Positions 1-64,000 of a stretch of DNA of 64,000 nt are shown one piece after another; the first letter of the stretch is position 1, and each line of letters opens with the position of its first letter. Under the pieces are notes generated by a model. It made no database searches and was not told the origin of the DNA. It worked only from the letters and a program-made list of their open reading frames with translations. The DNA comes from Polytrichum commune (Eukaryota; Streptophyta; Polytrichopsida; Polytrichales; Polytrichaceae): the NCBI GenBank assembly GCA_950295325.1, contig OX485803.1, forward strand, positions 65,487,554 to 65,551,553. The letters run 5' to 3'. The translations under genes were made by a program, and so were the position numbers.

Positions 1-2276
1 GTTTGTTAGGTAAAACACAAGGTTATAACACTGCATTTCCATTTAGGTGTATCAATTAGTCTACGGGCAGGGGTAAAAACACCTAAAAGATCACTCCATA
101 GCAGTGCATGCAAAGGTGACAATCTCTCTTCTCACTCTAAATTCCCAGTCAATGGTCTGGCAGTGAGTTCATTTTAATTGGACCAAGTGCGGTGCAAAAG
201 CATAGGGCTCGCCATCGACCATAGTCATTTGTAAAAGTAACCCATTTTAGTCTTGCTTATCAAAGTCGAGGGCCCTTTGATATCGTCCATAAACTGTCAT
301 TTAATTAATTCTTTTAATTGAACTTGAAACAGGCGGTGCAGTCTCCCTTGCAGGGTTATCAAAGTTCCTTAATTAATCTTTTCATCTTAAGTTGTACAGT
401 CCGACCATAGTCTTTACCTGGTCTTGGCCAAAGGCAATCGTAACTTCTTTTCTCATGACTATAGGTCAAAGACACTTATGCGCGTTACCATATTCTCACA
501 CCACTCGTAAACTCATTTCATTGATTTAAAGTTCCAATTACATCTATTCAATCCTCAAGACAATCGGTTTAATTCCTTATGACAAACCGAAGCGAACAAT
601 CCAATGATTAAAGGAAACGAAAGTTCAACTTAATCTTAGTTCCTTTTAACTTTTATTAAAGAATTCAACCTTACCAGTATAGTAAGCGGCACGTCCTTCC
701 GTCTTCTTCACTGTCGGTTGACCTTCCGTAGACAATGGACTCTTCGAGTTGTCCTTTCGACTTCCACCATAGACTTGAACAGTTTCTTCATTTGCACTGA
801 GAAGACCATAGCCTTATTCTTTATTCGGTTTAATTCGACCCGGTAATACAATGCTACGATTCCATAATCATGTCCGTATTACAAGGATACCACTTGCTGT
901 GCACAAATTGGTTTAAAGAATAAAACTACGTCGATGACAATGGATATGGTGTGCAGTCAATATTAGAGGCAATGTAGATATAGATAAATGCAGGGAGAAA
1001 AAGCCTAGGGTCTCTTAATCATTTCGTGTACTCAAGCAAAGGAATGATAGACTAAGATATTTCTGTATTTCCAGTCATATGTATTCCACGAATCGCTCCA
1101 AGATTAATCACAACTCTCAACTGGAGAGACACTTTCCTTATATTACTCAACGACCATAGTCTCATGATCGACTGTATCACAGTGATGGTAAGAAATTAAT
1201 TCGTATCATAACATATTATGACCTCAGTTCGCATTCGCAGACCTTTGACTTTACTGCTTCATCAGTACCTAAAGTTAATTCCTGTAATGCTTGCTCTCCC
1301 AAACTAGAATCCTATAAACAATGATCATCAACAGTCTGTAGCGAGTTACAAATTATTCAACTAACCTACAAGACTACAAGAAAATCACCCATCCTTCAGA
1401 TTGAACTTAGGCATTTTCTCTCAATTCACTACCTGAAGGCTGGAGAATTGCGACAGGTAATTAAGGGGAACTGCAAACACTAGGATCTCAACCAATTATA
1501 CTTGCAGACCATAGTCAACTGTAAACACAATCACTCTCAAGGATCTATCGTCACGATTTAATAATACGACTTAATTCCCTGCTCTTTATATAAATAGACA
1601 ATTCGTTCAGGTAATCAACCCCTGCAAAATTACCACACTCAGATCCCAAATTGAGACGATAGACTCGTCAGTACAGGTAATGGCCATCTCGAGAAATTGT
1701 CTTGCCATGAAAATATACAACCACATATACATAATAGGAAAGCTGACACAATTATCAAATAACTTCAGTTTACCGCTTAGCATTAAAACTCGAGATTCAC
1801 AACAGATTAAGTCCCAAGCAAACTGATACTCACGCTTGACTCCGAAGTTAGACAATTGCCTACGACCCCAGTAAAAAATCTTCTGGGAGCCACTGTACTT
1901 ATAACAACAACAACAACAACAACAACGCATGCGCATCCCACGCATGTGATTGCAAAATAAGATTTAAAAATCAGATTCACCAAAAGATCCACACACAAGA
2001 CAGAAAGTTCAATAATAATCCCTTACAAGCTCTCGGCCTCTCGCCTACAAGACACACACCTAATGAATGGCCTCCTCCTCTTTCTCAACCTACAAAAAGT
2101 AGTTATAACCATCTTTGTCTCTTCAAACCGGGCCATAACCTTCCCATGGCCTAGTTTCACATATCACAAGACATTAGCTATTTCACACCACAAGGTTTCA
2201 TATTTTCGAGTTCAAGAAGTGACTATTCACACTTAAACTTCATTAATGCTACCAAAAATCAAAAAATTGTACCACA
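1..2276 (-). repeat. 3' LTR of the retrotransposon, cut by the window edge
   Basis: Position 1 corresponds to position 15813 of the other LTR. The inner end is ...ACCACA at 2276, matching the TG...CA rule. Differences seen against the right copy are one A in the run near 432, one base near 1899 (T here, A in the other copy) and six bases of CAA repeat. Nothing in it looks coding; the cysteine-rich open frames are translations of the CAA repeat on the opposite strand. Confidence 0.95.
1903..1926. repeat. CAA trinucleotide microsatellite in the 3' LTR
   Basis: Uninterrupted CAA units. The matching tract in the other LTR is six bases longer, which is the largest difference between the two LTRs. 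Confidence 0.9.
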
Positions 2277-2288
2277 TAGCCCCCGACT
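2277..2288 (-). other. Polypurine tract next to the 3' LTR
   Basis: On the minus strand this reads AGTCGGGGGCTA and directly precedes the TGTGGTAC start of the 3' LTR. The G-run in this position is where plus-strand DNA synthesis is primed in LTR elements. It is short and interrupted by pyrimidines, so the exact limits are uncertain. Confidence 0.6.
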
Positions 2289-2304
2289 AACATTGTTGCT
2301 GGCC

Positions 2305-4989
2305 TCAGCAACCTTGTCTCCGAAATGGTTGGTGAAATGGACGTTGAGGGTGCGAAGTTATGTTAGCTGCTCTTTTGTTGTCCCGAATCTCCATCTTCTC
2401 AATAGCACGGCGTAGATCATCATCTACTTCCACCATCTCTGGAGCATTAAGACGTTGCCATCGCAAGAATCTTTCGAATGGCCCCGCCCGGGTGTGCGGA
2501 AATTCATCGATCAGACACCTATGAGCACCTGCAATAAAGTGAGTGATGGCCATGGCTTCCACCAGTCGTACCCATCGGGTCGGACGATATTGCAATTTCA
2601 AGAGTAGTAGAAATTCATGACGGCTTTCCGAAAATTGATTGACATCAATGGTAACGTTCCATTGACCACACCAGTCGGCGAGAGTGTTACAAAACACTGC
2701 AGCCCGGAAACATACTGGATCCACATGTTGAATATGTTCCTCAAAAAAATTCCGATATGCTTCCTGACATTGAGCTGCGGTCGCCTTAGGCCCTGGTATA
2801 AGAGGCCAATTGTACTCCACACTATGGAGTGTCGCTTGCGGGTCCCATTTGTGTCTTCGAGTACACGCGCAAAAGTGGGGATGCGTGGCCACGGCTGGTG
2901 GCGGATGGGAAGACCATTGCCTAGAGATTCGGCGATAATGGATATCCGCCGGGATGTCCTCACTTCGTGACAACCCATAGTCCTCCAATAACCATGAAAG
3001 AGCCTCCCAAGTGGGAACCGGCGTTTCTTGAGGCCTGTCAAACATCTTATGGTATTGCCCCAAATATTGCAAAGTTAGGGGACTGCCCACTAATGGTAAC
3101 CTGATAGAAATAGAGGGTACAGAGAAGCTAGGGGGTGGCAGATCAAGTTGAATTTGGCCGTGTAAATTTAACAACGGTTTCTTCCCAGCAGAGGCTTCCT
3201 TAATATATCTCTCCAATCTATTACTAGTCCTCTCATGTTGGAACAGATAATGGGAGGCACTTAAATCCTTGCTAGAGACCATAGACAAACGTTGCACATT
3301 GTTGGAAAGAAGACTAGGTACAAAGTCAGGATGTTGGAGTTGCCCGTATAGGCTCTGTAACACCAATTGCCACTCATGCAGGTCCGACTGCGTCTGGCCA
3401 TAAAACTGAGATGAAATTCGTGTGCTATAATCTTGCCAGGAAGCCACACGCTTATCAGATTGGTAGGACAATGACTGACGACTCACCCATTGACGTTCTA
3501 AAGAGGAATAATATAACAAAACCCTTGCCCCCATATCCCCGATGACCATGAAAGCAGCATGTGGATCTGAGAGTTGAAGATGTTTACGAGCTAGGATTTC
3601 GGCACAAAGGTTTTCAATCCCCTCCTCGCAACTAGTTGCCCAAACTTCCAAAAATTGCCTATGATCTAACCAATCCTCTCTGACCAACTTATGAGTAACT
3701 AAGAATAAATCCCTCTGTAATTCATACAATCGAAACAAATCTTGAGGAACTGGACCACTGGACTCCCAATCCCACAACCTGGCCACGGACGCTTTAGACT
3801 GATGGACAGTTTTAGACTCGAGAAGGACTTGAGTTTTCGGAGAATGCTCTTTCTCCTTCCTGGTCAAGAGCTCCCGTTGAAGCTCAAACTCCTTTTTCTG
3901 CAGCTGTAATTTTTCCCGCAACTGGTGACTTTCCGTCTGCACTTTCTTTAACTCCTCTTGGCAAGATTGTAAGGTCGCTCGCTCCTGCTCCCCATGTTGC
4001 ATTTGCTCCCTCAATGCCTGGTTCTCTTTTTCTTTTTCTTCGCCGAGCGCCTTGCTAGTTTCCATTATCTTTCTCAGGGTCTCGATCTCGGCCTCTTTAC
4101 TCATTCGTTCTTTCATAGCTTGTGCAAGGTCACACAGGTTCTTCACATTGTTAGTCTGGCATTCCACCAGAGCTTCACCTTTCTTAATTAATTGGTCCTG
4201 TTTCTCATCAACCATTGTCTGCAAACTTTGCACCCGAAGCCTCAGCCTTCGATTCTCCACAACTTCTTGATCTGGTTTCTCAGGGCTGGACGATGGACTG
4301 GGAGTTGATTGAGGAGATGATGGTCCTCCCAAGAACACAGCTGGGGGAGGTAACTCTTCGCAAAGTACCGAGATGTAGAAAGCTGAATACAACTCCATCA
4401 ACTTCATCTTTCGCTTAACCTCAATCTCTTCCAGCATCCTTTCTTGCACTATGCTAGCCCAGTTCACCCTCTCGCCATCCAAAGTCTTCATTACAGCCAT
4501 TATCATTCTCTGAGGGATTGTGTCCTTCTGAGGTCGAAACAGGAAATAGTCATTGATGAACTTAAGCCACTGTTTCCATTGTGGTTTCGCAGCATCAAGT
4601 TTACACCCCCTGGGGGTGCAAGGTAGTTCCCCTTCGAACCAAGACTCATATTGATGCTTTGTGAGTCCCGGCATCTCTTCGACTAAATGACCCCCAGCTG
4701 GTAACCTTAAAATTCTTTCAATCATCTTGCTACTGAAGTCTATGGTCCGTCCATCGACTAGGGCAGTCTCAGTCTCTCGAGAATAAGTTTGGACAAATTG
4801 AACGACTCTGTCCACATAAGCCACTCTGGTAACATTTTGGATCCAAGACAAATAATTGAATATTCCAGCTCTCCTCAGTCTCTCACTGTCCATGTTCCAG
4901 GACGCCCGGAGTGCCGCAGGAATAGGAGACAACACTATCGGCCTGATGCTCAAGGCCTGACTTGACTTAGCTATCTCACCATTTTCCAT
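2305..4989 (-). CDS. Extra ORF in env position of the retrotransposon, coiled-coil protein of unknown function
   Basis: An intact 894-residue frame starting at a true ATG (4989) and ending 28 bp before the 3' LTR, in the slot where Athila elements carry an env-like gene. Residues about 20-210 (with FVQTYSRE, VDGRTIDFSSKMIERILRLP) loosely resemble the putative plant transposon protein or plant-mobile-type domains that retrotransposons and MULEs carry. A Ser/Pro linker follows at about 220-240. A long heptad-like coiled coil rich in E, K, Q and L covers about 240-390. The remainder is a Trp-rich globular region with a His/Cys cluster (HPHFCACTRRH) near residue 720. I see no signal peptide or membrane segment, so it does not look like an envelope protein. 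It remains open although pol is broken. It could be a captured host gene or an element-specific assembly factor. Expression would probably need splicing, since it lies about 3.5 kb after pol. Function unknown. Confidence 0.8.
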   Translation of the reverse strand: MENGEIAKSSQALSIRPIVLSPIPAALRASWNMDSERLRRAGIFNYLSWIQNVTRVAYVDRVVQFVQTYSRETETALVDGRTIDFSSKMIERILRLPAGGHLVEEMPGLTKHQYESWFEGELPCTPRGCKLDAAKPQWKQWLKFINDYFLFRPQKDTIPQRMIMAVMKTLDGERVNWASIVQERMLEEIEVKRKMKLMELYSAFYISVLCEELPPPAVFLGGPSSPQSTPSPSSSPEKPDQEVVENRRLRLRVQSLQTMVDEKQDQLIKKGEALVECQTNNVKNLCDLAQAMKERMSKEAEIETLRKIMETSKALGEEKEKENQALREQMQHGEQERATLQSCQEELKKVQTESHQLREKLQLQKKEFELQRELLTRKEKEHSPKTQVLLESKTVHQSKASVARLWDWESSGPVPQDLFRLYELQRDLFLVTHKLVREDWLDHRQFLEVWATSCEEGIENLCAEILARKHLQLSDPHAAFMVIGDMGARVLLYYSSLERQWVSRQSLSYQSDKRVASWQDYSTRISSQFYGQTQSDLHEWQLVLQSLYGQLQHPDFVPSLLSNNVQRLSMVSSKDLSASHYLFQHERTSNRLERYIKEASAGKKPLLNLHGQIQLDLPPPSFSVPSISIRLPLVGSPLTLQYLGQYHKMFDRPQETPVPTWEALSWLLEDYGLSRSEDIPADIHYRRISRQWSSHPPPAVATHPHFCACTRRHKWDPQATLHSVEYNWPLIPGPKATAAQCQEAYRNFFEEHIQHVDPVCFRAAVFCNTLADWCGQWNVTIDVNQFSESRHEFLLLLKLQYRPTRWVRLVEAMAITHFIAGAHRCLIDEFPHTRAGPFERFLRWQRLNAPEMVEVDDDLRRAIEKMEIRDNKRAANITSHPQRPFHQPFRRQGC

Positions 4990-7900
4990 GGTATCTCACT
5001 GTTGCTTTCTCAGACAATGGATTTGTATCCCAATATCAGTGCTGTAACTTTTATGAAAAGGTCAAGAGCTTTGTTCTACCCAAGACTCGCTACCCTGCAC
5101 AAGGCCCACTTCACAGACTAAGTTCCTAGCATTTTTCTTCAGTTGAGGGCCCCTGGTAGTCAATTAACTCTAATTGTTGCATTTTTTTTTTTCATCTACA
5201 GCACTCAAAAAGAACTGCTTCCACAACCTCTGTTCAATCTTTATCAAGAAACTATATCTCTATAATCTTGGAAGGAGTTTCCTCGGGGAGACAATGGTCT
5301 TGTTAACTACTCTTTCTCCGGCCGTTGTACTCATTGAATGATTCGTTTTGGGAACAGCAGAGAACCTTTTTACCTCTGAATCCCTCCTTTCTATCTTTTC
5401 TCTTTGAAATCATTCCCTCCCATTCACTTAGCTATTGCATTCTCTTTACAAAGTTCTACTTCAGAGCTCTAAACAATATACTAAATTACGATAATATCTT
5501 TCTCCTTTTTCACTCGGCTCATAACCTCTTCAACTGTCAACTTTAAGCATTATCTGGAAGAAAATTCTCTGGCCCTCTCTTTTAGCCTTAAAGTTGTCAC
5601 TAACTTAACCAATTTGGAATCTATCTTTTTCTTCCACTCATCACTTCCGCACTTGGATCTATAAGACTTTTTCATTTCTCTCTGGCAACTTTGTCACAGT
5701 TTTCTCTCAACAATATCACTTTCTTTTTGCTGAGCCTAATATCTGACGTTCTTTCATCCCTGCCTTTGCCATAACCTGTAAAGTCTTCATTTCAGGGCCC
5801 TCCCTTCTTTCTGCAGCACTCCATGCTTACTACATTTATTTCTCTTCTTCTAAACTTATGGATCTCTCTCTAATGGCAGCAAGAATTTGAGCAGATAAAA
5901 AATCTCAGAAAAATAAATCTTGACTGTAGTCTGGGGCTCTTTTCAGAGAAGTTTCCTCTCCTGCCTTTAAGCGACTAATTTTAGCTTCTAATTGAGCATT
6001 ACTCTTAAGCATTGTTCACTACTTTTCAGCTCCCAACCCTTACAACGGATTTTTTTTCTTTTCTTTTCTTTATAACTCTCTGCTCATCAATCCTAGCTCA
6101 AATCAGGGCCTCATTTTTTCTCAAACCTACAAGATCACCCAGAATATCCTCTCATTTCTAAGCACACCTAAGCTCTCATTTCTTTCTTTATTTACTCAAC
6201 TATATACATAGTGCAATATGCTTGGCCATAGTCTGACAATTTCTTTCAAACCCTTGTTTCAGTTGGACTATTGCCTTAATACATCCTCATTACTTATCTG
6301 TGCCTCAACAATATCTATTGCAAAGAGAAACACCCAAGGGATGAGCCAAACCTATCAGTAGAACTCTCATGCTATCCCCTGCACTTCTTTTTCCACAGTT
6401 GACTCAATTTGTCTTGGTGAGGGTCCTAATTTTTCTCCTTGACAGTTTAACTATGAAAGATCTTAGGTCTCTCTTCTCAGACTTATGATGACTCAATTAA
6501 CCCACTGAGATATTTCCAGGCTAGATTTCTACCCTCTCCAAGATTTAACAATTGCTTCTAAAATTGAGTTATCAGTCTCACAAGTGTTGCAACATATTTA
6601 GCTCCCTTAACATCTCTCTGTCATTCTCTGTTGTACGTCTGCAAGATATTATTTATTTTGTATTTTTTCTGGAGGAGCATTTCTCCTATAACCCTCTCCT
6701 CATAACTCACTTAGCTTTGGCTTGCAGATGTTTTCTCTCCCTATCTTTGAGCTAGTCTCCCTTCTTAAGCTCTTAACAAGGCAATAGTCTGTTATTTCCC
6801 AATAAGCATATGCTTTACTTAGGCTATTGTCTTACCATCTTTGAATGGGGAGAGCCGGCCGCTAGTTACAAATGAACCGGTTGAGTTTGAAAATAATCGG
6901 TCGAAGTCCAAGACTTCAGGAAATTTACCGATCATTTTAGAGGAATTTATAAAATACACCCCAAATTAATGAAGAAAAACCGAAAGATGTCAACATTTAC
7001 CGGTTGGACTTGGAGACACTAGGATCTTTACCGGATATGCTCAAAATCCTCCCCAAACACTGTTACCATCTAGCTTTGTCCATATATCAATACCCTTAGG
7101 GTATCTAGAGGATGACCCCAAAATCTAACACCAGAACCCATTTGTTAATACCTGCCACCATTCTGACCACATTCTCTCCTGATATCACTCCTCTTCCTCA
7201 ACCAGATAGTTGCCTGGGACCCACCGTCTTTTGTCCCTTACAGCTAATTGGAAAAAATTAGGTTAATCACACTCTGACCCTAATCCTTTCTTGACACATT
7301 TCTGCGCTCAATTTCTTCAACTTTTCTGCTAACTTCTAATCTGGCCATAGTCTTTAACTTCAACTGACAGTATCCGCTTTATGTAGGCCATTGCCTTGAG
7401 ATATTTCATTCCCTTATCTTTGGATCAACCTCTTTTGATAACCCCAACAAGTATAGATCTATGTCAAAATGAGCAGAGCCTAATAACAACAACTCCCTTA
7501 CTCTTGCTGCCGAAATCATTCATTTACCCAAAATGTCCGCCTGGTCAGAGTCTCTTACAACCATGCAGAAAACGCACATAAGAGAAAGTATATATAAAAA
7601 TATATATAACAACAGTAACTCACCTGCTTCTATCGCAACAGCTGCTCTTCCGCTGCCACCACGCTCTGCAACCTTCTACTTCTGACGCATTCTCTTACTT
7701 TCATCAGACTATGGGCTTAAGCTATTCCACTTCTTGGTTTTCTGTAACGGCGGATGAAGACTTAGCCTCTAGTCTATTCACATTCCGTTAGCTTTCTGTC
7801 TTTTCATCCAACCTATACTAGCCTGGCCATAGTTTTTTTGGCTAGGCCACAAGGTTTCCATTTTTATTTCGTTTAAGTCAAGCACTAATACTCATGAGGT

Positions 7901-8475
7901 TAATTAGCTACTTCTTTTCTTTTCTTTTTATTCGATTCCCTTCCTGATTTTCTCACGATTCATTTGTAAGGTATCTATGATATATATATAGTTGATATAT
8001 AATTGATGTATGTAATTATATTTATATCTTATTACGATCATTCAAATTAGTTACGTAAATCTATATCAATTTTGATAGAATGATCACTATATTCGTTAAT
8101 TTGAGACTTTCTCTTGTCTTAAATTAATATATGGACCACAACAACATGGGTCTAATGTTTGGGTTGTCCTACCTAAACCATCTTGATATGAGTTCTTAAT
8201 TGGGTTCTTGATATGAACACCCGTTTCAAAGTATTTGCATCTTACAATATTCTCCAAGATATGTGTGATTTGATCCATATTCTTATATTTGTAACTCGTC
8301 TCAAAATGCTTAAAAAATATCCCCAATTAACAAATGTAGTGATAATGCCTCTTTTACACGTAACTTAAAGTGATTAAATAATTTGTATTATATAATAATA
8401 TTAAATAATTTGTAATATATAATCATTACTTGTAATAGAAACTCCCTCTCACTATATCCTAGTAACTGACCTCAG
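4990..8475 (-). other. Non-coding spacer of the retrotransposon between pol and the extra ORF
   Basis: No convincing coding frame on either strand. From about 5100 to 7900 the plus strand is rich in C and T, so the sense RNA would be rich in purines. Positions 7980-8460 are AT-rich with short TATA-like runs. A block at about 6850-7030 has several ACCGG/ACCGA motifs and a GGCCGGCCGC site and looks different in composition. The 8-mer CCATAGTC, frequent in the LTR, recurs here near 6228 and 7345. A spliced leader or intron for the downstream ORF would have to lie here, but I could not fix splice sites. Confidence 0.6.
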
Positions 8476-11400
8476 TTACGTATGATATTTTTTTAGACGA
8501 TAGCCATTAATGCGTGTGAGCAAAGGTTTGCCCTCAAAATCTACTAGGTCAAATGACCCATTGTCATGTGCAATTTTAACTTGATATGGTCCCATCCAGT
8601 GGAGTTTGAATTTACCAGGAAATTTTTGAAAGCGACTATCATAGAGCAAAACCAAATCATCAGCGGTGAGTGTTTTAGATTTCATTTTGCTATCATAGTA
8701 AGTCTTACGCCACTTCTGAATGGCTGCCATATTCAAATAGGCTTGATTCCTCACCTCATCCAGTCTTTCTAACATTGCTATCCGCTCGTGTAGGGATTCC
8801 TCATCACTCAATCTTGCATCAACAGCAATGCGTAAAGAAGGTAATTCTAACTCCACAAGTAGGATAGCTTCTTGACCATAAACTAATTGAAAAGGGGTGA
8901 ACTTAGTTGTGACTTTATAGGCTGTTCGATAAGCCCATAATGCATCTAACAACTTGCTATCCCAATCAGTCATAGAGTTTTGGACTGTCTTAGTAATTAT
9001 CTTACACAAAATCCCATTGGTCTTTTCGGTTTGTCCATTGGCTCGTGGGTGATATGGGGATGTTAGACGATGTTTAATTTTATACTTCTCGGTGAGTTCT
9101 TTAATGACATCGTTTACAAAGTGTGTCCCTCAATCACTTACCAACTCCTTTGGACAACCATAACGTGATAAGATTTTCTCTCTTAAAAACTTAGCTACAA
9201 CATGTTTATCATCTTTTCTAGTGGCTTCAGCTTCCGCCCACTTAGTGACGTAATCTGTGGCCACTAAAATATACTGATATCTCCCATGACGACTTGGTGG
9301 GTTAATGGGACCAACAAAATCAATCCCCCACTTCTCAAATGGTGCAAGGGCTAGGATAGGTGTAAGTGGCATTGCGGAAGAATCTGTTGGTTTCCCAATC
9401 CTCTGACACACATCACATTGTCTTGTGTATGTGGTGCAGTCAGCGAAAAGAGTGGGCCACCAATAACCACTTTGCAATATCTTTCTAGCAGTGACATCTC
9501 CTGCAAAGTGACCTCCTGCCATGTTATCGTGACACTCTTTTAGAATTAAAGGAATCTCGGAACTAGTGACACAACGACGTAAGACCTCATCTTTCCCTTT
9601 CTTATACAAGGTGTCAGCAATAATGGTATAAGGCATGGCTTTGAAAATCAATCGCCGTTTCTGTTTTTCAGTAAAGTCCGGAGGGAATTTGTGGCTTTGT
9701 AAATATTCAATTATTTCTGCATACTCGTGAGGAATGACATCAATATAAAATAATTGGACGTCTGGAAACGAATCATCTATGGGTTCTGATCCAGAGTCTT
9801 CTTTTAATCTCGAAAGGTGGTCTGCGTTGGCATGACTCTTGCCCGGTCTAACTTCGACTGTGAAGTTAAATTCTTGCAAAAGTAATACCCATCTTGCAAT
9901 TCTTCCACTCAGTTGGGGTTTGTTGATCATATATTTCAATGCATCATGATCCACGTGGAATACAAATTTGTTTCCCAAGAGATAATGACGGAATTTTTGG
10001 ACGGAGAAAATCATGCCTAAAGCCTCACGTTCAGTGACAGTGTAGTTTCTCTCAGCTTGTACCAACTGACGACTCGCAAAGTAAATGGGATGGTCATGTC
10101 CTTTCTCATCTTTCTGACTTAGGACTGATCCAATTGCTACATTGGATGCATCCACAAATATATGGAACTCTTTGTCCCAATTAGGGGGTACAAGTATTGG
10201 GGCTGACACTAGTTTTCTCTTTAGTGTGTTAAAGGCATGTGTACAAGCTGAAGTCCAAATTGGAGCTTCATCACCTTTCTTAAGCAGTTCTGTCAAAGGC
10301 ATTGCAATTGTTGCATACCGGTAAATGAATCTTCTATAATAACCAGTGTGACCAAGGAATCCTTTGACCTCCGTAATAGTAGTAGGAATAGGCAAAGATA
10401 CAATGTTTGCTATCTTATCAGGGTCAGTTGCTATGCCTTGTTCAGACACAATGTGTCCTACCAGTCTTCCAAAAGGCACTAGAAAGATTGACTTTGCGGC
10501 ATTAATTGAAATGCCAAACTCCATGCATTTATCGAAACATTTTTGGAGATAATCTGCGTGGTTTTTATCATCACCAAAGACAGCAAAATCATCCAAAAAA
10601 ATTTCCATGAATTTACGGAGATATTCCTGAAAGGCTTCAGTCATGACACGTTGGAAAGTAGCAGGGGCATTGCATAACCCAAATGGCATTACAATGTAAG
10701 CAAAGGTACCCCAATCTGTGGTAAAAGTTGTATACCAACGGTGTGATTCAAAGATTCGGATTTGGTTATACCCAGAAAATCCGTCCATAAATGAGTAGCG
10801 TTTGTAACCCGCCACTGCATCCAACATGGTGTCGGTAAAAGGTAAAGGGAAATAGTCCTTCCGGGTGACGCTATTGAGTCTCCGGAAATCTTGACAAATT
10901 CTTAATTTCCCATTCTTTTTAGGTACTACAACGATGGGTGACACCCACTCACTATAAGGGACTTTGTAAATAAACCCTGCCTCGAGAAGTTTATCAATTT
11001 CTTCTTTGACCATTAAGGAATATTTAGGATTCATCCGATACTGTCTTTGTCTCACTGGGGTAGTCCCTTCCTCAAGTACGATCTTATGTTCACATACTTC
11101 AGGAGGGACTCCTCTCAAATCCTTATAAGTCCACGCAAAGACTTTAATATTCCTTTTGAAGAAATTATACCAATACTGCCATTCGGTTTTGGATAATTTC
11201 TCGTGAACTTTAATGATCTTAGGAACTTCCTCGGTTCCTAGGTTCATCTCTTTGTAAACATCTTTAGACACATAACTCTTAATAGGTGCATTATAAGAGA
11301 ACATGGCATCCTCCCATTCTTCCTCAAAAGATGGTAATTTACTCTCAAATTCTTTTAATGGGGTAGACCGTTTCTTAGGGTTGGGTGTTAATAAGGTTTT

Positions 11401-14070
11401 ATCCCGAGGTTGTGGTTCAGCAACCGTGGTAACATTATTAACTGGACAAGAATTCTGCCAACTTAAGATGGCATTATCAGAATCATCATCTTTCATAGAG
11501 ATAAAATATTCTCCTATCCCTACGGGATTATAGGCTCTCTGGTGTCTACCCACATTATGAATAGACTGAATTGGAGTATCATCTGACTCGGTCTCATATC
11601 CATCAGTTGTGAATTCAGTTCCCTCATCCTGAGCTTCTCCTTGATAACGGGTAGGAAACAAAGGTAAGACCATTTTATCTTTGCCTTTGCCTAATGTTAG
11701 GGTGCCTTTATCCCAATCTTCTTTGGCTTCTGCCACAATTAACCAAGGTCTCCCTAATATTCCAGGTATAGGTTGTATGGCATCAGTGGTTCGGAATACA
11801 ACAAAATCAATTTTGTATTCCCGGCCAGCGATTTGGACTGGTACTTGGGGTAATTGGCCTAAGGGTTTAGTACGAGTATGGTCCGCCATTTTGAGAATGA
11901 TTGAAGTAGGAACCATATTAGTGAGTCCTAATTCTTTCATTGTCTCTATACTCATAAGATTGACACTAGATCCGGTATCGACTTGAAATCCCGCTACCAT
12001 CACTCCATCAATTATGACATCCACTGCAGGTGCACCGGGGTCTTGACTGAGGGTTACGTCGTTAACTTCCACAACTTTGGCCCTCTTGCGGATCATTGCC
12101 GAACCGAGTGTGGTACGACATTGAGGCGCAATTGCCAAAAGTTGTCTCATAGTGATATGAGGGTGGAGGTTATCCAAGTCTTGCATAATATCATATTGTT
12201 GCAACCCCTTAGCTAGTTCCATGGTCCGAGGTTGCTTTGAACTTGACCTAGACTTTAAATTCCTCACATGGGGTATTTGATAGGGCATCGGTTTAGACTT
12301 GACTTCCGTGGGCCTACTTTGTGGGTTAACTGACGTAGGTGTCCTTTCCAAAATGGTGTAGGGTTTTGGAGGAACCGGCGGTGTTGGGAAAGATATAGGC
12401 ACTGGTTGAACCAATTCGATGCTTGGCAAGGTCGTAGGCATAACATCAGACTTTGGAATCGCGTTGGGTTCTATTATCAACTTATTTCTTGGATCATCTC
12501 CTCTTATGTTATCCCGTAATTCCTCGGCACTTGGCTCACTGCTATTTTCATCAATAATGGGATAAGGTTCAGGTGGACCTTTAGACCGTGTTGTTACAAC
12601 ATTGACATTTTGTGCCCTAGATGATGGGGTAGAAAAATGCTGAATGTGATTTACATTTCGAGCACCCTCTTCCTCATCCTCCGGATCTTGGATTCTCACT
12701 CGTTTTCCCTTTTTCCAATCTCTTTCATTAGGAGGGTAATCCTTCTTAGGATGGGGACACTCATCTGTGGGGTGTCCTGCTGTCTTGCAGTTGCCACACA
12801 AAGGAACATAATCCTGTGGTTTCTTAGGGTTTGGACAGTTGTTGGCGTAATGACCGAGTTCCTTACACCTATAACAAACAGGATATTTCCTCGAGTCATC
12901 GGGGTTTGAATCGAACCTCTGATAGTTTTGATTATATTGAGGAGGTCCGTTCCAATTGGAAGAATCATTTCGTTGATTCCAATTGGGACGTCCCTGAAAA
13001 CTCAAGGGTACTGGACGACGGTTAAAATTCCTTTTAGGATTATAACTGGCGTTAGGTCCTGGTCCATTCCGTTCTTGTTGCCAAGGACGAGATTGACTAC
13101 TATCGACCTGATTAACAACCTTCTGTTGTTTAAGGTTCCAACACTCTTGGACTGCATGATTTCCACCACAAAAGATACACTTGGTTCTAAACCCCTTTGG
13201 GGTAGGACACTCATTGGCAAGGTGTCCTTGACCTTTACAATTATGACACCACACGTTATGTCGCTCTTCTGTGGGTTGAGGTCTCTTAGGTCTGTTGTTG
13301 GCTACCTTAACTGACAATTCTGACAACTGTTTCGTCAGATTCCATATGGCATTATCATATTTATCACTCATGGGTTCTTGTTGAGGAGCCTTGTTAATGG
13401 CAGGTTGTGTATACAACTGTGCAGTTGGGTTTCGCACGTATGGTGCGTCAGTAACATAATATTGGTTATTCTCATTGATGGGAAAAGTTCCCGAGTGTGA
13501 GGGAATTGGATTATTGGAATAAGTGTTATCGGTATAAAGGACCAATTCATTCTCCAATCTACATTCCTCCCAAGTTTTTGCTCTGGCATATGCTTGGGCA
13601 TATGTAGCGGTGGCTCCCTCCTTGACATAGGTTCTCAACTCCATGGGATATAAACCACCTATGAATATACTCATAAGGAAATCATCTGGGATTTGGTGAT
13701 TTCCCATACGTTGCAAAATATCTTGCATCCTGCCATAATAGTTATCAACTCTCTCGTTGATGCCCATTCTAACAGTTCGCAATTTCTCTTTTAGACTCGT
13801 GGCAAAGCCTAAGGGTCTAAAGTGAGCCAGGAATGCAGTTTTCAATGCATTCCAGTTAGCAAATGCGGGTTGTCTCTGATACCATGCAAAGGCATCTTCT
13901 TGCAATGACGCAGCAAAAACTTCTTGAAATTTAGCAGCCGGGACATCATTAGCCTGGCATGTAATTTCAAACTTTGCCACATGAGTATCAGGATCTGATC
14001 CTGGTCTCCCGAGGAAATAAGGGATATGTACTATGTTATGAATCCGTGGGGCACCAGGTATATTAGCCAT
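8476..14070 (-). CDS. gag-pol: Gag-pol polyprotein of the Ty3/gypsy element, interrupted by one TGA
   Basis: A single frame encodes Gag, protease, reverse transcriptase, RNase H and integrase. Numbering is from the ATG at 14070, the first in-frame ATG; it begins MANIPGAPRI at the Gag core. The frame is open back to 14493 with a charged and then Pro-rich stretch but no ATG, so a non-ATG or spliced start is possible. Zinc knuckles lie at about residues 275, 298, 399 and 425; the second is C-x2-C-x3-H-x4-C. Protease has DTGSS at about 698. RT has the active site FLDD at about 1158. RNase H has D1307, E1349 and D1374. Integrase has an HHCC finger (C-x2-C near 1552) and D1584, D1646. The codon after D1646 is TGA at 9132-9130, where the family normally has Arg in SDRGTHF; CGA to TGA is a single C-to-T change. 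The frame continues unchanged to the catalytic Glu (D-35-E spacing), a WMGPY motif and the end at 8476, with no chromodomain. Confidence 0.93.
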
Positions 14071-14510
14071 TATAAATGGAGGTATTGGTGACGGTAAAGG
14101 TAGTGGTATAAAAGGTTGTATTAGTATTGGGGTTGGTAAGGGTGGAGGTGTTGAATAAGAAGGAAGTAAAGGGTGTTGAGGTGTCACTACTTGGGAACTA
14201 TCTGAAGTTGAACCAAAATAAAGTTGTTGAGGTTTAAGAGGTGATAATGTTTCCTCTTGACTTTTATTTTCTATAGGGTTTGGACTCGCTACCTTTGGTT
14301 CAGTGTCAAACTGTTCTTTTTGCAACTTAATGACAGACCTCAACCAACTCTTTCTTCTTTCAGCTTTCTTCTTCTGATAATCCCTAGCACGTGCACGATC
14401 CTCTCTAGCCTTGTCATTGGCTGCTTTTCTTACTGAGGCTGTTTGTGCGTGTGATCTTTCATGTGCAGTTTCCAGTATGGAAGTTGCATGTGATCATACG
14501 TAACTAGACC

Positions 14511-15056
14511 CTACGTCCTATTTTGCCTATTGTACCCAATCCGCCTTCTTCCATTCAAGAACAATTTTGCAAAATTTACAAAGTTTTTGCCTTGAAGTGA
14601 GGAATCGGAGAAATCGGGTATGTTGACACTTGAACAAGGATCGAAAGGTCCGTAATAAAAGCGAGCTTCATTGCTAGTGAAAAGCCCTCCGTTCCAACAA
14701 CCGTAACCAAACTTGTTGATTGGAAAGTTGTCGGCCTTATATTGGCTGTAAATAAGAAACAAAAATCTCAGGTCAACTCTCAACCTAGGATATCCTTTGT
14801 TAATAATGATTTCATTAAAACCCTCACCCTTATTCCAGATCTTATTCAATATCTTTTCTTGAAGGTGAAGGGGTAAGTTACGAAAGTTGGCTAAAAATCC
14901 CTTTGGGTAAATGGGGTGGTTTGGTCCTATGTGGATTCCAACTCCCCAGAATGATGCTTTATAAAAACGATATAAAGCCGTAAACAAATGGGGTCCTTGG
15001 TATAACTCACTCTCAAGGGTGCTCACCTCTTGTGAGTTAAGCTCCCATGGCCACAT
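14511..15056 (-). CDS. Small ORF B of the retrotransposon, unknown function
   Basis: A frame of about 181 residues from the ATG at 15056 (open from 15089, where a stop precedes it). It begins MWPWELNSQE and is rich in aromatic residues and Asn, with a basic tail (NGRRRIGYNRQNRT). It sits between ORF A and gag in another frame than both, with about 30 bp to ORF A and 15 bp to the stop that precedes the gag-pol frame. Tat/Ogre-type elements carry an extra ORF before gag, so this may be a remnant or part of such an ORF1, with a frameshift separating A and B. I do not recognise the fold. Confidence 0.55.
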   Translation of the reverse strand: MWPWELNSQEVSTLESELYQGPHLFTALYRFYKASFWGVGIHIGPNHPIYPKGFLANFRNLPLHLQEKILNKIWNKGEGFNEIIINKGYPRLRVDLRFLFLIYSQYKADNFPINKFGYGCWNGGLFTSNEARFYYGPFDPCSSVNIPDFSDSSLQGKNFVNFAKLFLNGRRRIGYNRQNRT

Positions 15057-15093
15057 TTTGGTAATGGACACATTAGTGTCAAAGATAATTCAC

Positions 15094-15477
15094 TCATAAG
15101 AAGTCAGCTTGTAACCCAATTGTACGGGTTAACACTTTTGACTTCCACCTTTCTACACTTTTAGTTTTAGACTTCAACTTTTTCACTTCACAATCCCTCG
15201 AGTAGTGTCCTAGACCTTTACAATTCCGACACACTATTTGGGGACGGGACTCTGTTTGACAAGCACTCTCAATTTGTTTCTTTTCAAATAACGAGTCATG
15301 TGTTGTTTCAAGATGACACTTACAGACTCGCTTGACAATTCTCTCAACGGCTTCCTCGAAGCCGACAAGATTTAACTCTCCCAAGGTACTCTCAGAAAGT
15401 CCAAAGGGTGTATATTTTAAAGGGTAATTTAATGAATTTCGATGACCTCTAGATTTCCATATCTTAGGTTCATCCAT
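15094..15477 (-). CDS. Small ORF A of the retrotransposon with a CCHC zinc knuckle
   Basis: 127 residues from a true ATG (MDEPKIWKSR), starting about 220 nt after the primer site, so it would be the first ORF on the genomic RNA. Near residue 84 it has CRNCKGLGHYSRDC, a perfect C-x2-C-x4-H-x4-C nucleocapsid-type knuckle, followed by a Lys-rich segment. It is in the same frame as gag-pol, but stop codons and ORF B separate them. It might bind RNA, as Gag knuckles do. It could be a duplicated nucleocapsid fragment or the front part of an ORF1. Confidence 0.6.
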   Translation of the reverse strand: MDEPKIWKSRGHRNSLNYPLKYTPFGLSESTLGELNLVGFEEAVERIVKRVCKCHLETTHDSLFEKKQIESACQTESRPQIVCRNCKGLGHYSRDCEVKKLKSKTKSVERWKSKVLTRTIGLQADFL

Positions 15478-15698
15478 AAAATAGACATTTGCTTAACTCC
15501 AGGCATTTGGGGTTTGAGATAATTGTGAATATCAATTATTACTTTAGGATCGTGGTAAAGTTTCAGAAATAGTTGACAACGTATTTCTTCACTTTTCTAG
15601 ATTTCCCAAAGTCTTAATTAAGATTCCTTATCCAAAATTCAAGCCTATTAGTATTTCCTAACCGACTTATCTACCTAGACTTAAATCGACCGAAGCCT
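15478..15698 (-). other. Untranslated leader of the retrotransposon
   Basis: About 220 nt between the primer site and ORF A. No coding signal. By analogy it should hold packaging signals; none can be identified by eye. Confidence 0.5.
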
Positions 15699-15716
15699 TC
15701 CCCGGCAGCGGCGCCA
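15699..15716 (-). other. Primer-binding site, tRNA-Asp type
   Basis: On the minus strand it reads TGGCGCCGCTGCCGGGGA, starting three bases after the 5' LTR end. This is the well-known plant gypsy primer site complementary to the 3' end of tRNA-Asp (usual form TGGCGCCGTTGCCGGGGA), with one difference. Confidence 0.9.
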
Positions 15717-17396
15717 AAATGTAGTTAGCTTTTTGGTTACAAACAAACCCAGGGAAACAATCAGGGAAGACTTAAAAGGTGATCCTTATATCATCTAGGT
15801 GTCTTAGACAAGGTTTGTTAGGTAAAACACAAGGTTATAACACTGCATTTCCATTTAGGTGTATCAATTAGTCTACGGGCAGGGGTAAAAACACCTAAAA
15901 GATCACTCCATAGCAGTGCATGCAAAGGTGACAATCTCTCTTCTCACTCTAAATTCCCAGTCAATGGTCTGGCAGTGAGTTCATTTTAATTGGACCAAGT
16001 GCGGTGCAAAAGCATAGGGCTCGCCATCGACCATAGTCATTTGTAAAAGTAACCCATTTTAGTCTTGCTTATCAAAGTCGAGGGCCCTTTGATATCGTCC
16101 ATAAACTGTCATTTAATTAATTCTTTTAATTGAACTTGAAACAGGCGGTGCAGTCTCCCTTGCAGGGTTATCAAAGTTCCTTAATTAATCTTTTCATCTT
16201 AAGTTGTACAGTCCGACCATAGTCTTTACCTGGTCTTGGCCAAGGCAATCGTAACTTCTTTTCTCATGACTATAGGTCAAAGACACTTATGCGCGTTACC
16301 ATATTCTCACACCACTCGTAAACTCATTTCATTGATTTAAAGTTCCAATTACATCTATTCAATCCTCAAGACAATCGGTTTAATTCCTTATGACAAACCG
16401 AAGCGAACAATCCAATGATTAAAGGAAACGAAAGTTCAACTTAATCTTAGTTCCTTTTAACTTTTATTAAAGAATTCAACCTTACCAGTATAGTAAGCGG
16501 CACGTCCTTCCGTCTTCTTCACTGTCGGTTGACCTTCCGTAGACAATGGACTCTTCGAGTTGTCCTTTCGACTTCCACCATAGACTTGAACAGTTTCTTC
16601 ATTTGCACTGAGAAGACCATAGCCTTATTCTTTATTCGGTTTAATTCGACCCGGTAATACAATGCTACGATTCCATAATCATGTCCGTATTACAAGGATA
16701 CCACTTGCTGTGCACAAATTGGTTTAAAGAATAAAACTACGTCGATGACAATGGATATGGTGTGCAGTCAATATTAGAGGCAATGTAGATATAGATAAAT
16801 GCAGGGAGAAAAAGCCTAGGGTCTCTTAATCATTTCGTGTACTCAAGCAAAGGAATGATAGACTAAGATATTTCTGTATTTCCAGTCATATGTATTCCAC
16901 GAATCGCTCCAAGATTAATCACAACTCTCAACTGGAGAGACACTTTCCTTATATTACTCAACGACCATAGTCTCATGATCGACTGTATCACAGTGATGGT
17001 AAGAAATTAATTCGTATCATAACATATTATGACCTCAGTTCGCATTCGCAGACCTTTGACTTTACTGCTTCATCAGTACCTAAAGTTAATTCCTGTAATG
17101 CTTGCTCTCCCAAACTAGAATCCTATAAACAATGATCATCAACAGTCTGTAGCGAGTTACAAATTATTCAACTAACCTACAAGACTACAAGAAAATCACC
17201 CATCCTTCAGATTGAACTTAGGCATTTTCTCTCAATTCACTACCTGAAGGCTGGAGAATTGCGACAGGTAATTAAGGGGAACTGCAAACACTAGGATCTC
17301 AACCAATTATACTTGCAGACCATAGTCAACTGTAAACACAATCACTCTCAAGGATCTATCGTCACGATTTAATAATACGACTTAATTCCCTGCTCT

Positions 17397-17409
17397 TTAT
17401 ATAAATAGA
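17397..17409 (-). promoter_or_regulatory. Candidate TATA box of the 5' LTR promoter
   Basis: The minus strand reads CTATTTATATAAA, the best TATA match in the LTR, about 690 bp from the outer LTR end, a usual U3 length. Transcription would then start near 17365. No second element was seen to confirm it. Confidence 0.45.
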
Positions 17410-17713
17410 CAATTCGTTCAGGTAATCAACCCCTGCAAAATTACCACACTCAGATCCCAAATTGAGACGATAGACTCGTCAGTACAGGTAATGGCCATCT
17501 CGAGAAATTGTCTTGCCATGAAAATATACAACCACATATACATAATAGGAAAGCTGACACAATTATCAAATAACTTCAGTTTACCGCTTAGCATTAAAAC
17601 TCGAGATTCACAACAGATTAAGTCCCAAGCAAACTGATACTCACGCTTGACTCCGAAGTTAGACAATTGCCTACGACCCCAGTAAAAAATCTTCTGGGAG
17701 CCACTGTACATAT

Positions 17714-17743
17714 AACAACAACAACAACAACAACAACAACAAC
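17714..17743. repeat. CAA trinucleotide microsatellite in the 5' LTR
   Basis: The same tract as in the other LTR, longer by two units. Confidence 0.9.
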
Positions 17744-20700
17744 GCATGCGCATCCCACGCATGTGATTGCAAAATAAGATTTAAAAATCAGATTCACCAA
17801 AAGATCCACACACAAGACAGAAAGTTCAATAATAATCCCTTACAAGCTCTCGGCCTCTCGCCTACAAGACACACACCTAATGAATGGCCTCCTCCTCTTT
17901 CTCAACCTACAAAAAGTAGTTATAACCATCTTTGTCTCTTCAAACCGGGCCATAACCTTCCCATGGCCTAGTTTCACATATCACAAGACATTAGCTATTT
18001 CACACCACAAGGTTTCATATTTTCGAGTTCAAGAAGTGACTATTCACACTTAAACTTCATTAATGCTACCAAAAATCAAAAAATTGTACCACATCTGCCC
18101 TAACCTCAAAAGATCAGATTTGAAGTCTAAGCCAACAAATTCACAATCACAAGCCAAATGCTACTCAAGGCCATTGAACCTCACAAGTTGATAATGTGGC
18201 CTAACCTCAAAAGATCAGAGTTGAAGTCTAAGCCAACAAATTCACAATCACAAGCCAAATGCTACCTCAGGCCATTGAACCTCACAAGTTGATAATCTGG
18301 CCTAACCTCAAAAGATCAGAGTTGAAGTCCAAGCCAACAAATTCACAATCACAAGCCAAATGCTACTGAAGGCCATTGAACCTCACAAGTTGATAATCTG
18401 GCCTAACCTCAAAAGATTATATTTGAAGTCTAAGTCAACAAATTCACAATCACAAGCCAAATGCTACTCAAGGCCATTGAACCTCACAAGTTGATAATGT
18501 GGCCTAACCTCAAAAGATCATATTTGAAGTCTAAGCCAACAAATTCATAATCACAAGCCAAATGCTACTCAAGGCCATTGAACCTCACAAGTTGATAATG
18601 TGGCCTAACCTCAAAAGATCAGATTTGAAGTCTAAGCCAACAAATTCACAATCACAAGCCAAATGCTACTTAAGGCCATTGAACCTCACAAGTTGATAAT
18701 CTGGCCTAACCTCAAAAGATCAGAGTTGAAGTCCAAGCCAGCAAATTCACAATCACAAGCCAAATGCTACTCAAGGCCATTGAACCTCACAAGTTGATAA
18801 TCTGGCCTAACCTCAAAAGATCAGAGTTCAAGTCTAAGCCAGCAAATTCACAATCACAAGCCAAATGCTACTCAAGGCCATTGAACCTCACAAGTTGATA
18901 ATCTGGCCTAACCTCAAAAGATCAGATTTGAAGTGTAAGCCAACAAATTCACAATCACAAGCCAAATGCTACTCAAGGCCATTGAACCTCACAAGTTGAT
19001 AATGTGGCCTAACCTCAAAAGATCAGAGTTGAAGTCTAAGCCAACAAATTCACAATCACAAGCCAAATGCTACTGAAGGCCATTGAACCTCACAAGTTGA
19101 TAATCTGGCCTAACCTCAAAAGATCATATTTGAAGTCTAAGCCAGCAAATTCACAATCACAAGCCAAATGCTACTCAAGGCCATTGAACCTCACAAGTTG
19201 ATAATCTGGCCTAACCTCAAAAGATCAGATTTGAAGTGTAAGCCAACAAATTCACAATCACAAGCCAAATGCTACTCAAGGCCATTGAACCTCACAAGTT
19301 GATAATGTGGCCTAACCTCAAAAGATCAGAGTTGAAGTCTAAGCCAACAAATTCACAATCACAAGCCAAATGCTACTGAAGGCCATTGAACCTCACAAGT
19401 TGATAATCTGGCCTAACCTCAAAAGATCATATTTGAAGTCTAAGCCAACAAATTCACAATCACAAGCCAAATGCTACTCAAGGCCATTGAACCTCACAAG
19501 TTGATAATGTGGCCTAACCTCAAAAGATCATATTTGAAGTCTAAGCCAACAAATTCACAATCACAAGCCAAATGCTACTGAAGGCCATTGAACCTCACAA
19601 GTTGATAATCTGGCCTAACCTCAAAAGATCATATTTGAAGTCTAAGCCAACAAATTCACAATCACAAGCCAAATGCTACTTAAGGCCATTGAACCTCACA
19701 AGTTGATAATCTGGCCTAACCTCAAAAGATCAGAGTTGAAGTCCAAGCCAGCAAATTCACAATCACAAGCCAAATGCTACTCAAGGCCATTGAACCTCAC
19801 AAGTTGATAATCTGGCCTAACCTCAAAAGATCAGAGTTCAAGTCTAAGCCAGCAAATTCACAATCACAAGCCAAATGCTACTCAAGGCCATTGAACCTCA
19901 CAAGTTGATAATCTGGCCTAACCTCAAAAGATCAGATTTGAAGTGTAAGCCAACAAATTCACAATCACAAGCCAAATGCTACTCAAGGCCATTGAACCTC
20001 ACAAGTTGATAATGTGGCCTAACCTCAAAAGATCAGAGTTGAAGTCTAAGCCAACAAATTCACAATCACAAGCCAAATGCTACTCAAGGCCATTGAACCT
20101 CACAAGTTGATAATCTGGCCTAACCTCAAAAGATCATATTTGAAGTCTAAGCCAACAAATTCACAATCACAAGCCAAATGCTACTCAAGGCCATTGAACC
20201 TCACAAGTTGATAATGTGGCGTAACCTCAAAAGATCATATGTGAAGTCTAAGCCAACAAATTCACAATCACAAGCCAAATGCTACTCAAGGCCATTGAAC
20301 CTCACAAGTTGATAATGTGGCCTAACCTCAAAAGATCAGAGTTGAAGTCTAAGCCAACAAATTCACAATCACAAGCCAAATGCTACTTCAGGCCATTGAA
20401 CCTCACAAGTTGATAATCTGGCCTAACCTCAAAAGATCAGAGTTGAAGTCCAAGCCAACAAATTCACAATCACAAGCCAAATGCTACTTCAGGCCATTGA
20501 ACCTCACAAGTTGATAATCTGGCCTAACCTCAAAAGATCAGAGTTCAAGTCCAAGCCAACAAATTCACAATCACAAGCCAAATGCTACTGAAGGCCATTG
20601 AACCTCACAAGTTGATAATCTGGCCTAACCTCAAAAGATTATATTTGAAGTCTAAGTCAACAAATTCACAATCACAAGCCAAATGCTACTCAAGGCCATT

Positions 20701-20840
20701 GAACCTCACAAGTTGATAATGTGGCCTAACCTCAAAAGATCATATTTGAAGTCTAAGCCAACAAATTCACAATCACAAGCCAAATGCTACTTAAGGCCAT
20801 TGAACCTCACAAGTTGATAATGTGGCCTAACCTCAAAAGA

Positions 20841-23200
20841 TCAGAGATGAAGTCCAAGCCAGCAAATTCACAATCACAAGCCAAATGCTACTCAAGGCCA
20901 TTGAACCTCACAAGTTGATAATCTGGCCTAACCTCAAAAGATCAGAGTTCAAGTCTAAGCCAGCAAATTCACAATCACAAGCCAAATGCTACTCAAGGCC
21001 ACTGAACCTCACAAGTTGATAATGTGGCGTAACCTCAAAAGATCATATGTGAAGTCTAAGCCAACAAATTCACAATCACAAGCCAAATGCTACTCAAGGC
21101 CATTGAACCTCACAAGTTGATAATCTGGCCTAACCTCAAAAGATCAGAGTTGAAGTCCAAGCCAGCAAATTCACAATCACAAGCCAAATGCTACTCAAGG
21201 CCATTGAACCTCACAAGTTGATAATCTGGCCTAACCTCAAAAGATCAGAGTTCAAGTCTAAGCCAGCAAATTCACAATCACAAGCCAAATGCTACTCAAG
21301 GCCATTGAACCTCACAAGTTGATAATCTGGCCTAACCTCAAAAGATCAGATTTGAAGTGTAAGCCAACAAATTCACAATCACAAGCCAAATGCTACTCAA
21401 GGCCATTGAACCTCACAAGTTGATAATGTGGCCTAACCTCAAAAGATCAGAGTTGAAGTCTAAGCCAACAAATTCACAATCACAAGCCAAATGCTACTTC
21501 AGGCCATTGAACCTCACAAGTTGATAATCTGGCCTAACCTCAAAAGATCAGAGTTGAAGTCCAAGCCAACAAATTCACAATCACAAGCCAAATGCTACTT
21601 CAGGCCATTGAACCTCACAAGTTGATAATCTGGCCTAACCTCAAAAGATCAGAGTTCAAGTCCAAGCCAACAAATTCACAATCACAAGCCAAATGCTACT
21701 GAAGGCCATTGAACCTCACAAGTTGATAATCTGGCCTAACCTCAAAAGATTATATTTGAAGTCTAAGTCAACAAATTCACAATCACAAGCCAAATGCTAC
21801 TCAAGGCCATTGAACCTCACAAGTTGATAATGTGGCCTAACCTCAAAAGATCATATTTGAAGTCTAAGCCAACAAATTCACAATCACAAGCCAAATGCTA
21901 CTCAAGGCCACTGAACCTCACAAGTTGATAATGTGGCCTAACCTCAAAAGATCATATTTGAAGTCTAAGCCAACAAATTCACAATCACAAGCCAAATGCT
22001 ACTTAAGGCCATTGAACCTCACAAGTTGATAATCTGGCCTAACCTCAAAAGATCAGAGATGAAGTCCAAGCCAGCAAATTCACAATCACAAGCCAAATGC
22101 TACTCAAGGCCATTGAACCTCACAAGTTGATAATCTGGCCTAACCTCAAAAGATCAGAGTTCAAGTCTAAGCCAGCAAATTCACAATCACAAGCCAAATG
22201 CTACTCAAGGCCATTGAACCTCACAAGTTGATAATCTGGCCTAACCTCAAAAGATCAGATTTGAAGTGTAAGCCAACAAATTCACAATCACAAGCCAAAT
22301 GCTACTCAAGGCCATTGAACCTCACAAGTTGATAATGTGGCCTAACCTCAAAAGATCAGAGTTGAAGTCTAAGCCAACAAATTCACAATCACAAGCCAAA
22401 TGCTACTGAAGGCCATTGAACCTCACAAGTTGATAATCTGGCCTAACCTCAAAAGATCATATTTGAAGTCTAAGCCAACAAATTCACAATCACAAGCCAA
22501 ATGCTACTCAAGGCCATTGAACCTCACAAGTTGATAATGTGGCCTAACCTCAAAAGATCATATTTGAAGTCTAAGCCAACAAATTCACAATCACAAGCCA
22601 AATGCTACTCAAGGCCATTGAACCTCACAAGTTGATAATGTGGCCTAACCTCAAAAGATCAGAGTTGAAGTCTAAGCCAACAAATTCACAATCACAAGCC
22701 AAATGCTACTTCAGGCCATTGAACCTCACAAGTTGATAATCTGGCCTAACCTCAAAAGATCAGAGTTGAAGTCCAAGCCAACAAATTCACAATCACAAGC
22801 CAAATGCTACTGAAGGCCATTGAACCTCACAAGTTGATAATCTGGCCTAACCTCAAAAGATTATATTTGAAGTCTAAGTCAACAAATTCACAATCACAAG
22901 CCAAATGCTACTCAAGGCCATTGAACCTCACAAGTTGATAATGTGGCCTAACCTCAAAAGATCATATTTGAAGTCTAAGCCAACAAATTCACAATCACAA
23001 GCCAAATGCTACTCAAGGCCACTGAACCTCACAAGTTGATAATGTGGCCTAACCTCAAAAGATCATATTTGAAGTCTAAGCCAACAAATTCACAATCACA
23101 AGCCAAATGCTACTTAAGGCCATTGAACCTCACAAGTTGATAATCTGGCCTAACCTCAAAAGATCAGAGATGAAGTCCAAGCCAGCAAATTCACAATCAC
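20841..23200. repeat. Segment of the satellite with 11- and 12-monomer spacing of marker variants
   Basis: The variant TCAGAGATGAAGTCC occurs at 20841, 22053 and 23164, that is 1212 and then 1111 bp apart, or 12 and 11 monomers. This shows repeated segmental duplication inside the array at the opposite end from the 16-mer repeat. Confidence 0.7.
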
Positions 23201-26200
23201 AAGCCAAATGCTACTCAAGGCCATTGAACCTCACAAGTTGATAATCTGGCCTAACCTCAAAAGATCATATTTGAAGTCTAAGCCAACAAATTCACAATCA
23301 CAAGCCAAATGCTACTCAAGGCCACTGAACCTCACAAGTTGATAATCTGGCCTAACCTCAAAAGATCAGATTTGAAGTCTAAGCCAACAAATTCACAATC
23401 ACAAGCCAAATGCTACTTAAGGCCATTGAACCTCACAAGTTGATAATCTGGCCTAACCTCAAAAGATCAGAGTTGAAGACCAAGCCAGCAAATTCACAAT
23501 CACAAGCCAAATGCTACTCAAGGCCATTGAACCTCACAAGTTGATAATCTGGCCTAACCTCAAAAGATCAGAGTTGGAGTCCAAGCCAACAAATTCACAA
23601 TCACAAGCCAAATGCTACTCAAGGCCATTGAACCTCACAAGTTGATAATGTGGCCTAACCTCAAAAGATCAGAGTTGAAGTCTAAGCCAACAAATTCACA
23701 ATCACAAGCCAAATGCTACTCAAGGCCATTGAACCTCACAAGTTGATAATCTGGCCTAACCTCAAAAGATCAGAGTTGAAGTCCAAGCCAGCAAATTCAC
23801 AATCACAAGCCAAATGCTACTCAAGGCTATTGAACGTCAGAAGTTGATAATGTGGCCTAACCTCAAAATATCAGAGTTGAAGTCTAAGCCAACAAATTCA
23901 CAATCACAAGCCAAATGCTACTGAAGGCCATTGAACCTCACAAGTTGATAATCTGGCCTAACCTCAAAAGATCATATGTGAAGTCTAAGCCAACAAATTC
24001 ACAATCACAAGCCAAATGCTACTCAAGGCCATTGAACCTCACAAGTTGATAATGTGGCCTAACCTCAAAAGATCAGAGTTGAAGTCTAAGCCAACAAATT
24101 CACAATCACAAGCCAAATGCTACTTCAGGCCATTGAACCTCACAAGTTGATAATCTGGCCTAACCTCAAAAGATCAGAGTTGAAGTCCAAGCCAACAAAT
24201 TCACAATCACAAGCCAAATGCTACTGAAGGCCATTGAACCTCACAAGTTGATAATCTGGCCTAACCTCAAAAGATTATATTTGAAGTCTAAGTCAACAAA
24301 TTCACAATCACAAGCCAAATGCTACTCAAGGCCATTGAACCTCACAAGTTGATAATGTGGCCTAACCTCAAAAGATTATATTTGAAGTCTAAGTCAACAA
24401 ATTCACAATCACAAGCCAAATGCTACTCAAGGCCATTGAACCTCACAAGTTGATAATGTGGCCTAACCTCAAAAGATCATATTTGAAGTCTAAGCCAACA
24501 AATTCACAATCACAAGCCAAATGCTACTCAAGGCCACTGAACCTCACAAGTTGATAATCTGGCCTAACCTCAAAAGATCAGAGTTGGAGTCTAAACCAAC
24601 AAATTCACAATCACAAGCCAAATGCTACTCAAGGCCATTGAACCTCACAAGTTGATAATGTGGCCTAACCTCAAAAGATCAGAGTTGAAGTCTAAACCAA
24701 CAAATTCACAATCACAAGCCAAATGCTACTCAAGGCCATTGAACCTCACAAGTTGATAATCTGGCCTAACCTCAAAAGATCAGATTTGAAGTCTAAGCCA
24801 GCAAATTCACAATCACAAGCCAAATGCTACTCAAGGCCATTGAACCTCACAAGTTGATAATCTGGCCTAACCTTACAAGATCAGATTTGAAGTCTAAGCC
24901 AACAAATTCACAATCACAAGCCAAATGCTACTCAAGGCCATTGAACCTCACAAGTTGATAATCTGGCCTAACCTCAAAAGATCAGATTTGAAGTCTAAGC
25001 CAGCAAATTCACAATCACAAGCCAAATGCTACTCAAGGCCATTGAACCTCACAAGTTGATAATCTGGCCTAACCTTACAAGATCAGATTTGAAGTCTAAG
25101 CCAACAAATTCACAATCACAAGCCAAATGCTACTCAAGGCCATTGAACCTCACAAGTTGATAATGTGGGGTAACCTCAAAAGATCAGATTTGAAGTCTAA
25201 GCCAGCAAATTCACAATCACAAGCCAAATGCTACTCAAGGCCATTGAACCTCACAAGTTGATAATCTGGCCTAACCTCAAAAGATCAGATTTGAAGTCTA
25301 AGCCAACAAATTCACAATCACAAGCCAAATGCTACTCAAGGCCATTGAACCTCACAAGTTGATAATGTGGCCTAACCTCAAAAGATCAGATTTGAAGTCT
25401 AAGCCCACAAATTCACAATCACAAGCCAAATGTTACTCAAGGCCATTGAACATCACAAGTTGATAATCTGGCCTAACCTTACAAGATCAGATTTGAAGTC
25501 TAAGCCAACAAATTCACAATCACAAGCCAAATGCTACTCAAGGCCATTGAACCTCACAAGTTGATAATGTGGGGTAACCTCAAAAGATCAGATTTGAAGT
25601 CTAAGCCAGCAAATTCACAATCACAAGCCAAATGCTACTCAAGGCCATTGAACCTCACAAGTTGATAATGTGGCCTAACCTCAAAAGATCAGATTTGAAG
25701 TCTAAGCCAACAAATTCACAATCCCAAGCCAAATGCTACTCAAGGCCATTGAACCTCACAAGTTGATAATCTGGCCTAACCTCAAAAGATCAGATTTGAA
25801 GTGTAAGCCAACAAATTCACAATCACAAGCCAAATGCTACTCAAGGCCATTGAACCTCACAAGTTGATAATGTGGCCTAACCTCAAAAGATCAGAGTTGA
25901 AGTCTAAGCCAACAAATTCACAATCACAAGCCAAATGCTACTCAAGGCCATTGAACCTCACAAGTTGATGATCTGGCCTAACCTCAAAAGATCAGAGTTG
26001 AAGTCTAAGCCAACAAATTCACAATCACAAGCCAAATGCTACTCAAGGCCATTGAACCTCACAAGTTGATGATCTGGCCTAACCTCAAAAGATCATATTT
26101 GAAGTCTAAGCCAACAAATTCACAATCACAAGCCAAATGCTACTCAAGGCCATTGAACCTCACAAGTTGATAATCTGGCCTAACCTCAAAAGATCATATT

Positions 26201-29200
26201 TGAAGTCTAAGCCAACAAATTCACAATCACAAGCCAAATGCTACTCAAGGCCATTGAACCTCACAAGTTGATAATCTGGCCTAACCTCAAAAGATCATAT
26301 TTGAAGTCTAAGCCAACAAATTCACAATCACAAGCCAAATGCTACTCAAGGCCATTGAACCTCACAAGTTGATAATGTGGCGTAACCTCAAAAGATCAGA
26401 TTTGAAGTCTAAGCCAACAAATTCACAATCACAAGCCAAATGCTACTCAAGGCCATTGAACCTCACAAGTTGATGATCTGGCCTAACCTCAAAAGATCAG
26501 AGTTGAAGTCTAAGCCAACAAATTCACAATCACAAGCCAAATGCTACTCAAGGCCATTGAACCTCACAAGTTGATGATCTGGCCTAACCTCAAAAGATCA
26601 TATTTGAAGTCTAAGCCAACAAATTCACAATCACAAGCCAAATGCTACTCAAGGCCATTGAACCTCACAAGTTGATAATCTGGCCTAACCTCAAAAGATC
26701 AGAGTTGAAGTCTAAGCCAGCAAATTCACAATCACAAGCCACATGCTACTCAAGGCCATTGAACCTCACAAGTTGATAATCTGGCCTATTAACCTCAAAA
26801 GATCAGAGTTGAAGTCTAAGCCAACAAATTCACAATCACAAGCCAAATGCTACTCAAGGCCATTGAACCTCACAAGTTGATAATGTGGCCTAACCTCAAA
26901 AGATCAGAGTTGAAGTCTAAGCCAGCAAATTCACAATCACAAGCCAAATGCTACTCAAGGCCATTGAACCTCACAAGTTGATAATCTGGCCTAACCTTAA
27001 GAGATCAGATTTGAAGTCTAAGCCAACTAATTCACAATCACAAGCCAAATGCTACTCAAGGCCATTGAACCTCACAAGTTGATAATCTGGCCTAACCTCA
27101 AAAGATCAGATTTGAAGTCTAAGCCAACAAATTCACAATCACAAGCCAAATGCTACTGAAGGCCACTGAACCTCACAAGTTGATAATGTGGCCTAACCTC
27201 AAAAGATCAGATTTGAAGTCTAAGCCAACAAATTCACAATCACAAGCCAAATGCTACTCAAGGCCATTGAACCTCACAAGTTGATAATCTGGCCTATTAA
27301 CCTCAAAAGATCAGATTTGAAGTCTAAGCCAACAAATTCACAATCACAAGCCAAATCCTACTCAAGGCCATTGAACCTCACAAGTTGATAATGTGGCCTA
27401 ACCTCAAAAGATCAGAGTTGAAGTCCAAGCCAACAAATTCACAATCACAAGCCAAATGCTACTCAAGGCCACTGAACCTCACAAGTTGATAATCTGGCCT
27501 AACCTCAAAAGATCATATTTGAAGTCTAAGCCAACAAATTCACAATCACAAGCCAAATGCTACTGAAGGCCACTGAACCTCACAAGTTGATAATGTGGCG
27601 TAACCTCAAAAGATCAGATTTGAAGTCTAAGCCAACAAATTCACAATCACAAGCCAAATGCTACTCAAGGCCATTGAACCTCACAAGTTGATGATCTGGC
27701 CTAACCTCAAAAGATCAGAGTTGAAGTCTAAGCCAACAAATTCACAATCACAAGCCAAATGCTACTCAAGGCCATTGAACCTCACAAGTTGATAATCTGG
27801 CCTAACCTCAAAAGATCAGAGTTGAAGTCCAAGCCAACAAATTCACAATCACAAGCCAAATGCTACTCAAGGCCATTGAACCTCACAAGTTGATAATGTG
27901 GCCTAACCTCAAAAGATCAGATTTGAAGTCTAAGCCAACAAATTCACAATCACAAGCCAAATGCTACTCAAGGCCATTGAACCTCACAAGTTGATAATGT
28001 GGCCTAACCTCAAAAGATCAGAGTTGAAGTCCAAGCCAACAAATTCACAATCACAAGCCAAATGCTACTCAAGGCCATTGAACCTCACAAGTTGATAATC
28101 TGGCCTAACCTCAAAAGATCAGATTTGAAGTCTAAGCCAACAAATTCACAATCACAAGCCAAATGCTACTGAAGGCCATTGAACCTCACAAGTTGATAAT
28201 CTGGCCTAACCTCAAAAGATCATATTTGAAGTCTAAGCCAACAAATTCACAATCACAAGCCAAATGCTACTCAAGGCCATTGAACCTCACAAGTTGATGA
28301 TCTGGCCTAACCTCAAAAGATCATATTTGAAGTCTAAGCCAACAAATTCACAATCACAAGCCAAATGCTACTGAAGGCCATTGAACGTCACAAGTTGATA
28401 ATCTGGCCAAACCTCAAAAGATCAGATTTGAAGTCTAAGCCAACAAATTCACAATCACAAGCCAAATGCTACTCAAGGCCATTGAACCTCACAAGTTGAT
28501 AATGTGGCCTAACCTCAAAAGATCAGATTTGAAGTCAAAGCCAACAAATTCACAATCACAAGCCAAATGCTACTCAAGGCCATTGACCTCACAAGTTGAT
28601 AATCTGGCCTAACCTCAAAAGATTAGATTTGAAGTCTAAGCCAGCAAATTCACAATCACAAGCCAAATGCTACTCAAGGCCATTGAACCTCACAAGTTGA
28701 TAATCTGGCCTAACCTCAAAAGATCAGAGTTCAATTCTAAGCCAACAACTTCACAATCACAAGCCAAATGCTACTCAAGGCCATTGAACCTCACAAGTTG
28801 ATAATCTGGCCTAACCTCAAAAGATCAGAGTTCAAGTCTAAGCCAGCAAATTCACAATCACAAGCCAAATGCTACTCAAGGCCATTGAACCTCACAAGTT
28901 GATAATCTGGCCTAACCTCAAAAGATCAGATTTGAAGTGTAAGCCAACAAATTCACAATCACAAGCCAAATGCTACTCAAGGCCATTGAACCTCACAAGT
29001 TGATAATGTGGCCTAACCTCAAAAGATCAGAGTTGAAGTCTAAGCCAACAAATTCACAATCACAAGCCAAATGCTACTCAAGGCCATTGAACCTCACAAG
29101 TTGATAATCTGGCCTAACCTCAAAAGATCATATTTGAAGTCTAAGCCAACAAATTCACAATCACAAGCCAAATGCTACTCAAGGCCATTGAACCTCACAA

Positions 29201-32200
29201 GTTGATAATCTGGCCTAACCTCAAAAGATCAGATTTGAAGTCCAAGCCAACAAATTCACAATCACAAGCCAAATGCTACTTAAGGCCACTGAACCTCACA
29301 AGTTGATAATGTGGCCTAACCTCAAAAGATCAGATTTGAAGTCTAAGCCAACAAATTCACAATCACAAGCCAAATGCTACTCAAGGCCATTGAACCTCAC
29401 AAGTTGATAATGTGGCCTAACCTCAAAAGATCAGAGTTGAAGTCCAAGCCAGCAAATTCACAATCACAAGCCAAATGCTACTCAAGGCCATTGAACCTCA
29501 CAAGTTGATAATCTGGCCTAACCTCAAAAGATCAGATTTGAAGTCCAAGCCAACAAATTCACAATCACAAGCCAAATGCTACTGAAGGCCATTGAACCTC
29601 ACAAGTTCATGATCTGGCCTAACCTCAAAAGATCAGATTTCAAGTCTAAGCCAACAAATTCACAATCACAAGCCAAATGCTACTTAAGGCCACTGAACCT
29701 CACAAGTTGATAATGTGGCCTAACCTCAAAAGATCAGATTTGAAGTCTAAGCCAACAAATTCACAATCACAAGCCAAATGCTACTCAAGGCCATTGAACC
29801 CCACAAGTTCATAATGTAGCCTAACCTCAAAAGATCAGATTTGAAGTCAAAGCCAACAAATTCACAATCACAAGCCAAATGCTACTCAAGGCCATTGACC
29901 TCACAAGTTGATAATCTGGCCTAACCTCAAAAGATTAGATTTGAAGTCTAAGCCAGCAAATTCACAATCACAAGCCAAATGCTACTCAAGGCCATTGAAC
30001 CTCACAAGTTGATAATCTGGCCTAACCTCAAAAGATCAGAGTTCAATTCTAAGCCAACAACTTCACAATCACAAGCCAAATGCTACTCAAGGCCATTGAA
30101 CCTCACAAGTTGATAATGTGGCCTAACCTCAAAAGATTAGATTTGAAGTCTAAGCCAACAAATTCACAATCACAAGCCAAATGCTACTCAAGGCCATTGA
30201 ACCTCACAAGTTGATAATCTGGCCTAACCTCAAAAGATCAGAGTTCAAGTCTAAGCCAACAAATTCACAATCACAAGCCAAATGCTACTCAAGGCCATTG
30301 AACCTCACAAGTTGATAATGTGGCTTAACCTCAAAATATCAGATTTGAAGTCTAAGCCAACAAATTCACAATCACAAGCCAAATGCTACTCAACGCCACT
30401 GAACCTCACAAGTTGATAATCTGGCCTAACCTCAAAAGATCAGAGTTGAAGTCTAAGCCAACAAATTCACAATCACAAGCCAAATGCTACTCAAGGCCAT
30501 TGAACCTCACAAGTTGATAATGTGGCCTAACCTCAAAAGATCATATTTGAAGTCTAAGCCAACAAATTCACAATCACAAGCCAAATGCTACTCAAGGCCA
30601 TTGAACCTCACAAGTTTATAATCTGGCCTAACCTCAAAAGATCAGAGTTCAAGTCTAAGCCAACAAATTCACAATCACAAGCCAAATGCTACTCAAGGCC
30701 ATTGAACCTCACAAGTTGATAATGTGGCCTAACCTTAAAAGATCAGATTTGAAGTCTAAGCCAACAAATTCACAATCACAAGCCAAATGCTACTCAAGGC
30801 CATTGAACCTCACAAGTTGATAATCTGGCCTAACCTCAAAAGATCAGAGTTGAAGTCTAAGCCAGCAAATTCACAATCACAAGCCAAATGCTACTCAACG
30901 CCATTGAACCTCACAACTTGATAATCTGGCCTAACCCCAAAAGATCAGATTTGAAGTCTAAGCCAACAAATTCACAATCACACGCCAAATGCTACTGAAG
31001 ACCATTGAACCTCACAAGTTGATAATCTGGCCTAACCTCAAAAGATCATATTTGAAGTCTAAGCCAACAAATTCACAATCACAAGCCAAATCCTACTCAA
31101 GGCCATTGAACCTCACAAGTTGATAATGTGGCCTAACCTCAAAAGATCAGAGTTGAAGTCTAAGCCAACAAATTCACAATCACAAGCCAAATGCTACTCA
31201 AGGCCATTGAACCTCACAAGTTGATAATGTGGCCTAACCTCAAAAGATCAGATTTGAAGTCTAAGCCAACAAATTCACAATCACAAGCCAAATGCTACTC
31301 AAGGCCATTGAACCTCACAAGTTGAGAATCTGGCGTGACCTCAAAAGATCAGATTTGAAGTCTAAGCCAACAAATTCACAATCACAAGCCAAATGCTACT
31401 CAAGGCCATTGAACCTCACAAGTTGACGATCTGGCCTAACCTCAAAAGATCAGAGTTGAAGTCTAAGCCAGCAAATTCACAATCACAAGCCAAATGCTAC
31501 TCAAGGCCATTGAACTTCACAAGTTGATGATCTGGCCTAACCTCAAAAGATCAGAGTTGAAGTCTAAGCCAACAAATTCACAATCACAAGCCAAATGCTA
31601 CTCAAGGCCATTGAACCTCACAAGTTGATGATCTGGCCTAACCTCAAAAGATCAGATTTGAAGTCCAAGCCAACAAATTCACAATCACAAGCCAAATGCT
31701 ACTCAAGGCCATTGAACCTCACAAGTTGATAATGTGGGGTAACCTCAAAAGATCATATTTGAAGTCTAAGCCAACAAATTCACAATCACAAGCCAAATGC
31801 TACTTAAGGCCACTGAACCTCACAAGTTGATAATGTGGCCTAACCTCAAAAGATCAGATTTGAAGTCTAAGCCAACAAATTCACAATCACAAGCCAAATG
31901 CTACTCAAGGCCATTGAACCTCACAAGTTGATGATGTGGCCTAACCTCAAAAGATCAGATTTGAAGTCCAAGCCAACAAATTCACAATCACAAGCCAAAT
32001 GCTACTGAAGGCCATTGAACCTCACAAGTTGATAATCTGGCCTAACCTCAAAAGATCAGAGTTGAAGTCTAAGCCAACAAATTCACAATCACAAGCCAAA
32101 TGCTACTCAAGGCCATTGAACCTCACAAGTTGATAATCTGGCCTAACCTCAAAAGATCAGAGTTCAAGTCTAAGCCAACAAATTCACAATCACAAGCCAA

Positions 32201-35200
32201 ATGCTACTCAAGGCCATTGAACCTCACAAGTTGATAATGTGGCCTAACCTCAAAAGATCAGATTTGAAGTCTAAGCCAACAAATTCACAATCACAAGCCA
32301 AATGCTACTCAAGGCCATTGAACCTCACAAGTTGATAACCTGGCCTAACCTCAAAAGATCAGAGTTGAAGTCCAAGCCAACAAATTCACAATCACAAGCC
32401 AAATGCTACTCAAGGCCATTGAACCTCACAAGTTGATAATCTGGCCTAACCTCAAAAGATCAGAGTTCAAGTCTAAGCCAACAAATTCACAATCACAAGC
32501 CAAATGCTACTCAAGGCCTTTGAACCTCACAAGTTGATAATGTGGCCTAACCTTAAAAGATCAGATTTGAAGTCTAAGCCAACAAATTCACAATCACAAG
32601 CCAAATGCTACTGAAGGCCATTGAACCTCACAAGTTGATAATCTGGCCTAACCTCAAAAGATCAGATTTGAAGTCCAAGCCAACAAATTCACAATCACAA
32701 GCCAAATGCTACTTAGGGCCATTGAACCTCACAAGTTGATAATGTGGCCTAACCTCAAAAGATCATATGTGAAGTCTAAGCCAACAAATTCACAATCACA
32801 AGCCAAATGCTACTCAAGGCCATTGAACCTCACAAGTTGATAATGTGGCCTAACCTCAAAAGATCAGATTTGAAGTCTAAGCCAACAAATTCACAATCAC
32901 AAGCCAAATGCTACTTAAGTCCACTGAACCTCACAAGTTGATAATGTGGCCTAACCTCAAAAGATCAGAGTTGAAGTCTAAGCCAACAAATTCACAATCA
33001 CAAGCCAAATGCTACTCAAGGCCATTGAACCTCACAAGTTGATGATGTGGCCTAACCTCAAAAGATCAGAGTTGAAGTCTAAGCCAACAAATTCACAATC
33101 ACAAGCCAAATGCTACTCAAGGCCATTGAACCTCACAAGTTGATAATCTGGCCTAACCTCAAAAGATCAGAGTTGAAGTCCAAGCCAACAAATTCACAAT
33201 CACAAGCCAAATCCTACTCAAGGCCATTGAACCTCACAAGTTGATAATCTGGCCTAACCTCAAAAGATCAGAGTTCAAGTCTAAGCCAACAAATTCACAA
33301 TCACAAGCCAAATCCTACTCAAGGCCATTGAACCTCACAAGTTGATAATCTGGCCTAACCTCAAAAGATCAGATTTGAAGTCTAAGCCAACAAATTCACA
33401 ATCACAAGCCAAATGCTACTCAAGGCCACTGAACCTCACAAGTTGATAATCTGGCCTAACCTCAAAAGATCATATTTGAAGTCTAAGCCAACAAATTCAC
33501 AATCACAAGCCAAATGCTACTTAAGGCCACTGAACCTCACAAGTTGATAATGTGGCCTAACCTCAAAAGATCAGATTTGAAGTCTAAGCCAACAAATTCA
33601 CAATCACAAGCCAAATGCTACTGAAGGCCATTGAACCTCACAAGTTGATAATCTGGCCTAACCTCAAAAGATCAGAGTTGAAGTCTAAGCCAACAAATTC
33701 ACAATCACAAGCCAAATCCTACTCAAGGCCATTGAACCTCACAAGTTGATAATGTGGCCTAACCTCAAAAGATCATATTTGAAGTCTAAGCCAACAAATT
33801 CACAATCACAAGCCAAATCGTACTCAAGGCCATTGAACCTCACAAGTTCATAATCTGGCCTAACCTCAAAAGATCATAGTTGAAGTCTAAGCCAACAAAT
33901 TCACAATCACAAGCCAAATGCTACTCAAGGCCATTGAACCTCACAAGTTGATAATCTGGCCTAACCTCAAAAGATCAGATTTGAAGTCTAAGCCAACAAA
34001 TTCACAATCACAAGCCAAATGCTACTGAAGGCCACTGAACCTCACCAGTTGATAATGTGGCCTAACCTCAAAAGATCAGATTTGAAGTCTAAGCCAACAA
34101 ATTCACAATCACAAGCCAAATGCTACTCAAGGCCATTGAACCTCACAAGTTGATAATCTGGCCTAACCTCAAAAGATTATATTTGAAGTCTAAGTCAACA
34201 AATTCACAATCACAAGCCAAATGCTACTCAAGGCCATTGAACCTCACAAGTTGATAATGTGGCCTAACCTCAAAAGATCAGATTTGAAGTCTAAGCCAAC
34301 AAATTCACAATCACAAGCCAAATGCTACTCAAGGCCACTGAACCTCACAAGTTGATAATCTGGCCTAACCTCAAAAGATCATATTTGAAGTCTAAGCCAA
34401 CAAATTCACCATCACAAGCCAAATGCTACTGAAGGCCATTGAACCTCACAAGTTGATAATGTGGCCTAACCTCAAAAGATCAGAGTTGAAGTCTAAGCCA
34501 ACAAATTCACAATCACAAGCCAAATGCTACTCAAGGCCATTGAACCTCACAAGTTGATAATGTGGCCTAACCTCAAAAGATCATATTTGAAGTCTAAGCC
34601 AACAAATTCACAATCACAAGCCAAATGCTACTCAAGGCCATTGAACCTCACAAGTTGATAATGTGGCCTAACCTCAAAAGATCAGAGTTGAAGTCTAAGC
34701 CAACAAATTCACAATCACAAGCCAAATGCTACTCAAGGCCATTGAACCTCACAAGTTGATAATGTGGCCTAACCTCAAAAGATCATATTTGAAGTCTAAG
34801 CCAACAAATTCACAATCACAAGCCAAATGCTACTGAAGGCCATTGAACCTCACAAGTTGATAATCTGGGCTAACCTCAAAAGATCATATTTGAAGTCTAA
34901 GCCAACAAATTCACAATCACAAGCCAAATGCTACTCAAGGCCATTGAACCTCACAAGTTGATAATCTGGCCTAACCTCAAAAGATCATATTTGAAGAGTA
35001 AGCCAACAAATTCACAATCACAAGCCAAATGCTACTCAAGGCCATTGAACCTCACAAGTTGATCATGTGGCCTAACCTCAAAATATCAGATTTGAAGTCT
35101 AAGCCAACAAATTCACAATCACAAGCCAAATGCTACTCAAGGCCACTGAACCTCACAAGTTGATAATCTGGCCTAACCTCAAAAGATCAGAGTTGAAGTC

Positions 35201-38200
35201 TAAGCCAACAAATTCACAATCACAAGCCAAATGCTACTCAAGGCCATTGAACCTCACAAGTTGATAATGTGGCCTAACCTTAAAAGATCAGATTTGAAGT
35301 CTAAGCCAACAAATTCACAATCACAAGCCAAATGCTACTCAAGGCCATTGAACCTCACAAGTTGATAATCTGGCCTAACCTCAAAAGATCAGAGTTGAAG
35401 TCTAAGCCAGCAAATTCACAATCACAAGCCAAATGCTACTCAAGGCCATTGAACCTCACAAGTTGATAATCTGGCCTAACCTCAAAAGATCAGATTTGAA
35501 GTCTAAGCCAACAAATTCACAATCACACGCCAAATGCTACAGAAGACCATTGAACCTCACAAGTTGATAATCTGGCCTAACCTCAAAAGATCATATTTGA
35601 AGTCTAAGCCAACAAATTCACAATCACAAGCCAAATGCTACTCAAGGCCATTGAACCTCACAAGTTGATAATCTGGCCTAACCTCAAAAGATCAGAGTTG
35701 AAGTCTAAGCCAACAAATTCACAATCACAAGCCAAATGCTACTCAAGGCCATTGAACCTCACAAGTTGATAATGTGGCCTAACCTCAAAAGATCAGATTT
35801 GAAGTCTAAGCCAACAAATTCACAATCACAAGCCAAATGCTACTCAAGGCCATTGAACCTCACAAGTTGATAATCTGGCGTCACCTCAAAAGATCAGATT
35901 TGAAGTCTAAGCCAACAAATTCACAATCACAAGCCAAATGCTACTCAAGGCCATTGAACCTCACAAGTTGATAATCTGGCCTAACCTCAAAAGATCAGAG
36001 TTCAAGTCTAAGCCAACAAATTCACAATCACAAGCCAAATGCTACTCAAGGCCTTTGAACCTCACAAGTTGATAATCTGGCCTAACCTCAAAAGATCAGA
36101 TTTGAAGTCCAAGCCAACAAATTCACAATCACAAGCCAAATGCTACTCAAGGCCATTGAACCTCACAAGTTGATGATCTGGCCTAACCTCAAAAGATCAG
36201 AGTTGAAGTCTAAGCCAGCAAATTCACAATCACAAGCCAAATGCTACTCAAGGCCATTGAACCTCACAAGTTGATGATCTGGCCTAACCTCAAAAGATCA
36301 GAGTTGAAGTCTAAGCCAGCAAATTCACAATCACAAGCCAAATGCTACTCAAGGCCATTGAACCTCACAAGTTGATAATCTGGCCTAACCTCAAAAGATC
36401 AGATTTGAAGTCTAAGCCAACAAATTCACAATCACAAGCCAAATGCTACTCAAGGCCATTGAACCTCACAAGTTGATAATGTGGCCTAACCTCAAAAGAT
36501 CATATTTGAAGTCTAAGCCAACAAATTCACAATCACAAGCCAAATGCTACTCAAGGCCACTGAACCTCACAAGTTGATAATGTGGCCTAACCTCAAAAGA
36601 TCAGATTTGAAGTCTAAGCCAACAAATTCACAATCACAAGCCAAATGCTACTGAAGGCCATTGAACCTCACAAGTTGATAATCTGGCCTAACCTCAAAAG
36701 ATCATATTTGAAGTCTAAGCCAACAAATTCACAATCACAAGCCAAATGCTACTCAAGGCCATTGAACCTCACAAGTTGATAATGTGGCCTAACCTCAAAA
36801 GATCATATTTGAAGTCTAAGCCAACAAATTCACAATCACAAGCCAAATGCTACTGAAGGCCACTGAACCTCACAAGTTGATAATGTGGCCTAACCTCAAA
36901 AGATCAGAGTTGAAGTCTAAGCCAACAAATTCACAATCACAAGCCAAATGCTACTCAAGGCCATTGAACCTCACAAGTTGATAATCTGGCCTAACCTCAA
37001 AAGATCAGAGTTCAAGTCTAAGCCAACAAATTCACAATCACAAGCCAAATGCTACTCAAGGCCATTGAACCTCACAAGTTGATAATGTGGCCTAACCTCA
37101 AAAGATCATATTTGAAGTCTAAGCCAACAAATTCACAATCACAAGCCAAATGCTACTCAAGGCCATTGAACCTCACAAGTTGATAATCTGGCCTAACCTC
37201 AAAAGATCATATTTGAAGTCTAAGCCAACAAATTCACAATCACAAGCCAAATGCTACTTAAGGCCACTGAACCTCACAAGTTGATAATGTGGCCTAACCT
37301 CAAAAGATCAGAGTTGAAGTCTAAGCCAACAAATTCACAATCACAAGCCAAATGCTACTCAAGGCCATTGAACCTCACAAGTTGATAATGTGGCCTAACC
37401 TCAAAAGATCATATTTGAAGTCTAAGCCAACAAATTCACAATCACAAGCCAAATGCTACTCAAGGCCATTGAACCTCACAAGTTGATAATCTGGCCTAAC
37501 CTCAAAAGATCAGAGTTCAAGTCTAAGCCAACAAATTCACAATCACAAGCCAAATGCTACTCAAGGCCATTGAACCTCACAAGTTGATAATGTGGCCTAA
37601 CCTCAAAAGATCATATTTGAAGTCTAAGCCAACAAATTCACAATCACAAGCCAAATGCTACTCAAGGCCATTGAACCTCACAAGTTGATAATCTGGCCTA
37701 ACCTCAAAAGATCAGAGTTCAAGTCTAAGCCAACAAATTCACAATCACAAGCCAAATGCTACTCAAGGCCTTTGAACCTCACAAGTTGATAATGTGGCCT
37801 AACCTTAAAAGATCAGATTTGAAGTCTAAGCCAACAAATTCACAATCACAAGCCAAATGCTACTCAAGGCCATTGAACCTCACAAGTTGATAATCTGGCC
37901 TAACCTCAAAAGATCAGATTTGAAGTCCAAGCGAACAAATTCCCAATCACAAGCCAAATGCTACTTAGGGCCATTGAACCTCACAAGTTGATAATCTGGC
38001 CTAACCTCAAAAGATCATATTTGAAGTCTAAGCCAACAAATTCACAATCACAAGCCAAATGCTACTCAAGGCCATTGAACCTCACAAGTTGATGATGTGG
38101 CCTAACCTCAAAAGATCAGATTTGAAGTCGAAGCCAACAAATTCACAATCACAAGCCAAATGCTACTCAAGGCCATTGAACCTCACAAGTTGATAATCTG

Positions 38201-40519
38201 GCCTAACCTCAAAAGATCAGAGTTGAAGTCTAAGCCAACAAATTCACAATCACAAGCCAAATGCTACTCAAGGCCATTGAACCTCACAAGTTGATAATGT
38301 GGCCTAACCTCAAAAGATCAGAGTTCAAGTCTAAGCCAACAAATTCACAATCACAAGCCAAATGCTACTCAAGGCCATTGAACCTCACAAGTTGATAATG
38401 TGGCCTAACCTCAAAAGATCATATTTGAAGTCTAAGCCAACAAATTCACAATCACAAGCCAAATGCTACTCAAGGCCATTGAACCTCACAAGTTGATAAT
38501 CTGGCCTAACCTCAAAAGATCATATTTGAAGTCTAAGCCAACAAATTCACAATCACAAGCCAAATGCTACTTAAGGCCACTGAACCTCACAAGTTGATAA
38601 TGTGGCCTAACCTCAAAAGATCAGAGTTGAAGTCTAAGCCAACAAATTCACAATCACAAGCCAAATGCTACTCAAGGCCATTGAACCTCACAAGTTGATA
38701 ATCTGGCCTAACCTCAAAAGATCAGAGTTGAAGTCCAAGCCAACAAATTCACAATCACAAGCCAAATGCTACTCAAGGCCATTGAACCTCACAAGTTGAT
38801 AATCTGGCCTAACCTCAAAAGATCAGAGTTCAAGTCTAAGCCAACAAATTCACAATCACAAGCCAAATGCTACTCAAGGCCTTTGAACCTCACAAGTTGA
38901 TAATGTGGCCTAACCTTAAAAGATCAGATTTGAAGTCTAAGCCAACAAATTCACAATCACAAGCCAAATGCTACTGAAGGCCATTGAACCTCACAAGTTG
39001 ATAATCTGGCCTAACCTCAAAAGATCAGATTTGAAGTCCAAGCGAACAAATTCCCAATCACAAGCCAAATGCTACTTAGGGCCATTGAACCTCACAAGTT
39101 GATAATGTGGCCTAACCTCAAAAGATCATATTTGAAGTCTAAGCCAACAAATTCACAATCACAAGCCAAATGCTACTCAAGGCCATTGAACCTCACAAGT
39201 TGATGATGTGGCCTAACCTCAAAAGATCAGATTTGAAGTCGAAGCCAACAAATTCACAATCACAAGCCAAATGCTACTCAAGGCCATTGAACCTCACAAG
39301 TTGATAATCTGGCCTAACCTCAAAAGATCAGAGTTGAAGTCTAAGCCAACAAATTCACAATCACAAGCCAAATGCTACTCAAGGCCATTGAACCTCACAA
39401 GTTGATAATCTGGCCTAACCTCAAAAGATCAGAGTTCAAGTCTAAGCCAACAAATTCACAATCACAAGCCAAATGCTACTCAAGGCCATTGAACCTCACA
39501 AGTTGATAATGTGGCCTAACCTCAAAAGATCAGATTTGAAGTCTAAGCCAACAAATTCACAATCACAAGCCAAATGCTACTCAAGGCCATTGAACCTCAC
39601 AAGTTGATAATCTGGCCTAACCTCAAAAGATCATATTTGAAGTCTAAGCCAACAAATTCACAATCACAAGCCAAATGCTACTTAAGGCCACTGAACCTCA
39701 CAAGTTGATAATGTGGCCTAACCTCAAAAGATCAGAGTTGAAGTCTAAGCCAACAAATTCACAATCACAAGCCAAATGCTACTCAAGGCCATTGAACCTC
39801 ACAAGTTGATAATCTGGCCTAACCTCAAAAGATCAGAGTTGAAGTCCAAGCCAACAAATTCACAATCACAAGCCAAATGCTACTCAAGGCCATTGAACCT
39901 CACAAGTTGATAATCTGGCCTAACCTCAAAAGATGAGAGTTGAAGTCTAAGCCAACAAATTCACAATCACAAGCCAAATGCTACTCAAGGCCTTTGAACC
40001 TCACAAGTTGATAATGTGGCCTAACCTTAAAAGATCAGATTTGAAGTCTAAGCCAACAAATTCACAATCACAAGCCAAATGCTACTGAAGGCCATTGAAC
40101 CTCACAAGTTGATAATCTGGCCTAACCTCAAAAGATCAGATTTGAAGTCCAAGCCAACAAATTCCCAATCACAAGCCAAATGCTACTTAGGGCCATTGAA
40201 CCTCACAAGTTGATAATGTGGCCTAACCTCAAAAGATCATATGTGAAGTCTAAGCCAACAAATTCACAATCACAAGCCAAATGCTACTCAAGGCCATTGA
40301 ACCTCACAAGTTGATGATGTGGCCTAACCTCAAAAGATCAGAGTTGAAGTCTAAGCCAACAAATTCACAATCACAAGCCAAATGCTACTCAAGGCCATTG
40401 AACCTCACAAGTTGATGATGTGGCCTAACCTCAAAAGATCAGATTTGAAGTCCAAGCCAACAAATTCACAATCACAAGCCAAATGCTACTCAAGGCCATT
40501 GAACCTCACAAGTTGATAA

Positions 40520-43500
40520 TGTGGGGTAACCTCAAAAGATCATATTTGAAGTCTAAGCCAACAAATTCACAATCACAAGCCAAATGCTACTCAAGGCCAT
40601 TGAACCTCACAAGTTGATAATCTGGCCTAACCTCAAAAGATCAGAGTTGAAGTCTAAGCCAACAAATTCACAATCACAAGCCAAATGCTACTCAAGGCCA
40701 TTGAACCTCACAAGTTGATAATCTGGCCTAACCTCAAAAGATCAGAGTTCAAGTCTAAGCCAACAAATTCACAATCACAAGCCAAATGCTACTCAAGGCC
40801 ATTGAACCTCACAAGTTGATAATGTGGCCTAACCTCAAAAGATCAGATTTGAAGTCTAAGCCAACAAATTCACAATCACAAGCCAAATGCTACTGAAGGC
40901 CATTGAACCTCACAAGTTGATAATCTGGCCTAACCTCAAAAGATCAGATTTGAAGTCCAAGCGAACAAATTCCCAATCACAAGCCAAATGCTACTTAGGG
41001 CCATTGAACCTCACAAGTTGATAATGTGGCCTAACCTCAAAAGATCATATTTGAAGTCTAAGCCAACAAATTCACAATCACAAGCCATATGCTACTGAAG
41101 GCCATTGAACCTCACAAGTTGATAATCTGGCCTAACCTCAAAAGATCAGATTTGAAGTCCAAGCCAACAAATTCCCAATCACAAGCCAAATGCTACTTAG
41201 GGCCATTGAACCTCACAAGTTGATAATGTGGCCTAACCTCAAAAGATCATATGTGAAGTCTAAGCCAACAAATTCACAATCACAAGCCAAATGCTACTCA
41301 AGGCCATTGAACCTCACAAGTTGATAATGTGGCCTAACCTCAAAAGATCAGATTTCAAGTCTAAGCCAACAAATTCACAATCACAAGCCAAATGCTACTC
41401 AAGGCCATTGAACCTCACAAGTTGATGATGTGGCCTAACCTCAAAAGATCAGATTTGAAGTCCAAGCCAACAAATTCACAATCACAAGCCAAATGCTACT
41501 CAAGGCCATTGAACCTCACAAGTTGATAATGTGGGGTAACCTCAAAAGATCATATTTGAAGTCTAAGCCAACAAATTCACAATCACAAGCCAAATGCTAC
41601 TTAAGGCCACTGAACCTCACAAGTTGATAATGTGGCCTAACCTCAAAAGATCAGATTTGAAGTCTAAGCCAACAAATTCACAATCACAAGCCAAATGCTA
41701 CTCAAGGCCATTGAACCTCACAAGTTGATGATGTGGCCTAACCTCAAAAGATCAGATTTGAAGTCCAAGCCAACAAATTCACAATCACAAGCCAAATGCT
41801 ACTCAAGGCCATTGAACCTCACAAGTTGATAATGTGGCCTAACCTCAAAAGATCAGAGTTGAAGTCTAAGCCAACAAATTCACAATCACAAGCCAAATGC
41901 TACTCAAGGCCATTGAACCTCACAAGTTGATAATCTGGCCTAACCTCAAAAGATCAGAGTTCAAGTCTAAGCCAACAAATTCACAATCACAAGCCAAATG
42001 CTACTCAAGGCCATTGAACCTCACAAGTTGATAATGTGGCCTAACCTCAAAAGATCAGATTTGAAGTCTAAGCCAACAAATTCACAATCACAAGCCAAAT
42101 GCTACTCAAGGCCATTGAACCTCACAAGTTGATAATCTGGGGTAACCTCAAAAGATCATATTTGAAGTCTAAGCCAACAAATTCACAATCACAAGCCAAA
42201 TGCTACTCAAGGCCATTGAACCTCACAAGTTGATAATCTGGCCTAACCTCAAAAGATCAGAGTTGAAGTCTAAGCCAACAAATTCACAATCACAAGCCAA
42301 ATGCTACTCAAGGCCATTGAACCTCACAAGTTGATAATCTGGCCTAACCTCAAAAGATCAGAGTTCAAGTCTAAGCCAACAAATTCACAATCACAAGCCA
42401 AATGCTACTCAAGGCCATTGAACCTCACAAGTTGATAATGTGGCCTAACCTCAAAAGATCAGATTTGAAGTCTAAGCCAACAAATTCACAATCACAAGCC
42501 AAATGCTACTGAAGGCCATTGAACCTCACAAGTTGATAATCTGGCCTAACCTCAAAAGATCAGATTTGAAGTCCAAGCGAACAAATTCCCAATCACAAGC
42601 CAAATGCTACTTAGGGCCATTGAACCTCACAAGTTGATAATGTGGCCTAACCTCAAAAGATCATATTTGAAGTCTAAGCCAACAAATTCACAATCACAAG
42701 CCATATGCTACTGAAGGCCATTGAACCTCACAAGTTGATAATCTGGCCTAACCTCAAAAGATCAGATTTGAAGTCCAAGCCAACAAATTCCCAATCACAA
42801 GCCAAATGCTACTTAGGGCCATTGAACCTCACAAGTTGATAATGTGGCCTAACCTCAAAAGATCATATGTGAAGTCTAAGCCAACAAATTCACAATCACA
42901 AGCCAAATGCTACTCAAGGCCATTGAACCTCACAAGTTGATAATGTGGCCTAACCTCAAAAGATCAGATTTCAAGTCTAAGCCAACAAATTCACAATCAC
43001 AAGCCAAATGCTACTCAAGGCCATTGAACCTCACAAGTTGATGATGTGGCCTAACCTCAAAAGATCAGATTTGAAGTCCAAGCCAACAAATTCACAATCA
43101 CAAGCCAAATGCTACTCAAGGCCATTGAACCTCACAAGTTGATAATGTGGGGTAACCTCAAAAGATCATATTTGAAGTCTAAGCCAACAAATTCACAATC
43201 ACAAGCCAAATGCTACTTAAGGCCACTGAACCTCACAAGTTGATAATGTGGCCTAACCTCAAAAGATCAGATTTGAAGTCTAAGCCAACAAATTCACAAT
43301 CACAAGCCAAATGCTACTCAAGGCCATTGAACCTCACAAGTTGATGATGTGGCCTAACCTCAAAAGATCAGATTTGAAGTCCAAGCCAACAAATTCACAA
43401 TCACAAGCCAAATGCTACTCAAGGCCATTGAACCTCACAAGTTGATAATGTGGCCTAACCTCAAAAGATCAGAGTTGAAGTCTAAGCCAACAAATTCACA

Positions 43501-43755
43501 ATCACAAGCCAAATGCTACTCAAGGCCATTGAACCTCACAAGTTGATAATCTGGCCTAACCTCAAAAGATCAGAGTTCAAGTCTAAGCCAACAAATTCAC
43601 AATCACAAGCCAAATGCTACTCAAGGCCATTGAACCTCACAAGTTGATAATGTGGCCTAACCTCAAAAGATCAGATTTGAAGTCTAAGCCAACAAATTCA
43701 CAATCACAAGCCAAATGCTACTCAAGGCCATTGAACCTCACAAGTTGATAATCTG
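40520..43755. repeat. Tandem pair of a 16-monomer higher-order repeat (1616 bp each)
   Basis: Private variants recur exactly 16 x 101 bp apart: CCATATGCTACTGAAGG at 41085 and 42701, and GCGAACAAATTCCC at 40961 and 42577. The order of variant monomers between and around these markers is the same in both copies. A similar 15-monomer spacing (1515 bp) is seen just downstream (43771 and 45286). Edges are approximate. Confidence 0.8.
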
Positions 43756-46700
43756 GCCTAACCTCAAAAGATCATATTTGAAGTCTAAGCCAACAAATTC
43801 ACAATCACAAGCCAAATGCTACTTAAGGCCACTGAACCTCACAAGTTGATAATGTGGCCTAACCTCAAAAGATCAGAGTTGAAGTCTAAGCCAACAAATT
43901 CACAATCACAAGCCAAATGCTACTCAAGGCCATTGAACCTCACAAGTTGATAATCTGGCCTAACCTCAAAAGATCAGAGTTGAAGTCTAAGCCAACAAAT
44001 TCACAATCACAAGCCAAATGCTACTCAAGGCCATTGAACCTCACAAGTTGATAATCTGGCCTAACCTCAAAAGATCAGAGTTGAAGTCTAAGCCAACAAA
44101 TTCACAATCACAAGCCAAATGCTACTCAAGGCCTTTGAACCTCACAAGTTGATAATGTGGCCTAACCTTAAAAGATCAGATTTGAAGTCTAAGCCAACAA
44201 ATTCACAATCACAAGCCAAATGCTACTGAAGGCCATTGAACCTCACAAGTTGATAATCTGGCCTAACCTCAAAAGATCAGATTTGAAGTCCAAGCCAACA
44301 AATTCCCAATCACAAGCCAAATGCTACTTAGGGCCATTGAACCTCACAAGTTGATAATGTGGCCTAACCTCAAAAGATCATATGTGAAGTCTAAGCCAAC
44401 AAATTCACAATCACAAGCCAAATGCTACTCAAGGCCATTGAACCTCACAAGTTGATAATGTGGCCTAACCTCAAAAGATCAGAGTTGAAGTCTAAGCCAA
44501 CAAATTCACAATCACAAGCCAAATGCTACTCAAGGCCATTGAACCTCACAAGTTGATGATGTGGCCTAACCTCAAAAGATCAGATTTGAAGTCCAAGCCA
44601 ACAAATTCACAATCACAAGCCAAATGCTACTCAAGGCCATTGAACCTCACAAGTTGATAATGTGGGGTAACCTCAAAAGATCATATTTGAAGTCTAAGCC
44701 AACAAATTCACAATCACAAGCCAAATGCTACTTAAGGCCACTGAACCTCACAAGTTGATAATGTGGCCTAACCTCAAAAGATCAGATTTGAAGTCTAAGC
44801 CAACAAATTCACAATCACAAGCCAAATGCTACTCAAGGCCATTGAACCTCACAAGTTGATGATGTGGCCTAACCTCAAAAGATCAGATTTGAAGTCCAAG
44901 CCAACAAATTCACAATCACAAGCCAAATGCTACTCAAGGCCATTGAACCTCACAAGTTGATAATGTGGCCTAACCTCAAAAGATCAGAGTTGAAGTCTAA
45001 GCCAACAAATTCACAATCACAAGCCAAATGCTACTCAAGGCCATTGAACCTCACAAGTTGATAATCTGGCCTAACCTCAAAAGATCAGAGTTCAAGTCTA
45101 AGCCAACAAATTCACAATCACAAGCCAAATGCTACTCAAGGCCATTGAACCTCACAAGTTGATAATGTGGCCTAACCTCAAAAGATCAGATTTGAAGTCT
45201 AAGCCAACAAATTCACAATCACAAGCCAAATGCTACTCAAGGCCATTGAACCTCACAAGTTGATAATCTGGCCTAACCTCAAAAGATCATATTTGAAGTC
45301 TAAGCCAACAAATTCACAATCACAAGCCAAATGCTACTTAAGGCCACTGAACCTCACAAGTTGATAATGTGGCCTAACCTCAAAAGATCAGAGTTGAAGT
45401 CTAAGCCAACAAATTCACAATCACAAGCCAAATGCTACTCAAGGCCATTGAACCTCACAAGTTGATAATCTGGCCTAACCTCAAAAGATCAGAGTTGAAG
45501 TCTAAGCCAACAAATTCACAATCACAAGCCAAATGCTACTCAAGGCCATTGAACCTCACAAGTTGATAATCTGGCCTAACCTCAAAAGATCAGAGTTGAA
45601 GTCTAAGCCAACAAATTCACAATCACAAGCCAAATGCTACTGAAGGCCTTTGAACCTCACAAGTTGATAATGTGGCCTAACCTTAAAAGATCAGATTTGA
45701 AGTCTAAGCCAACAAATTCACAATCACAAGCCAAATGCTACTGAAGGCCATTGAACCTCACAAGTTGATAATCTGGCCTAACCTCAAAAGATCAGATTTG
45801 AAGTCCAAGCCAACAAATTCACAATCACAAGCCAAATGCTACTTAGGGCCATTGAACCTCACAAGTTGATAATGTGGCCTAACCTCAAAAGATCATATGT
45901 GAAGTCTAAGCCAACAAATTCACAATCACAAGCCAAATGCTACTCAAGGCCATTGAACCTCACAAGTTGATAATGTGGCCTAACCTCAAAAGATCAGATT
46001 TGAAGTCTAAGCCAACAAATTCACAATCACAAGCCAAATGCTACTCAAGGCCATTGAACCTCACAAGTTGATAATCTGGCCTAACCTTAAAAGATCAGAG
46101 TTCAAGTCTAAGCCAACAAATTCACAATCACAAGCCAAATGCTACTCAAGGCCACTGAACCTCACAAGTTGATAATGTGGCCTAACCTCAAAAGATCAGA
46201 TTTGAGGTCCAAGCCAACAAATTCACAATCACAAGCCAAATGCTACTCAAGGCCATTGAACCTCACAAGTTGATAATCTGGCCTAACCTCAAAAGATCAT
46301 ATTTGCAGTCTAAGCCAACAAATTCACAATCACAAGCCAAATGCTACTTAAGGCCACTGAACCTCACAAGTTGATAATGTGGCCTAACCTCAAAAGATCA
46401 GATTTGAAGTCTAAGCCAACAAATTCACAATCACAAGCCAAATGCTACTCAAGGCCATTGAACCTCACAAGTTGATAATCTGGCCTAAGCTCAAAAGATC
46501 ATATTTGAAGTCTAAGCCAACAAATTCACAATCACAAGCCAAATGCTACTCAAGGCCATTGAACCTCACAAGTTGATAATCAGGCGTCACCTCAAAAGAT
46601 CAGATTTGAAGTCAAAGCCAACAAATTCACAATCACAAGCCAAATGCTACTCAAGGCCATTGACCTCACAAGTTGATAATCTGGCCTAACCTCAAAAGAT

Positions 46701-49700
46701 CAGAGTTGAAGTCTAAGCCAACAAATTCACAATCACAAGCCAAATGCTACTCAAGGCCATTGAACCTCACAAGTTGATAATCTGGCCTAACCTCAAAAGA
46801 TCAGATTTGAAGTCTAAGCCAACAAATTCACAATCACAAGCCAAATGCTACTGAAGGCCATTGAACCTCACAAGTTGATAATCTGGCCTAACCTGAAAAG
46901 ATCATATTTGAAGTCTAAGCCAACAAATTCACAATCACAAGCCAAATGCTACTTAAGGCCACTGAACCTCACAAGTTGATAATCTGGCCTAACCTCAAAA
47001 GATCAGAGTTCAAGTCTAAGCCAACAAATTCACAATCACAAGCCAAATGCTACTCAAGGCCATTGAACCTCACAAGTTGATAATGTGGCCTAACCTTAAA
47101 AGATCAGATTTGAAGTCTAAGCCAACAAATTCACAATCACAAGCCAAATGCTACTGAAGGCCATTGAACCTCACAAGTTGATAATCTGGCCTAACCTCAA
47201 AAGATCAGATTTGAAGTCCAAGCGAACAAATTCCCAATCACAAGCCAAATGCTACTTAGGGCCATTGAACCTCACAAGTTGATAATCTGGCCTAACCTCA
47301 AAAGATCATATTTGAAGTCTAAGCCAACAAATTCACAATCACAGGCCAAATGCTACTCAAGGCCATTGAACCTCACAAGTTGATAATCTGGCCTAACCTC
47401 AAAAGATCAGAGTTCAAGTCTAAGCCAACAAATTCACAATCACAAGCCAAATGCTACTCAAGGCCATTGAACCTCACAAGTTGATAATGTGGCCTAACCT
47501 TAAAAGATCAGATTTGAAGTCTAAGCCAACAAATTCACAATCACAAGCCAAATGCTACTCAAGGCCATTGAACCTCACAAGTTGATAATGTGGCCTAACC
47601 TCAAAAGATCAGATTTGAAGTCCAAGCGAGCAAATTCACAATCACAAGCCAAATGCTACTCAAGGCCATTGAACCTCACAAGTTGATAATGTGGCCTAAC
47701 CTCAAAAGATCATATTTGAAGAGTAAGCCAACAAATTCACAATCACAAGCCAAATGCTACTCAAGGGCATTGAACCTCACAAGTTGATAATGTGGCCTAA
47801 CCTCAAAAGATCAGATTTGAAGTCTAAGCCAACAAATTGACAATCACAAGCCAAATGCTACTCAAGGCCATTGAACCTCACAAGTTGATAATCTGGCCTA
47901 ACCTCAAAAGATTAGATTTGAAGTCTAAGCCAGCAAATTCACAATCACAAGCCAAATGCTACTCAAGGCCATTGAACCTCACAAGTTGATAATCTGGCCT
48001 AACCTCAAAAGATCAGAGTTCAAGTCTAAGCCAACAAATTCACAATCACAAGCCAAATGCTACTCAAGGCCATTGAACCTCACAAGTTGATAATGTGGGG
48101 TAACCTCAAAAGATCATATTTGAAGTCTAAGCCAACAAATTCACAATCACAAGCCAAATGCTACTTAAGGCCACTGAACCTCACAAGTTGATAATCTGGC
48201 CTAACCTCAAAAGATCAGAGTTCAAGTCTAAGCCAACAAATTCACAATCACAAGCCAAATGCTACTCAAGGCCATTGAACCTCACAAGTTGATAATGTGG
48301 CCTAACCTTAAAAGATCAGATTTGAAGTCTAAGCCAACAAATTCACAATCACAAGCCAAATGCTACTCAAGGCCATTGAACCTCACAAGTTGATAATCTG
48401 GCCTAACCTCAAAAGATCAGATTTGAAGTCTAAGCCAACAAATTCACAATCACAAGCCAAATGCTACTCAAGGCCATTGAACCTCACAAGTTGATAATCT
48501 GGCGTCACCTCAAAAGATCAGATTTGAAGTCTAAGCCAACAAATTCACAATCACAAGCCAAATGCTACTGAAGGCCACTGAACCTCACAAGTTGATAATC
48601 TGGCCTAACCTCAAAAGATCAGAGTTCAAGTCTAAGCCAACAAATTCACAATCACAAGCCAAATGCTACTCAAGGCCATTGAACCTCACAAGTTGATAAT
48701 CTGGCCTAACCTCAAAAGATCAGAGTTGAAGTCTAAGCCAACAAATTCACAATCACAAGCCAAATGCTACTCAAGGCCATTGAACCTCACAAGTTGATAA
48801 TGTGGCCTAACCTCAAAAGATCAGATTTGAAGTCTAAGCCAACAAATTCACAATCACAAGCCAAATGCTACTCAAGGCCATTGAACCTCACAAGTTGATA
48901 ATCTGGCGTCACCTCAAAAGATCAGATTTGAAGTCTAAGCCAACAAATTCACAATCACAAGCCAAATGCTACTCAAGGCCATTGAACCTCACAAGTTGAT
49001 GATCTGGGCTAACCTCAAAAGATCAGAGTTGAAGTCTAAGCCAGCAAATTCACAATCACAAGCCAAATGCTACTCAAGGCCATTGAACCTCACAAGTTGA
49101 TGATCTGGCCTAACCTCAAAAGATCAGATTTGAAGTCCAAGCCAACAAATTCACAATCACAAGCCAAATGCTACTCAAGGCCATTGAACCTCACAAGTTG
49201 ATAATGTGGGGTAACCTCAAAAGATCATATTTGAAGTCTAAGCCAACAAATTCACAATCACAAGCCAAATGCTACTTAAGGCCACTGAACCTCACAAGTT
49301 GATAATGTGGCCTAACCTCAAAAGATCAGATTTGAAGTCTAAGCCAACAAATTCACAATCACAAGCCAAATGCTACTCAAGGCCATTGAACCTCACAAGT
49401 TGATGATGTGGCCTAACCTCAAAATATCAGATTTGAAGTCCAAGCCAACAAATTCACAATCACAAGCCAAATGCTACTCAAGGCCATTGAACCTCACAAG
49501 TTGATAATCTGGCCTAACCTCAAAAGATCAGATTTGAAGTCCAAGCCAACAAATTCACAATCACAAGCCAAATGCTACTCAAGGCCATTGAACCTCACAA
49601 GTTGATAATCTGGCCTAACCTCAAAAGATCAGATTTGAAGTCCAAGCCAACAAATTCACAATCACAAGCCAAATGCTACTCAAGGCCATTGAACCTCACA

Positions 49701-50592
49701 AGTTGATAATCTGGCCTAACCTCAAAAGATCAGATTTGAAGTCCAAGCCAACAAATTCACAATCACAAGCCAAATGCTACTCAAGGCCATTGAACCTCAC
49801 AAGTTGATAATCTGGCCTAACCTCAAAAGATCAGATTTGAAGTCCAAGCCAACAAATTCACAATCACAAGCCAAATGCTACTGAAGGCCATTGAACCTCA
49901 CAAGTTGATAATGTGGCCTAACCTCAAAAGATCAGATTTGAAGTCGAAGCCAACAAATTCACAATCACAAGCCAAATGCTACTCAAGGCCACTGAACCTC
50001 ACAAGTTGATAATGTGGGCTAACCTCAAAAGATCAGATTTGAAGTCTAAGCCAACAAATTCACAATCACAAGCCAAATGCTACTCAAGGCCATTGAACCT
50101 CACAAGTTGATAATGTGGCCTAACCTCAAAAGATCAGAGTTGAAGTCTAAGCCAACAAATTCACAATCACAAGCCAAATGCTACTCAAGGCCATTGAACC
50201 TCACAAGTTGATAATGTGGCCTAACCTCAAAAGATCATATTTGAAGTCTAAGCCAACAAATTCACAATCACAAGCCAAATGCTACTCAAGGCCATTGAAC
50301 CTCACAAGTTGATAATCTGGCCTAACCTCAAAAGATCAGAGTTCAAGTCTAAGCCAACAAATTCACAATCACAAGCCAAATGCTACTCAAGGCCATTGAA
50401 CCTCACAAGTTGATAATCTGGCCTAACCTCAAAAGATTAGATTTGAAGTCTAAGCCAGCAAATTCACAATCACAAGCCAAATGCTACTCAAGGCCATTGA
50501 ACCTCACAAGTTGATAATGTGGCCTAACCTCAAAAGATCAGAGTTGAAGTCCGAGCCAACAAATTCACAATCACAAGCCAAATGCTACTCAA

Positions 50593-50855
50593 GAGCAAAC
50601 AAAATATGAAGATAGGCCAAGAGACGCACCTTTAGTGACGCTTGCATGAATATGAGCTTGCAACCATTTGTGGTTGATATATAGTTACCCAAGTCATTGC
50701 ATTTGTTAAGGGTCTAATGTGAAAAGGGAGAAAGGTGAGGTGTCTATGATTGGTAGTATATTTGGTTTGATTGCCTTGTATTAAAGGGGCGAATCAAAAC
50801 TCAAGTAGAGGATCCGGGCTAGACCACCATATGATGAACCCCTCATCCGATACAT
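50593..50855. other. Unique sequence between satellite and first transposon repeats
   Basis: The satellite stops within a monomer after CTACTCAAG. The next 260 bp have no ORF or repeat that I can see. If the MULE-like element to the right was inserted into the satellite, its left end should be at or near 50593, but a terminal inverted repeat partner lies outside the window. Confidence 0.4.
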
Positions 50856-51440
50856 GGCCCCCTATAACTAAGACCTTGAACTAACTAGCCGAGAGCCTAA
50901 ACAAACATAACCTTGAAGCTTTCACATTCATCCAAAATATGGCCCCCTATAACTAAGACCTTCACTAACTAGCCGGGAGCCTAAACAAACATGACCTCTA
51001 AGCTTTCACATTGATCCAAAATATGGCCCCATATAACTAAGACCTTAAACTAACTAGCCGAGAGCCTAAACTAGCCGAACTTGAAGGCTTTCACATTCAT
51101 CCAAAATCTGGCCCCTCTAACTAAGACTCTACACTAACTAGCCGAGAGCCTAAACTAACAGAACTTGAAGGCTTTCACATTCATCCAAAATATGGCCCCC
51201 CTAACTAAGACCTTAGACTACCTAGCCGAGAGCCTAAACTAACAGAACATGAAGGCTTTCACATTCATCCAAAATCTGGCCCCTCTAACTAAGGCTCTAC
51301 ACTAACTAGCCGAGAGCCTACCCAACCAAACATGTAACCACCCACATTGAAACAATATCTGGTCCCAGAGCCCAAGGGATTACCCTCTCGGAGCCGAGAG
51401 CCTACCCAACAAAAAATCTAACCTCCCCCCTTCATACAAA
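50856..51440. repeat. Left outer tandem repeats, about 84 bp, six to seven degenerate copies
   Basis: Units begin GGCCCC(C)TATAACTAAGACC and contain ACTAGCCGAGAGCCTAAAC and TTTCACATTCATCCAAAAT. Starts are near 50856, 50941, 51024, 51110, 51194, 51277 and a diverged one at 51355. The unit shares the CCGAGAG core with the other repeat families of this region. The end (51385-51440) has CCCTCTCGGAGCCGAGAGCC. Confidence 0.85.
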
Positions 51441-52372
51441 ATGTGGCCACTTAGATTCCGAGAGGCTAGGCCTTTCAAGGGTAATGGACCAGATTTCGCA
51501 TTGATTTGAATGTTTGAGTTAGCACTTAGTTTCCGAGAGGCTAGGCCTTTCAAGGCTAATGGACCAGATTTCGCATTGAATTGAATGTTTGAGTTAGCAC
51601 TTAGATTCCGAGAGGCCAGGATTTTCAAGGGTCTTGGACCAGATTTCGCATTGTTTTGAATGTTTGGGTTAGCACTTAGATTCCGAGAGGCTAGGCATTC
51701 AAGGGTCTTGGACCAGATTTTCGCTTTGAATTGTATGTTTGAGTTAGCACTTAGATTCCGAGAGGCTAGGCCTTTCAAGGGTCATGGACCAGATTTCGCA
51801 TTGATTTGTATGTTTGAGTTAGCACTTAGATTCCGAGAGGCTAGGCCCTTTCAAGGGACATGGACTAGATTTCGCATTGATTTGTATGTTTGAGTTAGCA
51901 CTTAGATTCCGAGAGGCTAGGCCTTTCAAGGGTCTTGGACCAGATTTTCGCATTGTTTTGTATGTTTGAGTTAGCACTTAGATTTCGAGAGGCTAGGCAC
52001 TCAAGGGTAATGGACCAGATTTTGACTTTCTTGTGCATGCTTGAGTTAGCACTTAGATTCCGAGAGGCTAGGCCTTTCAAAGGTAATGGACCAGATTTCG
52101 CATTGTTTTGAATGTTTGAGTTAGCACTTAGATTCCGAGAGGCTAGGCACTCAAGGGTCTTGGACCAGATTTTGACTTTGTTGTGTATGCTTGAGTTAGA
52201 ACTTAGATTCCGAGAGGCTAGGCCTTTCAAGGGTAATAGACCAGATTTTGACTTTGTTGTGTATGCTTGAGTTAGCACTTAGATTCCGAGAGGCTAGGCA
52301 CTCAAGGGTCTTGGACCAGATTTCGCATTGTTTTGAATGTTTGAGTTAGCACTTAGATTCCGAGAGGCTAGC
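51441..52372 (+). repeat. Left inner tandem array, 74-75 bp, 13 copies, inverted relative to the right array
   Basis: Units contain CTTAGATTCCGAGAGGCTAG, then CTTTCAAGGG, GGACCAGATTT and GAGTTAGCA. Two subtypes differ in the part reading TTTCGCATTG or TTTTGACTTTG. The array is the reverse complement of the one at 56785-59030 and lies just beyond the 3' end of the ParB/methyltransferase-like gene. Long open frames with a 25-residue period across it are artefacts of the 75-bp period. Confidence 0.93.
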
Positions 52373-52507
52373 CTCAAACACCAACATAAGACGACCAAGG
52401 AGATATATGGGATTGCAAAAGGAAAATTGAAATTCATAAAACACTTTTATAAAAACTTTAGCAAACGCAATATATATGAGATGGGGTTAGAGATGCACGA
52501 ATCGTAG
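52373..52507 (-). other. 3' flank of the ParB/methyltransferase-like gene
   Basis: Unique AT-rich sequence between the last exon and the left inner array. It probably holds the 3' UTR and polyadenylation site; no clear signal was identified. Confidence 0.4.
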
Positions 52508-55500
52508 TCAACCACTATGACTACTATGTCTATTACTTTTCTCGCCCTGCTCTGCCTCTATGTCTAGGAAATCCAATACTAGTTTGTTGTAAGGCCGGAT
52601 ACAACTAGGAGGTGGGGATGGTGCTTCGGCCAAACGATGGGCAAGCTCTGAAGCATAAGGAGGGAGCTCGAACGTCGCCGAAGGCGTTGCAAAAATCTCC
52701 GCATTAAGAAAGCGGATGGGGCTTTTAATTTGAACTCTGTACATAGATGAAAAAAAAAAACATGAGCACATGTATCTATGTCAAACACTTGAAGATACAA
52801 ATGAAAACAAGGTAGAATCAACGAATGAACTTACTCACAGAGCAAATCGAAATTGCGCTTGGCCATCTTTCGAGGAGGAGGAGCAAAAACGGAGCCTCGT
52901 TGAGGGGCGGCGGGTTGAGAGGTCTGTTCTTGATCAGGCTCGCGAAGGGGGAGGAGGATGGACTTGAAGACATCAATGTCGGATTCAAGCGCCACAATAT
53001 GGCGTTGAATGGAGCGGCATGCTATTATGGAACCTCCTAAACAAACAAAATGCGAAGGGATTAGCATTGGGAAATGAATAAGCAACCGATTACAAATGAA
53101 AACAAAAAATCCAAAAGGAAAGAAATGAGAAAAATTAGAGAAGAAGAACGAACCAACACCACACTGCCAATCCAATATAATGTCATCATTGTCTGTGAGG
53201 GCGGAGAAAAAGATCGAAAAGAATTCCGGACGCTTTTCACGGGCGCCTCTCCAAGGCACCCCGTCGACCCTCACGGATTGGTTTTTTAAATCGGTGAAGC
53301 TGTTGAGCCAACCATCTCGTTTGAGATTGTAGCCCATGTCCATGAAGTCCGACGTGCGGACATTCAAAACGAACCGGTTCCGCACAAGTACCTTAATGAA
53401 AAATTTCCGAGTCTGCACAAATTGTGAAAGCTAGAGTTAGGAAAACAAGAACAAAACAAAAAGACTATGAATGAAAATGGATGAAGGCCAAGAAGAAGTA
53501 CCAGTTCAGACGGATTAGAGGGAGATTGAAGATCGAGGTCGCTCATGCCGAACCAGTCCTCGGCAACATAGAAATCCTCTGTGTGGGCCCAGTTATGAAT
53601 TGATCTCGAAACCTCTGGATCGGCAGCATGCGCAAAGACGAGGACGCCATCGTCATGAAGGTTGGCATTCGTGAATGCAAACAGAACCTCGAAGTAAGTG
53701 GCTGAGCGGATGTTCCAGTGAGGAACATCTGAGGATGAGGAAGTGATGCCCGGAACACGTAGGTTCTCGGGCACATCTGCAAACAGGAGATCAATGCCCG
53801 TGTGAACCTTATGCTTGGTGTTTGGACGAGTACAACCCGCTCCAACCTAAAAGGTCCAAATGCAAAGAAAGTCAAAAAATAAGAAAATGATGAAATACAT
53901 TGAATGAAAGAATAAAGCAATGCACACAAACCTTTGTTAGGAAGTATTGGATGCGTCGGTAGGCCGGAGGTGGAACTTTGGTCTTCATGAGATCCTCAAC
54001 GAGCTCCCTCATGTCCACATTCTCAATCAAAGAATGGCAAGATGACATGTCGGAGGAAGTTGCCGACGTATCAGGTGCAACAGCCTTCCGCTTGCGAGGC
54101 ACAGATGGAATGGTTACACCGCTATGAGAAGGAGCAACTACCAGATTGGCGAGGGCGGCAGATGGAGTGGCGGTGGGACTTCCAACCACGGTGGTGGCTG
54201 AAGGAACATTGCGTTGAACGGAGGCCTTGGCATTAGAACGTGAGGAAACTTGAGAAGAGGCATGGGCGAGAGCCTTCTTACCTCTGCCTCTACCCTTGAA
54301 GGGCGCAACATCATTCTCAACCGATGGAGGAGCGGGAGTAGGTTCATCTGGCTCCTCATCCAATTCAATGACGTCGGGGCCGGAGTTCACAAGGCTGCCG
54401 TAAAGGGCTTCTTCTTCATCGGGCACAAATGCACGAGAGCAATCCAAGTACCAACCACATTCCTTCAAGTGCGAGGGTGGAAACTTTGCAACTTGCATGG
54501 CCGTATAGACACAAAGATTGGAGTGGACATCGATCCACTCCAAAAGGAAAGCGGGCAAGGACGAAGGAGGCAAAGCATTCTTCACAAAGAGCTCGCGGTG
54601 AATGTACCTAGAAAATGGAAAACATAGAGTAAGAAAATTGCCGTGGAAAGGAAACGAAAGCGATGAAAAAAATTAAAGGAAAAGAGTACCGGTAAGCAAC
54701 GCGTTTGATGGCGATGGGGCCTTCGTCGAACTCGAAGAGGTCAAGGCCTTTACTAAATGTTAAATCGGCCTTGTCCTCAAAATACACCCGGAAAGCCTTG
54801 TCCCACAAAATGAGCCTCCAATGCTCAACATAATTGGACGGGTGTAAAATCTCCGTGGAATTCCAATCAATGTCCACGGACAACTCGTTCTCAAACGATG
54901 CAATCTCAGCCTCAACGCCCTTCTCCAACTATGTAAAGAGAGACCAACAGTTAGATATGGAAATGAGAGAAACTAGCAAACAAAAAGACACAAAAGATGA
55001 AGATGTACCTGTGCCCAAAAAGAAGCTTTGTTAAGCCAGTCGTTAAGGACTTTCTCACGGAGAGGAAGAGAAGAGGGGAATTGATTTTCCATTTTGACCT
55101 TGGCGGGAGAATTCCACCACCGAAGCCACTTGGCTTTGAAACAGGCATCGACATGGGTGGTTGCCATCTTTTGAAGTTTTTCTATCGTCATATCGGGGTA
55201 CATGAAGGTGGAAAAATGACGGTCAATCTGCAACATATGAGAGTGTAAGAAAGATGAAACTAGAATGGATGAAAGATGAAGTTGAAAGCCAAAAGTAAAA
55301 CAAATCGGAGGCGCACCTCGTAGAAGAAGTCTTCGCCATTATCCTTGTGGGCGACGGAAATGAACTTCTCGAAATTTCGAGTCCGAATACTCTTGATGAG
55401 TTTCTCTTGCGCTTTGGTCATAGTATCCCAAATTTCGGTAGCTGACCTGCGGGATTCGGGTGTATTCTCCCCGTACAACCTTGCTGCAGTGTCGGCTGCG

Positions 55501-58500
55501 TTCGAGATCTCTCTCTAAAACACACAAAGAGAAGTGAAAATGAATGACAGAAATGAAGAGAAGAAAGGCATAAGCCCATATATGTCATTGTCTTTGGAGG
55601 GTAAGATGGCAAGTATGAACACATGCTTGTGGGCTATCAAAGCAAAAGGAAGGGGAGGAAGAATCACCTTATACAAGAATTTGACGAATATGTCCAAGGT
55701 AAGAGGATACCAAGTTGGAGTTTTTAGCATTTTGGCCTCGCAAGTCTTGTAGTCTTGGGGAGAAATGAGGTCCTTGAACTCCTCAAGTTTCATCTTCCCA
55801 AATGTTCGAATGCGGAGGAGCTTGGCGGGAAGGTTGTCCTTGACATGGTCGTGCTCCGTGGACCTACTAGGAATAAGTAAGCGAGAAACAAAAGATGAAA
55901 AATTTTGAGAAAGGAAAACAAACAATGAGAACCCAAACAAAAACAAACTTACCAGTTGATGTCATTCATTGCATTAAGGAAGACGGCAGCACAGTTTCTC
56001 AGGTCGACAACAATGCAGTCCACGGAGATGTGCCAATCTTTGTCCATGGAATGGTACTTGTTAATGTGTCTAAGCCAAGCCGTCAAGCGATGATTCCCCT
56101 CCCACATGAAAAACATCTTGCCAACAAATTGAGAGAGGTCGGAATCCTTCTCGAGCATGGAATCAAACTCATCACTAGACTCCTGCCATAGTGAACTCCA
56201 GGAGGCTCGAATGTCATCCGAAACTAGAAGCACCTCATCAAGGTTGTTGTAGGGAGAGACATACATCGCACGGTCACCGTCACGGTAACCCATGACAAAT
56301 TCGTTTTGCAGCCGAGCAACATCGACCTCGCTGATGGGGCGAACAAGAGGAAGACATTGCAAGCGGCACAATGGAATAGAGAAACGTGACTTAGCAAGAG
56401 GTTTGATGCGAACCCTATGAATCACACCGATAGAGTCTTCTTTTTGGGATCTCCGAATCTCGAGCTCAGTCTCCTCCGCAGTAGACTCATCAAGAGGACG
56501 CACGGGGTCAGATTGATGAGGTGAATCAATCTACAAGGGTGGAAACAAAGATATGAGATTAAGCCCAAAATATATTGAAAGCCAAGGTACCGGAAGTGCT
56601 TGGAAACAAAAGGAAGAGTTCACATAGAGAACACCTTTCCCGGTTGGACATCGACAAGTGGATCAACTTCCACCTCGGCAGGCTCCAATTGAAGAACATG
56701 GGCATCTGTGGATGGATCCTCGGAGAGAATGAGATCCATAGCTTGAGACTCCTACACAAAAAGAAAAGTTAGACATTACCCTTGATTGCCTAACCTCTCG
56801 GAATCTAAGTGCTAACTCAAGCATCCACAACAAAGTCAAAATCTGGTCCAAGACCCTTGAAAGGCCTAGCCTCTCGGAATCTAAGTGCTAACTCAAGCAT
56901 ACACAACAAAGTCAAAATCTGGTCCAAGACCCTTGAGTGCCTAGCCTCTCGGAATCTAAATGCTAACTCAAGCATACACAACAAAGTCAAAATCTGGTCC
57001 AAGACCCTTGAGTCTGGTCCAAGACCCTTGAGTGCCTAGCCTCTCGGAATCTAAGTGCTAACTCAAGCATACACAACAAAGTCAAAATCTGGTCCAAGAC
57101 CCTTGAGTGCATAGCCTCTCGGAATCTAAGTGCTAACTCAAACATTCAAAACAATGCGAAATCTGGCCCATTACCCTTGAGTGCCTAGCCTCTCGGAATC
57201 TAAGTGGTCACTCAAACATTCAAATCAATGCGAAAATTTGGTCCAAGACCCTTGAAAGGCCTAGCCTCTCGGAATCTAAGTGCTAACTCAAACATTCAAA
57301 ACAATGCGAAATCTGGTCCAAGACCCTTGAGTGCATAGCCTCTCGGAATCTAAGTGCTAACTCAAGCATACACAACAAAGTCAAAATCTGGTCCAAGACC
57401 CTTGAAAGGCCTAGCCTCTCGGAATCAAAGTGATAACTCAAACATTCAAATCAACGCGAAATCTGGTCCAAGACCCTTGAATGCCTAGCCTCTCGGAATC
57501 TAAGTGCTAACTCAAACATACAAAACAATGCGAAATCTGGTCCATTACCCTTGAAAGGCTTAGCCTCTCGGAATCTAAGTGCTAACTCAAGCATACACAA
57601 CAAAGTCAAAATCTGGTCCATTACCCTTGAGTGCCTAGGCTCTCGGAATCTAAGTGCTAACTCAAACATTCAAAACAATGCGAAATCTGGTCCATTACCC
57701 TTGAAAGGCCTAGCCTCTCGGAATCTAAGTGCTCACTCAAGCATACACAACAAAGTCAAAATCTGGTCCATTACCCTTGAGTGCCTAGCCTCTCGGAATC
57801 TAAGTGGTCACTCAAACATTCAAATCAATGCGAAAATCTAGTCCAAGACCCTTGAAAGGCCTAGCCTCTCGGAATCTAAGTGCTAACTCAAACATTCAAA
57901 ACAATGCGAAATCTGGTCCATTACCCTTGAGTGCCTAGCCTCTCGGAATCTAAGTGCTAACTCAAGCATACACAACAAAGTCAAAATCTGGTCCAAGACC
58001 CTTGAGTGCCTAGCCTCTCGGAATCTAAGTGCTAACTCAAACATTCCAAAGAATGCGAAATCTGGTCCAAGACCCTTGAAAGGCCTAGCCTCTCGGAATA
58101 TAAGTGCTTACTCAAACATTCAAAACAATGCGAAATCTGGTCCATTACCCTTGAGTGCCTAGCCTCTCGGAATCTAAGTGCTAACTCAAGCATACACAAC
58201 AAAGTCAAAATCTGGTCCAAGACCCTTGAGTGCCTAGCCTCTCGGAATCTAAGTGCTAACTCAAACATTCCAAAGAATGCGAAATCTGGTCCAAGACCCT
58301 TGAAAGGCCTAGCCTCTCGGAATATAAGTGCTTACTCAAACATTCAAAACAATGCGAAATCTGGTCCATTACCCTTGAGTGCCTAGCCTCTCGGAATCTA
58401 AGTGCTAACTCAAGCATACACAACAAAGTCAAAATCTGGTCCAAGACCCTTGAGTGCCTAGCCTCTCGGAATCTAAGTGCTAACTCAAACATTCAAAACA

Positions 58501-59963
58501 ATGCAAAATCTGGCCCATTACCCTTGAGTGCCTAGCCTCTCGGAATCAAATTGCTAACTCAAACATTCGAAACAATGCGAAATCTGGTCCTTCAGAAAAC
58601 ATACCACCTGGTGCCGAGAGCCCCACAACCTTAACATCGGGTCCCTCTCTACCTTACCCCTCAACCTTACCCTCTCGGAGCCGAGCCGAGAGCTCATTGG
58701 CTCCTCCAAAATCTAGTCCTAGTCATCGTCAAGCTTTCCCCCTCGGAGCATTCCACAAAATGACAAAATCTAAGTGCTAACTCAAGCATACACAACAAAG
58801 TCAAAATCTGGTCCATTACCCTTGAAAGGCCTAGCTCTCGGAATCTAAGTGGTAACCTAAACATTCAAAACAATGCGAAATCTGGTCCAAGACCCTTGAG
58901 TGCCTAGCCTCTCGGAATCTAAGTGCTAACTCAAGCATAAACAACAAAGTCAAAATCTGGTCCATTACCCTTGCAAGGCCTAGCTCTCGGAATCTAAGTG
59001 CTAACTCAAACATTCAAATCAACGCGAAATCTGGTCCTTCAGAAAACATACCACCTGGTGCCGAGAGCCCCACAACCATGAACTCGACGCCTCCACACAA
59101 CCTCAACATCGGGTCCCTCTCTACCTTACCCCCTCAACCTTACCCTCTCGGAGCCGAGCCAAGAGCTCATTGGCTCCTCCAAAATCTAGTCCTAGTCATC
59201 GTCAAGCTTACCCCCTCGGAGCATTCCACAAAATGACAAAATCTGGTCCCCTTCAACTAATGCATTTCCCTCTCAAACTCCAACAAACCACACATTGAAC
59301 TACCAAAGCATATATTCATTCATCCATGAAGCTTAAGAACCTTTTATCAAAATCCTCCAACCTCATTCTCTCTCAATCCATTGCGCACACTAAAATGTGC
59401 CGCGAATTTAACCTTGACTCGTATATCCATTCTAACATTCGACCGTGACTGAGGGTTCCTGGAGGTACCCTCTCGGTGCCGAGACCACCGTTTGAACATA
59501 TATTCAATCTTTCTGATATGTGTCCGTTATCCTAACCATACAATCATTCCATTGTCGTGTTTGCTTGAAATTGAATCCTCAAATGCCATTTTTCATATAA
59601 CTTAAACGACAATCTTACTATAAGAATGGAATCATCTCTTGTCTCCTCCTGATATCCGCTTTGATTTGAACTGTTGGGTTGCTCGCTTTCTTCCATAGAT
59701 GCCGCGGGGGATTCACTATCCTCCCGGTCTTCCTCTATCGGCTGCAGATTCAATTGCCGTTTCGAAGATCCTCTCTTGCTCTCTCCACCTGTGTTTTGCA
59801 CGTCTGATGGGGTTCCTCTACCCTCTATGTACGATTCCTCCTTCTTCTTCAGTTCTCTCCGTCTCCTCTGTTTCAAATTGCTGAAACTCAATCCTCCCTT
59901 TCGCTTCTTCCGCTTCTTTCCTATATCTATTGTGGAATCTGTATTGTGCTCTGGTTCCTTCAT
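52508..59963 (-). CDS. 12-exon gene: basic N-terminus, ParB/Srx-like domain and permuted DNA-methyltransferase-like domain (1200 residues)
   Basis: Exons in sense order: 59963-59619, 56751-56635, 56530-55953, 55863-55668, 55514-55317, 55227-55009, 54928-54690, 54607-53932, 53846-53502, 53412-53154, 53036-52835, 52736-52508. All introns are GT-AG, phases agree throughout and the sum is 3603 nt. The first intron is 2867 bp and holds tandem repeats; the others are 80-153 bp. Residues 16-41 carry KKRKKRK and KQRRRRELKKK (nuclear localisation). Residues about 205-330 look like a ParB/sulfiredoxin domain, with WEGNHRLTAW near 300. PRKRK is near 801 and a SUMO-interaction-like VIELDEE near 710. The C-terminal part (857-1085) matches permuted amino-methyltransferases: LLFADVPE (motif IV position, canonical D/N-PP-Y/F/W lost), LVFAHAADP, EKRPEFF, then ILDWQCGVGG (SAM-binding motif I) and IVALESD. 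Bacterial and phage DNA methylases often have the same ParB-methylase order. If exon 1 is wrong, translation would start at 56739 (1081 residues). The role is inferred only. Confidence 0.75.
56785..58590 (-). repeat. Right inner tandem array, 74-75 bp, 24 copies
   Basis: Units contain CTCTCGGAATCTAAGTGCTAA and AATCTGGTCC, with subtypes CAAGCATACACAACAAAG and CAAACATTCAAAACAATG and alternative ends AAGACCCTTGAGTGCCTAG or ATTACCCTTGAAAGGCCTAG. It is the reverse complement of the left array at 51441-52372. A three-unit block of 224 bp is repeated exactly at about 58035 and 58259. Confidence 0.95.
58587..58770 (-). repeat. Right outer repeat, first copy
   Basis: This unit interrupts the inner array. 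It reads CTTCAGAAAACATACCACC, GGTGCCGAGAGCCCC, CTCGGAGCCGAGCCGAGAGC and GCATTCCACAAAATGACAAA. A second, slightly longer copy is at 59035-59245. CTCGG/CCGAG can pair as a short hairpin. Confidence 0.85.
58771..59034 (-). repeat. Right inner array, three further 75-bp units between the two outer repeats
   Basis: The same family as 56785-58590, with CTCTCGGAATCTAAGTG near 58836, 58911 and 58984; two of the units have lost a base in the TAGCCTCTCGG box. Confidence 0.85.
59035..59245 (-). repeat. Right outer repeat, second copy
   Basis: A direct repeat of 58587-58770 with an extra stretch after CACAACC (ATGAACTCGACGCCTCCACA). It ends with the same GCATTCCACAAAATGACAAAATCTGG. Confidence 0.85.
59246..59618 (-). 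other. Unique part of the large first intron
   Basis: No ORF of note. It contains one more CCCTCTCGGTGCCGAG box near 59468, about 150 bp from the proposed splice donor. Confidence 0.4.
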
Positions 59964-60220
59964 GTGTGCGTCCCAGTTCCGCTCTGCTTCCCTTTTCGTA
60001 CTCTCTACTCTCTCAGCATCCCTTTCCTTCGCTCCCAAAAAGACCCTTCCCCAACCCTCTCAGACCTTTATAGTGCCACTGTTCAAGATTTAGGGTTTAC
60101 GGTATTTTTGGTCACTGTTCATTGTTTACCTTTTTTAAAGCATATTTACAATGGATAAGTATTCCACACTTTTCAGCATCCTCTTTCTCATTCCCATCTT
60201 TGCACATCCCCCTCGCTGTG
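59964..60220. promoter_or_regulatory. Candidate bidirectional promoter between the two divergent genes
   Basis: 257 bp separate the ATG of the minus-strand gene (59963) from the ATG of the transposase (60221). CTATAAAGG on the minus strand (60073-60065) would serve the minus gene and give a 5' UTR of about 70 nt. A telo-box-like TTTAGGGTTTA lies at 60089-60099; this motif is common in plant promoters. No strong TATA was found for the plus gene (TTTTTTAAAGCATATTTAC near 60131 is a weak candidate). Confidence 0.5.
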
Positions 60221-63200
60221 ATGGCCGAACTTCGTTCCCATGGCATCGGGGTCCCCATTCTTTTCCCCATTGATGCACGAGGTATTGCTGTTGTCTCCGA
60301 GCTTCATCTTAGCATTAGGTTCTCTTTCAAACCCAATACAATATGGGTAGAGCGTGAGATCTTCCATCCTGATACTGGATTGCTCATTCATACCTTCCAT
60401 GAGACCTCCAAGGTATCCGACAATGGCATTGTAGTTTGGGAGTTTGCCGCGGGAAAGTATAGGGTATGTGGCTGGCCAGATTCTCAGATCGGAGTGTCGA
60501 CAGAAATCCTTACTCCTCTTCGATCATCCACTGCTGCCTTTAGCACCCCTCCCGTAATAAGTGTCAAGACCGAGCCTGGTCTAGACAACGTTATAGACTT
60601 GTCTGATTTTTCGAGTGAAGATGGACCAGTTCAGCATGAAGATGAACCAGTTGAGCATGAAGATGAACCAGTTCAGCATGAAGATGTAGCAGTTCATGAT
60701 TCTCCTCTTTTGTTTCCCTCTCCTGCCTATGTAACGCCCTCTCCTTCTCTCTCTGTGCCTTCACCTACTTCAATACCCTCTACGTCCAAGCCTCCTCAAC
60801 CTATTGTTCAATGTCTTCGTCGTCTTGGTTCTATGCCAGGTAGTAAGAACGTCCTCAAGAAATTAGATTACGATAAACTACAAATCCAATTAGTTAATCA
60901 CCTTCCCCCTCGTTTTGATGGTACCCAGTTATTTGTCCTCCCTGCAGCAGAAGTCTCTTCCTCTCAAACCAGGGCCAAGTCCTTGGACGGCATGGACAAG
61001 CAATATGATGGCCATGTTTGGACTAAGACTCAAACCACCAACATTACAAACGACGTTGGCCTTGCCTTTCGTTCCTCTGCCTGTGTTGGCCATCTCCAAT
61101 GCCAAAACCCTAGTTGTGATTACCTTCAACGACCCCATCGTGCATCTAAGGTCAACGACACGGAATTTGAAGGTTTCATTAAAGATCCTTTCCCTCTCTC
61201 TGGCATTGTGCCATCCGGATCTACTCTTGTTTGCAGGATCTGCAAACAACCTCCCAAATGCATTGCACTATGCGATGCCAAAATCTTCTACGTCCATGGG
61301 AAGGAGTCCTCCCAAAGAGCCTGCATTCATATCGGTACTCATCAACATCCAGTCAAGGTTGGAGACTGCAGAGACAGCCGTAAGAGTATCAATGCACTTC
61401 TCGAGGAGCACGTTGACCGTTCTCCTCAAGCCACGTACAACAAGATCGTCCTCGAAGCCAGCAAGGACATTGTAGGTGATTTCCTCCTTTCTGGTAATAA
61501 TGACACACAACGTCTCCTCTCCTTGAAAGAGCTCGAACCTGTGTTTGAGAGTTGTAGAGAGTTGAATTCCCCCAACCTTCGCTCTAAGGTTACCTCTTTC
61601 AAATATTTGCGGAGGTTCGGGGTTATGGATGGCATCGCAAAGCTCCGGGGCGTTAGCAATTGGGCTTACGTCCAACGGAACCAATTCCCAGGACAAGGTG
61701 ACGATACCGACAAGGTGTTCGTCTTCAAGATGTCGGAGGTGGGTCCTGGAAGTGGTGTGGATTTGGTTCGTCGGATGCAACCGGGTGGGGACCTCGAGAA
61801 TGCCTGGATGATGTCCGATCACGTCAAGCGGGTCAAAGGGTGGACCACCATGGCCGCTCATGTTTACGATGGGACTTATCAACGGGTCATGACCATTTCA
61901 TGTTGTGATTTCCAATCCGAGGATAAGGATGCCCAAGTTCTCTTATGGCAGAACCTCAACCACGTCATGGCCCGTCACGGTATCCCACATCCAAACTTTA
62001 TAGGCTTCATGGCCGACAGTGCCCAAGCCAATTGGAACGCTGTTCGCATTGTGTATGGTTCGGGGGATCCCAAAGTTCCCATGGAGGGTCGTGAGCGCAC
62101 TTGTTTTTTTCATTGGAAACAATCGCTCGAAAAGCATACAAAATCGTATATAAAGCATGACTTACAAGACCAACATAGACACCTTTGCCTTCAATATCGG
62201 AATGCTTCCTCTATGCAAGAGGCGGAGACTAGGTACCTAGCTATCAAGGCTTGGTGGGCGTCATCGAATTGTACGAGTGAGGACGGTCTCAAGCATCTTC
62301 AGCTCTGGCTTGCTTTCTGGCACTTCCGCTACCTTCAATGGGGTGGTTTCATGGAACTGGTACATCTCCTTCATGATTCATTTTTGGTTCTTCATGGTTT
62401 CGGTTTCTTCTCTCTGTGCCTATTCTAACACTTCATTTCTCCAATCAGGAAAAGGTTTTAACCCAAGACCAGTTGGCCGAGATGCCGTCTTGCAATCTTG
62501 CGGAATCCGTCCACAACAAGTGGCTTCAAGCCTCCGGCAACAAGGGTGGAGATCTATACGTGGCTACGGTGGACGACTACATTCGGGCCTTCTTACAAGT
62601 TGTTGCATATTACCAGTTCCTTAAAGGTGGAATTGGCGGAGACGGTCCAAGCAAAGAAGAACTCAAGCTCAGGGGTGCTCAACGTCGAGCTCAGCGTACT
62701 GGCGACCCCACAATGTTGCAGAAGGTCTTGCTTGACATGCCCGGTGGGGAAGAGTTTTGCACTCGTGATCCACACCTTGAGGGCGCCGAGGTGTTTGGAT
62801 CGCAGAAACGAAGACCCGACACTCCAATTGGTGATGATGGTGAAACCCACCGTCCGGATACCGTGAACTTCTCTCGCCCTCCCCCCGGTAAGCGAGTCAC
62901 TCGCTCTCAACCTGAAACACTGCCTACTATCATTGAGGAGTCTTCCCCCTCTGTACAAGAGGTTCAAGTACCTTCACCTGCAGGACTTGGTTTCCAGCGT
63001 GTCACCGCCGTGCAAGAAACCAAAGTAGATGTCTCTCTTTGGCATATTGCACGCATACCCTATACCTCTAGGAAGTCTTGTTGGGCTAATCATGCGGGCA
63101 CAAAGAAGAAGTGCACCGCAAGAATCGTCACCAATAACAAGAGCGTCCCTGCGTCGACCTACACCGGTATGTGGCATCACTACAAACTCCAGTCTATGAA

Positions 63201-63906
63201 GCGCACTGACTTCGTCTTTTGTCCAAACGAAATCGAGCGTTGCGTCAAGGGCCCTCGTCGGAAATGGGTCATGCCGTTCTCTGCTGATGACCAGAAGCCA
63301 CCTATTCCCCCAATCTGGCCCGTGAAGATTGGTACCAACCTCACCCGCTCGGAGATCTTTGCGCTTGAGAACGCAAGTTTTCAACTCCCACCAAAGGAGC
63401 GCATCACACCGACTCGACTCTTCACCAACTCTGCGACCCCGCTGGATATGTCTCGAATCCGTGTTCCAGAAAACCCCGACTTCATCCCTACCACAAGACT
63501 GTCCAAGCTTGTTCGGCGATCCAGCAGCGCACCTTCGGCAAAGCAGAGGCAGATGGTGGCCTCTGCTGAAGCTATGCATGCAACTGTTCTGAAGTTAACT
63601 ATGATCCCTCAACCGGGATTTGGTTGCATTATCACACTGTAGTCCAAATCAGAACCCCAACCACCCATCTACCAAGTGACAGTGAGTTCTCTTCCAAAGT
63701 GCAACTACGCCTACTTCTTGGATATGATTTCCAAGTTCGGCCGCAAACGAAATTTTTATATGAATTGTAAGCATCTGTATTACATCTTCGTCAAGGTTTC
63801 TAATTTGGATGCGGAAGTGAATTTGTTCATACACGCCCCGACATTTAGTTTCAATGAGGTCAAACTCATCATGGAGGGAGGTCTCTTGACTCAATCTACT
63901 TCCTAG
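60221..63906 (+). CDS. MULE-type transposase gene, one intron, interrupted by an in-frame TAG
   Basis: Exon 1 is 60221-62359 and exon 2 is 62449-63906, joined by an 89-bp phase-0 GT-AG intron (CTG|GTACAT, CCAATCAG|GAA). The ATG at 60221 opens MAELRSHG. Around residues 115-129 a SUMO-type VKTEP is followed by VIDLSD, then three 7-residue acidic repeats (PVQHEDE). A zinc-finger-like region at about 290-376 has C-x4-C (CQNPSC) and HIGTHQHP, as at the front of many MULE transposases. The DDE core has YDGTY (D550), FMADS (D599) and CFFHWKQSL. A second Cys-rich part lies near 924. The frame meets TAG at 63640-63642 (codon 1111) and then stays open to 63906, where NCKHLYYIF is the back half of a SWIM finger; the front half reads CNY, lacking the second Cys. 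The stop removes the SWIM finger, so this copy may make a truncated protein. The family is likely MULE; the exact subfamily is not known. Confidence 0.8.
60625..60687 (+). repeat. Three 21-bp repeats inside the transposase gene
   Basis: CCAGTTCAGCATGAAGATGAA and two near copies encode the acidic PVQHEDE heptapeptide three times, directly after the VIDLSD motif. Confidence 0.85.
62360..62448 (+). other. Intron of the transposase gene
   Basis: 89 bp, GT...AG, T-rich, with a CTAAC branch-like site near 62425. The reading frames on the two sides join without shift, which is the main support. Confidence 0.85.
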
Positions 63907-64000
63907 AATTCCTCTCAACCTAGCACTACATTGGGATATGATATATGTGTCCATTTTTGGACCTCTTGTGAAGCAATAATTGATTGATATAATAAAGATA
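63907..64000. other. 3' flank of the transposase gene
   Basis: AT-rich sequence with AATAAAG near the end, a possible polyadenylation signal. No element end can be recognised before the window stops. Confidence 0.35.

Follow-up and report, generated by a model that had tools for sequence, protein, structure and literature searches.

The land plant Polytrichum commune carries a 12-exon gene whose predicted product joins a ParB/sulfiredoxin-fold domain to a methyltransferase-like C-terminal domain. It and a neighboring transposase-like gene are arranged head to head, with 257 bases between their starts. The gene probably belongs to a mobile element, and its reading as an accessory gene carried by a DNA transposon that has a MULE-like transposase is somewhat favored. 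For brown, green, and red algae, proteins that combine ParB and methyltransferase domains have already been put forward as possibly forming a class of transposon accessory proteins (Dinatale et al., 2025, PMC12477816, citing Iyer 2011 and Petroll 2025).

The window, which is the whole stretch of 64,000 nucleotides analyzed, contains the gene on the minus strand from 59963 to 52505. Its 12 exons are joined in one frame by GT..AG introns, with junctions hand-picked for frame and splice signal, and give a protein of 1199 aa. The gene thus assembles as the original prediction had described it, with all quoted motifs present:

59619..59963, minus strand: putative exon 1, with an ATG and a GTAAGA donor; a 2867-bp intron separates it from exon 2, with which it is in frame
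56635..56751, minus strand: exon 2, with acceptor TGTGTAG and donor AAG|GTGTTC, in frame
55953..56530, minus strand: exon 3, ParB/sulfiredoxin-fold domain with the GxxR (GNHR) of Box II, from homologs, alignment A1, the structure model, Foldseek and VIA, and motif conservation
55866-55668, 55514-55317, 55227-55009, 54928-54690, and 54607-53932, minus strand: exons 4-8, splice-consistent frames
53502..53846, minus strand: exon 9, which presumably encodes the catalytic half of the methyltransferase, with DLLFADVPENL where motif IV is expected, from the alignment with five phage methyltransferases
53412-53154 and 53036-52839, minus strand: exons 10-11, AdoMet-binding half with EKRPEFF (motif X), ILDWQCGVGG (motif I), and IVALESD (motif II), from PDB, PHROGs, and CcrM matches
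52505..52734, minus strand: exon 12 and stop, with an in-frame acceptor

Introns 2-11 are 80-153 bp long with 28-40% GC, compared with 46-54% GC in the exons, and intron 1 (about 2.9 kb) consists mostly of tandem repeats. Splice signals alone place exon 1 and this repeat-filled intron, and the gene could instead start inside exon 2, where an internal ATG offers an alternative start. Exon 1 encodes a basic KKRKKRK stretch, possibly a nuclear localization signal. For the end of exon 3 there is independent evidence: 43 of 120 aligned homologous ORFs stop at ND[IVL]N[WRC], the residues at which the ORF of the window enters the intron. The last intron is uncertain, because direct read-through from exon 11 would stop at the TAA at 52833-52831. 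Exons 4-8 supply about 510 residues that separate the two domains, the final part appearing low-complexity by eye, and a Pfam search with residues 347-724 returned no family at E<=10. Used as a single query, the full-length spliced protein had no homolog at E<=0.01 in the 7993 candidates scored; exon-sized queries did find homologs.

Exon 3, which contains IPLCRLQCLPLVRP and WEGNHRLTAW, has 183 homologs at E<=0.1 (best 1.1e-113) in a set of 5.8 billion proteins clustered at 90% identity. These homologs, together with the coincidence of their ORF ends with that of the window ORF at the intron, make the reading of this exon more than chance. The family has a median pairwise identity of 62% (6818 pairs). 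A fold predicted from the single sequence was uninformative (pLDDT 42.2), while the alignment-based model reached a pLDDT of 84.6, and ParB and sulfiredoxin structures ranked ahead of all other matches to it in Foldseek and VIA, families absent from the VIA list not being treated as excluded. The motif GNHR corresponds to the GxxR of ParB Box II as defined in PMC12704722, and among aligned members having a residue at the column, G is kept in 107 of 110 and R in 94 of 107. On the strength of the model, exon 3 almost certainly has a ParB fold. The ParB/sulfiredoxin segment proposed earlier was therefore borne out by the structure model of exon 3 and by the conserved GxxR.

Sequence searches gave no clear ParB match. 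The exon 3 sequence had no match in Pfam, PHROGs, NCBIfam, or PDB sequence searches, and the profile of alignment A1 had none among PDB sequences. The 121 family members yielded two weak matches to phrog_1033 ParB-like (0.073) and four to DUF6551 (0.012), unrelated families matching equally many or more. A tblastn search of phages with the ParB exon returned four matches with E of 5 to 7, none annotated as ParB. Pattern matches did occur in the viral and GTDB contigs scanned, but tblastn confirmed none of them as a relative. The features of a canonical ParB (ParABS), namely an HTH, a C-terminal dimerization domain, and a ParA partner, did not turn up in these general scans.

The C-terminal domain, judged by its sequence, is very probably related to methyltransferases. 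Exons 10-11 matched the adenine-specific DNA methyltransferase 5hfj/5hek in PDB (E 0.02), phrog_18293 in PHROGs (E 0.0028), and CcrM in NCBIfam (E 0.0077), and the exact reversed C-terminal sequence, used as control, matched nothing in these three collections; Pfam returned no match to the domain. In phages, tblastn gave 35 records at E<=10 (best 0.01), and among the best 20 of these, which include some duplicates, 17 are annotated as methylase or methyltransferase, two as hypothetical, and one carries no annotation. Motifs X, I, and II for AdoMet binding in amino-DNA-methyltransferases (N6A/N4C, order IV-X-I) are all present. Against a profile built from six phage methyltransferases, the whole fragment gave an hhalign probability of 90% over 57 columns.

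The two halves of the domain behave differently against this phage profile. The C-terminal half scored 29.6 bits, a value reached by 0 of 2000 shuffles, in a test that is not independent because the phage enzymes were picked for matching that half. The N-terminal half, on the motif IV side, played no part in choosing the enzymes and so provides a fair test; it scored -0.8 bits, with 405 of 2000 shuffles as good and an hhalign probability of 0.6%. Motif IV of amino-methyltransferases is (D/N/S)PP(Y/F/W). This motif was not found, and at the aligned place DVPE lies on DPPY (DLLFADVPENL against five phage methyltransferases, by eye and by a weak hhalign match), the phage rows reading DPPY, DLPF, and DLPY. 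The amino-methyltransferase proposed originally is thus sustained in its AdoMet-binding half (X-I-II) but not in its catalytic half, and we call the domain methyltransferase-like, since the N-terminal half scores like shuffles and DVPE stands for DPPY.

Active methylation appears rather doubtful from this sequence. There is a real chance, somewhat short of even, that the enzyme is dead, the AdoMet half being kept and motif IV decayed to DVPE, so that the protein only binds DNA or cofactor. The DVPE aligned on DPPY, the shuffle-like N-terminal half (405/2000; hhalign 0.6%), and the intact motifs X-I-II all fit such decay, whereas the reading frame is open through all 12 exons and the algal proteins are described in PMC12477816 as predicted N4/N6 enzymes. 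A dead methyltransferase is compatible with a transposon accessory gene and concerns only the last step of that explanation.

The neighboring gene has two exons that form one joined frame of 1110 aa, open to a TAG:

60221..62359, plus strand: transposase-like gene exon 1, with a Cys/His cluster, D (YDGT), D (MADSAQ), and CxxH (CFFH)
62449..63642, plus strand: transposase-like gene exon 2, containing CNLAESVHNKW, with acceptor TCCAATCAG

Exon 1 ends at a GT donor at the point where homologs diverge after GGFMEL. It has 59 homologs at E<=0.01, with identity down to 39%, and the alignment with the window sequence took in 44 of these. Among rows having a residue at the position, the two D are conserved in 37 of 39 and 31 of 32, and the C and H in 29 of 29; the Cys/His cluster, upstream of D...D...CxxH, is also conserved. 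A third acidic residue of the transposase core was seen only by eye. MULE (MuDR) transposases are characterized by a D...D...CxxH pattern and a Cys/His-rich N-terminal region. The neighbor shares both, and we take the motif order and CNLAESVHNKW in exon 2 to resemble MULE transposases. It differs from them in having no Pfam match, the MULE model PF10551 not being among the 12 families at E<=1 for 45 members, nor among those for the two exons of the window. A search of the PDB with the profile of alignment A2 gave two matches (E 1.4 and 1.8). The MULE transposase announced beside the gene holds as a divergently oriented gene with MULE-like conserved motifs, but lacks the Pfam match.

Three tandem arrays detected by TRF surround part of the ParB–methyltransferase-like gene:

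50843..51320, unstranded: 84-bp tandem array, with a CCGAGAG motif common with arrays A and B (motif counts)
51448..52371, unstranded: 75-bp tandem array A, downstream of the ParB–methyltransferase-like gene
56788..59037, unstranded: 75-bp tandem array B, inside intron 1 (several overlapping TRF rows)

Arrays A and B are inverted relative to each other, with arms of up to 398 nt at 95%. The window contains 54 occurrences of the motif CTCTCGG/CCGAGAG, of which 52 fall within 50843-59963; because 47 of the 52 sit inside the three arrays, they are not independent. The 84-bp and 75-bp consensus units were rejected as whole-length relatives, 121 of 500 shuffles being as good, and only the short motif is common. 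Membership of a 101-bp satellite (18093-50593, about 322 copies by TRF) in the element was not supported; 19 of 500 shuffles were as good against the 75-bp unit (borderline) and 344 of 500 against the 84-bp unit. The word ATNTGGYC occurs in this satellite (296) and in array B (27), and a link of the satellite to the element is possible. No terminal inverted repeats were identified in the window, the 25 repeat pairs listed out of 308 being all array pairs, and searches of the window with four flank pieces returned only the pieces themselves and matches of about 25 bits. The right end of the element may lie outside the window. Rfam gave no match. The earlier statement that both genes are surrounded by the same repeats applies to exons 2-12, bracketed by the inverted 75-bp arrays, but not to the transposase, which is not flanked within the window.

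This arrangement can also be read as two separate elements side by side, exons 2-12 with their inverted arrays being a unit of its own and exon 1 being spurious, which we regard as unlikely. The arrays bracket exons 2-12 and not the transposase, and exon 1 has no independent support; on the other hand, the divergent start codons are just 257 bases apart, three CTCTCGG/CCGAGAG motifs lie past array B, in 59038-59963, and the Ectocarpus element described in PMC12477816 likewise has the gene on the strand opposite to its transposase. The separate elements would also agree with the comparison of contigs by size, in which none was seen to be shared by transposase homologs (58 contigs, 17 of them >=50 kb) and ParB homologs (119 contigs, 24 of them >=50 kb). 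This comparison took in the longest contigs only, ORFs of certain lengths, and the best 120 of the 183 ParB matches, so the two genes may still be linked elsewhere.

The same comparison (58 vs 119 contigs) would suit a family of host genes, bacterial or viral in origin, that has multiplied and lies by chance in repeat-rich DNA near a transposase. The strong conservation of exon 3 (median identity 62% over 6818 pairs) and of its end also fits such a family. Against it stand the 183 divergent homologs in the set clustered at 90% identity (all genomes together) and a transposon precedent of the same layout (PMC12477816), and we consider it very improbable. The proposed assignment of the gene to the mobile element is made plausible by its many divergent homologs, the head-to-head transposase, and the Ectocarpus precedent; the terminal repeats and a second linked pair were not found.

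That precedent is Sola1-1_Ec32 of Ectocarpus, for which PMC12477816 describes an accessory protein of 1104 aa with ParB and N4/N6 DNA methyltransferase domains, encoded on the strand opposite to the transposase. The Polytrichum gene has the same two-domain architecture, a near length (1104 vs 1199 aa), and the same opposite strand, the methyltransferase being recognized by its AdoMet half and the transposase by motifs only. It differs in its neighbor, MULE-like where that of Ectocarpus is a Sola-1 transposase, and in the degenerate motif IV, the two proteins being compared by description only. The ParB-methylase fusions established in phages and bacteria, as far as PMC12704722 and PMC5512222 describe them, likewise fuse a ParB fold with GxxR to an N6/N4-type methyltransferase, whereas the Polytrichum gene has about 500 residues between the domains, is divided into 12 exons, and gives no clear ParB match by sequence. 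The novelty claimed earlier for the plant protein is therefore reduced by the algal report, but in the open-access literature, judged by titles and abstract openings, no other report was recognized as describing a comparable gene next to a MULE transposase or in any land plant. New here are the MULE-like neighbor, the large alignable family, the inverted 75-bp arrays around exons 2-12, and the degenerate motif IV.

The folds suggest a mechanism in which nucleotide-dependent holding of DNA would be combined with AdoMet-dependent modification of the element. The ParB/sulfiredoxin-fold domain may bind a nucleotide through its GxxR pocket and use it to hold DNA like other ParB-fold proteins, and the most obvious target, speculatively, would be the tandem arrays of the element with CTCTCGG/CCGAGAG. 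The C-terminal domain is predicted from motifs X-I-II to bind AdoMet. If motif IV is functional, the element could be methylated at adenine-N6 or cytosine-N4, which would mark or protect its DNA while it transposes or is silenced; if it is dead in the copy at hand, this domain would be a binding module only. Read from the sequence, DVPE is the main argument against the methylation step. A bolder version is a MULE-like transposon with its own ParB-guided epigenetic writer, in which ParB would load on the inverted 75-bp arrays as a parS-like cluster and the tethered methyltransferase would add a bacterial-type base mark, giving the element control over how it is silenced or copied; this version is a long shot.

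The Polytrichum gene supports the idea, so far remarked on for algae (PMC12477816), that ParB-methyltransferase proteins recur among eukaryotic transposons as a class of accessory proteins. To this it adds a large family that can be aligned, a test of the ParB part by structure, and candidate targets on the DNA. Proteins of this kind, if active, would supply eukaryotes with 6mA or 4mC linked to mobile elements, and one could then test directly whether a transposon is able to write an epigenetic mark of its own.

Positions 1–18094 are occupied by an LTR retrotransposon, whose length is thus 18 kb or more. Its ends, 1–2277 and 15813–18094, share 99.65% identity (one mismatch, two gaps), and the element is therefore a recent insertion. 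The following frames lie within it:

14511–15492, two ORFs (192 aa and 132 aa) that lie upstream of gag
14493–9130, minus strand, gag-pol frame with matches to RT, RNase H and integrase
9129–8476, second integrase-like frame, separated by a stop from the gag-pol frame before it
2305–4995, minus strand, ORF of 896 aa, downstream of pol

In the pair upstream of gag, the second ORF carries a CCHC zinc knuckle. The 896-aa ORF, which is without a significant match in Pfam, is a putative additional gene of the retrotransposon.

The retrotransposon directly adjoins a satellite array of 32.5 kb (18093–50593), which has a unit of 101 bp in about 322 copies and makes up half of the window.

The plus-strand MULE-like transposase gene contains a 21-bp tandem repeat (60616–60696), which encodes reiterated QHEDEP-like units in the transposase.
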